Assembly: GCF_025244825.1 (NCBI RefSeq)
Contig: NZ_CP104263.1
Span: 3,348,001-3,412,000 of the forward strand
Reading direction: 5' to 3'
Length of the DNA stretch: 64,000 bases
Origin: Arthrobacter jinronghuae
GTDB lineage: Bacteria; Actinomycetota; Actinomycetes; Actinomycetales; Micrococcaceae
Shown: piece by piece, positions 1-64,000 of the stretch
Layout of the letters: each line of letters starts with the position of its first letter
Numbering within the stretch: position 1 is the stretch's first letter
Notes under the pieces: model-generated
Databases searched by the model: none
The model's input: only the letters and a program-made list of their open reading frames with translations
Told to the model about the DNA's origin: nothing
Position numbers and translations under genes: made by a program

Positions 1-823
1 CCGAAAGCGGGAGGGACATCAGGGGGATGAGGACAAGGCAAGCCCAGGGTCGCGCCTTCGGCCCGGCAGCGGCCAGAAGCGCGGCAAGGACCACCAGCTC
101 CAGAGCCCACCAGGCCAACCGTTGGTCGTTTATGAGGAAAGGGCCACCCCAGAAGGTGCGCTGCGCCCCGCCGCCTTGAAGATAGCTGGTGAGGGTGAAG
201 AAAACGCCAAGTACGGGCGCGCCGATGAGTACAACCTTTCGGAGCACGGGAGTCCGGATGGGGTCACCGGACAACGCCAGCAGGCCCGTTACGCCAAAGA
301 AGGCAAAAACCAGCGGATGAACGGGGATAGGTGGATCCGTAACTCCGAGGATGACCGCCAGGGCGACGCTTGCAGCGACGGAAGCCAGCTGCAGTCCTAT
401 GGCAGTAGTGCGTCGTCCGAATGCCCGGGCTCCGAACGCAACGATGGTCAGGATAAAAACGATGACTGCGGGAGTGGTGAACGCCCCGAACGGATGATCC
501 ACCAGGTTGTAGCTGTTCCAGCGGAACCACCGTCCCACCTCGCCGAGGACCATCATCACCAGTGCGAGCGCGGTACCGGAGATAGCCCCGACGGCAGCCA
601 TCCGGTCCCGACGGCGACTCGGCAGGACCTGGTTCACACGTGCAAGTGTTCCGTGCAAGACCATTTGTAAAAGTTCCAAGCGGGTTGGCTTCCCTCTCCC
701 CTCACCCGCCGCGACATCAAGCATCACACCCAGGAATTCCTCGCCGTGCCGCGCGCGCCAGCCGGCAGGGTAGGCGCGCAGTGCCCGTCGATACCTCTCC
801 TCCATTGCAGCTGATCCGTTCAT
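1..823 (-). CDS. Multi-pass membrane protein downstream of PadR (3' end outside window)
   Basis: The reading frame is open from an ATG at 823 to the window edge, so the C-terminus is missing. The N-terminus carries a short cytoplasmic segment with the motif RALRAYPAGWRARHGEEFL, seen in small actinobacterial membrane proteins encoded next to PadR regulators. Several hydrophobic segments follow, for example the stretches around 540-480 and 300-180. The start codon overlaps the PadR stop (ATGA at 820-823), so the two genes are translationally coupled and probably co-regulated by PadR. The biochemical role is unknown; a sensor or a partner of an efflux system is only a guess. Confidence 0.6.
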   Translation of the reverse strand, partial: MNGSAAMEERYRRALRAYPAGWRARHGEEFLGVMLDVAAGEGRGKPTRLELLQMVLHGTLARVNQVLPSRRRDRMAAVGAISGTALALVMMVLGEVGRWFRWNSYNLVDHPFGAFTTPAVIVFILTIVAFGARAFGRRTTAIGLQLASVAASVALAVILGVTDPPIPVHPLVFAFFGVTGLLALSGDPIRTPVLRKVVLIGAPVLGVFFTLTSYLQGGGAQRTFWGGPFLINDQRLAWWALELVVLAALLAAAGPKARPWACLVLIPLMSLPLS

Positions 824-1158
824 GCCAGCGCCCCCTTGGTCCTGATGCGTAGGCTCTGCCGGGCGGCAGCTGCGGCGGCCACCATCCGGTCCGCCTCCCT
901 GTTTAATGCGTCGGCTCCGTCGTCCGTCAGTGCGTAGTACCGGCGAAGCCGTCCCGCCACTACTTCCTCGCCGGCGTCCTGCACCAGACCCTCCTCCTGA
1001 AGGCGGTCCAATGTCGTATAGAGGCTGCCGGGCTTGAGCGACACCCTCCCGCCGGAAAGCTTCTTGGTTTCCGTCAGCAGGGAGTAGCCGTGGTGCCTGC
1101 CCTTGGCTAAGGCTGTCAGGATCAGGAAGGTCGGTTCGCGCATCTCTCGGGTGCTCAT
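820..1158 (-). CDS. PadR family transcriptional regulator
   Basis: About 112 aa with a winged-helix PadR domain: the N-terminal REPTFLILTALAKG and GYSLL motifs, then GSLYTTLDRLQEEGLV and a C-terminal coiled dimerisation part. I chose the ATG at 1158 (MSTREMREP), the usual start in this family. An upstream in-frame ATG at 1182 lies inside an AT-rich element that is more likely the promoter/operator, and an ATG at 1143 is also possible. It is the first gene of a two-gene operon with the membrane protein at 1-823. PadR proteins usually repress their own operon and respond to small aromatic or toxic ligands; the ligand is not evident here. Confidence 0.85.
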   Translation of the reverse strand: MSTREMREPTFLILTALAKGRHHGYSLLTETKKLSGGRVSLKPGSLYTTLDRLQEEGLVQDAGEEVVAGRLRRYYALTDDGADALNREADRMVAAAAAARQSLRIRTKGALA

Positions 1159-1161
1159 GGA

Positions 1162-1182
1162 AGCAATATATGTATATGACAT
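1162..1182 (-). promoter_or_regulatory. AT-rich near-palindrome before padR, candidate PadR operator
   Basis: The block ATATATGTATAT followed by GACAT stands out in this GC-rich context and sits just upstream of the chosen padR start. It is nearly self-complementary. PadR-family operators are often AT-rich palindromes over their own promoter; assignment here is inference. Confidence 0.4.
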
Positions 1183-1223
1183 GAGTATGGCAAGGACTTT
1201 CGGCCGCGATCACGACGTCCGAA

Positions 1224-1367
1224 TCCCTGCGGTTTGTCCGGATCCCTGCGCCGCGCAGCGCAGGGATTGCCACAAACCGCAGGGTTTTTCCCAAACCGCA
1301 GGGAATCTCGCCCGGATCGCCGAGTTGCGCTGCCGCACGGGAGGTCACTTGCCACAAACCGCAGGGA
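1224..1367. repeat. Four copies of a 12-13 bp CAAACCGCAGGGA repeat
   Basis: The 436-base gap between padR and the acetyltransferase gene contains CAAACCGCAGGG(A) at 1273-1284, 1292-1304 and 1355-1367, plus an inverted copy (TCCCTGCGGTTTG) at 1224-1236. Between them an inverted repeat of ATCCCTGCGC arms lies around 1242-1267. The repeats are close to identical although the spacers differ. No protein in this stretch looks real. They may be REP-like intergenic elements, a transcription-factor binding array, or a terminator region. Confidence 0.6.
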
Positions 1368-1594
1368 ATCGGGACCCGCAAGCCCTGGCAGCGGTGCAGC
1401 AACCGCGACCCAGCTTGCCGGTGTCCGCCGTCACGGCGGGCACCGGTTAGACTCTGGCTGAGAAGACGCGGCGGGTGCCACCAGCTGCAACGCGGCGGGT
1501 CGCCGACGCCGCCCCCTGCCGGGGCAGGCAACAGCACTTCGTCCCTAAAACACCCCGGAGCCCCGTCTCCGTTTCAAAGCTGGAAGAAGTAGAA

Positions 1595-2386
1595 ATGCCC
1601 GGTTCCACCCCTACCCCGCCGCCGATCCGGCTTCCGGGTCCGGTGCCGTTCACAGGTGCGGGCCAGCAGGCGACGACGGCGGCCCTGCCCCTTATCCCGG
1701 ACATCCGCGACACGCATCCCGCCGTCCGGGGCGGGCAGGACGGACCGCCCGCCCTCGATCCGCACCGGGTGAGCGTCCTCCGCGATGATCCGGGCAAAGG
1801 GGATGTCCGGGCCCTGCTCGCAGAGAACCGTGATCTGCTGTATCCCGCCGGAACAGTCGCCGCGGGCCTGACTCCGCCGTCCCTTCGGGACCCCTCGGTC
1901 ACTTTCTGGACGGTCCGGGAAGACGGTGCCCTGCTGGGCTGCGGCGCGTTGAAGGAACTTCCTCCCCTGTTCGGAGGCGCACCGGGTGAATACGGCGAAA
2001 TCACCTCGATGCGCACGGTCGAGTCTGCCCGCGGCCGGGGTGTTGCCCAGATGCTCCTGCAGCAGATCATCACGAACGCCCGCGCCCGCGGCTACATCGC
2101 GTTGCTGCTGGAAACCGGAACACAGGAGTTCTTCGCCTCGTCCCGGCGGCTGTATCAGCGCCACGGTTTCACCGTCTGCCCGCCGTTCGGCACTTACCGC
2201 GCCGACCCCAACAGCACCTTTATGTGCCTGAACCTGCGCGCCCCAGCGTCCGGCCCGGCGGAAGCCGCCGCCCCGGACGCAGCCCCGGCGGGCAAGGTCT
2301 ACGCCAAGCCCGGGACCCTGACGGGGATCCTGGCCGCGCAGCGGGCCCTGGCATCAGCCCCGATTCCGAACCCGAGACGCCGCTAG
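1595..2386 (+). CDS. GNAT family N-acetyltransferase with C-terminal tail
   Basis: 263 aa. The start at 1595 is preceded by GGAAGAAG at 1582-1589. A proline-rich N-terminus of about 60 residues leads into a GNAT fold: the acetyl-CoA loop is ARGRGVAQMLL, preceded by YGEITSMRTVE and followed by YIALLLETG and the YQRHGF motif typical of the fold's last strands. After the domain, an Ala/Pro-rich tail of about 45 residues ends in NPRRR. The GNAT part resembles the small-molecule acetyltransferases related to YsnE. Substrate unknown. It appears to be a single transcription unit. Confidence 0.82.
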   Translation: MPGSTPTPPPIRLPGPVPFTGAGQQATTAALPLIPDIRDTHPAVRGGQDGPPALDPHRVSVLRDDPGKGDVRALLAENRDLLYPAGTVAAGLTPPSLRDPSVTFWTVREDGALLGCGALKELPPLFGGAPGEYGEITSMRTVESARGRGVAQMLLQQIITNARARGYIALLLETGTQEFFASSRRLYQRHGFTVCPPFGTYRADPNSTFMCLNLRAPASGPAEAAAPDAAPAGKVYAKPGTLTGILAAQRALASAPIPNPRRR

Positions 2387-2466
2387 GGCCCATCTGCCAG
2401 GAACGCAGAAGGAACCCCCAGGCCCGGCAACAAGCCGAAGGGACCCCGCCGTCTAAACTGGCAGGC

Positions 2467-3708
2467 ATGGCATTATCAACGGCGGACCCGGCGTCCCGTC
2501 CCCGCACCCGGATCCTCTGGCTCGCCCTCGGCCTGCCCGCCGCCCTGGTCCTGGTGGTTCTCGGCGCCCAGATCCACGGGCTGGATTTCACCGTGTACCG
2601 CGAAGGGGCCCGGGCCTTCCTGGGCCTGGGCGAGCACCGGCTGTATGACCCGAGCCTGGTCGAAACGGACACCCGCGGCCTGCCGTTCACGTATCCGCCC
2701 TTCGCCGCCCTGCTGCTGACGCCGTTCGCGGTTCTCCCCGAGGCCGTGGGGCTGGTCCTGCTGACGGCGACGTCGTGCGCCTGCCTGGTGCTGACCGCCT
2801 TCCTGGTTGCGCGCTACCTCACGGAAAACGAGGTGCTGCCGCCGCGGCTGCACACCGCCCTGGGCGGCAGCGCCGGCGTCGCGGTCCTCGCCACCCTGCT
2901 GATCGGCGTGCTCGGACCGTGGCGGGAAGGACTGGGCTTCGGCCAGATCAACCCGATGCTGATGCTCCTGATCGTCGCGGACCTGCTCCGGCCGGCGTCG
3001 TCAAAGATTCCGCGCGGCATCCTCATCGGGCTCGCCGCCGGCATCAAGCTCACCCCGCTGGCCTTCGGGCTGATCTTCCTGGTCCGCCGCGACTGGCGGG
3101 CCATCCTGACGATGGGCGCCACGTTCGCCGCCACTATTGCCGTCGGCTGGCTCGCGTCGCCGGAGCAGTCGCGGACCTTCTGGTTCGACTCGCTCTTCAA
3201 TTCCGACCGCGTCGGGGACACCACGGACATGTACAACGTGTCGCTGAATTCGCTCCTCGCGCATGTCGGGACACCCGAGGCGCTGCAGCGTCCGCTCTGG
3301 CTGCTGGCCTCGGCCGCCGTCGTCGTGCTGGGCTTCTTCGCCATCCGCCGCTCGGACGCGCGCGGTGACACGGTGGCGGCAATCAGCGCGAACGCCGTCG
3401 TGATGCTCGCGATCTCGCCGATTTCCTGGTTCCATCACTGGGTCTGGATTGCGCTGGTGCTGCCGGCGCTGTGGGTGGCGGTACGACGACGGCGGGCCGG
3501 GGTCCGCGGCGCGGGCATCGCCCTGCTAGTGGTGTTGGTGCCGGTGTTTATGCTGTCCTCGATCACCGTCACCATGATGCTGACCGGCGTCGTCAGCGGC
3601 CAGGGCCCGGCGGCGCTGGAGCTGTTCACAAGCCTGGGCGTCGTGCTGCCGGTCGCCGCGCTGGCGTTCTGGGCCACCGCGCCGGTGCCGGCGCGTTCGG
3701 CCGGCTAA
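2467..3708 (+). CDS. DUF2029 / glycosyltransferase family 87 membrane protein
   Basis: 413 aa with about ten hydrophobic segments. The N-terminal half has the GT87 signature region: DFTVYREGARAFL, then LYDP and FTYPPFAALLLTPFAVLP. This family (alpha-1,2-mannosyltransferases such as PimE) uses polyprenyl-phosphate mannose on the outer face of the membrane to build mannolipids or cell-wall glycans. The start at 2467 (ATG, MALSTADP) is chosen because the first membrane segment begins soon after; no strong ribosome binding site is visible. It stands alone between the acetyltransferase and an SDR gene. Confidence 0.82.
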   Translation: MALSTADPASRPRTRILWLALGLPAALVLVVLGAQIHGLDFTVYREGARAFLGLGEHRLYDPSLVETDTRGLPFTYPPFAALLLTPFAVLPEAVGLVLLTATSCACLVLTAFLVARYLTENEVLPPRLHTALGGSAGVAVLATLLIGVLGPWREGLGFGQINPMLMLLIVADLLRPASSKIPRGILIGLAAGIKLTPLAFGLIFLVRRDWRAILTMGATFAATIAVGWLASPEQSRTFWFDSLFNSDRVGDTTDMYNVSLNSLLAHVGTPEALQRPLWLLASAAVVVLGFFAIRRSDARGDTVAAISANAVVMLAISPISWFHHWVWIALVLPALWVAVRRRRAGVRGAGIALLVVLVPVFMLSSITVTMMLTGVVSGQGPAALELFTSLGVVLPVAALAFWATAPVPARSAG

Positions 3709-3828
3709 AAGCGGCCCGGCGAAAATCGAGTACATTCTGCTCCCCACCGGATGGCACCGCATGTTAGCTTGTCGGGCACTGTCGGGAATCAACGGCGTTT
3801 CCTGACTCGACGCATGAAGGAGTCCCTC

Positions 3829-4641
3829 ATGGGCAAGCTCGACGGAAAAGTAGCGTTCATCACCGGTGCGGCACGAGGCCAGGGGCGAAGCCACGCCATC
3901 AAGCTGGCGGAGGAGGGTGCCGACATCATTGCCGTCGACATCTGCAGTCAAATTGAGTCGGTCGAATACGACATGGCGACCCCGGAGGACCTTGCCGAGA
4001 CGGTGCGCCTCGTCGAAGCTCTCGACCGCCGGATCTTCGCCCAGCAGGCTGATGTACGCGACCTCGCCGCGCTCGAGAAGGCGGTCAAGGAGGGCGAGGT
4101 TACCGTCGGCCCCATCGACATCATCCTGGCCAACGCAGGCATTGCACCTCTCGGACTGAGTGGTGATCGCGAGCAGCCTTTCCTCGATGTCATCGACGTC
4201 AACCTCACAGGCGTCTACAACACGGTGATTGCTGCTGTGCCAAACCTCATCGCGAAGCAGGCGGGCTCCATCGTCCTGACGAGTTCCACCCAGGGCCTCA
4301 AGGGAACCGGCGGCAACGGTGGAGCCGGAACCGGCTATGCCGCCGCCAAACACGGAGTCGTGGGGCTCATGCGATCGTTCGCCAACTGGCTCAGCCCGCA
4401 GAACATTCGCGTCAACTCGATCCACCCGACGGGAGTCGCGACCCCCATGGTCCAGAATCCGGTCCTCGAGAAGCTGTTCGCCGACAACCCGGACAGCGGC
4501 GATGCGGTCAAGAACCTGATGCCTGTTCCGTGGGTCGAGGCCATCGATATCTCCAACGCGATTGCTTTCCTGGTGAGCGACGACGCCCGGTATATCACCG
4601 GCGTGACTCTCCCCGTGGACGCGGGCTTCAACGCCCGATGA
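3829..4641 (+). CDS. Mycofactocin-coupled type SDR family oxidoreductase
   Basis: 270 aa, ATG at 3829 preceded by GAAGGAG at 3816-3822. It has the SDR cofactor motif TGAARGQGR, the NAG strand motif ILANAGIAPL, the catalytic serine region LTSSTQG and the Y-x-x-x-K pair in GYAAAKHG. Between the second and third strands lies an insertion (CSQIESVEYDMATPEDL onward, about 25 residues) characteristic of the mycofactocin-coupled SDR subfamily, whose NAD is bound without exchange and re-oxidised by mycofactocin. No mycofactocin genes are in the window. A GC hairpin at 4667-4702 probably ends its transcript. The base composition looks slightly less GC-rich than its neighbours. Confidence 0.85.
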   Translation: MGKLDGKVAFITGAARGQGRSHAIKLAEEGADIIAVDICSQIESVEYDMATPEDLAETVRLVEALDRRIFAQQADVRDLAALEKAVKEGEVTVGPIDIILANAGIAPLGLSGDREQPFLDVIDVNLTGVYNTVIAAVPNLIAKQAGSIVLTSSTQGLKGTGGNGGAGTGYAAAKHGVVGLMRSFANWLSPQNIRVNSIHPTGVATPMVQNPVLEKLFADNPDSGDAVKNLMPVPWVEAIDISNAIAFLVSDDARYITGVTLPVDAGFNAR

Positions 4642-4666
4642 GGCCGAGGGACCCGCGTGTGGAGGA

Positions 4667-4702
4667 GGCCGGCCGGGCCCTTCGGAGCGGGCCCGGCCGG
4701 CC
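4667..4702 (+). terminator. GC-rich perfect hairpin after the SDR gene
   Basis: Arms GGCCGGCCGGGCCC (4667-4680) and its exact complement (4689-4702) surround an 8-base loop. There is no following T run, so it may be a weak or Rho-assisted terminator. Confidence 0.6.
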
Positions 4703-4766
4703 ATCCACCGCATGGATACCTGCCATAGGAAAAGAGCGCTTCCACAACTACGTGGTGACGATCACA

Positions 4767-4795
4767 GTTAGGTTCTGAAAAGCTCCGCACCTAAC
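4767..4795 (+). promoter_or_regulatory. Inverted repeat directly before the catabolic operon
   Basis: GTTAGGT (4767-4773) and ACCTAAC (4789-4795) are perfect complements separated by 15 bases, just ahead of the first gene's start at 4800. It may be a binding site for the LysR protein encoded at 11141-12097, or an RNA hairpin that covers the ribosome binding site. A smaller CCAC/GTGG pair sits at 4742-4755. Confidence 0.4.
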
Positions 4796-4799
4796 GATT

Positions 4800-5831
4800 G
4801 TGAGAAAGCCCGTGGAACGACTGCTCTCCCATCTGGCACACCTGGAAATCACCAGCCCCGACGTCGAGGCCTCCACCCGGTTCTACGTGGAGAAGTTCGG
4901 CATGCGCCTGGTGGATTCCCTTGACGGCGTTTCCTATCTGCGCTGCTGGGGTGACCACTACCGGTACAGCCTGGTGGTGCGGCCAGGGGAAGAACCGTCC
5001 CTGGCGAACATGGCCTGGCGCACGGCCTCCGCTGAGGCACTCGAGGCGGCGGCGGCAAACGTGGAAGCCGCGGGTGTGCAGGGCGAATGGATTCCGGGCG
5101 GGCACGCGCACGGCAAGGCCTATCAGTTCACCGGCCCCTACGGGCACCCGATGAAACTGTTCTACGAAGTGGAACCGTATGTAGCGGAACCCGACTGGAA
5201 ATCCATCTACCCGGACCGGCCGGAACGGCGGAGCAGCCATGCCGCGGCACCGCGCTTCCTGGATCACGTGACCGTGGCCAGCAGCGATGTCACCGGGTTC
5301 GCCGACTGGTACAGCGCTGCCCTGGGCTTCCGGATCATGGCCTTCACCACCTTGGACGAGGCGCCGATCACCGTCTTCTCCGTGCTTACCACCAATGAAA
5401 AATCGCACGATTTGGGGGTGGTCATGGATACCTCGGGCCGGGCCGGGCGCGTCAACCACATCGCGTTCTGGGTGGATTCCCATGAGGACCTGCTCCGCGC
5501 CGCAGACGTGTTGATGGAAAACGGCACCCCGATGGAATACGGCCCCTCCATCCACGGCATCGGAGAGCAGAACTTCCTGTACTTCCGGGAGCCGAGTGCG
5601 CTGCGGGTGGAACTGAACTCGGGCGGCTACCGCAACTACGTGCCGGACTGGGAGCCGCGCACCTGGACGCCTTCCCAGGGATCAAACAACTTCTACCGCA
5701 ACGGGGCCATGCCGCATTCGCTGACCGAATCCTTCCCGTTGGCGGACGGGTTCACCGCCACGGAGGAAGGCGCCTCGGAGGAAATGAAACAAGCGCTGAT
5801 CAACCCCTACGCCAAGCACGGCAGGGGCTAA
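4800..5831 (+). CDS. Extradiol ring-cleavage dioxygenase (VOC family, catechol 2,3-dioxygenase type)
   Basis: 343 aa made of two VOC modules. The second carries the 2-His-1-carboxylate metal site at H156 (FLDHVTV), H220 (VNHIAF) and E271 (RVELNSGG), spaced as in catechol 2,3-dioxygenases, so it should cleave an ortho-dihydroxylated ring by the meta route using Fe(II) or Mn(II). The GTG at 4800 is used here; a second GTG at 4812 with GAGAAAG upstream is an alternative. It is the first gene of a tightly packed operon that continues with hydrolases and a monooxygenase. The exact ring substrate cannot be read from the sequence. Confidence 0.85.
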   Translation: MRKPVERLLSHLAHLEITSPDVEASTRFYVEKFGMRLVDSLDGVSYLRCWGDHYRYSLVVRPGEEPSLANMAWRTASAEALEAAAANVEAAGVQGEWIPGGHAHGKAYQFTGPYGHPMKLFYEVEPYVAEPDWKSIYPDRPERRSSHAAAPRFLDHVTVASSDVTGFADWYSAALGFRIMAFTTLDEAPITVFSVLTTNEKSHDLGVVMDTSGRAGRVNHIAFWVDSHEDLLRAADVLMENGTPMEYGPSIHGIGEQNFLYFREPSALRVELNSGGYRNYVPDWEPRTWTPSQGSNNFYRNGAMPHSLTESFPLADGFTATEEGASEEMKQALINPYAKHGRG

Positions 5832-5835
5832 GTCG

Positions 5836-6810
5836 ATGACCTACTCGCTGATCACGTTCCGGGACCCGGGCACCGGTGAGACCCGGGCCGGACTGGAATC
5901 CGGCGGCCGTGTCCTGCCGCTGACGGACACGAACCTGGACCTGCCCGGAAGCAGGGTCACCCTGGAAGCGGTAATCGAACACTGGGACAAGGCCGAGGGC
6001 CAGCTGGACCGGCTCGCGGAAGAGTCCCCCGGTGAGTCCGCCGGCTGGCTGGACTACGCGGACCTCACGGTGCTTGTGCCGCTGCGGCCGCAGCAGGTCC
6101 TGCAGGCCGGGGCGAATTACCGCCAGCACGTGATCGACCTGGCAGTGGCGCACCGCGACGGTGAAGGCACGGAGGAGGAGATCCGGGCACGGACCGCCGC
6201 CACGATGGACCGGCGGGCCGGCGAGGGTACCCCGTACTTTTTCATCGGCCTCCCGACGGCGATGGCCTCCGCCACCGAGGATCTGGTGCTCCCGGGTTAC
6301 AGCCAGTCCCATGACTGGGAACTGGAGCTCGCCGCCGTCGTCGGCAAGCGGGCGTTCCGTGTGAGCCCCGAGGAGGCCCTGGATTACGTCTTCGGCTACA
6401 CGATGGTCAACGACATCACTACCCGGGACCTGGTCTTCCGCAAGGACATGCCGGCCATCGGCAGTGACTGGTACCGGTCCAAGAACGCCCCGGGTTTCCT
6501 GCCGACCGGACCGCTGGTGCTGCCCGCAAAGTTCGTGGCGGATCCGCAGGACCTGATGGTGACGCTGCGGCTGAACGGCGAAACCATGCAGTCGGAATCG
6601 ACCGCCGACATGATCTTCACCGTGGCCCAGCTGGTTTCGCATGCTTCCCAGCAGATGCCGCTGCTGCCCGGGGACCTGGTCCTGACCGGCAGCCCCGCCG
6701 GCAACGGGGCGCACTGGGGGCGGCTGCTCCGCGACGGCGACGTTATGGAAGGCACGATTACCGGGTTGGGAACGCAGCTTGTGCGCTGCAGGGATGAGGT
6801 GGCACCGTGA
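5836..6810 (+). CDS. Fumarylacetoacetate hydrolase family protein
   Basis: 324 aa, beginning four bases after the dioxygenase stop. The FAH fold occupies roughly residues 75-320, with metal-binding acidic residues in DWELELAAVVGKR and MVNDITTRDL, and the C-terminal GDLVLTGSPAG motif. Members hydrolyse or isomerise/decarboxylate ring-fission products (acylpyruvase, HpaG-like or hydroxymuconate hydrolase activities). Its position next to the extradiol dioxygenase suggests it acts on the cleavage product. The 3' end overlaps the following gene's GTG start by four bases. Confidence 0.85.
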   Translation: MTYSLITFRDPGTGETRAGLESGGRVLPLTDTNLDLPGSRVTLEAVIEHWDKAEGQLDRLAEESPGESAGWLDYADLTVLVPLRPQQVLQAGANYRQHVIDLAVAHRDGEGTEEEIRARTAATMDRRAGEGTPYFFIGLPTAMASATEDLVLPGYSQSHDWELELAAVVGKRAFRVSPEEALDYVFGYTMVNDITTRDLVFRKDMPAIGSDWYRSKNAPGFLPTGPLVLPAKFVADPQDLMVTLRLNGETMQSESTADMIFTVAQLVSHASQQMPLLPGDLVLTGSPAGNGAHWGRLLRDGDVMEGTITGLGTQLVRCRDEVAP

Positions 6811-7817
6811 CCGGAATCAACGCCGAAGACCAGGAGCTGATCCGCCGCGACGACGCGCTGGGAAGCATCGAGGCGATGGCGGCTGCGCACAACAACTGGG
6901 GGCGTTGGGGGCCGGATGACGTCCTGGGCACGCTGAACTTCATCGACGAGGCGAAGCGGGTGGAGGCAGCCCGGCTGGTCCGCACCGGCCAGACATTCTC
7001 CCTGTCCCAGCCGTTCAATACCGACGGTCCGCAGAAGGGCTGGCGCCGCCGCATCAACCCCGTCCACACCATGACCGACACGGGAACGGAAGCCGAATTC
7101 GGCAACCAGGGATTTCCGCACGGCATCGGAGGAGCCGACGACTTCATCGCGATGCCGCTGCAGTGCTCCACGCAGTGGGACGGGCTCGGCCACATTTTCG
7201 ACCGGGGAAAGGCCTGGAACGGCCGGCGGGCGGGGCAGGTGGTGACCAGCGAAGGTGACCAGCTCACCGGAATCCAGACCGCGGCGGCCCGGATCGTCAC
7301 CCGGGGCGTGCTGCTCGACGTCGGCCGGGCGCTGGGACCCGGCGCGGGCAGCGACGACGGGGAGCTGCCGGACGGATTCGCCATCACCGCCGAGCACATC
7401 GAGGCCACCATCGAGAAGCAGGGGCCCAGCTCGGAGATCCGGCGCGGTGACATCGTGGTGCTGCGCACCGGCCAGTATGCCCGGACCCTGCGGCAGGGGT
7501 GGGGGGACTATGCGGGCGGGCCGGCGCCGGGGCTTTCCTTCAGCATGGCGCCCTGGCTGCATCGCAGCGAGATCGCCGGGATCGCCACCGACACGTGGGG
7601 TTTCGAGGTCCGGCCGAACGAGTTCGACACCGCGTTCCAGCCGCTGCACCAGATCGCCATCCCCAACCTCGGCCTTTATCTGGGCGAAATGTGGGACCCG
7701 GAGCAGCTTGCCGCGTCCTGCGCGGCGGACGGCCAATATGACTTTCTGCTGACCGCGGCTCCGCTGCCGATCACCGGTGCCGTCGGCTCGCCGGTTAATC
7801 CCATCGCCTTGAAGTAA
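6807..7817 (+). CDS. Cyclase family protein (kynurenine-formamidase-like metal hydrolase)
   Basis: 336 aa, GTG start at 6807 overlapping the preceding TGA. It matches the long form of the cyclase family (PF04199): WGPDDVLGTLNF near residue 32, CSTQWDGLGHI near residue 120 in place of the canonical metal-binding motif, and RGDIVVLRTGQ later. Family members are metal-dependent hydrolases of N-formyl or lactone/enol substrates. In this operon it may hydrolyse a deformylation or lactone step of the catabolic route. It is not the short KynB type, so kynurenine itself is not implied. Confidence 0.8.
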   Translation: MTGINAEDQELIRRDDALGSIEAMAAAHNNWGRWGPDDVLGTLNFIDEAKRVEAARLVRTGQTFSLSQPFNTDGPQKGWRRRINPVHTMTDTGTEAEFGNQGFPHGIGGADDFIAMPLQCSTQWDGLGHIFDRGKAWNGRRAGQVVTSEGDQLTGIQTAAARIVTRGVLLDVGRALGPGAGSDDGELPDGFAITAEHIEATIEKQGPSSEIRRGDIVVLRTGQYARTLRQGWGDYAGGPAPGLSFSMAPWLHRSEIAGIATDTWGFEVRPNEFDTAFQPLHQIAIPNLGLYLGEMWDPEQLAASCAADGQYDFLLTAAPLPITGAVGSPVNPIALK

Positions 7818-7861
7818 GCCGTTACATAATCCGCCGGAATGAAAACAAGGGAGTTTGCATC

Positions 7862-8989
7862 ATGGCAGCTGTGAACAGGGTAGGCATTGTCGGTTCGGGC
7901 GCAGCCGGGTTAACGGCGGGCATTCTGCTGGCCGACGCGGGCGTGGACGTGGAAGTGCTGGAGAAGGAAGCGGCACCGTCCCCGCTCGGCTCCGGCATCA
8001 CCCTGCAGGGCAACGCCCTGCGGATCTTCCGGCAGCTCGGCATCTGGGACGAGATTGCCAGCAAGGGCTTCGCCTTCAGCGAGCTCGGCTTCCGCGCACC
8101 GGATCCGGCGGGAACCGTGCTGTCCGTGGTTGACGACGTCCGGACCGGCGGGCCGGACCTGCCCGCCACCCTGGGCATGTACCGGCCGGACCTTACCGAC
8201 GCGCTCAGGCGCCGCGCCGCCGATGCCGGAGTGCGGATCAGCTACGGCAGGCGGCTCAAGGGGGTGGAACAGGACGCTGGTTCAGTCACGGTCATTACCG
8301 ACGACGGCGACCGCCTCACCTATGACCTGCTGATCGGCGCCGACGGGCTGCACTCGACGGTGCGGGCCGCGATCGGGATCACCACCGAACCGGAGCCCAC
8401 CGGGATGGGAATCTGGCGGGCTTTCGTGGACCGGCCGGCCGATGTGGTCCGCACGGATCTGACCTACGGCGGGCCCTGCTACATTGCCGGGTACTGCCCC
8501 ACCGGCCAGGACAGCATGTACGCCTACCTGGTCGAGGACGCCCAGGAGCGCAGGGTGGAGGACGGCCCGAAGATCATGACCGAACTTGCAGCAGCCTACG
8601 GCGGGCCGTGGACGGAGATCCGGGCCAGTCTGGACCACAGTGCGCGGATCAACTACACCCGGTTCACCGCTCACTTGGTGGACGGACCCTGGAACCGCGG
8701 CAGGGCCGTGATTATCGGCGACGCCGCCCACAGCTGCCCGCCCACCATTGCCCAGGGAGCGGCCATGGCCGTCGAAGACGGGGCGGTCCTGGCGGATCTG
8801 TTGACCAGCCGGGGAAAGCTGGATGACTCCCTCTGGGAGTCCTTCACGCAGCGACGGCTGGAACGGGCCCGCACCGTCATCGGGGGATCGGTGCAGCTGG
8901 GACAGTGGATGCTCGAAGGACGGATGCGGGACGCCGACGTGCCGGGCGTGATCGCTAAAGTGGCAGCAACCGTGAGCCAGCCCGCATGA
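7862..8989 (+). CDS. FAD-dependent aromatic-ring monooxygenase
   Basis: 375 aa, ATG at 7862 with AAGGGAG at 7847-7853. The Rossmann FAD motif is GSGAAGLTAGILLADAG at the N-terminus, the family DG motif appears in GADGLHSTVR, and the second FAD motif GDAAHSCPPT is followed by AMAVEDG. It belongs to the group A flavin monooxygenases (p-hydroxybenzoate or 6-hydroxynicotinate hydroxylase relatives) that hydroxylate activated aromatic or pyridine rings with NAD(P)H and oxygen. In this operon it should create the dihydroxylated ring for the dioxygenase. It overlaps the next gene by ATGA. Confidence 0.85.
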   Translation: MAAVNRVGIVGSGAAGLTAGILLADAGVDVEVLEKEAAPSPLGSGITLQGNALRIFRQLGIWDEIASKGFAFSELGFRAPDPAGTVLSVVDDVRTGGPDLPATLGMYRPDLTDALRRRAADAGVRISYGRRLKGVEQDAGSVTVITDDGDRLTYDLLIGADGLHSTVRAAIGITTEPEPTGMGIWRAFVDRPADVVRTDLTYGGPCYIAGYCPTGQDSMYAYLVEDAQERRVEDGPKIMTELAAAYGGPWTEIRASLDHSARINYTRFTAHLVDGPWNRGRAVIIGDAAHSCPPTIAQGAAMAVEDGAVLADLLTSRGKLDDSLWESFTQRRLERARTVIGGSVQLGQWMLEGRMRDADVPGVIAKVAATVSQPA

Positions 8990-10104
8990 CCGGAAAGAAG
9001 TCCCTGCCCGCGGTCGTGGACGTCCACGCCCACGTGGTGCTGCCGGCGCTGCAGGAGTATGTGGCGGCCAGCGCTCCGGCGGAGTTTGCTGCTGCCCAGG
9101 AGCTCGATGCCCGCCGGCAGGGACCCGAATCGGTGAAAATCTCCGGCGCCATGATCCGTGAACGCTGGCCGCGGCTGGTGGACTTGTCCCGGCGGCTCGC
9201 GGACATGGATGCCGCGGGGGTCGACGTGCAGCTGGTCTCGCCCTCACCGTCGCACTATTACTATTTCGCCGGCCCCGAGCTCGGCGGGGAAATCGCCCGC
9301 CGCGCGAACACCGCGGTAATGGAGCTGGTGGCGTCCGCCCCCGACCGGCTTGCGGGACTGGGACTGGTTCCGTTGCAGCACCCGGAGGCCATGGTCGCGG
9401 CACTGGACCACGCGGTGCTCGACTGCGGCCTGCTGGGGGTGGAAATCGGGTCCTACGCCCCCGGATTCGACCGGGTCCCGGGACAGGGGCCGAACGCCGG
9501 GACCGTGGAATTGTCCGACGCACGCCTGGAGCCTTTCTGGGCCCGGGCCGAAGAACTCGGCGCGCTCGTTTTCCTGCACCCTTTCGGATGCTCGCTGGAT
9601 GAGCGGCTGGACCGGTTCTACCTGGCGAATACCGTCTCGCAGCCGGCCGAAAACGCCGTCGCACTCTCCCACCTGATCTTCGCCGGGGTGCTGGACCGGT
9701 ACCCGGAGCTGCGGGTCATCGCGGCGCACGGCGGCGGATACCTGCCCACCACGCTCGGCCGGTCCGACCATGCCTGGCGGGTTCGGCCGGACGCACGCGG
9801 CTGCGCTGCCCCGCCATCGTCGTACATCAGCCGCCTGTGGTTCGACTCGCTCACCCACAGTCCTGCCGAACTGCGCGTACTGGCCGGGGCCGCCGGGGCG
9901 GACCGGATCCTGCTGGGCTCCGACTATCCGTTCGACATGGGCTCGGAAGACCCCGTAGGGGACGTCCGAGCCGCCGGTCTTTCCGTCCGGGAGGAGCAGG
10001 AAATCCTCGGCGGCAATGCCGCAGCCCTCGGTATCCGGGCGGGCCGTGCAGAGGCCGGAGCCAGTGCTGCCGCTTCTAGGGAAGGAATTGAAATCGATGG
10101 TTAA
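8986..10104 (+). CDS. Amidohydrolase family decarboxylase (ACMSD / resorcylate-decarboxylase-like)
   Basis: 372 aa, start coupled to the preceding stop. It has the amidohydrolase-2 layout: DVHAHVV at the N-terminus (metal His-x-His), the HP motif in LVFLHPFGCSLDE, the metal histidine in IAAHGGGYLP and the catalytic aspartate in LLGSDYPFDMG. Relatives include 2-amino-3-carboxymuconate-6-semialdehyde decarboxylase and gamma-resorcylate decarboxylase. It may remove a carboxylate from the substrate or from the ring-fission product. It overlaps the following FAH gene by eight bases. Confidence 0.82.
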   Translation: MTGKKSLPAVVDVHAHVVLPALQEYVAASAPAEFAAAQELDARRQGPESVKISGAMIRERWPRLVDLSRRLADMDAAGVDVQLVSPSPSHYYYFAGPELGGEIARRANTAVMELVASAPDRLAGLGLVPLQHPEAMVAALDHAVLDCGLLGVEIGSYAPGFDRVPGQGPNAGTVELSDARLEPFWARAEELGALVFLHPFGCSLDERLDRFYLANTVSQPAENAVALSHLIFAGVLDRYPELRVIAAHGGGYLPTTLGRSDHAWRVRPDARGCAAPPSSYISRLWFDSLTHSPAELRVLAGAAGADRILLGSDYPFDMGSEDPVGDVRAAGLSVREEQEILGGNAAALGIRAGRAEAGASAAASREGIEIDG

Positions 10105-11101
10105 GCTCGCACGCTGGAACGACGGCGGTGAGGTCCGCTCCGGCTTCATCCATGAGGACCGGGCCTACCGGCTTCCCGCAGGACAGACTGCCAACGACCT
10201 GCTCGAGGCCGGCTTGGACGAGACCCTGGCAACCGCGGACCGGGTCATCGGAGCCGCCTCGTCCGCACCGCTGTCCGCCGTGGTGCTGCTGGCTCCGCTG
10301 GTGCCGGCCACCCTGCGGGACTTTGTTGCCTTCGAGGAACACGTCGAGGGGATGCGGATCAGCATCGACGGTGCACCCGGCGTTATGGAGGAGTGGTATC
10401 AGGCCCCCACTTTCTACTTCAGCAATCCGCACACCATTCGGGCCACGGGTGAAGAGATCCCCATCCCGGCCGGCTGCAGCCAACTGGATTTCGAAACGGA
10501 GGTCGCCGCCGTCGTCGGCCGGGTCCCCGGGAGCAGCGGCAGCAACCTCAGCGCCGCGCAGGCGCAGCAGCACATCTTCGGTTACACGGTCTTCAACGAC
10601 TGGTCCGCCAGGGACCTGCAGCGCCGGGAGATGAAGGTCAGCCTGGGTCCCTGCAAGGGGAAGGACTTCGCCGGCACCCTGGGTCCCTGGATTGTCACTG
10701 CCGACGAGTTCGCTCACCGGCATGACTCCGACGGTTTCCTGGCCCTGCGGATGAGCGTGGACGTCAACGGGTCCCGGGTCGGCGAGGATCTGCTGTCCAA
10801 CATGGGCTGGCCGTTTGCCGAGCTGGTGGCCTACGCCTCGCAGGATTCCCGGGTGCTTCCGGGCGACGTGCTGGGGTCCGGCACCTGCGGCAGCGGCTGC
10901 CTCGCCGAGTTGTGGGGGCGTCTCGGTGATCAGGCGCCGCCGCCCCTGCAGACGGGGGACAGCGTCAGCATGACGGTGGAGGGCATCGGCGCCATCACCA
11001 ACACCGTGGGCACCCGCCGTGAAGCATCCACCCTGGTGCGTGCCCGGCCCCGGCAGCGTCTGCCGCGCAGTTACGACGGCGCCGCGGCGGCGCGGGGCTG
11101 A
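10097..11101 (+). CDS. Second fumarylacetoacetate hydrolase family protein of the catabolic operon
   Basis: 334 aa. The ATG at 10097 is preceded by GGGAAGGA about ten bases upstream and begins MVKLARW. Metal-binding acidic residues lie in DFETEVAAVVGR and VFNDWSARDL, and there is a GTCGSGCLAELWG motif near the C-terminus, a variant of the usual GTPxG loop. It is distinct from the FAH protein at 5836-6810, so the pathway probably has two hydrolytic or isomerase/decarboxylase steps. It is the last gene of the operon and converges on the LysR gene. Confidence 0.85.
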   Translation: MVKLARWNDGGEVRSGFIHEDRAYRLPAGQTANDLLEAGLDETLATADRVIGAASSAPLSAVVLLAPLVPATLRDFVAFEEHVEGMRISIDGAPGVMEEWYQAPTFYFSNPHTIRATGEEIPIPAGCSQLDFETEVAAVVGRVPGSSGSNLSAAQAQQHIFGYTVFNDWSARDLQRREMKVSLGPCKGKDFAGTLGPWIVTADEFAHRHDSDGFLALRMSVDVNGSRVGEDLLSNMGWPFAELVAYASQDSRVLPGDVLGSGTCGSGCLAELWGRLGDQAPPPLQTGDSVSMTVEGIGAITNTVGTRREASTLVRARPRQRLPRSYDGAAAARG

Positions 11102-11150
11102 ACCGTCAGGGCCGCGCCGCCGCGGAGCGGGGCTGAACCGTCAGGGCCGC
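11092..11150. repeat. 24-bp direct repeat at the convergent ends of the FAH and LysR genes
   Basis: GCGGGGCTGAACCGTCAGGG and four further bases occur at 11092-11115 and again at 11127-11150. The first copy holds the FAH stop codon and the second the LysR stop codon, which suggests a small local duplication. No effect on either protein's core is expected. Confidence 0.7.
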
Positions 11151-12097
11151 AGTGTCCCGCCGACCTCCGCCGTGCGGGTCACGACGTTGCTCTCCGGGTG
11201 CCGTTGGGCGCAGGCGCGCTGGACCACGGAACGGAGCCACAGGTTCGCCGGGTCTTCGGCCCGGCTGGGGTGCCAGAACATGGCCTCCACCAGCACGGGT
11301 TCTGTTTCCGCGGGAAATTCAATGATCGAAATCCCTGCTCCCCGCTGGGATTTGAGGGCGAGCATTTTCGGAACCACCGCCACCAGGTCCGTTCCTTCGA
11401 CGAGCAGCGGGAGGGCAAGCAGCCCGGATACCTGCGCGGCGACCCGGCGTTCAACCCCCAGCGTTTCCCAGAAGAGGTCCGCAGGGGTTTTGATCGATGC
11501 ACCGAAGTTACCCACGGCGTGCGGGAGCCTGCCCAGATCCTCCGCACGGAGGGGCTCCGCCAGCACGATGGGATTCCCGGAATCGACCACCGCCACAAAG
11601 CTGTCCCGGAAGACCGCTTTTTTCTCCCCGGGCAGGGAGTACCCGGTGGGTCCCACCATCAGGTCGCAGCGAGTGAAATCGGCCTGGTGCAGGGGCATCG
11701 CATCTCCCGAGACAACGTTCACGCTGACACCGGGTGCCTCGACCTGCAGGATGCGGCGCAGCGGTTCCAGAATCACCGTTGCTGCGTAGTCCGACGCTGC
11801 GATGGTGAACTCGCGGTCGCTGGTGAAGGGATCGAACCTGCTGCGGATGCCGGTGACCCGGTCCAGGCCCTGCAGAGCCTCGTCCACCAGCGGGACCAGG
11901 TCCTGTGCCAGCGGGGTGAGCTCGAAGTGCCTGCCGGAACGGACGAGCAGTTCGTCGTCGAAATAGCGGCGCAGCCGGGAAAGCGCGGCACTTGTAGCCG
12001 GCTGACTCAGCTGCAGGTATTCGGCCGTCCTCGAGACATTGCGCAGCCGGAGCAGGGCCTGAAGCGTCGGCAGGAGGTTCAGATCGATGGACTTCAT
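11141..12097 (-). CDS. LysR family transcriptional regulator
   Basis: 318 aa with the N-terminal winged helix (residues about 1-65, including VSRTAEYLQLSQPATSAALSRLRRYF) and a C-terminal effector domain. The start MKSIDLNLLPTL at 12097 matches the family; an ATG four codons upstream (12109) is possible. It converges on the catabolic operon at 4800-11101 and follows the ABC importer on the same strand 64 bases downstream, so it probably controls one or both. The likely effector is the imported compound or a pathway intermediate. Confidence 0.85.
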   Translation of the reverse strand: MKSIDLNLLPTLQALLRLRNVSRTAEYLQLSQPATSAALSRLRRYFDDELLVRSGRHFELTPLAQDLVPLVDEALQGLDRVTGIRSRFDPFTSDREFTIAASDYAATVILEPLRRILQVEAPGVSVNVVSGDAMPLHQADFTRCDLMVGPTGYSLPGEKKAVFRDSFVAVVDSGNPIVLAEPLRAEDLGRLPHAVGNFGASIKTPADLFWETLGVERRVAAQVSGLLALPLLVEGTDLVAVVPKMLALKSQRGAGISIIEFPAETEPVLVEAMFWHPSRAEDPANLWLRSVVQRACAQRHPESNVVTRTAEVGGTLRP

Positions 12098-12161
12098 GCG
12101 GGACAGCATAGGTGAGCGGCTACCGGCTTCTTCTCGTCGGGGTGGTTGAGCTGCCCTTTCA

Positions 12162-13223
12162 CTACGTCCCTTGGCCCGAACGGCGCCGGCCGAGATAACT
12201 GGACAGCCCGACGGCGACAAGAAGCGCCACGCCGTTAAAGACTTGGTCCACCCAGTTGGCAGCGCCGCTCAGTGTCAGGCCGCTGACGCTGACCGCCACG
12301 AACAGCACCCCGAACACGGTTCCGACAACGTTGAAGCGGCCCGGCAGTATGGCGGTTGCTCCCAGGAAGACGGCTGCCAAAGCAGGGAAAAGCAGGTAGG
12401 TTCCGTTGTCCGCATTGGCCCCGCCCGTTCGTGCCGCAAGGATGACTCCTGCCAGCCCGGCCAGGGTTCCGGAGAGGCAAAAGGCGGTCTGTGTGTACCG
12501 GCGCAGCGGCAGGCCCACCAGGACGGCGGCTCGGTTGTTGGACCCAATGGCGTAGAGGGCGCGGCCGAAGGGAGTATGTGTCAGGAGATACCAGGCCAGG
12601 AAAGCGAGCACTGCCACCACGAACACCACCCGCGGCAGGCCCAGCCAGCTGCTGCTGCCGAACTTCGTGAACGCCGGATCCACGCCGATGATGGCTAGCC
12701 CGCCGGTGTACCACTGGATGAGTCCGCCCAAAAGTGTGGCCATGCCAAGGGTGGAGACGAAGGCGTTCATCCCAAACCGTGCCACAAGCAGCCCGTTTAC
12801 CGCTCCCACAACCGCAGCTACTGCCACTCCGAGCAGGCAGGACAGCCACAGCGGCAGCGAAAAATGCGCCATGGAAGCCGCGGTAACTACGCTGCTCAGG
12901 ACCGCGATACCGCCGACCGAGAAATCAAAGTGACCTGCGACAAGGGGAAATATCAGGGCGAGGGCGACAAGGGTAACGACGGACTGGTTTGCCAGCACCA
13001 CCGAGACGTTGGCTCCGCTGAGAAAGACAGTGGAGCTGGCCGGGAAAACGCCGAAGAAGGCGATGATCAGTACCAGCAGCAGCGGCAGGGCAAAACGTTC
13101 CAGATGCGCGCCCAGAAGCCGGCCTCCCGCACTGCGTTGCGGCCCGGCATGGGAGCTTTCCGGCCCGGCCGGGCCGGCAACTTTGGCCTCCCGGGTCTCG
13201 AGCGGTGTGTGGCTGCTATCCAT
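12162..13223 (-). CDS. CUT2 (ribose-type) ABC transporter permease
   Basis: 353 aa with about nine to ten hydrophobic segments of the RbsC/BPD_transp_2 family, including the PLVAGHFDFSVGGIAVLSSV region and GRALYAIGSNNRAA before the later helices. The ATG at 13223 overlaps the TAA stop of the ATPase gene (TAATG), so translation is coupled. It forms the membrane channel of the importer encoded at 12162-16092. The family is best known for sugars, but CUT2 systems also carry autoinducer-2 and other compounds. The neighbouring genes point to an aromatic-type substrate. Confidence 0.88.
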   Translation of the reverse strand: MDSSHTPLETREAKVAGPAGPESSHAGPQRSAGGRLLGAHLERFALPLLLVLIIAFFGVFPASSTVFLSGANVSVVLANQSVVTLVALALIFPLVAGHFDFSVGGIAVLSSVVTAASMAHFSLPLWLSCLLGVAVAAVVGAVNGLLVARFGMNAFVSTLGMATLLGGLIQWYTGGLAIIGVDPAFTKFGSSSWLGLPRVVFVVAVLAFLAWYLLTHTPFGRALYAIGSNNRAAVLVGLPLRRYTQTAFCLSGTLAGLAGVILAARTGGANADNGTYLLFPALAAVFLGATAILPGRFNVVGTVFGVLFVAVSVSGLTLSGAANWVDQVFNGVALLVAVGLSSYLGRRRSGQGT

Positions 13224-14923
13224 TAGTCTTCTGATCCTTCTTGAGGGGCACGGACGGTGTGGTCTGCGGCCATCACGACAGCGGCAAGCTCGCTGCGTCC
13301 GGTGTCCGCGGGGACAAGATCGGCGACGATACGGCCTTCCACCAGGACCAGGATCCGGTCGCACAGCTCGGCGAGTTCGTCGAGGTCGCTGGAGGCCACC
13401 AGCACTCCGCACCCTTGTGCTGCGATGTCCCGCAGCGACCGGTAGATATCCCGGCGGGAGGTCACATCGACTCCCTGCGTTGGTTCGTCGAGCAGGAGCA
13501 GCCGGGGTTTTCGCCGCAACCAGCGTGCCAGGATCACCTTCTGCTGGTTGCCGCCGGAGAGTCTGCTGATCGGGATTTCTATTCCGTCAGCGCGAACCGA
13601 ATGGTCGGCCAGCAGCCGGTGGGTCTCATCGCGTTCCATCCGCAGGTTCATCACGAGCCTGCGCCAGTAGCGCCCGATGACGGTGGCGGAGGCATTTTCC
13701 CGTACTCCGAGGTCCAGGAAGGCTGCATCCCGGTGGCGGTTTTCGGGTACGAAGACGACGCCGGAACGAACCGCGTCCGCGGGAGAGGACGGTTCATGCG
13801 GCTCTCCGTCCAGGCTCATGCTTCCGCCGCTCAGGGAGGTGTCTCCGAAAATCGCGCGCAGAACGGTAGAGCGGCCTGAACCGGCCAGCCCGGCCAGGCC
13901 CACGATTTCACCGGACGCCACCGAAAGGTTTACGTCACTCAGCGGGTATCTGGAAAGATCCCTGCCTTCGAAGAGGGGGACCCGCACGCCGACTCCCGGG
14001 GCCGACGGCGCCGGAGTTCCCAGGACCGCCTCATCGCTGGCGGGTCCGGCTGGTCCGGCTGATCCGGCGGGTCTGACGGGTCCGGCTGAAAGACCGGAGC
14101 CCGCGGGTCCGGCGCCCGACATCATGTCAACGATGGCAGCGATGGACGTATCAGCCACGGGTCCGCCGCCGGCAACGATGCCGTCGCGGAGCACTGTTAC
14201 GTGGTCTGCAACTTCCTCGATCTCACGGAAACGGTGCGTCACCAGCACGATTGTCTGCCCGTGGTTGGCACGGGAGCGCAGTGCCGCCATCAGTTCCCTG
14301 GACTCGTCCTCAGCGAGAGACGCCGTCGGCTCGTCCAGCAGCAGCGTGTATTCGCTGTCCTGCTGGTCGGCAAGGGCTCGTGCCACGGCCACCATGGTTT
14401 TTTGGCTGGGCCGCAGCGAACCCAATCGGTCGGTTGCCCGGACCGCTATGGCGTAATGCGCAAGCAACCCGTCCACCCGGTTCTGCAATTCGCGCCAACG
14501 GATTCCGTGCAGCGGATTGGTGGGGAAGCCCGCCTCCAACGCGAAATTCTCCGCCACGCTCAGGGAGTCGAACAGGCCAAGATCCTGATGAACAAACCTC
14601 AGTCCGGCGGCACGAGCGCGGCGCGGGGTCATCTGCCGGGCCGGAAGGTTTTCTCCGTGGATGCTGATCGTGCCTGCATCGGCCTGGTAGACGCCGGCGA
14701 GGCACTTGATCAGTGTTGATTTGCCCGACCCGTTGCCCCCGAGCAGCGCATGGATGGTTCCGCCGTTGACCGTCAGGTCCACGCCCGAGAGTGCATTGGC
14801 GCCGGCGAATGACTTCACCAGTCCATAGGCGGCCAAGGCAACGGCTCCCGCTTGGTCATCCGCACGTTCCGTGCCCCCGGCTGCCGCGGGCACGGAACGG
14901 CGGTTTTCGTTGTGAGCAGCCAC
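13223..14923 (-). CDS. CUT2 ABC transporter ATPase with two nucleotide-binding domains
   Basis: About 566 aa, RbsA/MglA type. The first domain has Walker A GGNGSGKST and Walker B LLLDEPTAS; the second has a degenerate A loop GLAGSGRST, the signature LSGGNQQKV and Walker B LLLDEPTQG, as usual for this family. A Gly/Ala/Pro-rich linker of about 30 residues separates the domains and is longer than typical. I chose the GTG at 14923 that overlaps the upstream TAG; a TTG at 14935 is an alternative. It powers the importer with the permease and binding protein. Confidence 0.88.
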   Translation of the reverse strand: MAAHNENRRSVPAAAGGTERADDQAGAVALAAYGLVKSFAGANALSGVDLTVNGGTIHALLGGNGSGKSTLIKCLAGVYQADAGTISIHGENLPARQMTPRRARAAGLRFVHQDLGLFDSLSVAENFALEAGFPTNPLHGIRWRELQNRVDGLLAHYAIAVRATDRLGSLRPSQKTMVAVARALADQQDSEYTLLLDEPTASLAEDESRELMAALRSRANHGQTIVLVTHRFREIEEVADHVTVLRDGIVAGGGPVADTSIAAIVDMMSGAGPAGSGLSAGPVRPAGSAGPAGPASDEAVLGTPAPSAPGVGVRVPLFEGRDLSRYPLSDVNLSVASGEIVGLAGLAGSGRSTVLRAIFGDTSLSGGSMSLDGEPHEPSSPADAVRSGVVFVPENRHRDAAFLDLGVRENASATVIGRYWRRLVMNLRMERDETHRLLADHSVRADGIEIPISRLSGGNQQKVILARWLRRKPRLLLLDEPTQGVDVTSRRDIYRSLRDIAAQGCGVLVASSDLDELAELCDRILVLVEGRIVADLVPADTGRSELAAVVMAADHTVRAPQEGSED

Positions 14924-16092
14924 TACTTGCCCCAAGCCTCCAGATACGCCTGCTTGAAATCAATTTCCGGGTTGTACGTGAAGGAGGTGCCGTCGGCGGG
15001 CATATTGGTTTCCGCGTCCACCACCTGGAGCCCAACGCCGGAGGCGGCAATCTCCTGATCAGCCAGCAGCCTCAGCGCGGTGTCCACACCGGACCAGCCG
15101 TCCCACTCCAGGCTGAAGGTAACGGATGCGTCCTGGCCTTCGCCTGCCGCAATCAGGTCCAGGTTGCTGCGTTGACCGAAGGTGCCGATGACGGCCAGAT
15201 CGTCGGAACGCTGGGAAGACACAATGGCCTGCGAGAGACCTGCCAGGAACCAGCCGTCCAGCGGAACGGAGATGGCGTTGGCATCCGGCGCCTGGAGCAG
15301 GGCGGTGGAGAGCTTCTGTGCCATGGTGCCGCTCGCCGCGTCCCGGTTGCTCAGCTGCAGTGTTCCCACGACTTCGCAGGTGTCACAGTCCGCAAGGGCG
15401 GCGTTCAGGCCGTCGCTGATCCAGGGTCCGAACCTAGCGTCGGCGAACGTCACTTCCAGCAGCTTCAGATCGCCGTCGGTCTGGCCTATCAGCCAGTCTG
15501 CCTGCAATTTACCGACCATGTTCCACCACTGCTCGTTGTCCAGTCCGTCCAGCTTCTTGGTTATGCCGGAGTACAGCGGCTCGCCGCCGTCGATGTCACA
15601 GTCGTTGGCACCGACCCCGACCGTAGTGATTCCTGCCGCACGGGCTTCCTCGAGGGGTCCCTGGAAACTGGAGCAGTCCTGGCCCATCACAAGGATCACG
15701 TCCGCGTCGGCGCCCACACCCTGACGGATGCAGCTGGCCCAGCCGTTGGGATTGAGTTGGCCGTCGCAGATGTTGCTTTGCCAGCCGATCGCTTCCGCCG
15801 CATCCGCCGCAGCTTGGGAAGGTGTCGAGCAGGTGACCTGGGACTGTCCGCAGGAGACAATCCAGACCGTGAGGTCTTCGGGGACTGGAACCGATTCGGT
15901 GGGCGGGGTGCCGACCGTACCCTCATAGGCGGCGGCCAACGCGTCGGTGCTCCCGGAGGTTGCTGCCGAAGCGGATTCTGCGTCAGCGGGTTCATCCTCT
16001 GCAGTTGCCGTACTGCAGGATGCCAGAGCGAGGCTGGCAATCAGCAAGGCGCTGAGTGCGCCGGCCTTCATTCTCGGCTTCATGCTTCTCAT
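14923..16092 (-). CDS. Substrate-binding lipoprotein of the CUT2 ABC importer
   Basis: 389 aa. The signal peptide ends in the lipobox LALAS-C with the lipidated cysteine at residue 26. The mature part is a periplasmic-binding-protein type I fold beginning TVWIVSCGQSQ. It contains four to six extra cysteines (for example in SNICDGQL, GQDCSSF and DCDTCEV), which is unusual for sugar-binding relatives and may form disulphides. The start at 16092 follows GGAGA with four bases between. It is the first gene of the importer operon, 26 bases downstream of a 20-bp palindrome. Confidence 0.85.
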   Translation of the reverse strand: MRSMKPRMKAGALSALLIASLALASCSTATAEDEPADAESASAATSGSTDALAAAYEGTVGTPPTESVPVPEDLTVWIVSCGQSQVTCSTPSQAAADAAEAIGWQSNICDGQLNPNGWASCIRQGVGADADVILVMGQDCSSFQGPLEEARAAGITTVGVGANDCDIDGGEPLYSGITKKLDGLDNEQWWNMVGKLQADWLIGQTDGDLKLLEVTFADARFGPWISDGLNAALADCDTCEVVGTLQLSNRDAASGTMAQKLSTALLQAPDANAISVPLDGWFLAGLSQAIVSSQRSDDLAVIGTFGQRSNLDLIAAGEGQDASVTFSLEWDGWSGVDTALRLLADQEIAASGVGLQVVDAETNMPADGTSFTYNPEIDFKQAYLEAWGK

Positions 16093-16118
16093 CGGGTCTC
16101 CATTGACAGTCAAAGTTG

Positions 16119-16138
16119 AACGTGACGTACATCACGTT
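16119..16138 (-). promoter_or_regulatory. 20-bp perfect palindrome upstream of the importer operon
   Basis: Arms AACGTGA (16119-16125) and TCACGTT (16132-16138) flank the six bases CGTACA. It lies in the leader of the binding-protein gene, 27-46 bases before its start. This is the form expected for a dimeric repressor of the LacI or GntR type. No such repressor is encoded in the immediate neighbourhood, where the only regulator is LysR. The remaining 16140-16341 gap shows nothing else I can support. Confidence 0.55.
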
Positions 16139-16341
16139 GCAACAAACTGTGAAGGAGCCGGACTATGTGAGGAAGAGAGTAATTGGGATACCTCGTATTT
16201 GCGAAACGGATAACCACGTGTGTGTGCCTGGCTAAGGAACACCTGGGCCGGCTGTTAACCAGAGACTCTGCGGGTATCCAGAAACGCTGCGGGGGATGGA
16301 AACCAGGAACTGAGGCAGGACTGGCTGCAGTCTTCCAATCG

Positions 16342-16899
16342 CTAGAGCGGGTCTCCGCCAGAGATCCCAGGCCAGCCCAGGGCCAAATACATCTCCGGTA
16401 CTCCGGCATACTCCCGGTCCAACCCGGGAAAATGCTGCAGCCCGGCGGCGAGGGCGGTCCGCTGGGAACCGGTGTTCGTCGTCGTCGTGCGGGCCAGGAC
16501 CGGCAGCTCCGGCAGCAGCTTCCGGCCGCGCCGGACCGCTTCCGTTGCTCCCTCTGTCGCGTAGCCCCGGCCCCAGACCGCCGGGTCGTAGCGGTAATAC
16601 AGGTTGAGGATGGTCCGGCCGTCCACCACGGCGCGCTGCAGTCCGGTGAAACCGACGACGATCTCCGGGGCCTCGTGTTCGACCACCGCCCAGTAGCCGA
16701 AGCCCTCCCGGTCCCAGTGGTCCAGGAAATCCTGCAGGCTCCGTGCCACGGATTCCACGGTGGGGCTATGCGGATTGTGCCGGTTGGTCCGGGGGTCCGT
16801 ATGGATCCGGATGGCGACATCGTAGTCCGAACGTTCGAGGCGGCGCAGCAGCAGCCGCTCGGTGCTCACGGGGGTCCAGTCGCTCGGATCTTGGCGCAT
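16342..16899 (-). CDS. GNAT acetyltransferase, RimJ/RimL type
   Basis: 185 aa. The N-terminal TERLLLRRLERSDYD and later AVWGRGYATEGATEAV (acetyl-CoA binding) are typical of the GNAT group that includes ribosomal-protein acetyltransferases and many small-molecule enzymes. The usual C-terminal NxxSxxVxEKxGF segment is changed to TNTGSQRTALAAGLQ, so substrate is uncertain. It lies upstream of the importer operon on the same strand with a gap of about 250 bases and is probably separate. Confidence 0.82.
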   Translation of the reverse strand: MRQDPSDWTPVSTERLLLRRLERSDYDVAIRIHTDPRTNRHNPHSPTVESVARSLQDFLDHWDREGFGYWAVVEHEAPEIVVGFTGLQRAVVDGRTILNLYYRYDPAVWGRGYATEGATEAVRRGRKLLPELPVLARTTTTNTGSQRTALAAGLQHFPGLDREYAGVPEMYLALGWPGISGGDPL

Positions 16900-16937
16900 G
16901 CGCCCATCCTAAGCGGGGCCTCCCCCGGTTTCGTTCA

Positions 16938-16969
16938 ACAGGCTCAGGGGAATCGAACCCCTGACCTGT
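16938..16969 (-). other. tRNA T-arm-like hairpin fragment
   Basis: Read on the minus strand, a GGGGTTCGATTCCCC core with a longer interrupted stem (ACAGG/CCTGT outside CAGGGG/CCCCTG) matches the TPsiC arm of a tRNA. No matching 5' half, anticodon arm or acceptor stem is present in the preceding 60 bases, so this is not an intact tRNA gene. It could be a remnant of a tRNA 3' end (attachment site) or a terminator that happens to resemble one. Confidence 0.45.
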
Positions 16970-17004
16970 CAGCCGGCCATGAGCAGCAAGGTATTCTTCC
17001 CAGC

Positions 17005-17205
17005 ATGACAATTCCCGGGGGCACCGAATCCGACAACCGCTCAAGTGACGCCGTCATGTATTTCTGTGGTGCGGTCGCCATGCTGATGTTCGCAATACTC
17101 GCTTTCGGAAATGCGGCCGAATGGTTCGACTACGTTTCCGGTGCCATTTGGCTCGGCCTCGCTGCGGTACTTGGCTACCGGGGCTTCCGCCGGGGAGTGG
17201 TCTGA
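17005..17205 (+). CDS. Small two-helix membrane protein
   Basis: 66 aa with two hydrophobic segments (VMYFCGAVAMLMFAILAF and a second ending AAVLGYRGFRRG) and a positively charged C-terminus. The ATG at 17005 is plausible but only a weak AAGG lies upstream. No family is recognised. It precedes another hypothetical gene on the same strand by 23 bases. Confidence 0.45.
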   Translation: MTIPGGTESDNRSSDAVMYFCGAVAMLMFAILAFGNAAEWFDYVSGAIWLGLAAVLGYRGFRRGVV

Positions 17206-17228
17206 GCCGGATCAGCTCGAGGCCTCCA

Positions 17229-17702
17229 ATGAAACCCAGAGCGTTCCCTTTCTCGCCGACTTCCGCCACCTCACTCATGGTCGGTGACCTGGTCCCGGTG
17301 CAGGGCTCGTCCGGCAATTGGGCGTGCCTGCAGGTTGTGGAACTTGAGCCTCGGGTGCGCACGAATTTCATCATTGCCCTGCTGCCCTGGCGCGGCGGTT
17401 CGGCGCCCGGCACCGCCGAGGTGACGGGACTAGTCCCGCTTGAACGAGCATTGACCCGGATCGAAATCTTCACCGAAGGCCGCCTGCAGGTGATCGGGAA
17501 TGCAGAACCGAACGATGAAGGGCAGGAGCGGTGGTACAGCCCTGGCTATGGTGGCCTGGCAACGTCGGTGTGGGGGTGGAAGGCGACGATCCGGCTTGCC
17601 CAGGACGCTGCGGACGGGGGCTCCTCGCGGATCCGGACTAATCCAGCACTCGCCCCACGTGCTCTAGCCAGCGCGCAACGACGGCCAGCTCCTGGGCACT
17701 GA
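17229..17702 (+). CDS. Hypothetical protein, 3' end antisense to marR
   Basis: 157 aa from the ATG at 17229. The middle (VGDLVPVQGSSGNWACLQVVEL, then NFIIALLPWRG) looks like a small beta-rich domain of the sort seen in some immunity-like proteins, but I cannot assign a family. The last 20 or so residues are encoded antisense to the end of the MarR gene and have an atypical composition, so an ancestral stop may have been lost by a frameshift near 17620. Function unknown. Confidence 0.45.
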   Translation: MKPRAFPFSPTSATSLMVGDLVPVQGSSGNWACLQVVELEPRVRTNFIIALLPWRGGSAPGTAEVTGLVPLERALTRIEIFTEGRLQVIGNAEPNDEGQERWYSPGYGGLATSVWGWKATIRLAQDAADGGSSRIRTNPALAPRALASAQRRPAPGH

Positions 17703-18096
17703 ACCCGTCGGTAATCTTTCCGTTCAGCTCGCTTAGGGCGGACTGCACGACGCCGAGCGCTGACTTCCCGTCGGCGGTCAGGTTCACCCGGATGGTCCGG
17801 CGGTCCGCCGGATCCGATGACCGGGTGACGAGCCCGGCTTTCTCCAGCCGGGACAGCAGCCCGCTCAGCCCGGCCGGCGAGGCGTCCACGGCTTCGGCTA
17901 CCTCGCCGGTGCTCGCGCCGGGACGGGTAGCGAGATACAGCAGCACCCCGGCGGCCGGCGCACTCAGGCCACGGTCCTCACCCCGGCGGCCGATCCACCG
18001 GCGCAGCCGCCGCTCGGCGGTCAACGTCAGGAAGACCAGCCGCGGCGGACGCCGCCGTCCGGCGTCGCCCGTCCCGCCGGCACCGCCCGCGGTCAC
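17638..18096 (-). CDS. MarR family transcriptional regulator
   Basis: 152 aa. The winged helix includes SAPAAGVLLYLATRPGASTGEVAEAV, a recognition helix in SPAGLSGLLSRLEKAGLV and the wing with SDPADRRTIRVNLT, the MarR D-x-R-x5 signature. I use the GTG at 18096, which overlaps the TGA of the upstream hydrolase gene. It forms an operon with that hydrolase and probably represses it through the palindrome at 18978-18999. Confidence 0.85.
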   Translation of the reverse strand: MTAGGAGGTGDAGRRRPPRLVFLTLTAERRLRRWIGRRGEDRGLSAPAAGVLLYLATRPGASTGEVAEAVDASPAGLSGLLSRLEKAGLVTRSSDPADRRTIRVNLTADGKSALGVVQSALSELNGKITDGFSAQELAVVARWLEHVGRVLD

Positions 18097-18989
18097 GGCT
18101 GCTTCGCGATCCGTCCGTCCAGCCAGGCGAGGATCTCGGGCCACAGCTTGTCCTTAACCCCGCGCCGGAAGAAGCCCATGTGCCCGATCGCGGGTACCCC
18201 GGCGTCGTCGGGCGAGTAGGTGCGCCGCTCCAGCGGGGCGTTGGTCAGCCGGCTGTAGATGGCGTTGATCTGTCCCGGGGTGGCCCAGAGGTCGTCGGTG
18301 AAGCCGATGGACAGCACCTCGGTCTTGACCCGGGCTGCACGTTCGGCGGCGTCCATGCTCGGGTCGTCGAAGAAGTAGTTGGGCCGGCGGGACCAGGAGC
18401 TCCACTCGAGCATGGCACCGCCGGGCATGTCCTCGCCCAGGCCCATTTTCCGGCCAGGCACTGCGCCGAGCAGCCGGCTGGTGACCGGGCCGAGGACCCG
18501 CAGGACCAGTCCCACGCGCAGCCGTTCCTTCGGATCCTGGATGGCCTTGGTGACACCGGCGTGCGAGGCCACTGCCACGAACCCCAGCAGTCCGTCGGTG
18601 CCGTTGTCCAGGGCCATCGCGTGTCCGCCGATGCTGTGCCCGACGGCCAGGCGCGGCAGTTCCGGGAACCGCTCGGCCATCCAGTCCGCAGCCGCGGGCA
18701 CGTCCTGGGCCATCCAGTCGCGCATCCGCAGCTTCCGGTTGGCCTTCGGGCTGCCGGACGCACCGGTTCCGCGGTAGTCATAGGTCAGGACTGCGTAGCC
18801 GTTTTCGGCCAGGTATTCGCTGAAGCCGGTGTACAGCCGTTCGGCCACCGCCGTGGCGGGGTGGATGACGACGGCGGCGCGGGGCGCGGAGTCGGCCGGC
18901 AGGCGCACGGTGCCGGCGAGCGCACCGCCCGCAGGGACGGGGATGCTGATTCGTTCGGACGTGACCGCTGCCACACTATTATTTCGCAT
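18093..18989 (-). CDS. Alpha/beta fold hydrolase
   Basis: 298 aa. The nucleophile elbow is GHSIGGH, preceded by the strand VLTYDYRGTGASG; the acid lies around IGFTDDLWATP and the catalytic histidine near GVPAIGHMGFFR at the C-terminus. It resembles serine esterases of the cinnamoyl-esterase/peptidase S9-like group. The start codon sits inside the predicted MarR operator, so the gene may be transcribed with a very short or absent leader. Natural substrate unknown; it is co-transcribed with the MarR gene. Confidence 0.82.
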   Translation of the reverse strand: MRNNSVAAVTSERISIPVPAGGALAGTVRLPADSAPRAAVVIHPATAVAERLYTGFSEYLAENGYAVLTYDYRGTGASGSPKANRKLRMRDWMAQDVPAAADWMAERFPELPRLAVGHSIGGHAMALDNGTDGLLGFVAVASHAGVTKAIQDPKERLRVGLVLRVLGPVTSRLLGAVPGRKMGLGEDMPGGAMLEWSSWSRRPNYFFDDPSMDAAERAARVKTEVLSIGFTDDLWATPGQINAIYSRLTNAPLERRTYSPDDAGVPAIGHMGFFRRGVKDKLWPEILAWLDGRIAKQP

Positions 18990-18999
18990 GCGAAGTAAT
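18978..18999 (-). promoter_or_regulatory. MarR-type operator over the hydrolase start codon
   Basis: Two 11-base arms around the centre CGCATGCG form a near-perfect palindrome with a single mismatch (ATTATTTCGCA against TGCGAAGTAAT). The ATG of the hydrolase gene (18987-18989) is in its middle. TTCGCATGCGAA is the usual shape of MarR-family sites, so autoregulation by the downstream MarR gene is likely. Confidence 0.65.
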
Positions 19000-19061
19000 C
19001 TACACAGGACAGCGAGTTTCGGGTACCCCTCGATCCGGAGAGGTTTTGCGGTGCCGGACCG

Positions 19062-20255
19062 TCAGACCTTCACACGGCCGACGACGTAGATGTTGCCCTG
19101 CTCATCCAACCGCGCCAGGTCGCCGGTGTGAAGCCAGCCGTCCGTCAGTGCCCCAGCCGTTGTCTGAGGGTCGTTCCAGTAGCCCAGCATGAGCCCCTCG
19201 CCGCGGGTGACCAGCTCCCCGGCCTCGCCTTCAGGAACGTCGTTGGCGGCACCGTCCACAATGCGCACCTCCATCCCGGGCACGGCTTGGCCGACCGATC
19301 CAGGGCGCCGCTCCGGAACCGGGGCATTGAACGAGACCAGGGCTTCGGCCAGCCCGTATGCCTCCAGGACCTGCACGCCGAAGGCCCGTTCGAAGCCCTC
19401 CAGGCTCTCGCGCGGCAGCGGCGCCGTACCGGAGATTCCCGATCGCACACTGGATGTATCGGTCTCCTCGAGAGCCGGATGCTCCAGCATGGCCGCGTAC
19501 ATCGCCGGAATCCCGGCAAAGATGGTGACCCCATCCCGCTCGATCATCTGCAGCGCCGTTCCGGGTTCGAACCGCGGCAGCAGGCTGACGGAAGCTCCCG
19601 CCAGCACGGCAGCGTTCATCACCAGGGCCTGCCCGAAACCGTGGAAGAGCGGCAGTCCCCCAAAGAGCACGTCGGAGTCCTGCACCGACAGCAGGCCGCT
19701 GGCAGCATCGGCGGCGCTGCGCAGGTTGGCGTGCGAGAGCGTTGCACCCTTGGGCGTACCCGTGGCTCCCGCGGTGTAGAGGATGACGGCGGCGTCGTTA
19801 TCGGCTCGATCCACCACCCCCGGACGCGGCTCCGCGGCGGCGAGCAGCTCACGGAAGCTGCCGGTATTCACCGGGATGACATTGGCGCCAGCCTCCGCTG
19901 CGCCGTCGTCGGCATGGGCAATGATGTCCTCGTAGCCGAAGGCAAAGAGCAGCGGGGCGCCGGAATCTGCCAACTGATACGTGATCTCCCGGGCACCGAG
20001 CAACGGGTTCATCGGCACTGCAACGGCCCCGAGCCGCAGGACCCCGTAATACAGGGCGGCCATCGGCGGAATATCGGGCAAGAGGAGCGCCACCCGGTCA
20101 CCGGAGCCGATGCCGCGGGATGCCAGCAAACCGGCGGCACGGGCACTCAGCCCATCCAGCGCCGCGTAACTCATCATGCTGTCGCCGATCCTCAGCGCGG
20201 GACTGGCCGGTGAGCGGGCTGCGGTATCGCTGAGGATACTGGCGAGATTCGGCAC
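19062..20255 (-). CDS. AMP-binding acyl-CoA synthetase lacking the C-terminal domain
   Basis: 397 aa. The large N-terminal adenylation domain is complete: the P-loop-like YTAGATGTPKGATLSH, the YGLAEA substrate motif, and WLHTGDLARLDEQG followed by YVVGRV. It then ends after GRVKV, exactly at the hinge, so the small C-terminal domain (about 100 residues) with the catalytic lysine is absent. In addition, the A3 motif has YTAGATG for the usual YTSGTTG. It may do the half-reaction only, work with a partner, or be a decayed gene. The bases after the stop do not restore the missing domain in an obvious way. Confidence 0.82.
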   Translation of the reverse strand: MPNLASILSDTAARSPASPALRIGDSMMSYAALDGLSARAAGLLASRGIGSGDRVALLLPDIPPMAALYYGVLRLGAVAVPMNPLLGAREITYQLADSGAPLLFAFGYEDIIAHADDGAAEAGANVIPVNTGSFRELLAAAEPRPGVVDRADNDAAVILYTAGATGTPKGATLSHANLRSAADAASGLLSVQDSDVLFGGLPLFHGFGQALVMNAAVLAGASVSLLPRFEPGTALQMIERDGVTIFAGIPAMYAAMLEHPALEETDTSSVRSGISGTAPLPRESLEGFERAFGVQVLEAYGLAEALVSFNAPVPERRPGSVGQAVPGMEVRIVDGAANDVPEGEAGELVTRGEGLMLGYWNDPQTTAGALTDGWLHTGDLARLDEQGNIYVVGRVKV

Positions 20256-20291
20256 GGCAGTCTCCCTTGGTCCCCGGGCGCGCAGGAGAAT

Positions 20292-21239
20292 CTAGACGAC
20301 CACAAGCTCCGTTTTGTCTGCCCCGTAATCGGCCAGCGCGACGCTCTGGATCGCCGGGTCGTCGTAGGTGTTCCAGTAGTAGGTCATGGTCCGGGATGAG
20401 AAGAGCCCGGTGTAGGTGGTCTTCTCAAACTCGCCCGAACCCATGGCCGCGCTTCCCTCCACCATCGCGACCTGCTGCAGCGTGTGGAACGCGCGGCTGA
20501 CGTTCTCCTCTTCGCTCGTCTTGGGCGGGTAGTGCGCGTGGACGTAGGCCGCGCGTACAAACCGCGACGGCGAGTAGTAGTCGCCGGGGATCCCCCGCAT
20601 CAGCGACCCCGAGCCGAACGGGGTCAGGTGCGCCTGGTTGAGCACAACCTCCTCGGGGAAGTCGGGCGAGGCATTGAGGTAATTGCGCAGGTTCTCGTGG
20701 TGCCAACCGAAGCCGGGCTGGTTTGCCAGGACATCGACGTCGTCGCGGAAGACGTGCATGCCGTCGCTCGTGTACTCCACGACGATGGCGCGCGTCGAGT
20801 CGCCGATCAACCAGTGCAGCAGTGAGCTCGGGTACTGGTCGTTGATCGGCCTGTCCACAATGACAACCGTGTCCAGGGCCGCCTCGACCTCGTCGACGGT
20901 GCTGAACTGGGAGGCCACCCAGAGCGGGAACTCGAATGCGGCGACGTTCGTCGCGCCGTCGACCGGTGCCGACGCGTACTGCGCGTACCCCGGAAAGTTG
21001 AGGCCGCCGACGGCCAGGCCTGCGTCATTGCCGCAGTCGAAGTACAGCGGTGTGTCTTCCTGAACGATGCCCATGCCGATAACCGCATGCTGGATCTTCG
21101 GCACCGCCCCGAAGGGCGACTTGGTGGTGTACCCGGTGGGCGTCACCACCACCCGCTCCCCGAAATCAGACGTCCAGTCGAGATTGCGGGCGAAATAGAG
21201 GTTGCCGCTGCCGTCCGAGAACCTGATGCCTGTGCACAT
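20292..21239 (-). CDS. Linear amide C-N hydrolase (choloylglycine hydrolase / penicillin V acylase family)
   Basis: 315 aa. After removal of Met the nucleophile would be Cys2 (MCTGIRF). R18 and D21 (ARNLDW) match the active-site arginine and aspartate of bile salt hydrolases, and a conserved asparagine lies in GGLNFPG. The family cleaves linear amides: bile acid conjugates, penicillin V or N-acyl-homoserine lactones. No signal peptide is present, so it acts in the cytoplasm. In a soil-type actinobacterium, acyl-homoserine lactone or other N-acyl amide cleavage is as plausible as bile salt hydrolysis. Confidence 0.85.
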   Translation of the reverse strand: MCTGIRFSDGSGNLYFARNLDWTSDFGERVVVTPTGYTTKSPFGAVPKIQHAVIGMGIVQEDTPLYFDCGNDAGLAVGGLNFPGYAQYASAPVDGATNVAAFEFPLWVASQFSTVDEVEAALDTVVIVDRPINDQYPSSLLHWLIGDSTRAIVVEYTSDGMHVFRDDVDVLANQPGFGWHHENLRNYLNASPDFPEEVVLNQAHLTPFGSGSLMRGIPGDYYSPSRFVRAAYVHAHYPPKTSEEENVSRAFHTLQQVAMVEGSAAMGSGEFEKTTYTGLFSSRTMTYYWNTYDDPAIQSVALADYGADKTELVVV

Positions 21240-21462
21240 GTTGATGCTCCCTGTTGCCGCGAAGCCCTGACGGAGCTTCTGCTGTTCGCTGGGCCTATGC
21301 CGGAGAAGCTGCCGAGGGAGCTGGTCGTCCGGCCCGCACCCTCAGTGCACTTTCAGGTTAGGCCCGGACCCCGAACCCGCGGCAGTCTCCCCGCCCATCT
21401 CGAACCCGAACCGGCGCAAGTCATCGTGCATGAGAGGCGGGGTGCCTATAAAGGGAACCATG

Positions 21463-22146
21463 ATGAACACCCCCGATGCCCCGCTGGTGGTTTCCCTCCC
21501 CTTCACCGGGAAATGGAAAGTGCAGAACAGTCCCCTGCGGCGGGTGCCCAGCCACGGCACGCATCTGCTCGCCACCACCTACGCCATCGACTTCGTGGGT
21601 GTGGACGACGCCGGCCGGTCGGCTCCCACGGCCAGCTGGCGCACCGCGTTCGGCACCGAGCCTCCGGAGCTGTTCTTCGCTTTCGGGCGTCCGATCCTGG
21701 CTCCGGTCAGCGGGCAGGTGGTCACCGTGCACGACGGCGAAGCGGACCACGAAGCCCGACGGTCGCAGCTGGCGCTCATCCCGTACATGCTGGGCCAGCA
21801 GGGCCGGCTGCGGGAGGGAACCGGGGCTATTGCCGGAAACTACGTCCTCATCGAGACGGCCGACGGCGGCCCGGTGGTCGGGGTGATGCACCTGCGGTCC
21901 GGCTCGATCCGGGTTTCTGCCGGGCAGCAGGTCCGCGAGGGCGAGCATCTCGGGGACTGCGGAAACTCCGGCAATTCCACGCAGCCGCACGTGCATGTGC
22001 AGGCGATGGACGGAGCGGATCCGTGGACCGCCCGCGGACTGCCGCTGGTGTTCCGGTCCTTCGGCGAGAAGCCGGTCCGCGGCCGGACGTTTCTTCAGCG
22101 CGAGAACGAACTGCCGCAGGAGGCTTCCACGGTCGAAGCGCCCTGA
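21463..22146 (+). CDS. M23 family metallopeptidase-like protein
   Basis: 227 aa from the second of two adjacent ATGs, with AAGGGA six to eight bases upstream. LysM-type zinc-peptidase features are visible: GTHLLATTYAIDF (first His and Asp ligands), VLIETADGG, MHLRSGSIRV, GDCGNSGNSTQPHVHVQ with the H-x-H ligand pair. There is no signal peptide, so it may be cytoplasmic or exported otherwise. M23 enzymes cut peptidoglycan cross-bridges, but many such single-domain actinobacterial relatives are uncharacterised. Confidence 0.8.
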   Translation: MNTPDAPLVVSLPFTGKWKVQNSPLRRVPSHGTHLLATTYAIDFVGVDDAGRSAPTASWRTAFGTEPPELFFAFGRPILAPVSGQVVTVHDGEADHEARRSQLALIPYMLGQQGRLREGTGAIAGNYVLIETADGGPVVGVMHLRSGSIRVSAGQQVREGEHLGDCGNSGNSTQPHVHVQAMDGADPWTARGLPLVFRSFGEKPVRGRTFLQRENELPQEASTVEAP

Positions 22147-22195
22147 CCGGGTCAGGCTGCGGGTGTTTGGCGAGGCCGGGCCGGGGCCGCCTGCT

Positions 22196-22231
22196 GGCAT
22201 CGGCATCGGCATCGGCATCGGCATCGGCATC
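22196..22231. repeat. Six tandem copies of GGCATC
   Basis: A perfect hexanucleotide microsatellite in the non-coding stretch after the M23 gene. It reads as Gly-Ile or Asp-Ala repeats in possible frames, but no credible protein includes it. Such tracts can vary in copy number by slippage. Confidence 0.85.
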
Positions 22232-22350
22232 GGCGCCGGGCGCGAGCACAGCATCCCACGGAATGGTACGGATGTTGCCCGATGAGGAACCAGCAGCCCC
22301 ACCAGTACCACCTCGTGGGACGCCGTGCGGCGAGCGGCGACTGCGGCAAA

Positions 22351-22406
22351 CGAAAAGGCACTAATTACCGATTTTTGGACGGAGAACGGTAATTAGTGCC
22401 TTTTCG
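22351..22406. terminator. Perfect 20-bp inverted repeat, probable bidirectional terminator
   Basis: The arm CGAAAAGGCACTAATTACCG (22351-22370) and its exact complement (22387-22406) enclose 16 bases. It lies between the converging M23 (+) and MFS (-) genes. The arms end in A/T runs on both strands, as expected for a factor-independent terminator working in both directions. Its AT content is well above the surroundings. Confidence 0.65.
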
Positions 22407-22443
22407 ATTCCCAGGGACGCCCGGTCATCCCGGAAACAGCTAA

Positions 22444-22506
22444 GGCCCGGCAGGTTAGGGGAATCGAACCCCTAAGCCGCCGGGCCCCGGCTAAACCTGT
22501 CGGGCC
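22444..22506 (-). other. tRNA-like hairpin with a T-arm core
   Basis: The minus strand contains TTAGGGGTTCGATTCCCCTAA, a T-arm, enclosed by 13-base arms (22444-22456 and 22494-22506) that pair with one mismatch. The total length, 63 bases, is too short for a complete tRNA and no anticodon arm fits. It resembles the fragment at 16938-16969. A tRNA-derived remnant or a structured RNA element are both possible. The rest of 22147-22628 shows nothing else. Confidence 0.4.
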
Positions 22507-22628
22507 TCCGGCTGAGAGAACCCTAAACGCCCGCGCCGGTGCCCGATCCCGCGCCGCACCGGGACCTCATTGGACACGCGTCGCCCGGGCTCGGCTCGGC
22601 GGCTAGCGGGTTTCCACCCGGCTCGCTG

Positions 22629-24086
22629 CTAGCGGGTTTCCGCCACCGCCTTCGACACCGCTGCATCCGTAGACACCCCGCGGCGCTTGTCGAAGATCGT
22701 CGCCCCGACTTCCTGCTCCGCCTGGTTCCGGATGGACAGGTCAATGCCCGGCCGGTCGCGCAGCATCATGGTGGCCGCCGCAGCGAGCACGATCATCACC
22801 AGCAGGTAGGCGGAGACCGCCGTCGTCGAACCAGTCTCCTTGACCAATGCCGCGGCGATGGTCGGCGCGAACGCCCCGCCGATAATGGCACCGAGCGCGT
22901 AGGACACCGAGACGCCGGAGAAGCGGATCGAGGCGGGGAAGATCTCGCTGTACCAGGCGGCCTGCGGCCCGTAGGTCAGGCCGAGCCCCACGGTGAACAG
23001 GGCCATGCCGAGGAACAGGATCCAGATGTCGCCGGTGTTGATCAGCCAGAACAGCGGGAACACAGTTAGGGCCAGGCAGGCGAACCCGATCAGGTAGGTC
23101 TTCTTTCGCCCGATCCGGTCCGCCATGAATCCGCTGACCAGGGTGAAGATGAACCACAGGGCCGCCGAACCGGAGACGGCCAGCAGCACGTCGGTGCGGT
23201 CCAGCGCCACGGGGCCGTCCGGGTTGGTGGAGTAGTTCAGGATGAACCCGCCGGTGGTCATGTAACCGGCGGCACTGTTGCCCGCGAAGACCAGGGCGGC
23301 CAGGATCACCAGCTTCCAGTGGTTCTTCATCAGCTCCACGATGGGCATCTGCGTCTGCTTTTTCTTCTCGGCGATTTCCTCGAAGACCGGGCTTTCGCTC
23401 ACGGACCTGCGGACCAGGAAACCGACCACAATCAGCACGATGCTCAGCAGGAACGGCAGGCGCCAGCCCCACTCGACGAACTCGTCGCCCGGGGAAATCA
23501 CGCCGGTCATCAGCGCGGTCACGCCGGAGGCCAGCAGCATGCCCAGCGGCACGCCCAGCTGCGGGAAGGAGCCGAAGACCCCGCGGCGGTTCCGCGGGGC
23601 GTGTTCCACGGACATCAGCACCGCGCCGCCCCATTCGCCGCCGGCGGAGATGCCCTGGATGATGCGCAGCAGCACCAGCAGGATGGGCGCCCAGATGCCG
23701 GCGGTGGCATGGGTGGGCAGGACACCGATCAGCGTGGTGGCCCCGCCCATGAGCAGCAGGGTCAGCACCAGCATGGCCTTGCGGCCGATCTTGTCGCCGT
23801 AATGCCCGGCCAGGAAGGCGCCCAGCGGACGGAACAGGAAGCTCAGGCCCACCGAGGCGAACGTGACGAGGGTGGCGAACTCGCTGCCGGCCGGCTTGAA
23901 GAACAGCTCGGAGAAGACCAGTCCTGCTGCGGTGGCGTAAATGAAGAAGTCGTACCACTCAACGGTGGTGCCGATCAGGGTGGCGACCGCGACCTTGCGG
24001 GTGTCCCGAGGAGTGGATCGAGAGGCGGATTGAGGGGTGGATCGAGGGGAATGGGGGCCGGCGGCGGTGCCGGAAGGTGCAGCCAT
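22629..24086 (-). CDS. MFS transporter, metabolite:H+ symporter (MHS) type
   Basis: 485 aa with twelve predicted membrane helices. The start at 24086 follows AAGGAT with five bases between. Typical MHS features: GTTVEWYDFFIYATAAGLVF in helix 1, the loop motif GDKIGRKAMLV after helix 2 and GISAGGEWGGAVLM in helix 5. Relatives import shikimate, proline/betaine, alpha-ketoglutarate and aromatic acids such as 4-hydroxyphenylacetate or protocatechuate with protons. As last gene of the homoprotocatechuate operon it probably imports 4-hydroxyphenylacetate or its dihydroxy form. Confidence 0.87.
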   Translation of the reverse strand: MAAPSGTAAGPHSPRSTPQSASRSTPRDTRKVAVATLIGTTVEWYDFFIYATAAGLVFSELFFKPAGSEFATLVTFASVGLSFLFRPLGAFLAGHYGDKIGRKAMLVLTLLLMGGATTLIGVLPTHATAGIWAPILLVLLRIIQGISAGGEWGGAVLMSVEHAPRNRRGVFGSFPQLGVPLGMLLASGVTALMTGVISPGDEFVEWGWRLPFLLSIVLIVVGFLVRRSVSESPVFEEIAEKKKQTQMPIVELMKNHWKLVILAALVFAGNSAAGYMTTGGFILNYSTNPDGPVALDRTDVLLAVSGSAALWFIFTLVSGFMADRIGRKKTYLIGFACLALTVFPLFWLINTGDIWILFLGMALFTVGLGLTYGPQAAWYSEIFPASIRFSGVSVSYALGAIIGGAFAPTIAAALVKETGSTTAVSAYLLVMIVLAAAATMMLRDRPGIDLSIRNQAEQEVGATIFDKRRGVSTDAAVSKAVAETR

Positions 24087-24097
24087 GGGAATCCTTG

Positions 24098-24895
24098 TCA
24101 GTAACTCGCGCGGACGTCGTCGTCCGCGGCTGGAATGAATTTGGCGGCCAGGGCTTCGCTGCCCCGGGCCAGGAGTGCGACGTCGGCACCCACCAGGATG
24201 AAGTCCACGCCGGCGTCGATATAGCGGCGGGCGGTGGCTTCGGCGAACGCGTTTACGCCCACCGGTTTGCCGGCAGCTTTCACCACGCGGATGCAGTGCT
24301 CGACGGCGGCAACAACGTCGGGATGCTCCTGCTGGCCGAGGTAGCCCATGGACGCAGCGAGGTCCGACGGCCCGATGAACAGTCCGTCCACCCCGTCGAC
24401 GGCGGCAATCGCCTCCACGTTTTCGACGGCGGCGGCGGTCTCGATCTGCACCAGCAGCGTCACGGACTCCGCGGCGTTTTCGAGGTACCCCTCGATCCGG
24501 TTCCAGCGTGACGCGCGGGCCAGGGCACTGCCCACCCCGCGGATGCCCAGCGGCGGATACCGGACGGCGCGGACCAGTTCGGCGGCCTGTTCCGGGGTGT
24601 CCACCATGGGAATCAGCAGGTTCTGCGCCCCCAGGTCCAGGTACTGCTTCAGCAGCACCGCGTCCCCGACGGGCGGGCGGACCAGCGCACTGACCGGATA
24701 GCCGTGCACTGCCTGCAGCTGGGCCAGCAGCGACTCCAGCCCGTTGGGGCTGTGCTCGGCGTCGATTAGCAGCCAGTCCAGCCCGGACCCGGCGCAGATT
24801 TCGGCGACCAGCGGGCTGCCGGAGCAGACCCACATGCCGGTCTGCCGGCCGCCGGCCAGCCGGGCGGCGAAGGTTTCCTCTACTCGAAGCGGCAT
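24098..24895 (-). CDS. hpaI: HpcH/HpaI aldolase (4-hydroxy-2-oxoheptanedioate aldolase)
   Basis: 265 aa. Class II metal-dependent aldolase of the HpcH/HpaI family: DWLLIDAEHSPNG, ALVRPP, PMVDTPEQA, LVQIETAAAVENVEAI and GLFIGPSDLAASMG include the metal ligands (Glu and Asp) and the catalytic Arg/His. It splits 4-hydroxy-2-oxoheptanedioate into pyruvate and succinate semialdehyde, the last step of the homoprotocatechuate meta pathway. The ATG at 24895 lies inside the 3' end of the hydratase gene, a 16-base overlap. Context strongly supports the assignment. Confidence 0.9.
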   Translation of the reverse strand: MPLRVEETFAARLAGGRQTGMWVCSGSPLVAEICAGSGLDWLLIDAEHSPNGLESLLAQLQAVHGYPVSALVRPPVGDAVLLKQYLDLGAQNLLIPMVDTPEQAAELVRAVRYPPLGIRGVGSALARASRWNRIEGYLENAAESVTLLVQIETAAAVENVEAIAAVDGVDGLFIGPSDLAASMGYLGQQEHPDVVAAVEHCIRVVKAAGKPVGVNAFAEATARRYIDAGVDFILVGADVALLARGSEALAAKFIPAADDDVRASY

Positions 24896-25665
24896 GTGAT
24901 GGTTCCCAACGGTCCGTAGTCGGCAAAAACGGTGTCGCCCTTGTATACCCACATCGGGCGGGTGAAGGAGCCGGCGAGGATGATTTCCCCGGCCTCCAGC
25001 GAAGTGCCGTGCACGGCGAGCTTGTTCGCCAGCCAGTACACGCCGGCAGCGGGATGGTTGAGCACTCCGGCGGCCACGCCGGTTTCCTCGATGCCTTGGT
25101 TTCGGTACAGCAGGGCCGAGACCCAGCGCAGGTCGACGTCGGCCGGCCGCACCGGGTTCCCGCCGACCACCATGGCGCCCATCGCGGCGTTGTCCGCAAT
25201 GGTGTCCACGATGGTCCGGCCCTCCATCTCGATCCGGGAGTCCAGGATTTCCAGCGCGGGCACCACGTAGTCCGTGGCGTCCAATACGTCGAACAGGGTG
25301 CAGTTCGGCCCGGAGAGCGGCTTGCCGAGCACAAACGCGAGCTCCACCTCGATCCGCGGATGGGTGTAGCGGTCCCACTCCAGGGTGCAGCCGTTTTCCA
25401 GCACCATGTCATCGAGGATGACGCCGTAGTCGGGTTCGGTGATGCCGGTGGCGGCCTGCATGGCCTTGGACGTGAGGCCGATCTTGTGCCCGGCCAGGGA
25501 CCGCCCGGAGGCGATCATCCGTTCCCGCCAGAGGTTCTGCACGGCATAGGAGTCATCGATGGTCATGTCCGGGTAGCGCGAGGTCAGGCGCGGCACCGGG
25601 GTGCGGGTGCGTTGGGCTTCGAGCAGCTCATCGGCCACCGCCCGGAGAGTCTGTTTATCTAGCAC
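24880..25665 (-). CDS. hpaH: 2-oxo-hept-4-ene-1,7-dioate hydratase
   Basis: 261 aa, GTG start at 25665 with AAAGGA six bases upstream. It belongs to the FAH-superfamily hydratases/oxalocrotonate decarboxylases: GHKIGLTSKAMQ, HPRIEVELAFVLGK with the metal-binding Glu-x-Glu, then the ILDSRIEMEG segment and a C-terminal EIILAGSFT. It adds water to 2-oxohept-4-ene-1,7-dioate to give the substrate of the adjacent aldolase. Length and order fit HpaH/HpcG. Confidence 0.9.
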   Translation of the reverse strand: MLDKQTLRAVADELLEAQRTRTPVPRLTSRYPDMTIDDSYAVQNLWRERMIASGRSLAGHKIGLTSKAMQAATGITEPDYGVILDDMVLENGCTLEWDRYTHPRIEVELAFVLGKPLSGPNCTLFDVLDATDYVVPALEILDSRIEMEGRTIVDTIADNAAMGAMVVGGNPVRPADVDLRWVSALLYRNQGIEETGVAAGVLNHPAAGVYWLANKLAVHGTSLEAGEIILAGSFTRPMWVYKGDTVFADYGPLGTITCRFE

Positions 25666-25766
25666 GGCGATTCCTTTGTCTTCGGAGGGTGCGGCGTGTT
25701 CGGGGGTATGTGGGCAGAGGGTGCGACGACGACGGCGCCGGGCCGGGCGCCGTCGTCGGGCGCGGT

Positions 25767-26870
25767 CTAGAGCTGGGTGCCGATCTTGAAGCCCTTCGCG
25801 GGCTCGCCGGAGGAGCTGCCGGCGTCGTCGTCGGGGCGGGTGTAGGAGAATCCGTCCGCGCCGATGGTGACCGCCATTTCCGAGGTTTCCGTGCGCTGGG
25901 TGAGCGGCTGCGGGTTGCCGTCCAGGTCCAGGACCAGGGAGGCCTCGGTGTACCAGGACGGGACTACGGGGTTGCCCCACCAGTCGCGGCGCTGGTTGTC
26001 GTGGACGTCCCAGGTGATGGTGGGGTTGTCCGGATCGCCGGTGTAGTAGTCCTGCGTGTAGATCTCGATGCGGTGATCGTCCGGATCGAGGATGTAGAGG
26101 TAGAAGGCGTTGGAAACGCCGTGCCGGCCGGGGCCGCGTTCAATCCGGTCGGAGATGCGCAGGGCGCCCATCTTGTCGCAGATCTGGATGATGTTGTGCT
26201 TTTCGTGCGTCGCGAAGGCCATGTGGTGCATGCGCGGACCGTCGCCGCCGGTCAGGGCAGTGTCGTGCACGGTGTGCTTGCGGTGCATCCAGGCGGCGTA
26301 GGTGACGCCGTCGGAATCCTTGATGTCCTCGGAAACACGGAAGCCCAGGTCCTCCAGGTAGGCGCGGCCGCGGGGCACGTCCGGGGTGACCTGGTTGAAG
26401 TGGTCCAGGCGGACCAGTTCCCCGGCGGAGTAGAGGTCGTAGCGCTGGGTGAGGCGCTCCACGTGGTCCACTTCGTAGAAGAACTCGTAGGGGAAGCCCA
26501 GCGGGTCCTCCACGCGCACAGAGTCGCCGATGCCCTTCACGAAGCCGTCCTTGCGGCGTTCGGTGCGGCAGCCCATCTCCTGGTAGTACGCCTCGGCGAC
26601 GTCCACGTCTTCGGGGGTGCGGACGCGGTAGGCCAGGGCGGCGACGGCGGCCACCGGGCCCTTGCGCAGCACCAGGTTGTGGTGGATGAACTCCTCGAGG
26701 GACCGCAGGTAGATGGCGTTCTCGTCCTCTTCGGTGACGTGCAGGCCGAGGACGTCCACGTAGAACTTCCGGGACCGTTCCAGGTCGGTGACCACCAGGT
26801 CCGTGTAGGCGCAGCGGACGATGTCCGGCGGGGCGATGCTCGGGGTGGGAATGCGGTTTTCGATGTCCAT
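25767..26870 (-). CDS. hpaD: 3,4-dihydroxyphenylacetate 2,3-dioxygenase
   Basis: 367 aa extradiol dioxygenase, start at 26870 with AAAGGAG seven bases upstream. The metal triad is H157 (RLDHFNQ), a histidine at 215/216 (RMHHMAF) and E269 (HRIEIYTQ), the same pattern, offset by two, as the Mn(II)-dependent MndD of Arthrobacter and the Fe(II) HPCD of Brevibacterium. It opens the homoprotocatechuate ring to 5-carboxymethyl-2-hydroxymuconate semialdehyde. Whether Fe or Mn is used cannot be decided from sequence, since the two types share ligands. It has the long C-terminal lid segment of this subgroup. Confidence 0.92.
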   Translation of the reverse strand: MDIENRIPTPSIAPPDIVRCAYTDLVVTDLERSRKFYVDVLGLHVTEEDENAIYLRSLEEFIHHNLVLRKGPVAAVAALAYRVRTPEDVDVAEAYYQEMGCRTERRKDGFVKGIGDSVRVEDPLGFPYEFFYEVDHVERLTQRYDLYSAGELVRLDHFNQVTPDVPRGRAYLEDLGFRVSEDIKDSDGVTYAAWMHRKHTVHDTALTGGDGPRMHHMAFATHEKHNIIQICDKMGALRISDRIERGPGRHGVSNAFYLYILDPDDHRIEIYTQDYYTGDPDNPTITWDVHDNQRRDWWGNPVVPSWYTEASLVLDLDGNPQPLTQRTETSEMAVTIGADGFSYTRPDDDAGSSSGEPAKGFKIGTQL

Positions 26871-26917
26871 GGTTTTGCTCCTTTGCAAAAGGTGGGGGGG
26901 AAGTGTCGGGGAAGGCT

Positions 26918-28435
<1,518 letters not shown>

Positions 28436-28461
28436 GTGGTGTTCCTCTTTCGTGTGTTTCT

Positions 28462-29169
28462 TTAGATCGGGGAAGGCGGCTGGTGGTTCTGGGCCAGGAA
28501 GGCGTTGAGCGTGTTGGTGCGGTGCGCGCGGGCGGCGTGCTCGACGTCGGGGGCCGGGGCTCCGGCGTCGATCAGATCCAGCAGCGCCTCGTGTTCCTGC
28601 ACCGACGCGTGTGCCCGGTCCGGGACGTACCGGAAGACGGAGGAGCGCATCCGGCCCAGCCGGTTCCAGCCCCGGTGGACCAGGTCCAGGATGTGCGGAT
28701 TGGGGCAGCGGGCGTAGAGCAGGGCGTGGAACTCGGTGTTCAGGGCGGTGAAGCGGACCGGGTCGAAGTTGTCCAGGACCTCGCGCATCTGGGTGTTGAG
28801 TTTGCGGGCCTGGGCCAGTTCCTCGGCGCTGATGTCAGGGGCGGCCAGGGCGGTGGCGGCGCCTTCGATGATGCTGAGGGTCTGCATGGTGTGCAGGTAC
28901 AGGTCCGGGTCGATGCCGGCCACGGTGGCGCCGACGTTGCGGACAAAGTGCACCAGCCCTTCGGCTTCGAGCCGGCGGATGGCTTCCCGGACCGGGACCA
29001 CGCTGAAGCCCATCTCCGTGGCGATGCTGCTGAGCACCAGCCGGTAGCCCGGGCTCATTTCCCCGCCGAGGATGCGGTCCTTCAGCTGTTCGTAGGCCTG
29101 CTCCGACTTGGAACCGGTGCCCGTGGCGGTGCTGCTGGCTTGCCCGGCACTGTTGGCTGCTGCGCTCAT
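28462..29169 (-). CDS. GntR family (FadR/FCD) transcriptional regulator
   Basis: 235 aa. The N-terminal winged helix (SEQAYEQLKDRILGG, then VPVREAIRRLEAEGLV) is followed by an all-helical FCD ligand domain with histidines in NTEFHALLY and EHEALLDL that typically bind a metal and a carboxylate ligand. The ATG at 29169 overlaps the upstream stop (ATGA). It is the second gene of the hpa operon and is likely its autoregulatory repressor, with a pathway dicarboxylate or 4-hydroxyphenylacetate as effector. Confidence 0.87.
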   Translation of the reverse strand: MSAAANSAGQASSTATGTGSKSEQAYEQLKDRILGGEMSPGYRLVLSSIATEMGFSVVPVREAIRRLEAEGLVHFVRNVGATVAGIDPDLYLHTMQTLSIIEGAATALAAPDISAEELAQARKLNTQMREVLDNFDPVRFTALNTEFHALLYARCPNPHILDLVHRGWNRLGRMRSSVFRYVPDRAHASVQEHEALLDLIDAGAPAPDVEHAARAHRTNTLNAFLAQNHQPPSPI

Positions 29170-30650
29170 GCCTGTTCCGCTGCCCAGGCCTCGTACTTTT
29201 GCTTCCAGGCGGCGTTCATCGGGTAGAGCCCGTCCACGCCGTGGCCGGCCTTCACCATTTCGGCGATGAATTCTTCCTGGTGTTCCTGCTTGATGCACGC
29301 CTCCACCAGCTCCTCGGCGATGGCCGGCGGGATGACGAGGATGCCGTCGTCGTCGGCCACGATGATGTCGCCGGGCTGCACGGTGGCGCCGCCGCAGGCG
29401 ATGGTGATGTCGGTGTCCCAGGGGACGTGTTTGCGGCCGAGGACCGCGGGGTGCGGGTTGGCGCAGTAGACGGGCAGGTCGATGCCGGCAACGGTGGAGT
29501 AGTCGCGAACGCCGCCGTCGGTGATGATGGCTGCGGCGCCGTTGTGCTTGGCGCGCAGGGCGAGGATGTCGCCCAAGGTGCCGGTGCCCTTTTCGCCGCG
29601 GGCTTCCATGACCAGGATTTCGCCTTCGCCGACGGAGTCGATGGCGCGTTTCTGCGCGTTGTAGCCGCCGCCGTGGGTCTTGAAGAGGTCCTCGCGGTTA
29701 GGCACGAAGCGCAGGGTGCGGGCGGTGCCGACCACCTTGCGGCCAGTGCGGGTGCCGGTGAGGCCGTCGATGGAGACGTTGTTCAGGCCGCGGGCGCGCA
29801 TCTGCGAGGACAGGGTAGCGGTGGCGACGGATTCCAGTTTCGCCTTCAGTTCTGGGGTGAGGGTTTTGGCCTGTTCCTGCGGTGTTTCCGGCTGCGGGGC
29901 GAGACCGGCCTTTTCCGCGGAACCCCATGCTTCTTCGCGCTGCTTGTCGTCGATTTTCGGCTGGGCGCCGAACCGTGCCAGCGGGGTGATGCCGTCGGTG
30001 ACCGTGGTGGCGAGGCGCCCGGTGGTCTTGTCCGTGCCGGGAACGTCGACTTCGACTTCGAGGCGGTCACCGGGGACGGCCACGGAGGCGCCGGCGGGGG
30101 TGCCGGTGAGGATCAGGTCGCCCGGTTCCAGGGTGAGCAGCTGGGAGAGATCGGCCACCAGCTGGGCGAAGGGGAAGAGCAGGTCCGCGGTGTTGTCGTC
30201 CTGCGTAAGTTCGCCGTTGACCCAGGTCCGGACGCGCAGGGCGGCGGGGTCGACATCGGCCGCGTTGAGGATGTGCGGGCCGACCGGGGTGAAGCCGTCG
30301 CCGCCCTTGGAGCGGAGGTTGGAGCCTTTGTCTGCCCAGCGCAGGTCGTACACGCCCAGGTCATTGCTGGCGGTCACTCCCCCGACGTAGCTCCACGCGT
30401 CTTCGATGGAGACCCGGCGGGCGGTCTTGCCGATGACGAGGGCGATTTCGCCTTCGAAGCCGAGCAGCTCGCAGCCGGCCGGGCGCTCCACGCTGCCGCC
30501 GGTCAGGGCCAGGGAGGAGCTCGGCTTGAGGAAGTAGGAGGGCTGTTCCGGGGTGCGTCCGCGTTCTGCTGCCCGTGAGGGGTAGTTGATGTGGACGGCG
30601 ATGACCTTGCCGGCCTGCTTCAGCGTGTCCTTGGTGGCGTCGTTGCCCAT
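29166..30650 (-). CDS. Fusion of an HpaG-like FAH domain and a RraA-like domain
   Basis: 494 aa, ATG at 30650 preceded by CAGGAGAG. Residues about 15-245 are an FAH-family domain (GFEGEIALVIGK metal ligands, TASNDLGVYDL, GDLILTGTPAG), like HpaG, the 5-oxopent-3-ene-1,2,5-tricarboxylate decarboxylase / hydroxymuconate isomerase. After a linker, residues about 275-480 are a RraA/HMG-aldolase-like domain (GGGYNAQKRAID, GTLGDILALRAKHNGAAAIITDGGVRD, GDIIVADDDG). No separate hpaF isomerase is present, so this protein may cover isomerisation and decarboxylation; the RraA part may add oxaloacetate-decarboxylase or retro-aldol activity. First gene of the hpa operon. Confidence 0.88.
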   Translation of the reverse strand: MGNDATKDTLKQAGKVIAVHINYPSRAAERGRTPEQPSYFLKPSSSLALTGGSVERPAGCELLGFEGEIALVIGKTARRVSIEDAWSYVGGVTASNDLGVYDLRWADKGSNLRSKGGDGFTPVGPHILNAADVDPAALRVRTWVNGELTQDDNTADLLFPFAQLVADLSQLLTLEPGDLILTGTPAGASVAVPGDRLEVEVDVPGTDKTTGRLATTVTDGITPLARFGAQPKIDDKQREEAWGSAEKAGLAPQPETPQEQAKTLTPELKAKLESVATATLSSQMRARGLNNVSIDGLTGTRTGRKVVGTARTLRFVPNREDLFKTHGGGYNAQKRAIDSVGEGEILVMEARGEKGTGTLGDILALRAKHNGAAAIITDGGVRDYSTVAGIDLPVYCANPHPAVLGRKHVPWDTDITIACGGATVQPGDIIVADDDGILVIPPAIAEELVEACIKQEHQEEFIAEMVKAGHGVDGLYPMNAAWKQKYEAWAAEQA

Positions 30651-30673
30651 GTCTCTCCTGGATGAAGTACGAA

Positions 30674-30735
30674 ATCGTATATCATCAGGCTTACATGTGG
30701 TGCGCGTCACGTCAAGGGTTTCGCCTTAATCGCAG
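30674..30735 (-). promoter_or_regulatory. Promoter region of the hpa operon with candidate GntR site
   Basis: ATGATATACGAT (minus strand, 30674-30685) is an imperfect palindrome 24 bases before the first hpa start and resembles FCD-type GntR sites. A TTGACG hexamer lies further upstream at about 30706-30711, but a matching -10 box at good spacing is not clear. Confidence 0.4.
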
Positions 30736-30826
30736 TCACCGCCTACTTTAAAACACAATCAGGAACAGTTTACCGCCCCGTGTCGCTCCTAGTGTCCTCC
30801 CAATGCGCGGACAGTAGGCTGTGCGC

Positions 30827-31132
30827 ATGGCAAAGATCAGCATTGAACAGACCCCGGAACAAGCCCGTGCGTTTCTGGACTCGCGCGTAGAACCCGTTAC
30901 CGCATTGGTCGAAGCTCGTCAGCGCGTCGCTGATCTAAGAGAGCAACTTGCCCAGGCAGAACGGGACGACAAACGCGCCTACGTTCTTGCCACCAAAGAT
31001 AGATGGAGCGCCGACGGGCTCAAGAAATTTGGGCTCGAGAATACCGCGGGCGGCCGCCGTGGTTCCTCTGCTCGCAACGATTCGGCACCGCGGCACGCAG
31101 AGCAATTGGCAGTCACCAGGGCTGACGCTTAG
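30827..31132 (+). CDS. Small hypothetical protein, helical
   Basis: 101 aa, ATG at 30827 (MAKISIEQTPEQ). The N-terminal two-thirds look alpha-helical and charged (EARQRVADLREQLAQAERDDKRAY), probably a coiled coil. No enzyme motif. Similar short helical proteins are common in actinobacterial mobile elements and phages. It starts the accessory island after the hpa operon and is followed 25 bases later by the pentapeptide-repeat gene on the same strand. Function not known. Confidence 0.55.
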   Translation: MAKISIEQTPEQARAFLDSRVEPVTALVEARQRVADLREQLAQAERDDKRAYVLATKDRWSADGLKKFGLENTAGGRRGSSARNDSAPRHAEQLAVTRADA

Positions 31133-31157
31133 CGGCATTTGAGAGACTCAGACGCAC

Positions 31158-32282
31158 ATGACTTCTGCTCAGGAAAACGGTCCGGCTCTTGTCCGCACAG
31201 ATCCCGCTCCGCCTCGTCTTTGGATGCTGGTAGTTGGATCCCTCTGCACCATTTTGGGTGCTGCCTTCGTTGCTTATTACGTCTATACGTGGGTCCTCGA
31301 GACCTACGAAGTGGAGCCGTTCGAAGCAGCGAGAACAGCAGTAACCATGATCGGTGTACCAACGGCCGCAGGGGCCGTGTTCGTGGCTCTGCGAACACTC
31401 AGGCTGAAGGAACGGCAGGAGCATACAGACAGGCAACGGCTTGTTGACGCCCAACGGGTGTACGACCTTTCGTACAATACCGAACACACCCGGCGCGCAA
31501 ACGAACGCGAAGTCCAACTTCGCTCTAGGTACGTCAGTGCTGCTGAGCAAATCGGAAATACATCTGCCGCGGTTCGGCTAGCAGGCATCAACGCTATGGC
31601 TCAGCTCGCCGACGATTGGGAGGGCCAGCGCCAAGCTTGCGTCGACGTTCTATGCGCCTACCTTCGGCTTCCTCAACTTCGGGTAAACGGTGAGTTGGAC
31701 GAGGCTGATGGTGTTGTTCGCGCCACCGTTCAGCAGCTCTTAGCGATCGGACTTCGAGCTTCAAATCGTCAGGGGGAGGACGCCGTCTGGTCAAACGTGC
31801 GACTCGATCTCCGGGGTGCAGTGTTGAAGGACTTCGATTTGAAGGGCGCGTCTGTTCCGGTAGCCAGATTTGCTGACGCAGTGTTTGAAGGGGCCACGTC
31901 ATTCGTCGGGGCGTATCTCGCTGATGCGTCGTTCAGGAACGCCGAGTTTAGGGGGCTGGTGTCGTTCTCTGGATGCCGTTTTGAGCGAATAAGCTTTCAC
32001 GAATCAACCTTTCTTTCCACGGTGAAGTTCCGGGGCGCGATCTTCGAAGGCATGGTGAACTTCGCAGATGCGGTTTTTGACGGAGACCTCCTTCTGGACA
32101 ACGTACGTTCCAAGAGACGCTTCAATTTCCTGCGGACAAGATTCGATAGGGAACCAGTCTTCTCCGGCGTTCATTTCGATAGCAGGGTTAGTTCCTGCAC
32201 TGTGCGGGGTACCAGCATCCCTAACCGGAACGTTGGCAGCAAGAAGAGGATGGAAGAGGGCGCCGAAGCTACGCTGCCGTGA
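31158..32282 (+). CDS. Membrane-anchored pentapeptide-repeat protein
   Basis: 374 aa. Two hydrophobic helices lie near residues 20-45 and 62-80, followed by a charged helical segment and a conserved module (SAAEQIGNTSAAVRLAGINAMAQL) common in actinobacterial proteins of this type. From about residue 215 the sequence becomes pentapeptide repeats (A(D/N)LXX style, for example FADAVFEGATSFVGAYLADA), which build a right-handed beta-helix. Base composition is visibly less GC-rich than the hpa operon, suggesting acquisition. Role unknown; such proteins appear beside defence genes and in phage-related islands. Confidence 0.75.
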   Translation: MTSAQENGPALVRTDPAPPRLWMLVVGSLCTILGAAFVAYYVYTWVLETYEVEPFEAARTAVTMIGVPTAAGAVFVALRTLRLKERQEHTDRQRLVDAQRVYDLSYNTEHTRRANEREVQLRSRYVSAAEQIGNTSAAVRLAGINAMAQLADDWEGQRQACVDVLCAYLRLPQLRVNGELDEADGVVRATVQQLLAIGLRASNRQGEDAVWSNVRLDLRGAVLKDFDLKGASVPVARFADAVFEGATSFVGAYLADASFRNAEFRGLVSFSGCRFERISFHESTFLSTVKFRGAIFEGMVNFADAVFDGDLLLDNVRSKRRFNFLRTRFDREPVFSGVHFDSRVSSCTVRGTSIPNRNVGSKKRMEEGAEATLP

Positions 32283-32293
32283 CACCAGAAACG

Positions 32294-32508
32294 TCAGAAC
32301 GTATCTAGGTCGTTCGAGTCGCTGGCGCTTAGATGCCGGTAGAGGGCAGCGCGAGATACTTTGAATGTGTCAGCGATCTCCTGTTTGGTATACGTGCGTT
32401 TGGTATACGTGCCGACCTCAGCCATAACGCGCGCCTGGTTAATCTGCCTGGGGCTCATTCCCGATTTCTGTCCACTGCGACGTGCAGCTTCCAGAACGGA
32501 AACCCAGC
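32294..32508 (-). pseudogene. Serine recombinase (resolvase/invertase) C-terminal remnant
   Basis: The minus frame ending at 32294 reads as the DNA-binding tail of a Pin/Tn3-resolvase type recombinase: SGMSPRQINQARVMAE, then TKQEIADTFKVSRAALYRHL before the stop. The catalytic N-terminal domain with its serine is absent; the frame runs instead into the decayed FAH fragment. A short in-frame duplication (YTKRTYTK, from a repeated GGTATACGT) is visible in the helix-turn-helix linker. It marks a past mobile element. Confidence 0.72.
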
Positions 32509-32542
32509 CCTGACTGAACCCTGGCCGGGATCCTTGCCGTCA

Positions 32543-32826
32543 CCGTGAGCAACTGGGAGAGGTTCTCCATCAGCTGGGCGAAGGGGAAGAGCAGGTCCGC
32601 GATGGTGTCGTCCTGTGCGAAGTCGTCGTTGACCCAGGTGCGGACGCGAGGTTGGCGGGGTCGACGTCGGCCGCGTTGAGGATGGCGGTAGCCGTCGCTG
32701 CCCTGGAGCGGAGGTTGGAACCCTTGTCTGCCCAGCGCAGGTCATAGACGCCCAGGCACGTAGCTCCACGCGTCTTCGAAGACGAGCACTCCGCAGCCGG
32801 CGGGGCGTTCCACGCTGCCCCGCTGA
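32543..32826 (-). pseudogene. Decayed partial copy of the HpaG-like FAH domain
   Basis: This stretch matches the coding DNA of the intact gene at about 30140-30505 in the same orientation (runs such as CAGCTGGGCGAAGGGGAAGA and CTTGTCTGCCCAGCGCAGGT are shared). Several small deletions and frame changes break it, and both ends of the gene are missing. It is a pseudogene fragment from a duplicated or second FAH gene, now between the recombinase remnant and the DUF262 gene. Confidence 0.8.
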
Positions 32827-33020
32827 TGGTGACCATTCTGTGTGCGGAGTACCCGTCATATGCATCCAGCGTGAGAGGTTATGGCTTTGGCCTGCCAGAG
32901 ATTGTGAGATCACCATGGACCCTAGACCGTCCCATTTGAACCCGGCTGGCGAGGTTCCTCAAAATGCTAAGCAAACGAGGACGATTACGTCTTCGCCAAA
33001 ATAGCCCTAGGCTGTACCTC

Positions 33021-34682
33021 ATGGCAGATCCAGCACAATTCGACCACGACCGACTCGGTCACCTCCTGTCCGATATCCTGCTCAAAGTGCCTGAGTTTCA
33101 GCGGCGATTCTCGTGGCAGGAAAGCCATATATTGGAGTATTGGGCAGACATCGCAAGAGCAAAAGCCGCTAGCAACTCCTACTTCATGGGAACAGTCGTG
33201 CTGGCTGACTCTCCTGGCGACGACACCAGGAAATTGATCATCGATGGGCAACAGCGAATAACAACAACGGCGATCCTCTTTATTGCTATAAGGGATCGGC
33301 TGCGTGAACTGGGCCAGGAACGAGCCGCCCAGTCTGTCGAAGATACGCACCTAAGCGACTATGTTCTTCGAGAAGAGCAAACAGTGGCGAAACTCATTTT
33401 GAGTCCCGATGATCACGTGACCTTCAGCATCTTGCTAGAAGGAGGGCAGGTTGCCGCAAAAAATAACCTCGTCGGCACCGCCTATGTTCTGCTTAAAGAA
33501 CGCGTTGATGAGCTGGCGCCCACGGAAGAGGATTACAGATCGCTTATCGAGCTCGTCGCGTATCTCGATACGGACGTACAAGTCCTTCTGGCTGTTGCAA
33601 CAGGCCTGCCGGAGGCATACGTGATCTTCGAGACCCTTAACGACCGCGGGGAAGATCTCACCACAGCGGACCTCCTTAAGAACTTCCTCTTCAGTCAAGC
33701 CGGCAGCCAAGGAATCAACCACGCTCAAAGCACGTGGACCCGGCTAACGGCGAAATTCGATAAGCCAGAAGAATTCGTAAAGTTCCTGAGGTATGAATAC
33801 ATGTCACGGAAAGGGCACGTGACAAATCGAGGATTGTACAAGGCTCTCCAATCCGATGTCCGTGGTGGGACGACCGCGGTTCGCCGATACCTCGAGGGCG
33901 CGGATACGGCGCTCCAACGGTATATCGCACTTCGGGAACCAGATGACGCGTCTTGGTCTTCCCAAGCCGTGGAAGTCAAGGATTCCCTCCTAGCTTTCAG
34001 GAGGTTCGGATTTGAAGCAAGTATGCCTCTGTTGTTGGCGGCCTTCGGAACCTGGTCACACACGGACGCTACTCGTTTCGTTGACGTCGTCGCCGGTTGG
34101 TCCGTTCGGGCTTGGATCGCTGGCACACTAGGAGGAGGCGTTGCAGAGCGTGCGTTCTGCTTGGCAGCCGAGGCGGTCGCCACTGGTAAAGCCGCAACTG
34201 TCGCCGACGTCCGTATGTATATGAAGGACTTGGTTCCCGACGATGCGACGTTCAAGCAGGCCTTTGTTGGGTATGGTTCAGTGACGACAACCCGGGCCAA
34301 GTATTTGTTAGCGCGACTCGAGCGGCAATACCTCAGCGATCACGGACAACAGACGGATGCTATGCCGGACTGGAGCAGCAAGAGTGTGACGGTCGAACAC
34401 ATATTCGCAAAATCATCAAAGCGTGACGTGTTCGCAAGCGCCGAGGAATTCGAGAAGTTTTCTGTGTTACGTGATCAACTGCAGAATCTAACGCTCCTGG
34501 AGCGAACTCTGAACGGCGGCCTTGAAGATAAACCGTTTGACCAAAAGGTGGACACGTATGGCCAGTCAGTGTTTGCACTTACACGCTTGCTCAGCGAGAA
34601 CGGGGCAACATGGGGTTTCGACGAGGCTGAAGTCCGTTCTTCCATGCTTTCAGCTCTAGCAGTAAAGGCCTGGCCGAAGTAA
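33021..34682 (+). CDS. DUF262/HNH protein, single-chain GmrSD-like restriction factor
   Basis: 553 aa. The N-terminal DUF262 (GmrS-like) part shows VPEFQRRFSW, IIDGQQRITT (the DGQQR nucleotide/ParB-like motif) and FETLNDRGEDLTTADLLKNFLF. The C-terminal DUF1524 (GmrD-like) part has SVTVEHIFAKSS, the His-centred HNH-type nuclease motif, and LQNLTLLE. GmrSD enzymes are NTP-dependent type IV restriction systems that cut modified phage DNA. The ATG at 33021 (MADPAQFD) precedes the conserved domain. Its base composition is lower in GC than the flanks, and it lies between mobile-element remnants and a tRNA-like gene, a typical defence-island position. Confidence 0.87.
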   Translation: MADPAQFDHDRLGHLLSDILLKVPEFQRRFSWQESHILEYWADIARAKAASNSYFMGTVVLADSPGDDTRKLIIDGQQRITTTAILFIAIRDRLRELGQERAAQSVEDTHLSDYVLREEQTVAKLILSPDDHVTFSILLEGGQVAAKNNLVGTAYVLLKERVDELAPTEEDYRSLIELVAYLDTDVQVLLAVATGLPEAYVIFETLNDRGEDLTTADLLKNFLFSQAGSQGINHAQSTWTRLTAKFDKPEEFVKFLRYEYMSRKGHVTNRGLYKALQSDVRGGTTAVRRYLEGADTALQRYIALREPDDASWSSQAVEVKDSLLAFRRFGFEASMPLLLAAFGTWSHTDATRFVDVVAGWSVRAWIAGTLGGGVAERAFCLAAEAVATGKAATVADVRMYMKDLVPDDATFKQAFVGYGSVTTTRAKYLLARLERQYLSDHGQQTDAMPDWSSKSVTVEHIFAKSSKRDVFASAEEFEKFSVLRDQLQNLTLLERTLNGGLEDKPFDQKVDTYGQSVFALTRLLSENGATWGFDEAEVRSSMLSALAVKAWPK

Positions 34683-34749
34683 GAGCTAATCCATTACGGG
34701 AAGACGAACTTTCGGCGCAAGAAGCTTAAAAAATGATTTTTGCCAACGA

Positions 34750-34778
34750 TTGACTGAAAGCTCGGTTCCGTTTATTCT
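34750..34778 (+). promoter_or_regulatory. Sigma-70-like promoter for the tRNA-like gene
   Basis: TTGACT (34750-34755) and TATTCT (34773-34778) are separated by 17 bases and end 29 bases before the tRNA-like gene. This is among the best consensus promoters in the window. Confidence 0.65.
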
Positions 34779-34807
34779 GGTATCTCATTCACTTGTTTGA
34801 GTGAACT

Positions 34808-34882
34808 GGCCTTGTAGCTCAGTGTGGATAGAGCAGCCCCGTAACGAAGGGCCGGTCGCGGGTTCAAATCCCGCCAAGGATT
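34808..34882 (+). tRNA. Atypical tRNA-like gene (acceptor end mismatched)
   Basis: D arm GCTC/GAGC (34817-34834), anticodon stem GCCCC/AGGGC with one C-A mismatch at its base (34836-34852), and T arm GCGGG-TTCAAAT-CCCGC (34858-34874) are all in register. The acceptor pairs GGCCTTG with CAAGGAT: five good pairs, then a G-T and a G-A mismatch at the tip. If T34842 is U33 the anticodon would be AAC (valine), which is uncommon in bacteria. It has a good promoter and terminator. It may be a divergent element-borne tRNA or a tRNA altered at its 3' end by integration. Confidence 0.55.
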
Positions 34883-34888
34883 AGGAGC

Positions 34889-34922
34889 GGGGCGCTAGTT
34901 GTTTCGACTAGCGCCCCGTTTT
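34889..34922 (+). terminator. Factor-independent terminator after the tRNA-like gene
   Basis: GGGGCGCTAGT (34889-34899) pairs perfectly with ACTAGCGCCCC (34907-34917) around a seven-base loop and is followed by GTTTT. Confidence 0.85.
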
Positions 34923-35315
34923 CTTTGGCTCAATCGAATGGTACTCCCGGAGCTCACCAACCGAGGACTGTGGCGTTATGAGAGTGCCCTAAGCACGACC
35001 CGATCCCAGTCCAAGTTCCGGCGAGGCATGGCGGATTTCTCGATGGATTCCATAGTAGAAACTAAGCGTAGTGCGTGGGTCCCTATACGAAGACTCCACG
35101 ACCGCGGCTCGATACCCAACACTCCTTAGCTCTCGCATTTGATGTCTGCATCTTCTCGGGCTTCAATCTCACGCAATCAGCGCTTTGACGAGCCGCTACT
35201 GGTGTGACCTCGCACGCTCGCGGAATATCTCCTACCTCGCTAACGGTTGCCCTGCATATACAACCTGCAACCGGGAGAACCCGAGTACGGCTGCACGCAA
35301 CAAAAGGAACCCCAC
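34923..35315. other. Intergenic stretch without a recognisable gene
   Basis: About 390 bases between the terminator and the OYE-family gene. Frames are short and none matches a family I recognise. The segment around 34980-35130 has several overlapping broken frames with a faintly coding look on the minus strand, possibly a decayed transposase or element gene, but I cannot name it. Confidence 0.4.
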
Positions 35316-36395
35316 TTGAAACTCTTTACCCCGCTGACCGTCGGCACCATGGAACTGCCCAACCGCCTCGTCATGGCACCGATGTCCCGCGTGCGTGCCG
35401 ACCGCAACGGCGTGCCCACCGACATCATGGTCGAGCACTACCGCCAGCGCGCCTCCATGGGCCTGATCATCACCGACGGCATCTACCCCTCCTTCACCGG
35501 CCAGGGCAACGCCCTGATGCCCGGCCTGGTCACCGAGGAACACGTCGCCGGCTGGAAGCGCGTCACCGACGCCGTGCACGAAGCCGGCGGCCGGATCGTC
35601 GCCCAGCTGATGCACTCCGGCCGCGTCGCGCACGAGAACATCAATGGCGGACGCCAGCCACAGGCCCCCAGTGCCATCGCGGTTGAAGGCATGGCGCACA
35701 CCTACGACGGCAAGCAGCCCTTCCCGGTGCCGCACGCCCTCACCGAAGCCGAACTCCCCGGCGTCGTGCAGGACTTCGTCTCCGCCGCGCAGAACGCGAT
35801 GAAGGCAGGGTTCGACGGCGTCGAGCTGCACGGTGCCAACGGGTACCTGCTGCAGGAATTCCTCTCCCCCGTCTCCAACACCCGCACAGACAACTACGGC
35901 GGATCGCCGGAGAACCGGGCCCGCCTGGTCATCGAGGCCTTCCGTGCCGTGGCAGAGGCCGTCGGCGCCGAGCACACCGGCATCCGCATCTCCCCGGAAC
36001 ACAACATCCAGGGCGTGCTGGAAACCGACCGCGCCGACGTTACCGCCACCTACACCGCTCTGGTGGACGGCATCGCCGATCTGAAGCCGGCTTACCTGAG
36101 CATCCTGCACGCGGACCCGGCCGACGAGCTGGTCCAGGGCCTGCGCCGCCGCTTCGGCGGCCCGGTGCTAATGAACACAGGCTTCGGCACGGTCACCACC
36201 CGCGAGGACGCCGTCATGCTGCTCGAAGAGAACCTGGCCGACGCCGCCGTCGTCGGCCGCCCCGTGATCGCCAACCCGGATCTGGCCCGCCGCTGGCAGG
36301 AGGACCACCCGCTGAACGAGATCGACCAGACCACCGTCTACACCGACGGCGCCGCCGGCTACACGGACTACCCGGAACTGGCTCCGGTTTCGTAG
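35316..36395 (+). CDS. Old yellow enzyme family NADH:flavin oxidoreductase
   Basis: 359 aa. The TTG at 35316 is preceded by AAAAGGA at seven bases and begins directly with the family N-terminus KLFTPLTVGTMELPNRLVMAPMSR. Other OYE marks: QLMHSGR, the substrate-binding pair in ELHGANGYLLQEFLSP, the NYGGSPENRAR segment, and the phosphate-binding C-terminal VVGRPVIANPDLARRW. FMN-dependent reductase of activated C=C bonds or N-ethylmaleimide, similar to NemA. A terminator hairpin follows at 36407-36439. No link to neighbours is evident. Confidence 0.88.
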   Translation: MKLFTPLTVGTMELPNRLVMAPMSRVRADRNGVPTDIMVEHYRQRASMGLIITDGIYPSFTGQGNALMPGLVTEEHVAGWKRVTDAVHEAGGRIVAQLMHSGRVAHENINGGRQPQAPSAIAVEGMAHTYDGKQPFPVPHALTEAELPGVVQDFVSAAQNAMKAGFDGVELHGANGYLLQEFLSPVSNTRTDNYGGSPENRARLVIEAFRAVAEAVGAEHTGIRISPEHNIQGVLETDRADVTATYTALVDGIADLKPAYLSILHADPADELVQGLRRRFGGPVLMNTGFGTVTTREDAVMLLEENLADAAVVGRPVIANPDLARRWQEDHPLNEIDQTTVYTDGAAGYTDYPELAPVS

Positions 36396-36406
36396 CTCGA
36401 ACAAAT

Positions 36407-36439
36407 GACGGCCCTTCCGCATACCGCGGAGGGGCCGTC
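36407..36439 (+). terminator. Hairpin terminator after the OYE gene
   Basis: GACGGCCCTTCCGC (36407-36420) pairs with GCGGAGGGGCCGTC (36426-36439) with one mismatch around a short loop. It separates the OYE gene from cofD. Confidence 0.65.
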
Positions 36440-36488
36440 GTCGTATCCTGCATCAGGAACGGGCTACGAAAAAGGTAACGGGGGGCGC

Positions 36489-37472
36489 ATGAAGAGAATA
36501 ACGATCCTCGCCGGAGGGGTAGGCGGCGCGCGGTTCGTCCGCGGCGCCCGGACCCTGGCACAGGCAACCGGGGCGGAAATCACCGTCGTGGCCAACACCG
36601 GGGATGATCTGTGGCTGACGGGTCTGCGGGTCTGCCCCGACCTGGATTCCATCATGTACTCCCTGGGCGGAGCCAACGATACGGAACGCGGATGGGGCAG
36701 GGCCGGCGAATCCGAGCGCGTGAGTGCGGAACTGACCGCCTACGGTGTCGGCTGGCCCTGGTTCACCCTGGGAGACCTTGACCTGGGCACCCATATTGCC
36801 CGGACCGCCCTTCTTCGGGAGGGCCTGACCCTCACCGAAGTGACCCAACGGCTCTGTTTGCGGTGGAATCCGGGTGTCCGTCTCCTGCCGGCTACGAACG
36901 ACGAGGTCGAAACCCACGTCGAAATCGTCGACGGAAGCGGCCGGACGCAGTTGATTCACTTTGAGGAGTGGTGGGTGCGCCACCGCGGCAACGTCCCGAC
37001 CCGCCGGTTCGTCCACCGGGGTCTCGAATCCTCCTCCGCCGCACCGGAAGCCGTGGAGGCGATCCTGTCAGCCGACGTCGTCCTGCTGGCACCCTCCAAT
37101 CCGGTGGTGTCGGTCGGAACGATCATTGCCCTGCCGGGCGTGGCGGCTGCCCTTCGGACGACGGCGGCTCCCGTGATCGCCGTATCGCCCATCATCGGTG
37201 GCTCGCCCGTGCGCGGGATGGCCGACATCTGTCTGGGGGTCATCGGGGTCGACGTCTCCGCTGCGGCCGTGGGGCAGCATTACGGGGCACGGACACAGGG
37301 CGGCCTCCTGGACGGCTGGCTGGTCGATCCGGTTGACGCCGGTGAGCTCCCGCTGCTGGAGCGTGCCGGGATCCCCGCACGGTCACTTCCGCTGTGGATG
37401 AACACCGACGAGGATTCGGCGGCCATTGTTGCCGGAGCGCTCCAACTGGCCGGCGAGGTGAGGGGACCTTAG
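36489..37472 (+). CDS. cofD: 2-phospho-L-lactate transferase (F420 biosynthesis)
   Basis: 327 aa, ATG at 36489. The CofD/FbiA fold is shown by LAGGVGGARFVRG at the N-terminus, VVANTGDDLWLTGLRVCPDLDSIMY, DLDLGTHI, APSNPVVSVGTI and VIAVSPIIGG. The enzyme joins FO to a phospholactyl (or phosphoenolpyruvyl) group from the GDP intermediate made by CofC to give F420-0 or its dehydro form. Its end overlaps the convergent cofC gene by four bases. It starts the F420 cluster of this window; the FO synthase (fbiC/cofGH) is not here. Confidence 0.92.
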   Translation: MKRITILAGGVGGARFVRGARTLAQATGAEITVVANTGDDLWLTGLRVCPDLDSIMYSLGGANDTERGWGRAGESERVSAELTAYGVGWPWFTLGDLDLGTHIARTALLREGLTLTEVTQRLCLRWNPGVRLLPATNDEVETHVEIVDGSGRTQLIHFEEWWVRHRGNVPTRRFVHRGLESSSAAPEAVEAILSADVVLLAPSNPVVSVGTIIALPGVAAALRTTAAPVIAVSPIIGGSPVRGMADICLGVIGVDVSAAAVGQHYGARTQGGLLDGWLVDPVDAGELPLLERAGIPARSLPLWMNTDEDSAAIVAGALQLAGEVRGP

Positions 37473-38101
37473 CCGGTCTCCGCAGCTGAACCGGCCGGTC
37501 CGGTGGCAGCAACTGCGAGGGTTTTCAGGGTCTCCGGCCCGAGCCGGTTCCGCAGGGCCGCAGCTAGATCCTCTGCCGTGTCGATATCCCGGCGCACCGC
37601 GGACGCCTGCGGCACCGGGAGGACCACGTGACCCTGCCGTTCGTGGCGCCACCGGGAACCGGGACCAAACCGCGGGACGATCAGGCCGCCGAGGCTCGTG
37701 AGCATGGTGGTGCCGTGACCGGAATGATCGGCGACCATGGCGCGCTCGTGTCGGCCGGCATCTGCGAGGACGGCGTCGAACTCGTCCGCCGTCAGGCCGG
37801 GCAGGTCCGCCGTGACGACGGCAACCTTGCCGGGACCCGCGCCGTGGAGTCCCGCCGCGACCGCCGGATTGAGTCCGAGCCCCGGATCATCCACGAAAAG
37901 CGTACCGGCGGGGAAAGCGGTACGGACGCGAACATCGCTCGTGACGACGATGATGGTGCCCGCTCCACGGCTGTTCCGGACCGCGGAAAGCGTATCGAGT
38001 GCAAAGGCCAGCGCCAGGTCGGCTACACCGCTGCGGTCCCGCCGGAGGCGGGACTTGGCGGTATCAAGACTCTTGACGGGTATAACGACGTTCCAGCTCA
38101 T
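37469..38101 (-). CDS. cofC: 2-phospho-L-lactate / phosphoenolpyruvate guanylyltransferase
   Basis: 210 aa. CofC/FbiD features: VVIPVKSLDTAKSRL at the N-terminus (nucleotide-binding), VDDPGLGLNPAVAAGL, VAVVTADLPGL with the metal-binding Asp, and a GRHERAMVADHSGHGTTML stretch. It activates 2-phospholactate or PEP with GTP for CofD. The gene converges with cofD and shares four bases with its end. A C-terminal tail of about 25 residues is Ala/Gly-rich. Confidence 0.9.
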   Translation of the reverse strand: MSWNVVIPVKSLDTAKSRLRRDRSGVADLALAFALDTLSAVRNSRGAGTIIVVTSDVRVRTAFPAGTLFVDDPGLGLNPAVAAGLHGAGPGKVAVVTADLPGLTADEFDAVLADAGRHERAMVADHSGHGTTMLTSLGGLIVPRFGPGSRWRHERQGHVVLPVPQASAVRRDIDTAEDLAAALRNRLGPETLKTLAVAATGPAGSAAETG

Positions 38102-38239
38102 GGCATGCGCCTGCCCCGCCCTAGTAAGAGTCTTGGTACAGAGAAGGACGAAGCGCCCGGGAATTATTCCCCTGCTCCCCCGCCACCGCCGTGGGTAGCG
38201 TCCGCCGTGGGTGGCGTCCGCGGCGGCTGGCCCGCCGGC

Positions 38240-38632
38240 TCAGGCACTCTTGGCGGAGACCGCTTCTCCGGCGTCGTCAGTCTCCCAGCGGCGGGCGTAG
38301 CCGGCGATGGGCTGCAGGGAGCGCAGCAGGTCGATGCCGCGCGCACTCAGCCGGTACCGGACGCTGACCGGGATGGTGGGCTCGACCAGGCGTTCGACCA
38401 GGCCCGCGGCCTCGAGTTCGCGAAGCCGGAGCGTGAGCATCCGCCCGGACAGCCCCTGGACCCGGTGCTCGATTTCGGTGAACCGTTCGGCTCCGGTCCC
38501 GAGGGCAAGCAGAATCCCGCTGGCCCAGCGCCGTCCCACGACCTCCATCACGCCGAGCAGGCGCCGGCACTCCTCATCACTGATGCTTAGCGGAGGGTTT
38601 GCGCGGCCCGTCTCAGAAGTAGTCACGCACAA
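38240..38632 (-). CDS. HxlR family transcriptional regulator
   Basis: 130 aa. The winged helix has MEVVGRRWASGILLAL, the recognition segment FTEIEHRVQGLSGRMLTLRLRELEAAGLVER and the wing VRYRLSARGIDLL. It is divergent from the LLM-FAD fusion gene with 58 bases between starts, and a palindrome (38636-38648) lies in that gap, so it probably regulates itself and the F420 operon. HxlR proteins commonly respond to aldehydes, quinones or redox stress. A GTG one codon downstream could also serve as start. Confidence 0.87.
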   Translation of the reverse strand: MCVTTSETGRANPPLSISDEECRRLLGVMEVVGRRWASGILLALGTGAERFTEIEHRVQGLSGRMLTLRLRELEAAGLVERLVEPTIPVSVRYRLSARGIDLLRSLQPIAGYARRWETDDAGEAVSAKSA

Positions 38633-38635
38633 AAA

Positions 38636-38648
38636 GTAAGCGGCTTAC
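38636..38648. promoter_or_regulatory. Palindrome between hxlR and the F420 operon
   Basis: GTAAGCGGCTTAC is a perfect 5-3-5 inverted repeat just upstream of hxlR and 42 bases before the divergent gene's start. GTAAG-type half-sites are common in HxlR operators. Confidence 0.6.
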
Positions 38649-38690
38649 CTACGGATTGTCAATGGCAATGGTGGCGCGCATGCTGTGGCC

Positions 38691-41033
38691 ATGTCAGATT
38701 ACCTGCACCCGCTGCGCTTCGGCAGCTTCATCACCCCGTCCGCCGCCATCCCTCAACTGCCGGTCGACCGGGCCCTGCTCAGCGAGGAGCTCGGCCTGGA
38801 CCTGGTCACCTTCCAGGACCATCCCTATCAGGCCCAGTTCCTGGACACCTGGACCCTGCTTTCGGTAGTCGCCGCCCGTACCGAACGCATCCACGTCTCC
38901 GGCAATGTGCTGAACCTGCCCCTGCGCCAGCCCGCCGTGCTGGCCCGTTCCCTCGCCAGCCTGGACCTGCTCAGCGACGGCCGCGCGGAGCTCGGCATCG
39001 GCACCGGCGGGTATTTCGAGGCGATCGCGTCGATGGGCGCCCCGCTGCTGGCCATCCCGGACGCGGTCGGCGGGCTGGACGATGCGCTGGACATCATCCG
39101 GGGCATCTGGGACACCGCGGATCCGACGCCCCTGCACGCGGGAGGAAAATACCACCACGTCACAGGCGTGCAGCGGGGCCCGACACCTGCACACCGCATC
39201 CCCATCTGGGTGGGCGCCTACAAACCCCGGATGCAGGGGATCATCGGGCGCAAGGGTGACGGCTGGCTGCCAAGCCTTCCCTGGATGAAGCAGGGCGACG
39301 TCGAACGCGGCAACGAGGTGATCGACAAGGCCGCCCGCAAGGCCGGACGCGATCCGCGCGAGATCACCCGGATGATGAACATCACCCCGCAGTACCACGC
39401 CGAGGCCCTGGCCGAGCTGGCAACCGATCACGGGGTGAGCGTGTTCATCGTAGCCACCGACGACCCGGATGAGCTCCGCCGGTTCGCGCAGGTCACCGCT
39501 CCCGCAATCCGGTCCCGGGTGGAGAAGGCCCGCCGGCGCAGCGGCTCCCCGGCCACCGCAGCCGCCGCCGCCGCACCCGCTGCCCCCGCAGTCCCCGCAG
39601 CCGCCGCCGCGCCAGCCTCCCCGGAAGCACCCGCCCGGTCCTTCCGCGACGATCCGATCCCCGACGCCCTCGTCCCGCGGGTCCTGTTCCCCGGCGACCG
39701 GGGGTACGCCCGCTACACCGCCAGCTACTTCCGCGGCGCCCGGCCCGGCGTCGTCATCCGTCCTGAAACCCCCACCGAAGTGCAGGAGGCCGTGCGCTTC
39801 GCCGCCCGCCACCGGGACGTGCCGCTGGGCATGTTCAGCGGCGGACACGGCCTGTCCGGCCGGTCCCTGAACACCGGCGGCATCGTCCTCGCGCTCGATG
39901 CACTGAACACCATCACCCTGGGCAGCGGCAACCGGGTCCGGGTGGGGCCCGGCGCCCGGTGGGGCGAGGTGGCGCAGGCCCTGGCACCGCACGGGCTGGC
40001 GATCACCTCCGGCGACTACGGCGGCGTCGGCGTCGGCGGCCTGGCGACGGCGGCGGGGATCGGCTGGTTCGTCCGCGAGCGCGGGCTGACGATCGATTAC
40101 CTGCGCTCCGTGGACATCGTGACCGCCGACGGTGAGCTCGTGCACGCCAGCGCAGAGGAGAACAGCGACCTGTTCTGGGCGGTGCGCGGCGCCGGGGCGA
40201 ACTTCGGCGTGGTCGTCTCGTTCGAGTTCGAGGCGCACCCGGTGTCCGAGCAGGTGGGGTTCGCGATGCTCCTCTTCGCGCCGGACGACGTCGCGGCCTT
40301 CCTCCAAGGGTGGGGCACCACCATCGAGGGGTCACATCCCACGGTGACCGGATCCCTGATGATCAGCCCCGGCAGCCCCGGCTCGACCGCCGTCCAGGCA
40401 CTGATCGTGGTGGATTCCTCCGATCCGGAGACCGTGATCGAGCGGCTCCAGCCCTTCGCAGCCCTCGCGCCGCTGGCGAACCAGTCTGTGCAGATGGTGC
40501 CGTACGCGGCTTTGCTTGAAGTACCGCCGGAGGGCGATCAGCACGGCCGTGGCGAACCGCGCAGCCACTCCGGGCTGGTGCGGCACCTGAGCGCCGACGT
40601 CGCGCGTGTCCTGACAGACCTGCTCGCCGCCGAGTCCTCCTTTATCCTGAGCATCCGCTCTGCCGGCGGTGCCGCGGCGAACCTCCCGGCGGAGGCCACC
40701 GCGTACGGCTGGCGGGACGCGAACTTCGTGATCGCCATGCTGGGCGGACGCGGCGACCAGGTGGCCCTGCGTTGGGCGGAACTGGTGCCGCTGCTGGAAG
40801 GCATGTACCTGAGCTTCGAGACCGACACCGGGCCCGACGTCGTCGCCCGCGCCTTCCCGCCCGGGAACCTGCAGCGCCTGCGCGCGCTGAAGGCGGTGTG
40901 GGACCCCACAGGCCTGTTCCGCGACAACTTCTACATCGCCCCGGAGCAGGAGCCGGCGGACCAGGCGCCGGAACTCGAGCCGGCGGACCAGGTGTCGGCG
41001 ACCACCGAGCCCGCCGCGGGAGCCGCACGGTGA
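38691..41033 (+). CDS. LLM oxidoreductase fused to a BBE/VAO-type FAD oxidase
   Basis: 780 aa. Residues about 1-280 are a luciferase-like TIM barrel ([69 protein letters not shown]), a class using F420 or FMN. An Ala/Pro-rich linker (about 280-318) leads to a PF01565 FAD domain with SGGHG near residue 383, the histidine normally bound covalently to FAD. The second flavin-binding cysteine of bicovalent enzymes is not seen ([11 protein letters not shown] there). A BBE tail ([13 protein letters not shown]) closes the fold. The ATG at 38691 is used; a GTG two codons upstream exists. It overlaps cofE by GTGA. The two halves may hand electrons or a product between flavins. Confidence 0.88.
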
Positions 41034-41851
41034 CCGGGGGCGACACCGACGCACCAGCCAGCCCGGCGCGCACCATCCCGCCGCGGGAACTGTCCGTCTG
41101 GGCGCTTCCCGGCATTCCGGAGATCGCGGCGGGCGACAACCTTGTCGCGTTGATCCTTGCCGCCGCCGCGGCACGGCCGCTGATGGACGGGGACATCCTG
41201 GTTGTGACGTCCAAGATCGTCTCCAAGGCCGAGGGGCGGCTGGTGCGGGCCGAGGACCGCGAGGCAGCGATCAGCGCGGAGACGGCCCGGGTGGTCGCCA
41301 CCCGCAACGGCACCCGGATCGTTGAGAACCGTCTGGGCATTGTGGGAGCGGCCGCCGGGGTGGACGCCTCCAACGTTCCCGCGGGCACGGTGCTGCTGCT
41401 GCCGGAGGATCCCGACCGCTCGGCCCGGATCCTGGCCGCCGGCATCCGCGCCGCGGGCCCGCACATCGGGGTGATTCTCAGCGACACGATCGGCCGGCCG
41501 TGGCGGGAGGGGCAGACCGACATCGCCATCGGAGCCGCCGGTGTCCGGGTGTTCGATGAGCTCGAGGGCACCCCGGACTCGGCCGGCCGGCCCCTGGCCG
41601 TGACCCGCCCGTGCCTGGCCGACGAGATCGCCGCCGCCGGGGACCTGGTCAAGGGCAAGACCTTCGGGCTGCCCGTGGCCGTAGTTCGCGGTTACGCGGA
41701 CGCGGTCGGCCCGCTGGACCTGCCCGGCGCCCGGTCCATCATCCGCACCTCAGAGACGGACATGTTCCGGTTCGGCAGCGACGAGGCCTACGCAGCCGGT
41801 TTCGCCGCGGGCCTCAACGCCGTCGCCGACACAGAAAGCAGCAGATCATGA
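41030..41851 (+). CDS. cofE: Coenzyme F420-0:L-glutamate ligase, stand-alone
   Basis: 273 aa, GTG start overlapping the previous TGA. CofE features: [58 protein letters not shown] (GTP/metal site) and [13 protein letters not shown]. The enzyme adds glutamates to F420-0. In mycobacteria the equivalent FbiB carries an extra nitroreductase-like domain that reduces the dehydro intermediate and extends the tail; here that domain is absent, so another enzyme may supply it. It is coupled by ATGA to fgd. Confidence 0.9.
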
Positions 41852-42867
41852 CACTGACCCTGGGTTACAAGGCCTCCGCAGAACAGTTCGGCCCGCGGGA
41901 GCTGGTGGAGCTGGCCGTCGCCGCCGAAGCCCACGGCTTCTCGTCCGCGGCAGTCAGCGACCACTTCCAGCCCTGGCGGCATCAGGGCGGACACGCCCCG
42001 TTCTCCCTGGCCTGGCTCGCCGCGGCCGGGGAACGCACCTCGCATATCCGGCTGGGCACCAGCGTGCTCACGCCCACCTTCAGGTACAACCCCGCCGTCA
42101 TTGCCCAGGCCTTCGGCACGCTGGGGCTTCTCTACCCGGACCGGATCTGGCTGGGGGTGGGGACCGGTGAGGCGCTGAACGAAATCGCGACCGGGTTCCG
42201 CGGGCCCGGAGAACAGGACTGGCCGGAGTTCTCCGAGCGGTTCGCCCGGCTGCGCGAGGCGGTGCGCCTGATGCGGGAGCTGTGGAACGGGGACCGGGTG
42301 AGTTTCGACGGCGACTACTACTCCACCTCCAACGCCTCCGTCTACGACAGCCCGGCCGGTGGCATACCCGTCTACATCGCAGCCGGCGGGCCCGTCGTGG
42401 CGAAATATGCCGGCCGCGCCGGGGACGGGTTCATTGCCACCTCCGGCAAGGGGCACGGGCTGTATGCCGAGCAGCTGATGCCGGCGCTGGCTGCGGGCGC
42501 GGACGACGCGGGCCGGGATCTATCCGGGATGGACCGGATGATCGAAATCAAGCTCTCCTATGAGCACAGCCGGGAGAAGGCGTTGGAAAACACCCGGTTC
42601 TGGTCTCCGCTGTCCCTCTCAAAGGAGCAGAAGCACAGCATCACCGACCCGGTGGAGATGGAACGCGCCGCAGACGCGCTCCCGTTGGAGCAGATCGCGC
42701 GGCGGTGGATCGTGGGCACGGATCCCGACGACGTCGTCGAGCGGATCACCGAATACGTGGACCTTGGGTTCAACCACCTTGTGTTCCACGCCCCCGGCCA
42801 CGACCAGCTCCGGTTCATGGACCTTTTCCAAAGCGACCTCAAACCACGTCTGGAAGGACTGCGTTGA
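41848..42867 (+). CDS. fgd: F420-dependent glucose-6-phosphate dehydrogenase
   Basis: 339 aa. Very characteristic [40 protein letters not shown] and [16 protein letters not shown]39, W43 and E108 align one position before the known catalytic His40, Trp44 and Glu109 of mycobacterial FGD1. It oxidises glucose 6-phosphate to 6-phosphogluconolactone and reduces F420 to F420H2, the main supply of reduced cofactor in actinobacteria. Translation is coupled to cofE (ATGA) and to the following binding-protein gene (TGATG). Confidence 0.94.
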
Positions 42868-43859
42868 TGCCCCGCCGCATCCGCTTGTTGATGCTTCCCG
42901 TGCTGGCCGCCGTCCTGCTCGCCGGGTGTGCGGCCCCGTCCGCCGGGGCGCGGCCGGACCCGCAGCCCGACGCCGCGGCGGGCTTCCCGTTCACCGTGGA
43001 CAACTGCGGCACACCGGTCACCTTCGAGCAGCCGCCAGAGGAGGTGGTGGCGATCAAATCCACGTCCATCGAAATGCTGCTGGCGCTGGGCCTCGAGGAC
43101 CGGATCTCCGGCGTCGCCTTCCCCGACGGCCCGTACGCCGCAGGGTGGGCGCCGGAGACGGAACCACCGCTGATTTCCGAGCGTGTTCCCGGACAGGAAG
43201 CGGTCCTGGCCCTGGAACCGGACCTCGTGTACGCCGGCTGGGAGTCCAACCTCACCTCCGACGGCGCCGGGGACCGCGGGACGCTGCACCGCCTGGGCAT
43301 CAACACCCTGGTATCCCCGGCGGCCTGCCAGGGTGCGGATTATCAGCCCGCCCCACTGGTCTGGGAGGACATCTGGGCGGAGATCAGCCTGATGGGACGC
43401 GTCTTCGACGTGCCCGACGCCGCCGACACCCTCGTTGCCGGGCAGCAGCAGCGCTTGGCCGCCGTCGCGCCCGACAGCCGCGGGCTCACCGCCCTCTGGT
43501 ACAGCTCCGGCAACGACTCCCCGTACGTGGGGGCGGGCAGCGGAAATCCCCAGCTGGTCATGGACGCCGTCGGGCTGGAAAACGTTGCCGCCGACGTCCC
43601 CACGCCGTGGGCCTCGCTGTCCTGGGAAGCGGTGGCCGATGCCGACCCGGAGGTGATCGTCCTCATCGACGCCGCGTGGACACCGGCGGACAAGAAGATC
43701 GCGGAGCTGGAAGGCAACCCCGCCACCGCCGCACTCACGGCGGTGCGGAACCGGCAGTACCTCATCCTGCCGTTCCCGGCCGGTGAGGCGGGCGTCCGCA
43801 GCCTCGAGGCCGTCGAAACCCTCCAGGAACAGCTCGCGCACCTGGACGTCGCTCCGTGA
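42867..43859 (+). CDS. Substrate-binding lipoprotein of a putative F420-0 ABC transporter
   Basis: 330 aa with a signal peptide ending in the lipobox LLAG-C (residue about 20) and a BtuF/FhuD-like fold (EEVVAIKSTSIEMLLALGLEDRISGV, then ALEPDLVYAGWE). Position inside an F420 operon, with the permease and ATPase following, matches the transporter type annotated in TIGRFAMs as putative F420-0 ABC transporters (TIGR03868/03869/03873). The substrate has not been proven; a siderophore or corrinoid cannot be excluded from sequence alone. Confidence 0.82.
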   Translation: MPRRIRLLMLPVLAAVLLAGCAAPSAGARPDPQPDAAAGFPFTVDNCGTPVTFEQPPEEVVAIKSTSIEMLLALGLEDRISGVAFPDGPYAAGWAPETEPPLISERVPGQEAVLALEPDLVYAGWESNLTSDGAGDRGTLHRLGINTLVSPAACQGADYQPAPLVWEDIWAEISLMGRVFDVPDAADTLVAGQQQRLAAVAPDSRGLTALWYSSGNDSPYVGAGSGNPQLVMDAVGLENVAADVPTPWASLSWEAVADADPEVIVLIDAAWTPADKKIAELEGNPATAALTAVRNRQYLILPFPAGEAGVRSLEAVETLQEQLAHLDVAP

Positions 43860-44923
43860 CGGCAGCGGCGACGTCGGCCGGGACGACGGCGAGCGGGACG
43901 ACGCCGGCCGGGAAGCGCGGGCGCCGGGCAGCGGCCGGGATTCCGCTGCTCGGTGTCCTCCTGGTCGCCGGCATGTTTGCCGCCGTCACGGTCGGCCCGG
44001 CCGACATCTCGGTGGCCGACGTCTGCCGGAGTGTGGCCTCGCACCTGTCCCTTGCGGAGTCGCCGCTCTCGGCGACGCGGGACGCGATCATCTGGGAGCT
44101 GCGCCTGCCACGAGTGCTGACCGCCGCCTTCATAGGGGCGGGACTGGCCGTCTGCGGCGTCGTGCTGCAGGCGAGCACCCGCAACCCGTTGGCCGACCCC
44201 TATCTGCTCGGGCTGTCCTCCGGCGCTTCCCTCGGTGCCGTGCTCGTGATCGTGGCCGGTGTCAGCGTCGCCCTTCCCGTCGCGGCGTTCACCGGCTCCC
44301 TTCTGGCGCTGGCCGGGACCCTGCTGCTGGCCGGGTCGGCCGGGCCGCAGAGCCCCTCCCGCACCGTCCTCGCCGGGGTGGCCGTATCCTCGGCGCTTTC
44401 CGCGCTCACCAGCCTGGTCATCTTCTGGAGCGCCACCGGGGACAGCTACCGGGAGATCCTAGGCTGGCTCCTCGGCTCCCTCGCCGGTGCCAGCTGGAGC
44501 GGAACGGCGATCGCCGCGGCGGCGTTCCTCGCCCTGGGCATCCCCCTCGCCCTGTCCGCGAACACGCTCAACGCGTTTGCGTTCGGTGACCGCACCGCCC
44601 GCTCCCTGGGGATCAACACCGGCGCGGCGCGCGGCCTGCTCCTGGCGGCCAGCGCAGTGCTCACCGGCGCCCTTGTGGCGGTGAGCGGTTCGATCGGCTT
44701 CGTCGGCCTGCTCATCCCGCATGCCGCGCGGCTGCTCACCGGCCCCGGGCACCGGCTGCTGCTTCCGGTCGCCGCCCTCGGCGGGGCGCTCCTGCTGGTC
44801 GCCGCCGACACGATTGCCCGGTCCGCCTTCGACCCGCGGGAGCTTCCGGTGGGCATCATCACGGCGATTCTCGGTGCCCCTGCCTTTGCCCTGCTGATGC
44901 TGCGCGCACGGCGGTCGCTGTGA
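43856..44923 (+). CDS. FecCD-type permease of the putative F420-0 ABC transporter
   Basis: 355 aa, GTG start overlapping the previous stop. About nine to ten membrane helices. FecCD hallmarks: RLPRVLTAAFIGAGLAVCGVVLQASTRNPLADPYLLGLSSGASLGA early on and SGSIGFVGLLIPHAARLLTGPGHR near the ATPase-contact loop. The long Thr/Ala-rich N-terminus is typical of GC-rich relatives. Co-translated with the ATPase (GTGA). Confidence 0.87.
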   Translation: MTAAATSAGTTASGTTPAGKRGRRAAAGIPLLGVLLVAGMFAAVTVGPADISVADVCRSVASHLSLAESPLSATRDAIIWELRLPRVLTAAFIGAGLAVCGVVLQASTRNPLADPYLLGLSSGASLGAVLVIVAGVSVALPVAAFTGSLLALAGTLLLAGSAGPQSPSRTVLAGVAVSSALSALTSLVIFWSATGDSYREILGWLLGSLAGASWSGTAIAAAAFLALGIPLALSANTLNAFAFGDRTARSLGINTGAARGLLLAASAVLTGALVAVSGSIGFVGLLIPHAARLLTGPGHRLLLPVAALGGALLLVAADTIARSAFDPRELPVGIITAILGAPAFALLMLRARRSL

Positions 44924-45693
44924 ATACGGTGCAGGTGGATGGCCTGTCCTTCGCACGCGGCGGCCGTCTCGTCATCGACGGTGTCACCGCCGTCGCCCCC
45001 GCCGGGTCCGTCACCGCGGTCATCGGGCCCAATGCCGCGGGCAAGTCCACGCTGCTGCAGCTCCTCGCCCACCTGGAAAACCCCACCAGCGGCACCGTTC
45101 GCCTGGGTAACACGGACCTGGCCTCCCTGCCGCGGCGGCGCCGCGCACGGTACGTCGCCTTTATCGACCAGCACTCCGCGGCCGACCTTCCCCTGGCCGT
45201 GCAGGACGTCGTTATGCTCGGCCGGACGCCCCGGCTGGGCCGTCTTGCCGCGCCCGGCACCGAGGATCACGACGTCGTCGGCGCCGCCCTGCTCCGGACC
45301 GGAGCCGCGCAGCTCGCCCGCCGGGTTTTTGCCGAGCTCTCTGGCGGGGAACGTCAGCGGGTCCTCCTGGCACGCGCCCTCGCCCAGGAGCCGACGCTCC
45401 TGCTCCTGGACGAACCGACCAACCACCTCGATGTCCGCGCGCAGCTCGAAACCCTCGAACTGCTCCGCGATCTCGCGCGGGACGGACTCACAGTGATCAC
45501 CGCCCTGCATGACGTGAACCTGGCTGCACGGTATGCCGACCGAATCATTGCCCTCGACGACGGCCGGGTCGTCGCCGCCGGTGAAACGTCGTCGGTCCTG
45601 TCCGCCGCGCTGGTCTCCGACCTGTACCGGGTCAACGCGACCCCTCTTGGGGAGGGAAGGTTCTTCTCCTTCTCCCTCCCCGGCGTTTCCTGA
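44920..45693 (+). CDS. ATPase of the putative F420-0 ABC transporter
   Basis: 257 aa. Walker A GPNAAGKST, Q-loop DQHSAADLPL, signature LSGGERQRV, Walker B LLLLDEPTNHLD and switch histidine in ITALHDVNLA. FepC/BtuD class. It is the last gene of the six-gene operon that starts with the LLM-FAD fusion. Confidence 0.9.
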   Translation: MNTVQVDGLSFARGGRLVIDGVTAVAPAGSVTAVIGPNAAGKSTLLQLLAHLENPTSGTVRLGNTDLASLPRRRRARYVAFIDQHSAADLPLAVQDVVMLGRTPRLGRLAAPGTEDHDVVGAALLRTGAAQLARRVFAELSGGERQRVLLARALAQEPTLLLLDEPTNHLDVRAQLETLELLRDLARDGLTVITALHDVNLAARYADRIIALDDGRVVAAGETSSVLSAALVSDLYRVNATPLGEGRFFSFSLPGVS

Positions 45694-45780
45694 ACGGTGC
45701 CCGCACCGACAGGTGCAGGGAGGTTGCTCGACCTCTGGCGCCTTCCCGAAGGCCGTGGCGGGATATGAAATGATCCGTCA

Positions 45781-46344
45781 ATGACTGCCACCCGCACTCC
45801 CGAAGGACCGCAAGTGGTCTCCGTCAGTCAAAGCAGCAAGCACAACTTCAGCAAGGACCGGGTCGACTCGGTTCTGCTCGTGGAAGGGCTGGGCCTCGAC
45901 GGAGACGCGCATTCCGGCACCACCGTGCAGCACGTGTTCAGAAAGCGGTTCCACCCGACGGAACCCAACCTGCGGCAGGTACACCTGATCCATGCGGAGC
46001 TCTTCGAGGAACTGGCGCAGGACGGCTTCGAGGTGGGTCCCGGCGACCTCGGGGAAAACATCACCACCCGCGGCATCGACCTCCTGAACCTGCCCGAGGG
46101 GACACTCCTGCGGATCGGACCCGACGCCGTCGTCCAGGTAACCGGACTGCGGAATCCCTGCCGGCAGATTGACCGCTTCCAAACCGGAATGCTCAAAGCG
46201 GTGCTCCCGCGCAACAGCGCGGGAAAAACCGTGCGGAAGACGGGAATCATGGGCATTGTGCTGAGCGGCGGGGCCGTAAGCACCGGCGATGAAATCCGCG
46301 TTGAGGTTCCCGCCGGGTCGCATCGTCAGCTCAGATGCGTCTGA
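45781..46344 (+). CDS. MOSC domain protein
   Basis: 187 aa. The MOSC core is visible: GLDGDAHSGTTVQHVF, PGDLGENITTRGIDLLNLPEGT and TGLRNPCRQIDRF, the last holding the conserved cysteine that binds sulphur or the molybdenum cofactor. Such small single-domain proteins resemble YiiM, involved in reduction or detoxification of N-hydroxylated compounds. A decayed, closely similar copy lies at 53780-54308. A long inverted repeat at 46442-46483 terminates it. Confidence 0.87.
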   Translation: MTATRTPEGPQVVSVSQSSKHNFSKDRVDSVLLVEGLGLDGDAHSGTTVQHVFRKRFHPTEPNLRQVHLIHAELFEELAQDGFEVGPGDLGENITTRGIDLLNLPEGTLLRIGPDAVVQVTGLRNPCRQIDRFQTGMLKAVLPRNSAGKTVRKTGIMGIVLSGGAVSTGDEIRVEVPAGSHRQLRCV

Positions 46345-46441
46345 TTCTGAACGGAGGTGACGCCTGCTGCACGGCTAGGCGACGCCCTGAAAGAGCCAGT
46401 TTTTGAAGCGCCATCGATTTTGAGCCTGAACGACGACGGCA

Positions 46442-46483
46442 AAGGAATAGCCAGAAGCAACCGTGCGCTTCTGGCTATTCCTT
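46442..46483. terminator. Perfect 17-bp inverted repeat, bidirectional terminator
   Basis: AAGGAATAGCCAGAAGC (46442-46458) and its complement (46467-46483) surround eight bases, between the converging MOSC and TM2/Ltp genes. It has the same long, perfect, relatively AT-rich design as the element at 22351-22406. Confidence 0.7.
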
Positions 46484-46512
46484 GAAGGTGCCGCAGACTC
46501 CGGCGGAGGTGG

Positions 46513-47283
46513 CTACTTCAGGTTCTGAATGGCGTAGTCGGCTTCCTCCGGCGTGAACTGCTCGCCGTGTTCGCTGACGAGCTGCTCGCGGATTTCCTCG
46601 GGGGTCTTGTCCCATCCGTCCTTGTAGTTCTGGGCATTCTTCAGCGCGTTCTCCTTGTAGTCCACGTCAAAGTTGTCCAGGACATACTGAGCCGCCTCCG
46701 GGGAGTGGCCAGCGAAGATCAGCTTGTCGTAGAAGTCGGCCTTGCTCGGGCTCAGAAAGTTGATGCCCTCAGCACTCTCCATAGCGGCCCGGTATTCCTC
46801 CGGCACTGACGAGTCCATGGTGGAATCTTCCGACTCGACGGGAGCGGGGGCCACCGTGTACTCCTCTGAGGGAGCCGGGGCCTCGACTGCCGTGCCGTTG
46901 TCCTCCTGGGACACTGTCTGGCTGTTCTCAACGGCCGAGCCGACTGCCAGCGCTCCGGTGAGGACCATGACCAGCGAAACCACGATGTTGAGGACCCAGA
47001 CGACGGCTGTGACGATCCACGCCATCTTCTTGTTCTCTGGGTATCCGGCGAGAGGCTGACCGTTCTTGTCCTTCTGGTTGCCGGTCAGGGTGATGATCAG
47101 GTCGACCAGCGTCCAGATACCGAAACCGCCACCCGTCAGGAGCTTCAGGACGCCGGTCCCGATCTTGCCCAGGTAGAAGCGATCGATGCCCAGCGTGCCA
47201 AGGAAGAGCGCGAGCAGCCATGTCACAACGAAGGACTTCTTGGTGGCGGTAGTGGTCATATAACTTGTGTCGGTAGTGCTCAT
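46513..47283 (-). CDS. TM2 domain protein with two Ltp repeats
   Basis: 256 aa. Residues about 15-70 form a TM2 domain (VTWLLALFLGTLGIDRFYLGKIGTG, then GIWTLVDLI). A third hydrophobic helix near residue 90-115 is followed by an acidic, Glu/Pro-rich spacer and two copies of the Ltp (host-cell-surface lipoprotein-like) repeat, recognisable from YDKLIFAGHSPEAAQYVLDN and IREQLVSEHGEQFTPEEADYAI. The repeats should face outside. Ltp domains are found in a Streptococcus phage superinfection-exclusion protein; here the role is unknown. ATG at 47283; an ATG at 47259 is an alternative. Confidence 0.82.
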   Translation of the reverse strand: MSTTDTSYMTTTATKKSFVVTWLLALFLGTLGIDRFYLGKIGTGVLKLLTGGGFGIWTLVDLIITLTGNQKDKNGQPLAGYPENKKMAWIVTAVVWVLNIVVSLVMVLTGALAVGSAVENSQTVSQEDNGTAVEAPAPSEEYTVAPAPVESEDSTMDSSVPEEYRAAMESAEGINFLSPSKADFYDKLIFAGHSPEAAQYVLDNFDVDYKENALKNAQNYKDGWDKTPEEIREQLVSEHGEQFTPEEADYAIQNLK

Positions 47284-47284
47284 T

Positions 47285-47300
47285 AAAAGGTATGCCTTTT
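47285..47300 (-). promoter_or_regulatory. Short hairpin before the TM2/Ltp gene
   Basis: AAAAGG and CCTTTT pair around TATG directly ahead of the start at 47283. It includes the only purine-rich stretch near the start, so it could modulate translation. Confidence 0.3.
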
Positions 47301-47658
47301 CTGTGATCAGGGTCGTTCTTCAGTAGTCCAAGATGTCAACGCGCCAGAACCCGGGGTATTCTCCAGGATGAAGTTTCTGCTTATCGAAGGGAATCCTGCC
47401 ATGCGGTTCCGGTTAGGCGAAATCCGTCTGTCGGACGCATATTTGCCGGTGGAAAACCCACGGCTTCCCGTACCGAAAGAAATTGCGGTGACTGGATTGT
47501 CATATCGCGGTCATCAACGCTGAATCAGGGAAATACCGAGCTTCATGCCTTAAATCATCCCGACGGAAACCAGTGAAGGAGCCTTAGCAGGCCGTCATTC
47601 TCACCCGGCCCCCGCCGCCTATGTCCAGAACCGGAAACCTTCGATAGCATCCGGCCCC
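47301..47658. other. Gap without a recognised gene
   Basis: About 360 bases between the divergent TM2/Ltp and acetamidase genes. It must hold both promoters, but no clear -35/-10 pair or operator is visible to me and no frame looks coding. Confidence 0.4.
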
Positions 47659-48660
47659 ATGGAAATCCTTGAGTACCGCCCGCGTCCGGACCAGCTGGTC
47701 TACACCTTCGGCGGGGCCGAGCCCGTGATGAAGGTTCGACCAGGAACCGCCTTGAAGCTCTGGTCAGAGGACGCATTCAACAACGCGCTGACCACGGTCG
47801 AGGACCTCTCCAGTGAGAAGGTCGACCTCAACTTCGTGAACCCGCAGACCGGACCGTTCTACGTTGAAGGCGCCGAACCCGGCGACACGCTCGCCCTGCA
47901 CATCGTGGAACTGACCCCGGCGCGGAGCTACGGCGCCTCCGCCACCATCCCGTTCTTCGGCGGGCTCACCAGCACCGACCGCACCGCGTTCCTGCAGGAT
48001 CCGTTGCCGGACACCACCTGGATTTACCACGTGGACTCGGCCCGCTCCACCGTCGGTTTCTCCGCCCGGTTCGGGGACTTTGAGGTCGCTCTGCCGCTGG
48101 AACCCATGTTGGGAACGGTGGGGGTGGCTCCTCCCGGCGGGGAGGTCCGCTCCTCTCTGGTCCCCGAACGCTTCGGCGGAAACATGGACGCCCCGGAGGT
48201 GAAGGCCGGAACCACCGTGTACCTCGGGGTGAACCAGCCGGGCGCGCTGTTCTCCATCGGCGACGGGCACTACCGCCAGGGCGAAGGTGAAGCCTGCGGC
48301 ACCGCCGTCGAAGGGGCCATGCATTCCACGATCCTGGTGGAACTGATCAAAGGCGGCGCCCCAACCTGGCCTCGGCTGGAGACCGACGCCGAGTGGATGG
48401 CGGTCGGCTCGTCCCGGCCCATGGAGGATTCCTGGCGCATCGGCCAGGTGGAGATGGTGCGCTGGTTCGGCGAGCTGTTCGGCCTGCACCAGATGGACGC
48501 CTACCAATTGCTCACCCAGACAGCGCAGGCACCGATCGCCAACGCCGTGGACGCCAACTACTCCGTGGTGGTCAAGGCACGCAAGTCCCTGTTCCCGCAG
48601 GCCGCAGCCTACGGCGGGCTGCACGCCGACCTGCGCCGGCGCAGTGAAGAACTTCTCTAA
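47659..48660 (+). CDS. Acetamidase/formamidase family protein
   Basis: 333 aa, ATG at 47659. FmdA-type features: VNPQTGPFYVEGAEPGDTLALHI near the N-terminus, PERFGGNMD in the middle and LFSIGDGHYRQGEGE, the conserved Gly-Asp-Gly-His metal site. The family hydrolyses short amides such as formamide or acetamide to ammonia and an acid, in the cytoplasm. It is followed 27 bases later by an SDR gene, perhaps one operon for amide/alcohol use. Confidence 0.87.
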   Translation: MEILEYRPRPDQLVYTFGGAEPVMKVRPGTALKLWSEDAFNNALTTVEDLSSEKVDLNFVNPQTGPFYVEGAEPGDTLALHIVELTPARSYGASATIPFFGGLTSTDRTAFLQDPLPDTTWIYHVDSARSTVGFSARFGDFEVALPLEPMLGTVGVAPPGGEVRSSLVPERFGGNMDAPEVKAGTTVYLGVNQPGALFSIGDGHYRQGEGEACGTAVEGAMHSTILVELIKGGAPTWPRLETDAEWMAVGSSRPMEDSWRIGQVEMVRWFGELFGLHQMDAYQLLTQTAQAPIANAVDANYSVVVKARKSLFPQAAAYGGLHADLRRRSEELL

Positions 48661-48687
48661 ACCCGACAACCTGCCCCGGAGGAAACC

Positions 48688-49449
48688 ATGGATCTGCAGT
48701 TGAACGGCAAGACGGCACTGGTCACCGGCGGAACCCGGGGAATCGGGCGGGCCATCGTGGAAGCGTTCGCCGCGGAGGGGGCCAACGTTGCCTTCTGCGC
48801 CCGGGACGCGGCGGAAATCAGTGCCACCGAAACGGCATTGGCCGGCAGTGGCGTGAAGGTGGAAGGCACCGTTCTGGACGTGGGCGACGGCGACGCGGTG
48901 GCCGCCTGGGTGGATGCCGTCGCCGGACGCTTCGGTGGTTTGGACGCGGTGGTCAGCAACGTCAGCGCCCTGGCCATCGATGACAGTGCCGAGTCGTGGG
49001 AGGCGTGCCTGCGGGTAGACCTGATGGGAACCGTGCGCCTGATGCAGGCGGCGATCCCGCATGTTGGGCGCAGCGAGTCGCCGTCGCTGGTGGCCATTTC
49101 CAGCGTCTCCGGCCGGGAGGTGGATTTCGCGTCCGGGCCGTACGGCACGGTCAAGTCCGCGCTGATCGCCTACATGGCCGGGCTGGCCTTCCAGTTGGCC
49201 GGGACCGGGATCCGCGCCAACACGGTGTCGCCGGGCAACACCTATCACGACGGCGGCGTCTGGCAGAGCATGGAACGGAACAGTCCGGAGATGTTTGCCT
49301 CGTCTCTGGCGCTGAATCCCACCGGACGGATGGGCAGCGCGCAGGAGGTGGCCGACGTCGTTGTTTTCGTCTCCAGTCCGAGCGCCTCCCGGATGACCGG
49401 AGCGAACGTCCTCGCGGACGGCGGCCTCTCCCGGGGAATCCAGTTCTAG
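48688..49449 (+). CDS. SDR family oxidoreductase
   Basis: 253 aa, ATG at 48688 with GGAGG upstream. Classical SDR: TGGTRGIGRA cofactor motif, SNVSALA in place of NNAG, ISSVSGRE with the catalytic Ser, and PYGTVKSAL with Tyr and Lys. The C-terminal GANVLADGGLSRG is typical. Acts as an NAD(P)-dependent alcohol/ketone oxidoreductase with unknown substrate. It probably shares a transcript with the acetamidase-family gene. Confidence 0.87.
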   Translation: MDLQLNGKTALVTGGTRGIGRAIVEAFAAEGANVAFCARDAAEISATETALAGSGVKVEGTVLDVGDGDAVAAWVDAVAGRFGGLDAVVSNVSALAIDDSAESWEACLRVDLMGTVRLMQAAIPHVGRSESPSLVAISSVSGREVDFASGPYGTVKSALIAYMAGLAFQLAGTGIRANTVSPGNTYHDGGVWQSMERNSPEMFASSLALNPTGRMGSAQEVADVVVFVSSPSASRMTGANVLADGGLSRGIQF

Positions 49450-49502
49450 GAAAACGTCGTCCGGAACATAAGCGGTGCCCCTGGCGTGGGCCGCCTACGC
49501 CG

Positions 49503-50507
49503 TCATTTCTTACCCGGCTTCGACGGCTGCGACGAGCGCTCCTCACCGGAATAGTGCGCTTCAATATCCTTACTCCAAGCACGCGCGTATAGGCCAAGCG
49601 CGCCCTGTTCCCGGAGCGGGAAGCCCAGCCGGTTGAGTGCTAGCCCGCTAGCCCCCATAGCCAACTGCTGCGCACTGCGACTGATGCGTTGCTTGTCTGC
49701 CCGGTACAAATACTCATCGATGGCCCTCGCCCAGCGTTTCCGCCAGATATCGACTGCCGACTCCGAGGCAAGGGCGGCCATCACCCTATGCGCAGGCATA
49801 ACCCGGGGTGCCATCTGGGCCATCATTGCCGTGCGTGCCTGCCCGGAGTGCGAACCAAAAGAACCTGTGCAGGCGTGCAGATGAGCGTTCCAGTAGTAGT
49901 CCCAGCTAGTGGTTCTGCGGTCGGGCCACACAGCCGAGCGCGGTCCGCGCATCATGGCGTGGCCGGTGTCGAAGAGAAGCAGGGCGGCCAGCATCGAGCG
50001 CATGTTGAGGCGGGGAAAACGGTTGACTGCCCACAAAGCCAGGTCCGAGGACAAGTCGGCAACCTCAGAAACCAGTTCCAAGCCCTTCGGTCCACCGAAC
50101 CGGGCAAATGCCGCTTCCATTACTTCGTGCGCTGGTTCGCCTGATCGGGGTGGATAAGTGATGTCCGGCCACCGGGAGATCTTCACGGGCCCCAGTGAGG
50201 CAGCGCTTTCGTCTGCCAACGCGTACACAAACTTCCAAAGCCGCTTAACGACGTCGTCGGCGGCACGCACATGCAGGTGCACGGCCGGATGGGCGGATTC
50301 CAGCCTGCGGGAAAAGCCAAACCAGCGCTCTCCCCCGGTCCTCGTTCCGGAAATCAGCGGAGCAACAATGCGGCGGACTATTTCATCACCCGCATCCCTG
50401 CGCTCCGGCTCTACAGTCAACATGGACCACACAGCCGTGCTGTCGTGCTGCACAGGACGGGTAGCTGCCTCTCGATGACCAGTGTTCGATTGCATTACGC
50501 GGCTCAT
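49503..50507 (-). CDS. Lantibiotic dehydratase C-terminal (SpaB_C / thiopeptide-type) domain protein
   Basis: 334 aa, ATG at 50507 with GGGGATG upstream. Features recalling PF14028: an N-terminal AVWSMLTVEPERRDAGDEIVRR, WFGFSRR (the W-F-x-x-R strand), HPAVHLHVRA, then a middle FGGPKGLELVSEVADLSS leading to a helical half with repeated Trp/Tyr residues. In thiopeptide and lanthipeptide pathways this fold carries the glutamate-elimination or cycloaddition activity, but the large tRNA-dependent dehydratase partner is not encoded in this window. A small ORF at 50691-50918 lies upstream on the same strand. Alternatively it is an unrelated hypothetical protein. Confidence 0.6.
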   Translation of the reverse strand: MSRVMQSNTGHREAATRPVQHDSTAVWSMLTVEPERRDAGDEIVRRIVAPLISGTRTGGERWFGFSRRLESAHPAVHLHVRAADDVVKRLWKFVYALADESAASLGPVKISRWPDITYPPRSGEPAHEVMEAAFARFGGPKGLELVSEVADLSSDLALWAVNRFPRLNMRSMLAALLLFDTGHAMMRGPRSAVWPDRRTTSWDYYWNAHLHACTGSFGSHSGQARTAMMAQMAPRVMPAHRVMAALASESAVDIWRKRWARAIDEYLYRADKQRISRSAQQLAMGASGLALNRLGFPLREQGALGLYARAWSKDIEAHYSGEERSSQPSKPGKK

Positions 50508-50690
50508 ATCATCCCCAAAATGATCGTCTTGACTTCGGTAGGTGTGTTCCCAACAGTGCGTTCGCAACAGTGTGTTGCCAAAATGTGAATGTCCATACGG
50601 GTTCTAAGAAATTTCCCATTTGCGTCAGGGACTCTTTTCCTGCGCACGCTGACCGACTATGGGTTTGCGAACCCTCCACGCGGGCTGCAC

Positions 50691-50918
50691 CTACTCGTAC
50701 CGCACCGGCTTCGACACGGTCACTACGCGTACCTGCGGCGTCGCTTGCTCCAGGAGGACCTGGTCGACATCGTCGTCGTCGGACGCTCGGCCCTCGCCAC
50801 CCGGGCCTGCGGTTGTCAGTATCTTCACGTTGATGACCGTCGTGGCGCCGCCGGTACCCGCGGCGATGGCTTTTGGGCAGTTCATATAGGCCGCAGAACC
50901 AAACCCAGGAGTTTTCAT
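50691..50918 (-). CDS. Small hypothetical protein next to the SpaB_C-like gene
   Basis: 75 aa. Codon usage is GC-ending over most of its length, which supports real coding, at least from the internal ATG at 50885 (MNCPKAIAAG). There is an acidic run (SDDDDVDQVLLEQ) followed by a basic tail ending VRYE. It could be a RiPP precursor with a leader-like acidic segment for the neighbouring enzyme, though the tail is poor in Ser/Cys. The start is uncertain: AAAGGGG abuts the ATG at 50918. Apart from this ORF, 50508-51058 shows nothing else I can support. Confidence 0.4.
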   Translation of the reverse strand: MKTPGFGSAAYMNCPKAIAAGTGGATTVINVKILTTAGPGGEGRASDDDDVDQVLLEQATPQVRVVTVSKPVRYE

Positions 50919-51058
50919 TCCCCTTTAATTGCCACCGTGAAACAACAGCAAGACGACAGGGAACGAATTCCGCAATTTTGTTATCCAAAATTTACCGTGC
51001 TGTACACTGCGGACTATCTGATCCCCTTCCCTTCTGTTTCGAAAGACCACATTCACGT

Positions 51059-52951
51059 ATGGCATGGTGCAGGAATCTCGTTGCCGCTTCGGCGGCCTTG
51101 GCAATAAGTCTTTCGGCCCTGATAACCGGGGTGCCGCAGGCAGCAGCTGATCCAGGGACCAACACTGCCGCCACCCCGGCACCCAGCACACTGGACCTAC
51201 GCAACCGGGACAAAATCATTGAAATGTTCGATCGCGTCAATATGCTCCGGACCGCCGTAGGCGTTCCTCCCCTGACGTTCAACGTCACCGTCTCAGAAGT
51301 GGCGGAGGACTGGTCGGACCATATGGCTGCAACGGGTTTTGCCCACAACCCCCGGGCCTTCGACGATCCCCGTGTAGCTGATCGTTGGACCGCAGCCGCA
51401 GAGAACATCGCGTACGACTGGTCCGGCAACATCGAGAGCATGGTGTTTGGGTGGGAGATGTCCCCTGCGCACTACCAGAGCATAGTGAATCCGGCGCTAA
51501 CGACGGTTGGCGTCGGCCTAGCTATTAGCGAATCCTGCGACCCTGCGCCAGATTCTATTGACTGCTCGACAATGGCCACGCTAAATCTTTTCACCTTTGA
51601 CGCGCCACCAGCAGGTACCTATGCAACGGCCCGCGACTATTTTGACGGAAAACCGTCGCTGGACGCATCTTTTCCAGTAGGCGTCCGGGCTGCCGAGCCG
51701 GTATGGAATGACCTCACGAATGAATACACGATACCGGCTATTGCCGGGGTCGATTACTTCGTCGACGCCACACCTACGGCATCATCATTAGAGCCGGGCA
51801 CCTACACTGCACCAAGAGGCTATATGACCGTGGACGCGGTCGCCCGGAGCGGAACCAAGCTCATCGGACGAACCTGGTGGGGGCACAAGTTCTCAAGGGT
51901 TTTGCCGATAGCACCAACCTTCAATGACAGCGATGGGACCGAGACGGACACCTTTTCCATCCCCAGCGTGGAGGGAGTGCAGTATCAGGTGAGTGGCAAG
52001 GTCTACGACAGCGGCACCTATTCTGCAAAAGGGACTGTCACGGTTACCGCCCGCGCCCTTCCGGACTACGTGCTGGCGGACCGCGCCGCAGCCGAGTGGA
52101 CCACCACATACAAGGCCACCCCGTACCAGGCCACTCCCGCTGCGGTGTTGTTCGCCGACAAAGCCGGCACCGATAAGGACACGTTCACGGTTCCTGCGAC
52201 CATCGGCGTGGAGTACGTGGTCGAGGGGAAAGTCACCGCTGCGGGGACCTATGCCGGAAACGGTACCGTTACGGTTACCGCCCGTGCCCTCCGGGATTAT
52301 GTCTTAACCGCAGGAGCCACCACCGAGTGGACCACCACCTTCAGCAAGGCTGCCGCTCCATACCAGCCTCCGGCCGCATCCCCGTTCATCGATGTGTCCA
52401 CCGGCCAGCAGTTCTACAAGGAAATGGCCTGGCTCGCCGAAAAGGGCATCTCCACCGGCTGGACTGAACCCAACGGAACCCGCGCCTACCGCCCGCTCCA
52501 ATCCATCAACCGCGATGCGATGGCCGCCTTCCTCTACCGGGCAGCGGGCTCACCGACATACAGCGCGCCGGCGAAATCACCGTTCGCGGACGTATCCACC
52601 GGCCAGCAGTTCTACAAGGAAATGGCCTGGCTCGCCGAAGAGGGCATCTCCACCGGTTGGACCGAACCCAACGGAACCCGCACGTACCGCCCCTTGCAGT
52701 CGATTAGCCGCGACGCCATGGCCGCCTTCCTCTACCGGGCAGGAGACTCACCGATATACAGCGCGCCGGCGAAATCACCGTTCGCGGACGTATCCACCGG
52801 CCAGCAGTTCTACAAGGAAATGGCCTGGCTCGCCGCAAATGGCATCTCCACCGGCTGGACCGAACCCAACGGAACCCGCACCTACCGCCCGTTTCAATCT
52901 ATCAACCGCGACGCCATGGCCGCCTTCCTCTACCGGGCAGCTGGAATATAA
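51059..52951 (+). CDS. Secreted CAP-domain protein with three SLH-like repeats
   Basis: 630 aa. Signal peptide of about 30 residues (LVAASAALAISLSALITG, then a PQAAADP cleavage region). Residues about 45-180 are a CAP/SCP domain (MLRTAVGVPPLTFN, GFAHNPRAF, AAENIAYD, GWEMSPAHYQSI, VGVGLA). Residues about 190-435 hold beta-type repeats, two of them similar (TFTVPATIGVEYVVEGKV type). The C-terminus is three near-identical 66-residue units with FADVSTGQQFYKEMAWLA and FLYRA, the SLH-like cell-wall repeats known from Arthrobacter surface proteins. The protein is likely exported and bound to the wall. CAP proteins have diverse roles in defence, lipid binding and toxicity. Confidence 0.85.
   Translation: MAWCRNLVAASAALAISLSALITGVPQAAADPGTNTAATPAPSTLDLRNRDKIIEMFDRVNMLRTAVGVPPLTFNVTVSEVAEDWSDHMAATGFAHNPRAFDDPRVADRWTAAAENIAYDWSGNIESMVFGWEMSPAHYQSIVNPALTTVGVGLAISESCDPAPDSIDCSTMATLNLFTFDAPPAGTYATARDYFDGKPSLDASFPVGVRAAEPVWNDLTNEYTIPAIAGVDYFVDATPTASSLEPGTYTAPRGYMTVDAVARSGTKLIGRTWWGHKFSRVLPIAPTFNDSDGTETDTFSIPSVEGVQYQVSGKVYDSGTYSAKGTVTVTARALPDYVLADRAAAEWTTTYKATPYQATPAAVLFADKAGTDKDTFTVPATIGVEYVVEGKVTAAGTYAGNGTVTVTARALRDYVLTAGATTEWTTTFSKAAAPYQPPAASPFIDVSTGQQFYKEMAWLAEKGISTGWTEPNGTRAYRPLQSINRDAMAAFLYRAAGSPTYSAPAKSPFADVSTGQQFYKEMAWLAEEGISTGWTEPNGTRTYRPLQSISRDAMAAFLYRAGDSPIYSAPAKSPFADVSTGQQFYKEMAWLAANGISTGWTEPNGTRTYRPFQSINRDAMAAFLYRAAGI
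52379..52951 (+). repeat. Three tandem 198-bp repeats encoding SLH-like units
   Basis: Copies start at 52379, 52577 and 52775. The run from GTCCACCGGCCAGCAGTTCT onward is almost the same at DNA level in all three, which points to recent expansion or gene conversion. Confidence 0.9.
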
Positions 52952-53007
52952 GACACCAGAGGCTCGATGATCACGGGTTTGGCTTGGCTGGCTTGGCACT
53001 GCAACGC

Positions 53008-53042
53008 GCGACGGCGCCATTCTGGCGCTGACGTCGTTTTTT
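53008..53042 (+). terminator. Terminator after the CAP-SLH gene
   Basis: GGCGCCA pairs with TGGCGC around a short loop, with outer CGACG/CGTCG pairing interrupted by a bulge, then six T residues at 53037-53042. Confidence 0.7.
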
Positions 53043-53055
53043 AGCGGGCATCGAG

Positions 53056-53745
53056 ATGCCCCTCTGGGACAAATACGGCTTACCCGCGACCAAACATGGA
53101 ATGATCCATCAAATGACTTCTAGCTGGAACCCCGGGGCCGAACCTGTCGCACAAAAGTTCAAGGCTGCCTGGAATGTGTTCGCAGCCTCTTGCGGCCACC
53201 TGTGGGCAAACGAAGCAAGCTATCAGGCGTGGTTTGCGCATTACCTGATCGGGCAATTCGGCATCGACCGAGTCGGCAGAGAAGTCATCATCAACGAAAA
53301 GTACTTCGTACACTCGCCGAGGCCGGGTGAAGTGCGGCCTGACGCCGTGGTGGCGCGGAAGCCGGGAATCATGATCCCGCACTACGCCAACGGTGAGGCC
53401 CGCTCCTCGGATGAGTCGGGCATCGGGATCCTCAAACATCTCGCGGTGATCTCCGAGCTCAAGGTAGGAGCCAGCACCGCCAGTGGCCTCCAGCGCCGGT
53501 CGATCCTCGCTGATGTGTTCAAACTGGGACGTCTATTGGAGGAACACAGCCTCAGCTCACCAAATTCTCCTATGCCACTGGCCTTCGTCTGCGTCTTGGA
53601 TAACCACCACCGACAGACAATCGATCTGGAAGCGCTGGCGGCAGAGGTGCGCGAAGGAGATGCCTACCACCCCGACGTTGAGCTGATTAGAGCCACAGCC
53701 ATCCAAAAGCCGGTTGCGCCTGCCGACCGTGCCCTGGTCTGGTAA
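53056..53745 (+). CDS. Hypothetical protein with a PD-(D/E)XK nuclease-like motif
   Basis: Up to 229 aa. The sequence RPDAVVARKP followed about 35 residues later by LAVISELKVGAS is the PD...(D/E)xK arrangement of many restriction-like nucleases, with an earlier Glu in a helix (GREVIINEKYF). The first 20 residues are doubtful: later ATGs at 53101 and 53113 are possible starts. No partner methylase or helicase is adjacent. It could be a nuclease-fold protein of an uncharacterised defence or repair system. Confidence 0.6.
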   Translation: MPLWDKYGLPATKHGMIHQMTSSWNPGAEPVAQKFKAAWNVFAASCGHLWANEASYQAWFAHYLIGQFGIDRVGREVIINEKYFVHSPRPGEVRPDAVVARKPGIMIPHYANGEARSSDESGIGILKHLAVISELKVGASTASGLQRRSILADVFKLGRLLEEHSLSSPNSPMPLAFVCVLDNHHRQTIDLEALAAEVREGDAYHPDVELIRATAIQKPVAPADRALVW

Positions 53746-53779
53746 CCGGATGGCACCCACGTCCGCGGAAATGCGGTCC

Positions 53780-54308
53780 ATGGGCAACCCAGCGACAACG
53801 GAACCGAGAGTGGTCTCGGTCAGTCAAAGCAGCAGGCACAACTTCAGCAAGGACCTGGTGGAATCGGTTCTGCTGGCGGAAGGGCTAGGCTAGGCGTCGA
53901 CGGAGACGCGCATTCCGGCACCACCGTGCAGCACGTGTTCAGAAAGCGGTCCCACCCGACGGAACCCAACCTGCGGCAGGTGCACCTGATCCACGCGGAG
54001 CTGCTCCCCGGTGACCTTGGCGAAAACATCACCACCCGCGGCATCGACCTCCTGAACCTGCACGAGGGGACACTCCTGCGGATCGGGCCCGACGCCGTCG
54101 TTCAGGTGACCGGGCTGCGGAATCCCCGCCGGCAGATTGACCGCTTCCAAGCCGGGCTGCTCAAAACAGTGCTGCCCCGCGACAGCTCCGGAAAAGTCGT
54201 GCGGAAGACGGGAATCACGGGCATCGTGCTGAGCCGCGGGCGGGTGAACGTCGACAACGAGATCCGCACCGAGGTTTCGGCCGGGTCGCAGCGCCGGCTC
54301 GCGTCTGA
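53780..54308 (+). pseudogene. Decayed copy of the MOSC gene
   Basis: Nucleotide similarity to 45781-46344 is very high along most of its length. It has an extra-base change with an in-frame stop (GGGCTAGGCTAGGCG at about 53881), a deletion of about 36 bases after the GAGCTG following 54000, and a small deletion before the original stop that shifts the end. The conserved MOSC cysteine is Arg here (RNPRRQID). It is best seen as a pseudogene. Confidence 0.87.
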
Positions 54309-54506
54309 GTCCTGGCGAAGGACGCGTTGGCCCAGGACCTCGCGGATAGTCGTCATGATGCCGGTCTCGATAAACCTGGCATCCGTCTGCGCGCGGCGGA
54401 AAGATCGCAATCCCCCGGCCTGCCCGGGAGCTTCGGGACCGGTGGGACCATCTCCCGGGACATATTGACCTCCCCGGGATGCCTGGCGACCGGGCAGTTG
54501 CCGGTG

Positions 54507-54992
54507 CTACTTCACGGGGCTGCCGGCTCCCTTAGCGCGTTTCGAGGAGAACTTTTCCATAACCACTAGGGAGACACCGAACATAATGAAAAAGCCCCCG
54601 GCGCCAAAGCCGGAACCGGCACTCTTTTCCCATCCTTCCACCACCGCTTTATCAGGACGGTCCGGGTTGTAATACACCGTGTGCTTGGAGCCTATGTCAG
54701 GAGTCTCGGTGCGAACCCCTGCTCTTTCCTCGATGGTATGTGTACCCCCGTCTGAATCGGTAAAGGAAACAGTTGTAACCTTTGTCGTTGACCCTCTTGA
54801 CGATTGTTCGTCAAAGTCAATGACCGTGCCTTCGGTGCTAGTCCCGTTATTCATTAGGCGCCGGTCAATGTTGTAGGGGATGAACGCAGTGATGGCAATG
54901 AACATGCCAATGAGCATGATGAATAAAGCGCCCGGCCAGACCGATTCTAGGCGGGGAGATTCATCGTCGTTCCCTGCAGCATGGTTTCTCAT
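54507..54992 (-). CDS. DUF3592 family membrane protein
   Basis: 161 aa. The ATG at 54992 has a strong AAGGAGG six bases upstream and is preferred over an ATG at 55013. A membrane helix (WPGALFIMLIGMFIAITAF) precedes the DUF3592 extracytoplasmic part (TVIDFDEQSSRGST, VSFTDSDGGTHT, VYYNPDRPDKAVV) and a second helix closes it. Function unknown; the family is widespread in bacteria. Confidence 0.82.
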   Translation of the reverse strand: MRNHAAGNDDESPRLESVWPGALFIMLIGMFIAITAFIPYNIDRRLMNNGTSTEGTVIDFDEQSSRGSTTKVTTVSFTDSDGGTHTIEERAGVRTETPDIGSKHTVYYNPDRPDKAVVEGWEKSAGSGFGAGGFFIMFGVSLVVMEKFSSKRAKGAGSPVK

Positions 54993-55075
54993 TTCAGCCT
55001 CCTTCCCTGACATTATCTAAAACCCAATCAGTCCGCGCGCCGCCGGCTGCAGAACCGGCCTGCCATACTCTGACC

Positions 55076-55531
55076 ATGACCGTCTATTTCGAGTGCACCA
55101 CCCGGACAGCCCTGCCCGCATCGGAGCTGTTTGACCGTGCCCGAAGCATTGATGCGCATAAGGACTCCATGGCGCGGTCCCGTGAAGAGGCCGTCGGAGG
55201 CGTGACGTCAGGTCTCATCTCGCTGGGTGAGGACGTCACCTGGCGGGCCTGGCATTTCGGCGTTCCGCTGCGGATGACGAGCCGGATCACCGAAATGGAG
55301 CCGCCGAACCGTTTCGTCGACGAGCAGGTCAAGGGCCCGTTCCGGCGGTTCCGGCATGTCCACGAGTTCAGCCAGGATGCGGCTGGCAGCACGATGGTTG
55401 ACCGCATCGAGTTCGAGGCGCCATTCGGCGTCGTCGGGCTCCTGGTCGAGAAACTGGTGCTGGCCCGCTACCTCCGGCAGCTCATCGAGTCGCGGAACCG
55501 GTACCTCGCCGGGGAGCTCACCTCCAGCTAG
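55076..55531 (+). CDS. SRPBCC family (polyketide cyclase-like) protein
   Basis: 151 aa. START-like fold with an N-terminal strand (VYFECTTRTALPASELFD), SRITEMEPPNRFVDEQVKGPFRRFRHVHEF and a C-terminal long helix LVEKLVLARYLRQLIESRNRYL. Common small ligand-binding protein; the ligand is unknown. It precedes a methyltransferase gene by 31 bases on the same strand. Confidence 0.82.
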   Translation: MTVYFECTTRTALPASELFDRARSIDAHKDSMARSREEAVGGVTSGLISLGEDVTWRAWHFGVPLRMTSRITEMEPPNRFVDEQVKGPFRRFRHVHEFSQDAAGSTMVDRIEFEAPFGVVGLLVEKLVLARYLRQLIESRNRYLAGELTSS

Positions 55532-55562
55532 CTCCGGATCGGCCCGGGACTACGCTGGAACA

Positions 55563-56201
55563 ATGACACACAGCTTCGACAAGGACTACTGGGAGCAGCA
55601 CTGGCACGAGGCCCCGGACACCGATCCGGCCGCGGGCCACCAGCCGCCCGCGAACCCTTACGTGGCACGCCTCGCGGCGGAGCTCCCGGCAGGCAGCGCG
55701 CTCGACGCCGGCTGCGGAACGGGCGCGGAAGCCCTGGAACTGGCCGCGCACGGCTGGACGGTAGTGGGTGCGGACGTATCCGCATCTGCCCTCGCCGCAG
55801 CGTCCCGGCGTGCCGAAGCGCAGACGCTGTCCGGCAGCGTGGACTGGATCGAGGCGGACCTGGTCTCTTGGGAACCGGGACGCCGCTTTGACCTGGTCAC
55901 CACCAACTACGCCCACCCGGCGATGCCGCAGCTGGCGTTCTATACCCGGGTCGCGGAGTGGGTGGCTCCTGGCGGCACCCTCCTGATTGTCGGGCACGCC
56001 CACGACGATGAGGCAACGACGGCGCACGGGCACCACCCGCCCGCCGACACGATCGTGACTGCCGAATCCATCCGAGCGCTCCTGGATCCGGCGACGTGGA
56101 GCATCACCGTCGCCGAGGAACATCCGCGCTCCATGACCGCGCCGGACGGCAGCCATGTCACCCTGCGCGACGTCGTCGTCCAGGCCACCCGCCAGCGCTA
56201 A
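55563..56201 (+). CDS. Class I SAM-dependent methyltransferase
   Basis: 212 aa. Motif I is ALDAGCGTGAEALELAAHG, followed by VVGADVSASAL and DLVTTNYAHP; the later GGTLLIVGHAH is motif III. The N-terminal DYWEQHWHEAP is typical of tellurite-resistance/TehB-like and thiopurine-like methyltransferases. Substrate unknown. Probably co-transcribed with the SRPBCC gene. Confidence 0.85.
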   Translation: MTHSFDKDYWEQHWHEAPDTDPAAGHQPPANPYVARLAAELPAGSALDAGCGTGAEALELAAHGWTVVGADVSASALAAASRRAEAQTLSGSVDWIEADLVSWEPGRRFDLVTTNYAHPAMPQLAFYTRVAEWVAPGGTLLIVGHAHDDEATTAHGHHPPADTIVTAESIRALLDPATWSITVAEEHPRSMTAPDGSHVTLRDVVVQATRQR

Positions 56202-56214
56202 TCCGGGACTGCCT

Positions 56215-57363
56215 CTAGGCCGCGTTCCTTCCGGGTGCTTCCGGACCGGTGGGCCAGCGCAGCAGCGCGGCGACGCCGGCTCCGCCGGGCAGGACGCCGT
56301 CTGGCACCAGAAGGAGTCGCGCATCGGTCAGGGCGGCCGCGCGCAGCAGGGCCACGGGAGCGGAAACCTTGCCCAGCACGTCTGAGCCCAGCGCTTGTTC
56401 CTCCGCAGTGGCCACCCACGGCTCGACGGCGAGGGCCAGCAACTGGTGGTCGGCGAGCGCAGTGTCATTCAGGATCAACACGTCTACCTGCGCCTGTTGA
56501 AGGGCCTGGACAACAGCACCGATGCCGGTGGTCGACTCGGGGTTGGCCTGCCCTTGCTGCAGGGCGAGGCGGTCCATGATCTGTTCCTGCTCGTCCGCCC
56601 ACTGCAGGGCAATCAGTTCCTGGACGCGGTCCTCGAAACCCTCATGATGGGCGCCGCCGGTACGGGTATGCGAATCGAGCATGCGGACCAGGTTCCGGTG
56701 CGCTTCGGCGAGCTGGTCCTGCACCAGTCCGCGGGCACGGACATCACCGGCGAGCACGATCAGCCGGGCGCCGCTGCTGTCCACGACGCTGTCGATCTGT
56801 CCGGCGACCTCGTCCGCGTTCCGGCGCCAGATGCCTTCCGTCCTGCGCTGCTGCTTGTCCTGCGCCCAACCGTCGCCGACGGAAAGTTTGCGGATGTCCT
56901 CGCTGGAGCCTTCAACGTCCTGGACGCTGGCGGGACCGGGGCGGCCCACGTATGCCAGCCGGATCTCGGCGCCTTCCCGCGACACTTCCGCAACGATGTA
57001 CGGGAATTCTTCCGGGCGGTGCTTGAGCAGCGGCAGCAGGTCCGGAACGGGCCCCACGGAAAGGTGCTTCGGGCCCATCAGCGGGCCGGGCAGGAGTTCG
57101 TTCAGTTCCTCCGTCCCCTGCCGGACGAGGACGAAGCGCGACACCGGGGCGGGCACGCCGTAGGCAGGAGCCACCGCGGCTTCCATGGCCTCAAGGTCCG
57201 CCGGCGGAGCCCCCTTTTCCGCCAGCGCCCTCCGGACAGCGCCCGGGCGGACTTCGGCCGCTTCCCGACCTTCCACGGTTCCGGCCCCTGCATCAACATA
57301 GGCGGCACACCAGGGTCCTTGTTTCCGGTAGAGATCCGCGAATTTGTGGAGATGCTCGGTCAT
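56215..57363 (-). CDS. Rv2629-like (bacterial eRF1/Vms1-type) ribosome-associated protein
   Basis: 382 aa, ATG at 57363 with AAGGAG six bases upstream. Domain layout resembles the bacterial archaeo-eRF1 families: an N-terminal segment (FADLYRKQGPWCAAYVDAGAG), a Vms1/eRF1-like core (FPYIVAEVSREGAEIRL, VDSSGARLIVLAGDVRAR) and a C-terminal L7Ae-like part (QALQQAQVDVLILND). Mycobacterial Rv2629 and the Balon factor belong here and bind the ribosome A site in hibernation. The family match is by recollection of motifs; a structure comparison would be decisive. Confidence 0.72.
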   Translation of the reverse strand: MTEHLHKFADLYRKQGPWCAAYVDAGAGTVEGREAAEVRPGAVRRALAEKGAPPADLEAMEAAVAPAYGVPAPVSRFVLVRQGTEELNELLPGPLMGPKHLSVGPVPDLLPLLKHRPEEFPYIVAEVSREGAEIRLAYVGRPGPASVQDVEGSSEDIRKLSVGDGWAQDKQQRRTEGIWRRNADEVAGQIDSVVDSSGARLIVLAGDVRARGLVQDQLAEAHRNLVRMLDSHTRTGGAHHEGFEDRVQELIALQWADEQEQIMDRLALQQGQANPESTTGIGAVVQALQQAQVDVLILNDTALADHQLLALAVEPWVATAEEQALGSDVLGKVSAPVALLRAAALTDARLLLVPDGVLPGGAGVAALLRWPTGPEAPGRNAA

Positions 57364-57479
57364 GGCGATCTCCTTCCTGTACGGGCTCCCGCACATCGAT
57401 TCGATCCGTGCCTCAAGCTAACACCGGCGTCTGCCGCAATTAAAGGGCTGGGCACGCCACACGCCTGCCGCCCGCCGGT

Positions 57480-58049
57480 CTAATCCGCGAGCGAGCGGAT
57501 GACCCGTGCCGGTGACCCGACGGCGAGGGACCGTGCCGGAACATCCTTGGTGACGACGGCGCCGGCGGCCACCACGGAATCGTCGCCGATGGTCACACCC
57601 GGCAGGACCGTGACATTGGAGCCGAGCCAGACGTTCCGGCCGAGCGTGACCGGCGCCGGATGCATGTCCGCGCGGTGCGCCGGCGACAGATCATGGTTGA
57701 GCGTGGCCAGGACAACGTTGTGGCCGATCAGGCAGTCGTCCCCGATGCGGATCCCGCCCTGGTCCTGGAACCGGCATCCGGCGTTGATGAACACCCGTCT
57801 CCCCAGGCTGATGTTCTTCCCGAAGTCGGAGGAGAACGGCGGAAACAGGGCCACGGATTCATCCACCGGTTTCCCGGTCAACCGGGAGAGCAGCTCCCGC
57901 ACCCGGGCCGGTTCGTGGTAGCCGCCGTTGAGCTCGCCGGTGATCCGCAGGGCGGCCTGACTGGCGTGATGCATGGCTTCGTGCAGGGGTGACCCGGCGG
58001 TAATTGTTTCGCCTGCGTTCAGCGCCGCGAGCAGTTCCTCGGGTTCCAT
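57480..58049 (-). CDS. Sugar O-acetyltransferase, left-handed beta-helix type
   Basis: 189 aa, AAAGGA precedes the ATG at 58049. The hexapeptide-repeat region includes FINAGCRFQDQGGIRIGDDCLIGHNVVLATLNHD, then LGRNVWLGSNVTVLPGVTIGDDSVVAAGAVVTKDVP, characteristic of maltose/nodulation-type acetyltransferases; the catalytic histidine lies in the NHD motif. Acetylates a sugar or xenobiotic hydroxyl from acetyl-CoA. Confidence 0.9.
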   Translation of the reverse strand: MEPEELLAALNAGETITAGSPLHEAMHHASQAALRITGELNGGYHEPARVRELLSRLTGKPVDESVALFPPFSSDFGKNISLGRRVFINAGCRFQDQGGIRIGDDCLIGHNVVLATLNHDLSPAHRADMHPAPVTLGRNVWLGSNVTVLPGVTIGDDSVVAAGAVVTKDVPARSLAVGSPARVIRSLAD

Positions 58050-58244
58050 GGGATTCCTTTACACCTGGGGTCCGGATCGGAGTGCCGGCGCAGTCCGCAG
58101 CCGCACAGCTTCACGGACTTTCCCCCACGTTGGCATCACCCGCTGTGCGGGACAAGAGCCGCGCGGTGGCAGGATGACCAGCATGCCCGCTCCCCCCACT
58201 CATAGTCCTGATTGAGCGTCTCCGGACCCGGGCAAAGCCCCCGA

Positions 58245-58772
58245 TTACTGCTTCTGCAGGGGCAGTTCACCCCGGACGGGCCAGCGCCCGGTTGCCTCGT
58301 GGTGCTCGATGGCCCGCAGCAGGGGGCTCACATTGTAGATAGCGATGTCCAGGCCAAGCTTGACGCCGTGAATCGACTTAACCGTCACGTACGTCCGCCG
58401 ATTCACTTGCGACATCTGATAACTCGCAATGTCACTGTAGGGAAGGACATGCTCCCTGCCCAACATAGTGCGGAAAGCAATCTCAGATTCGCCCGGCACA
58501 ATGTAGAAGTTGCGATACATGCCCAGGAGTATCAGCCCGATCAGAAGCATGCCGGCGCCGGCAATGCGGGGTGGGAGGGGGTCGGTGTCCGTGGTAAACC
58601 CCACCAGGCCCACTAGGACTCCGATACCGATGGAAAGCCAACCGACAATCATTATCAGTTTCGTCATTCGGATTCGTTCCGGGTATTCCTTGGACCGGTT
58701 AGGGTACTTTTGGACCCACCAATTAATAGCTATGATGCCCGCGAGGCAGACCACGGCGATGATTAGATCCAT
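58245..58772 (-). CDS. Small membrane protein with a PH-like C-terminal part
   Basis: 175 aa. Three hydrophobic helices in the first 85 residues (IIAVVCLAGIIAINWWV, IMIVGWLSIGIGVLVGLVGF, MLLIGLILLGMY), followed by a soluble part with YIVPGESEIAFRTMLGREHVLPYSDI, reminiscent of bacterial PH domains. Function unknown. Its GC content is lower than its neighbours. Confidence 0.7.
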   Translation of the reverse strand: MDLIIAVVCLAGIIAINWWVQKYPNRSKEYPERIRMTKLIMIVGWLSIGIGVLVGLVGFTTDTDPLPPRIAGAGMLLIGLILLGMYRNFYIVPGESEIAFRTMLGREHVLPYSDIASYQMSQVNRRTYVTVKSIHGVKLGLDIAIYNVSPLLRAIEHHEATGRWPVRGELPLQKQ

Positions 58773-58928
58773 TGGCAGTTACCCCCGGAATGTAGCCAAA
58801 ATACTTGCTCATTAGTCCTGCGCGAAAAATCTACCTCATGTCGGGGGGTCCATGGTCACCGGACATGGCTCCTACGGCGAAACGTGGAGCCGGCGACGTC
58901 CTCGTTCACGCCATCCGCGCCGGCAAAT

Positions 58929-59630
58929 CTAGCCGTCGCGCCAGGAACCGCGGAGAACCTCGATGCCGTCCAGCAGGACGTCCAGCCCGACGGTGAACTC
59001 GGCGTCGTAGTCGTAGCCTTCCTTCGCCAGCTCCCCCACCACTTCGAGCAGGTACGGATACCGGGCGGCCGCCTCCGCCGATTCACCGTCGCGGGTGGCT
59101 GCCGCGGCCTCCGCCGATTCCTCGGGGGTCTCGAAGGACAGGGTCTTCTGCTGCAGTGCGAAGCCGTACACGTACGCATCCAGCAGGCTCGTGACGTGGA
59201 CGGTGGTGCGGAAGGAGAAGCCGCTCTGCCGCAGGCAGCCCAGCAGTGCGTTGTGCTGGCGCAGGTTCTCCGGTCCCGGCCGGCCGGCCGCTTCCATCAG
59301 CCCCACGGCCCAGCGGTGCGTGACCAGTGCGGCCCGGAGGGAGACGGCACGATCACGCATCGCCTGCTTCCAGCCGTGTCCCCTGTCCGGCTCCGTGACC
59401 TCCGCCCACACCAGGTCCACCATGCCCTCGAGCAGTTCCTGCTTGTTCGCCACATGCTTGTACAGCGCCATCGGCACCACGCCGAGTTCCTGGGAAAGCG
59501 TGCGCATGGTGAAGCCGTCGATGCCCACCTGATCGGCCAGTACGACGCCGGCGCGCAGCACGGCGTCCCGGTTCAGTCGCGGCCGGCGCACGGATGCTTC
59601 CTGCTGCCGATCCTTCGGTACCTGTCCCAC
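58929..59630 (-). CDS. TetR/AcrR family regulator
   Basis: 233 aa. I chose the GTG at 59630, which follows GGAAGG at seven bases; the upstream ATG at 59675 lies inside an operator and would be an unlikely start. The helix-turn-helix is DGFTMRTLSQELGVVPMALYKHVANK, typical of the TetR_C_1/tetracycline-repressor-like subgroup. It is divergent from the DUF4386 gene and should repress that gene and itself through the two palindromes at 59665-59712. Confidence 0.87.
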   Translation of the reverse strand: MGQVPKDRQQEASVRRPRLNRDAVLRAGVVLADQVGIDGFTMRTLSQELGVVPMALYKHVANKQELLEGMVDLVWAEVTEPDRGHGWKQAMRDRAVSLRAALVTHRWAVGLMEAAGRPGPENLRQHNALLGCLRQSGFSFRTTVHVTSLLDAYVYGFALQQKTLSFETPEESAEAAAATRDGESAEAAARYPYLLEVVGELAKEGYDYDAEFTVGLDVLLDGIEVLRGSWRDG

Positions 59631-59656
59631 AGAGCCGCCTTCCGGGAAATCGATCC

Positions 59657-59712
59657 TTGACAGAGTGTACGACATACACCTAGGTTCGTCGCATCAGGTG
59701 TACGCAGTACAC
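59657..59712. promoter_or_regulatory. Divergent promoter region with two TetR operators
   Basis: GTGTAC-GAC-ATACAC (59665-59679, one mismatch) and GTGTAC-GCA-GTACAC (59698-59712, perfect) are 15-base palindromes 33 bases apart, three helical turns. On the plus strand TTGACA (59657-59662) and TAGGTT (59681-59686) are spaced by 18 bases with the first operator between them, so a bound repressor would block the DUF4386 promoter. Confidence 0.72.
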
Positions 59713-59733
59713 TTTCTGGCCGACAGGAGCACC

Positions 59734-60450
59734 ATGCACGCCTCCAACCGGACCGCCCGGACCGCCGGGATCCTTTTCCTCCTCACCTTCGCCTCCGCCA
59801 TCGCCGGGGCTGCCCTGTACGCACCGCTGCTGACCGACCCGGACTACCTCGCCGGACCCGGTGCCGACACCCGGATCCTGCTCGGCGCGGTCTGCGAACT
59901 GGTGCTGATCGTCGCGAACATCGGCACCGCCGTCGTGCTGTTTCCCGTCCTCCGCCGGCACAGCGAGACCGCTGCGGTCGGTTATGTCGCGGCCCGCATC
60001 ATGGAATGCGCGCTGATCTCCGTCGGGATTCTCAGCGTGCTCACCGTGGTGACGCTGCGGCAGACCGCCGGGGCCGACGCCGGGGAGTACTTGCCCGTGG
60101 CCCGGGCGCTGGTGGCGGTGCACGGCTGGACCTTCCTGCTCGGCCCGGGGTTCGTAGTGGGCATCGGCAACGGGCTGCTGCTGGGGTTCCTGATGTACCG
60201 CTCGCACCTGGTGCCGCGGCCGATGGCACTGTTCGGGCTGATCGGCGGTCCGCTGATGTCGCTGTCCGGTATTGCCGTGCTTTTCGGCGCCTACGGGCAG
60301 TCCTCGGTTCCGTCCGCGCTGGCCACCCTTCCGGAGATCATCTGGGAGGCGTCGCTGGGGATTTACCTGACGTTTGTCGGCTTCCGCCGGCCTCGGAACA
60401 CCGGAGCGGACCTGGCGGCCGACGTCGACAGCAGGCAGCAGGCGGCGTAG
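59734..60450 (+). CDS. DUF4386 family membrane protein
   Basis: 238 aa, ATG at 59734 with CAGGAG upstream. Six hydrophobic helices, with the family motif ARTAGILFLLTFASAIAG at the start and ARIMECALISVGILSVLT in the middle. Function unknown. Divergent from, and probably controlled by, the TetR gene. Such pairs are common in actinobacteria and often respond to membrane-active chemicals. Confidence 0.85.
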   Translation: MHASNRTARTAGILFLLTFASAIAGAALYAPLLTDPDYLAGPGADTRILLGAVCELVLIVANIGTAVVLFPVLRRHSETAAVGYVAARIMECALISVGILSVLTVVTLRQTAGADAGEYLPVARALVAVHGWTFLLGPGFVVGIGNGLLLGFLMYRSHLVPRPMALFGLIGGPLMSLSGIAVLFGAYGQSSVPSALATLPEIIWEASLGIYLTFVGFRRPRNTGADLAADVDSRQQAA

Positions 60451-60529
60451 ATTCCGGCAGGAGCGGAATCGCCGGCAGGCAGGGGCCGCCCCCGAGCCGG
60501 CCGGAACCGGACCATTGATGAGGAGGGTC

Positions 60530-61570
60530 ATGCGCGGTTCAGCACTGATCGTCGGAGCGGGTATCGCAGGAACCGCCGTTGCGCGGGGGCTGCTCCGCGC
60601 AGGATGGTCGGTTCAGGTGCTCGAACGCGGCGCAAACCTACCCGGCAGCGGAACGGCGCTGGCCATGTGGCCCGAGGCGATGCGGGCCCTCGACGCGTTG
60701 GGCGCCGGTGACGCAGTCCGCGCCGGTTCGGTGGTGGAGCAGGGCGTGCGGATCCTGAAACCGGACGGCAGCCAGATCGCCGCCATGGGCCGCAGCCGGA
60801 CAGCCCGCCTGGTGCCGCGCACCGTCCTGCTGGAGGCGTTATCCGGGGACTTGCCCGCCGGGGTCATCCAATGGAATTCACCTGTTGCAGGGCCCTCAAC
60901 CCTGCCCTCTGCCGATGTTGTTGTGGCCGCCGACGGAATCTTCAGCCGCCTGCGCACCGCCTCCACCGGATTATCGCCCCGGGCGCTTGGAACAGTGGCC
61001 TTTCGCGGCGTTGTCCCCGGCCCGGCCGGCGGAGTCAGCGAGACCTGGGGGCGCGGCCGCCTGTTCGGCATTACGCCACTGGATGCCGGCAGCACGAACT
61101 GGTTTGCCTGCCTCCGTTCCACAGACCTTCCTCCGCTGGGTTCCCCGGAGGCTATCGGCGCCCAGGGGGCAGAACTGCTGCGCAGCCTCTACCGCGGGTG
61201 GCATCCGGACGTCACCCGGGTCCTGGGAAAACTGGACGGAAGCCCGATTGATTACCGGGAACTGTTCGACGTTCCGCCGCTCCCGTCCTACATTTCCGGC
61301 AACTTGGCACTGCTGGGCGACGCTGCGCACGGAATGGCGCCGAACCTTGGCCGCGGCGCCTGTGACGCTCTTCTGGACGCGGTCGCCCTGATCGACGCAC
61401 TCAGTTCGGCTCCCGACGTGACCGCCGGTTTGCAGCGATACGACGCCGGCCGGCGTCGGCGGGGAAACCTCATGGTTCGGGCGGCACGGCTGCTGAACCG
61501 TGCCGCCACGGCCGAGCATTTCACCGGAGCCCGAAACGTCGCGATGTCCGCCGGGGCACGGTTCGCCTAG
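60530..61570 (+). CDS. FAD-dependent monooxygenase
   Basis: 346 aa. The ATG at 60530 follows AGGAGG; an in-frame ATG four codons upstream is possible. FAD-binding motif VGAGIAGTAVARGLLRAGW, DG motif AADGIFSRLR and the second FAD motif LLGDAAHGMAPNLGRGACDALLDAV. Group A flavin hydroxylase of unknown substrate. It is shorter than the aromatic hydroxylase at 7862-8989 and is not embedded in a catabolic operon. Confidence 0.85.
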   Translation: MRGSALIVGAGIAGTAVARGLLRAGWSVQVLERGANLPGSGTALAMWPEAMRALDALGAGDAVRAGSVVEQGVRILKPDGSQIAAMGRSRTARLVPRTVLLEALSGDLPAGVIQWNSPVAGPSTLPSADVVVAADGIFSRLRTASTGLSPRALGTVAFRGVVPGPAGGVSETWGRGRLFGITPLDAGSTNWFACLRSTDLPPLGSPEAIGAQGAELLRSLYRGWHPDVTRVLGKLDGSPIDYRELFDVPPLPSYISGNLALLGDAAHGMAPNLGRGACDALLDAVALIDALSSAPDVTAGLQRYDAGRRRRGNLMVRAARLLNRAATAEHFTGARNVAMSAGARFA

Positions 61571-61710
61571 CGCGTCCCGGTGCCCGGAATCCGCCGTCAG
61601 GGACGCCGTCGCCTAGGGGAATTCCTTCACGGCAGGGGCAGTTGCCTCCTTTAGGGACTGCCGGAGTACACCCGTGCCAGTCCAACCGAACATCATCGAA
61701 GGGACACGCA

Positions 61711-62427
61711 ATGCCGACATTGGGAATCATTGGAAGCGGAAACATCGGATCCGCGGTCGCACGGCTAGCGGTTGCGGCGGGCATGAACGTCGTGATTGCC
61801 AACTCGCGGGGACCTGAAACTCTCTCGGAACTGGTGGCCGACCTCGGGCCGCTGGCCCAGGCCGGAACGGTGGAAGACGCCGCGAAATCCGGCGACGCCG
61901 TCGTGCTTTCCATTCCGTTGAACGCGGTCCGGAATCTTCCGGACGGACTGCTGGCCGGCAAGATCGTCCTGGACACCAGCAATTACTACCCGTCGCGGGA
62001 CGGGCGCATCGCCGAGCTTGATGACAGCACGGTGACCACCAGCGAACTGGTGCAGAGCTGGCTTCCCGGAGCGCAGTACGTCAAGGCCTTCAATAACATC
62101 CTGGCCCATCACATTCCGCTTCTGGCCCGTCCCGCCGGGTCCGCTGACCGCTCCGCGCTCCCCATCGCCTCCGACGACGACTCGGCCAAGGCCGAGGCGG
62201 CCGCACTCATCGACGCGCTGGGCTACGACGTCGTCGACGCCGGCACCGTCGCCGAGAGCTGGAGGTTTGAGCCGGACTCCGCAGGCTACACCCGTCTGTA
62301 CCTCGCGGATGCCGGCACACCCGACGACCAGCTGATGACCTCGGCTCCGGGCACAACCCCCAAGGAGAAGGTCGAGTCTGCGCTGGCGTCGGCCACCCGG
62401 GTGAACGTGGCCGAACGCCTCTTCTAA
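61711..62427 (+). CDS. NADPH-dependent F420 reductase family protein
   Basis: 238 aa, ATG at 61711 with GAAGGGA upstream. Rossmann motif LGIIGSGNIGSAVARLAVAAGM, then VVIANSRGPETL (NADP-type preference), AVVLSIPLNAV and KAFNNI, features of the COG2085 family that includes F420H2:NADP oxidoreductases. With F420 genes in the window it may shuttle electrons between F420 and NADP, but many relatives are not F420-specific. Confidence 0.77.
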   Translation: MPTLGIIGSGNIGSAVARLAVAAGMNVVIANSRGPETLSELVADLGPLAQAGTVEDAAKSGDAVVLSIPLNAVRNLPDGLLAGKIVLDTSNYYPSRDGRIAELDDSTVTTSELVQSWLPGAQYVKAFNNILAHHIPLLARPAGSADRSALPIASDDDSAKAEAAALIDALGYDVVDAGTVAESWRFEPDSAGYTRLYLADAGTPDDQLMTSAPGTTPKEKVESALASATRVNVAERLF

Positions 62428-62442
62428 GCGGTAGCCGGGTTC

Positions 62443-62480
62443 TTCCCGCGCGGCGGCTGGTTCCGGCCGCCGCGCGGGAA
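62443..62480. terminator. GC-rich bidirectional hairpin between convergent genes
   Basis: TTCCCGCGCGGCGG (62443-62456) and its exact complement (62467-62480) lie between the stops of the F420-reductase-like and DHFR-family genes. Confidence 0.7.
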
Positions 62481-62488
62481 GCACCGCC

Positions 62489-63040
62489 TCAGCCCACGGC
62501 GTAGGTCACCCGGACGCCCCCGTTGTCGAGGCGTTGTTCCCGCAGGAGGCGAAGGTTCAGCGGCAACCCGTCGGGCAGGGCCCGCGTGCCGCCGCCCGCA
62601 ATTACCGGACAGATCACCAGCGACACAATGTCGACCAGTCCCATCCGCATGGCGCTCTTGGCCAGTTCCGGTCCGCCGATCATGACGTTTCCCGCGGCCT
62701 TGGCGCGTTCCACGGCTTCCGGAGTCAGGGTGGGTGCCAAAGTCGTCCGGCCGGTGAAAACATCCTGCAGGGTGGAGGAAAACACCACCTTGGGCACCGC
62801 CGACCAGGCGTCCGCGAACCTATCAGTCCCCGGAAGGCCAACCGACGCGGCGCGGTCGGTCTCCCACACGGACAGGGTTTCGTACATCCGCCGCCCGTAG
62901 AGCACGGTGGCCGCGTCCTCCAGGTCCTCGGAATGGGAGGCAAGAAAATCTTCGGTCGGCTCCAGCCAGGCAAAGTTACCGTCAGCGTCGGCGCTGTACC
63001 CGTCCAGCGAGCAGTTCATGGAGTATGTAAGGGATCCCAT
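62489..63040 (-). CDS. Dihydrofolate reductase family protein
   Basis: 183 aa, ATG at 63040 with GGGGG upstream. RibD-C/DHFR-like fold: LTYSMNCSLDGYSADADG at the N-terminus, VLYGRRMYETL, VVFSSTL and VMIGGPELAKSA near the cofactor site, then CPVIAGGGTRAL. The family (YyaP/YwjB-like) includes uncharacterised NADPH reductases and is not the essential FolA. Confidence 0.85.
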   Translation of the reverse strand: MGSLTYSMNCSLDGYSADADGNFAWLEPTEDFLASHSEDLEDAATVLYGRRMYETLSVWETDRAASVGLPGTDRFADAWSAVPKVVFSSTLQDVFTGRTTLAPTLTPEAVERAKAAGNVMIGGPELAKSAMRMGLVDIVSLVICPVIAGGGTRALPDGLPLNLRLLREQRLDNGGVRVTYAVG

Positions 63041-63106
63041 CCCCCAACTCCACCCTCCGGCTTTTCCCCGCACAAGGGTGCAGGCACGCATGATGGGTCG
63101 CCGGTT

Positions 63107-64000
63107 CTACTTCGAACGCGAGTACATCACCAGCAGGACGCAGACCGCGGAAAAGCCCGCCTGCGCCAGGAGCAGCACTCCGGGAACGTAGCCAAGAAAC
63201 AGGCCGAGCAGCAGCGGCACCGCCGCCAGCAGGATCGCGTCCAGCCCCTGGGCCAGAGACCCGGTCTGCGCGGACGGCACCGGACCGAACACGGTCTCTG
63301 TCGGCGGAGCGGTCCAGTCCGGCAGCGGCCGGTAGGCACCCCGCACCGCCGCGGCGCCGAACCCGACCCCGGCGAGCGCACCGAGCCCGATCAACGCCGG
63401 ACTGCCCGCACCCAGCAGCACCAGGACGGCGCAGAACCCTGCAGACCACAGCACCAGTGCGGCGGCGGGCAGGGCCGTCCGGCTCAGCCGCACCAGTGCC
63501 GGGGACAGCGGCAGCAGCGCGTCCAGCCCCGGCGTGACCGCGGTCTGCCGGGCCAGGGCACCCAGCGCCGGAACCACCGCGCAGATGGTGAGCAGGATGA
63601 TGACCAGCTGCAGCGGCGCCGGCTGCTGCCCGGCGGACAGCAAAACCGTGAGGCACAGCAGGAGCAGCAGTACGGGACGGGCCCAGGTCCCGGGAGTGCG
63701 CAGGAACGCGGTGGCATCCGCACGCAGCAGTGCGCCGAACGGGCTGCGCGCTCCCCTGGCGTACCAGCGCCGCGCACGGGAGGTCGTCCGGCCGCGCGGA
63801 GTGCCGGCGAACGCCCGGCCGAGCTCGTTGGTGTCCATCAGATACAGCGCGGCACCGGCGTGCCCGGACACCCCGCCGCCGCGGATCAGCTCGCGGCCCG
63901 GGATCGCACCCATCCGCGCGAACACCAGCGCCCACAGTCCGACGACGGCGGCCAGCGCCACGGCGGCCGGCCAGAGTTCCCCGGCGGCGGCCAGCCGGGT
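63107..64000 (-). CDS. Multi-pass membrane protein (5' end outside window)
   Basis: The frame is open through the window edge; the visible part is about 297 aa and its N-terminus is missing. At least six hydrophobic helices are present, with a cytoplasmic loop (GRTTSRARRWYARGARSPFGALLRADATAFLR) between the first two and the rest. It resembles the permease-like DUF6297 proteins found beside ABC ATPases in actinobacteria, but no ATPase is visible here. Confidence 0.6.
   Translation of the reverse strand, partial: TRLAAAGELWPAAVALAAVVGLWALVFARMGAIPGRELIRGGGVSGHAGAALYLMDTNELGRAFAGTPRGRTTSRARRWYARGARSPFGALLRADATAFLRTPGTWARPVLLLLLCLTVLLSAGQQPAPLQLVIILLTICAVVPALGALARQTAVTPGLDALLPLSPALVRLSRTALPAAALVLWSAGFCAVLVLLGAGSPALIGLGALAGVGFGAAAVRGAYRPLPDWTAPPTETVFGPVPSAQTGSLAQGLDAILLAAVPLLLGLFLGYVPGVLLLAQAGFSAVCVLLVMYSRSK

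Follow-up and report, generated by a model that had tools for sequence, protein, structure and literature searches.

A recurrent, mainly actinobacterial LLM-BBE fusion protein as a possible electrophile-inducible, two-cofactor oxidoreductase

Why should one polypeptide join a luciferase-like (LLM) barrel to a BBE-type FAD oxidase? The question is raised by a gene of Arthrobacter jinronghuae that lies in the 64,000-nucleotide stretch analysed here (contig NZ_CP104263.1, positions 3,348,001 to 3,412,000, assembly GCF_025244825.1), which we call the window. Each domain, like each cofactor chemistry, is already known, and the pairing itself is present in databases under automatic names. We put forward, at somewhat short of an even chance, that the protein is an electrophile-inducible, tethered two-cofactor oxidoreductase, with reduction by F420H2 and oxidation by FAD and O2 on the same chain. 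The gene and its parts, in window coordinates, are as follows.

38691..41033, + strand: LLM-BBE fusion gene, 780 residues from ATG 38691
38691..39554, + strand: LLM (luciferase-like) barrel, predicted F420-type, with an invariant DHPY motif at residues 45-48
39555..39638, + strand: disordered Ala/Pro linker, about residues 291-318
39639..40952, + strand: BBE/VAO-type FAD oxidase domain, closest solved fold EncM

The reading frame is uninterrupted from GTG 38685 (or ATG 38691, the start that agrees with the starts of homologues) to 41033; fusion residues are counted from GTG 38685. Pfam places Bac_luciferase (PF00296) at residues 27-255 (4.9e-44, family cut-off passed), in agreement with the barrel fold, FAD_binding_4 at 354-488 (2.6e-28; 98.9 bits against a cut-off of 26.4) and the BBE domain at 717-748 (22.6 bits against 20.6), and the latter two domains together with the fold match assign the oxidase half to the BBE-like VAO/PCMH enzymes. 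Residues 291-314, rich in Ala and Pro, have pLDDT values below 50, and the interval from residue 284 to 324 varies in length from 14 to 47 among 118 aligned homologues. The first-pass annotation, which had proposed two complete redox domains in one frame and an Ala/Pro linker between them, was therefore right on both counts. It had also named a sequencing frameshift at the linker as a possible objection; this is excluded, since the domains are joined in the same way in the sister locus L037 (97% identical) and in the 118 aligned homologues. A search of about 5.8 billion proteins gave 7996 scored candidates, 2893 of them with E values of 1e-30 or better, and the LLM and FAD Pfam domains occur together in all of the best 120 of these 2893 (46-97% identity). 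The remaining objection, that homologues are always separate genes and this one a one-off, fails accordingly, and with it the artefact reading as a whole.

A genome scan confirmed at least 556 stretches encoding a relative. The best 80 of these loci come from Arthrobacter, Nesterenkonia, Microbacterium, Herbiconiux, Nocardioides, Nonomuraea, Amycolatopsis, Actinoplanes, Jiangella and others, and include five Chloroflexi MAGs. Judged from these sequences, the LLM-BBE fusion is a real and recurrent two-part redox enzyme, mainly actinobacterial. No description of the pairing was found in the titles and abstract openings of the open-licence PMC papers that were searched, and the word "berberine" does not occur in the accessible portion of an F420 review (PMC8498797). 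A mobile context was considered and rejected: of three plasmid records that matched, the two from Streptomyces do so in the oxidase half alone (in one, no adjacent LLM gene is annotated; the other is unannotated), and the third belongs to Nonomuraea and is 11.9 Mb long.

A tree built from 97 LLM sequences has one split (support 0.858) that parts 85 fused barrels from 12 standalone ones, for which a single fusion event is the simplest account. Standalone relatives exist for each half, and standalone LLM genes adjoin the fusion in, for example, G037, G048, G051, L057, L073, L104 and L114. A triple LLM-LLM-FAD fusion of 1065 residues (P0107), filed under an assembly of the yeast Metschnikowia, is probably a bacterial contaminant; with the adjoining standalone genes, it indicates that the barrel has been used repeatedly. 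In Micromonospora rosaria (L101, about 9980-11344), the LLM half has been lost in frame and the opening codons of the fusion remain together with its oxidase half, so the two halves can work apart. Separately, the LLM half in Arthrobacter citreus (L043/G022) lies in two frames, through either mutation or sequencing error.

These observations bear on the main rival explanation, that the chain carries two independent activities with different substrates, and that fusion fixes only their stoichiometry and co-induction. A linker that is disordered and variable in length is what such an arrangement would lead one to expect, as are the standalone occurrence of both halves and the barrel-less Micromonospora protein, which keeps its HxlR regulator and AzoR neighbour (both described below). 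Against this, the fused barrels all lie on one side of a single split, and the join has therefore been kept through long divergence; the two halves also diverge together (r = 0.77), yet shared phylogeny alone yields such a correlation. On balance we consider independent activities unlikely, though with a real share of the probability. For the tethered oxidoreductase that we favour, the same linker points to plain tethering rather than a fixed electron path, which bears on the first-pass idea that a product or electrons pass between the sites.

Which cofactor the barrel uses is central to this proposal. For the LLM half, every one of the 11 top-ranking distinct PDB sequences is named as an F420 enzyme (several are variants of one protein), and F420 enzymes fill the top nine VIA-align rows of the fold ranking, with FMN-type LLM folds about 1-2 Z lower and partly tied; the nearest sequences and folds are thus F420-dependent rather than FMN-dependent, by a small margin in the case of the folds. 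The match to the TIGR03619 (Rv2161c) LLM subfamily reaches 120.6 bits against a cut-off of 166.9, and for none of the 25 NCBIfam families listed does either half of the fusion score above the cut-off. The glutamate of the GTGE motif has a catalytic role in Fgd. Its position in the fusion (residue 109) is Gly in 104, Ala in eight and Trp in seven of 119 sequences, which argues that the barrel is not an Fgd-type dehydrogenase.

Gene content across genomes points the same way. Among 59 genomes, with carriers of the LLM subfamily (fused or alone) defined by E below 1e-55, a threshold set after a wide gap was seen, a cofE match is present in 25 of 25 carriers against seven of 34 non-carriers (Fisher 1.1e-10, a statistic that ignores phylogeny). 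One of those seven, G047, holds a 57-residue piece of the LLM subfamily. Counting only cofE matches over the cut-off gives 24 of 25 against four of 34, and inside the genus of the window the figures are 16 of 16 and 0 of 12. The two genes are unlinked in, for example, G007, G011, G023 and G025. For the fusion alone, cofE is found in 10 of 10 fusion genomes and 22 of 49 others (p = 0.0012, again ignoring phylogeny), and the co-occurrence is thus a property of the LLM subfamily more than of the fusion. In a second set of 62 genome entries, 57 came from fusion loci, and 54 remained after removal of two coordinate duplicates and the barrel-less L101; cofD is present in 45 of these 54 genomes with both halves, and the other nine all have cofE, so that every one of the 54 has one gene or the other. 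This co-occurrence supports the use of F420 by the fusion.

A barrel that uses FMN, as a monooxygenase-type LLM fed by an AzoR-like flavin reductase and with F420 genes nearby by chance, is the alternative to be weighed here. Many members of the LLM family are FMN enzymes and FMN folds are close, an AzoR neighbour is found in five of 80 loci, and adjacency to cofE and fgd is rare. The F420 enzymes are nevertheless nearest in both sequence and fold, and the co-occurrence with cofE, including the within-genus contrast, runs against chance; we regard an FMN barrel as very improbable. The earlier suggestion of a possible F420H2 link is instead supported by solved relatives, fold ranking and co-occurrence alike, and we treat the barrel of the tethered oxidoreductase as probably F420-linked.

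In the window itself, the fusion sits in an island of F420 genes, given here with the OYE gene that lies upstream of it.

35247..36395, + strand: OYE-family FMN reductase (N-ethylmaleimide reductase model, 309 bits, below the cut-off of 403)
36405..37472, + strand: cofD, with homology from residue 32
37469..38101, - strand: cofC
41030..41851, + strand: cofE, F420-0:glutamate ligase, overlapping the end of the fusion by 4 bp
41848..42867, + strand: fgd, F420-dependent glucose-6-phosphate dehydrogenase (TIGR03554, 610 bits), overlapping cofE by 4 bp
42864..45693, + strand: putative F420-0/FO ABC transporter, comprising binding protein, permease and ATPase (TIGR03868, TIGR03869, TIGR03873)

The position at which homology begins suggests that cofD probably has a later true start. 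The TIGR03873 match is below its cut-off, and the transporter genes continue the row from fgd with short overlaps. Enzyme and cofactor supply are therefore probably co-expressed at this locus. The first-pass annotation had placed the fusion in an operon with cofE and fgd, which holds for the window but not in general: homologous cofE and fgd genes lie near the fusion in two other loci (L037 and L039) among the best 80 of at least 556, and we reject the idea that the fusion is generally part of an F420-biosynthesis operon. Elsewhere in the window we noted 4-hydroxyphenylacetate-type meta-cleavage genes (HpaD, HpaE and an FAA-hydrolase/RraA fusion) with a GntR regulator (25767-30710, - strand), a GmrSD-type restriction endonuclease in a lower-GC stretch with a pentapeptide-repeat protein nearby (32964-34682, + strand), a weak match to Lant_dehydr_C, the C-terminal type of lantibiotic dehydratases (49503-50567, - strand; 28.2 bits versus 24.4), and a CAP-domain protein bearing S-layer homology repeats (50873-52951, + strand).

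Several hosts appear to obtain F420 by salvage. Six of the nine cofD-less fusion genomes (G007, G011, G016, G022, G291 and the genome of L039) contain cofE, an Fgd-type gene and a whole putative "F420-0" ABC transporter together; G314 shows two transporter genes out of three, close to the end of its stretch, and G295 and G313 have cofE and an Fgd-type gene only. In seven stretches from genomes without a cofD match (L117-L122 and L128), cofE, an Fgd-type gene (37% identical to the fgd of the window) and an ABC transporter form a compact cassette, consistent with F420-0 salvage. With models that were positive in actinobacterial controls, CofH gave no match in any of 21 genomes and CofG none in eight non-control genomes. 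The genome of the window (G000) carries cofC, cofD, cofE, fgd and the putative "F420-0" ABC transporter (36405-45693) and lacks a match to FO synthase, and it probably imports FO. The occurrence of the fusion in bacteria that apparently rely on F420 salvage alone suggests that the fusion may be one reason for that salvage.

The oxidase half can be read from a few positions, two of which are located as follows; conservation was counted in 119 aligned sequences, the window and 118 others.

39846..39848, + strand: His388 of the SGGHG motif, aligned with the covalent-FAD His of EncM; His in 119 of 119
40026..40028, + strand: Val448, at the oxygen-gatekeeper position (Thr139 of EncM, Leu182 of AtBBE-like 15); Val in 119 of 119

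All 119 sequences share D45, H46, P47, Y48, N74, V75, H388, D444, V448, R658, R677 and Y708. The covalent His expected in SGGHG is thus borne out by its alignment with EncM and its invariance, and an 8-alpha-histidyl FAD linkage is predicted. A second, Cys linkage had been reported as not seen, and no Cys occurs at position 445 in any of the 119 sequences (Tyr in 87, as in the window, His in 17, Ser in seven, Ala in six and Phe in two), so the bicovalent BBE type does not apply. In the available part of the EncM study (PMC7662398), H78 is the flavin-linked His, many EncM structures lack a visible bond, and oxidase activity is seen in the T139V variant. The accessible sections of work on plant BBE-like enzymes (PMC4513132) assume a single covalent link in groups with a comparable second-Cys position, describe a gatekeeper Val as defining oxidases among BBE-like enzymes, and give an approximately 400-fold rise in reoxidation for AtBBE-like 15 L182V. 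Flavin-N5-oxide chemistry of the EncM kind is disfavoured, as the position of Thr139 is Val in all 119 sequences. Taken with H388 and the non-Cys residue 445, this suggests that the FAD half is a His-linked oxidase without N5-oxide chemistry.

Upstream of the fusion lie a candidate regulator and operator.

38240..38632, - strand: HxlR-family regulator, divergent, with one conserved Cys; start codon uncertain
38636..38648, no strand assigned: GTAAG-N3-CTTAC palindrome, candidate HxlR operator

In 39 of the best 80 of at least 556 loci, the fusion has a divergent HxlR gene no more than 270 bp away, and no neighbour cluster is larger than that of the HxlR proteins (36 of 80 loci), the next clusters reaching 13. 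The 13-bp palindrome of the window, GTAAGCGGCTTAC, recurs exactly or nearly so between HxlR gene and fusion. A stricter palindrome pattern is found in 14 of 41 loci with an HxlR gene anywhere, in none of 39 without one and in 10 of 4000 control windows. If up to two mismatches to GTAAG-N3-CTTAC are allowed, the palindrome is present in 37 of 38 HxlR-type sequences (35 of 36 when the window and its sister L037 are left out), in 0 of 42 others and in 50 of 4000 control windows. Those 42 of the 80 sequences in the palindrome set lack the HxlR arrangement; for L043 this is solely an effect of the frameshift, by which the start is hidden. One Cys position is kept in 35 of 36 aligned HxlR proteins, a set that includes a few distant or non-adjacent ones (e.g. 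L042, L080 and L115), and 32 of the 36 have a single Cys overall. With a divergent HxlR gene, a conserved Cys and a shared palindrome, the locus resembles an HxlR electrophile-response unit, with putative induction by electrophiles. This unit is present at about half of the best 80 loci, which is not to say half of the family. Four Chloroflexi loci have a different gene at the HxlR position, MarR-like to judge from its sequence. A viral scan with the HxlR protein, which bears on the regulator and not on the fusion, returned no relative.

Downstream neighbours of the fusion differ with distance from the window. In the 10 loci at least 60% identical, an AzoR-like gene directly follows the fusion in five (L039, L041, L044, L051 and L101) and an OYE gene in two (L038 and L043), giving AzoR or OYE in seven of the 10, versus no AzoR and one OYE (L055, 47%) in the 70 more distant loci. 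The OYE gene upstream of cofD in the window and L037 is homologous to the one that immediately follows the fusion in L038 and L043. A family-wide downstream operon partner was sought and not found: Pfam analysis of 20 of 52 downstream genes returned a single OYE, two flavodoxin-like reductases, four genes without a family and otherwise unrelated functions; the gene calls behind it were rough and overlooked the AzoR genes in L041 and L044.

This neighbourhood also bears on another rival, in which the fusion has a specialised role in catabolism or in a natural-product pathway, in the manner of EncM, GilR or the F420 LLMs from antibiotic pathways, rather than in stress detoxification. The closest solved relatives of the oxidase half are EncM and McrA (mitomycin radical oxidase), and the best NCBIfam matches, far below cut-off, are bagremycin/ferroverdin FAD oxygenases. 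Set against these are the invariant Val in place of EncM Thr139 and the neighbour clusters themselves, in which HxlR prevails and no biosynthetic gene is widely shared; such a specialised role therefore seems improbable to us.

Taken together, the domain, F420 and HxlR findings suggest an inducible enzyme whose two tethered sites process a reactive aromatic or carbonyl compound, and the fusion may be part of a stress-switched system for reactive chemicals. In the mechanism that we propose for the electrophile-inducible oxidoreductase, the one-Cys HxlR repressor would sense a thiol-reactive electrophile, quinone- or aldehyde-like, and release transcription. The LLM barrel would then reduce an activated C=C or C=O by hydride from F420H2, regenerated by Fgd, and the BBE half, using its His-linked FAD and passing electrons on to O2, would dehydrogenate the same compound or its product, giving H2O2. 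The flexible linker would hold the sites close, such that an unstable intermediate could cross the short distance between them, with no direct electron path linking flavin and deazaflavin. A bolder version, which we think quite unlikely, is that of a self-contained oxidise-and-reduce catalyst, in which the FAD/O2 site takes a hydride and the tethered F420H2 site returns one to another face or position, isomerising, deracemising or detoxifying the substrate in one chain under electrophile-sensing HxlR control, with some hosts importing F420 precursors to run it. Because the fusion is widespread and conserved, and its regulator, operator and inducer class are predicted, the function of the protein is directly testable, and if both sites act on one molecule it would be a natural one-pot redox cascade, useful for biocatalysis.

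Comparison with known systems places each part of this proposal. The proteins of Arthrobacter, Microbacterium, Nonomuraea and others called "LLM class flavin-dependent oxidoreductase" in databases belong to the same fusion family; these names were given automatically and carry no mention of a fusion, cofactor test or function. The F420-dependent LLM reductases and dehydrogenases Mer, Fgd, Adf and FGD2, the nearest sequences and folds to the LLM half, share its barrel fold and an Asp-His motif past the second strand. Unlike Fgd, with its GTGE Glu, the fusion barrel has Gly, Ala or Trp at that position; it also falls under the TIGR03619 cut-off and is joined to an FAD oxidase. Compared with EncM, McrA and 6-hydroxy-D-nicotine oxidase, the fusion adds an LLM barrel, and it has Val448 where EncM has Thr139. 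Finally, HxlR regulators are known to sense quinones, as in YodB and CatR of Bacillus, and YodB, CatR and QorR repress azoreductase or quinone reductase genes until electrophiles attack a Cys. The units described here are alike in having a divergent HxlR gene, a single conserved Cys, an intergenic palindrome and, in several genomes, AzoR or OYE; they differ in that the gene under predicted HxlR control is the LLM-BBE fusion.
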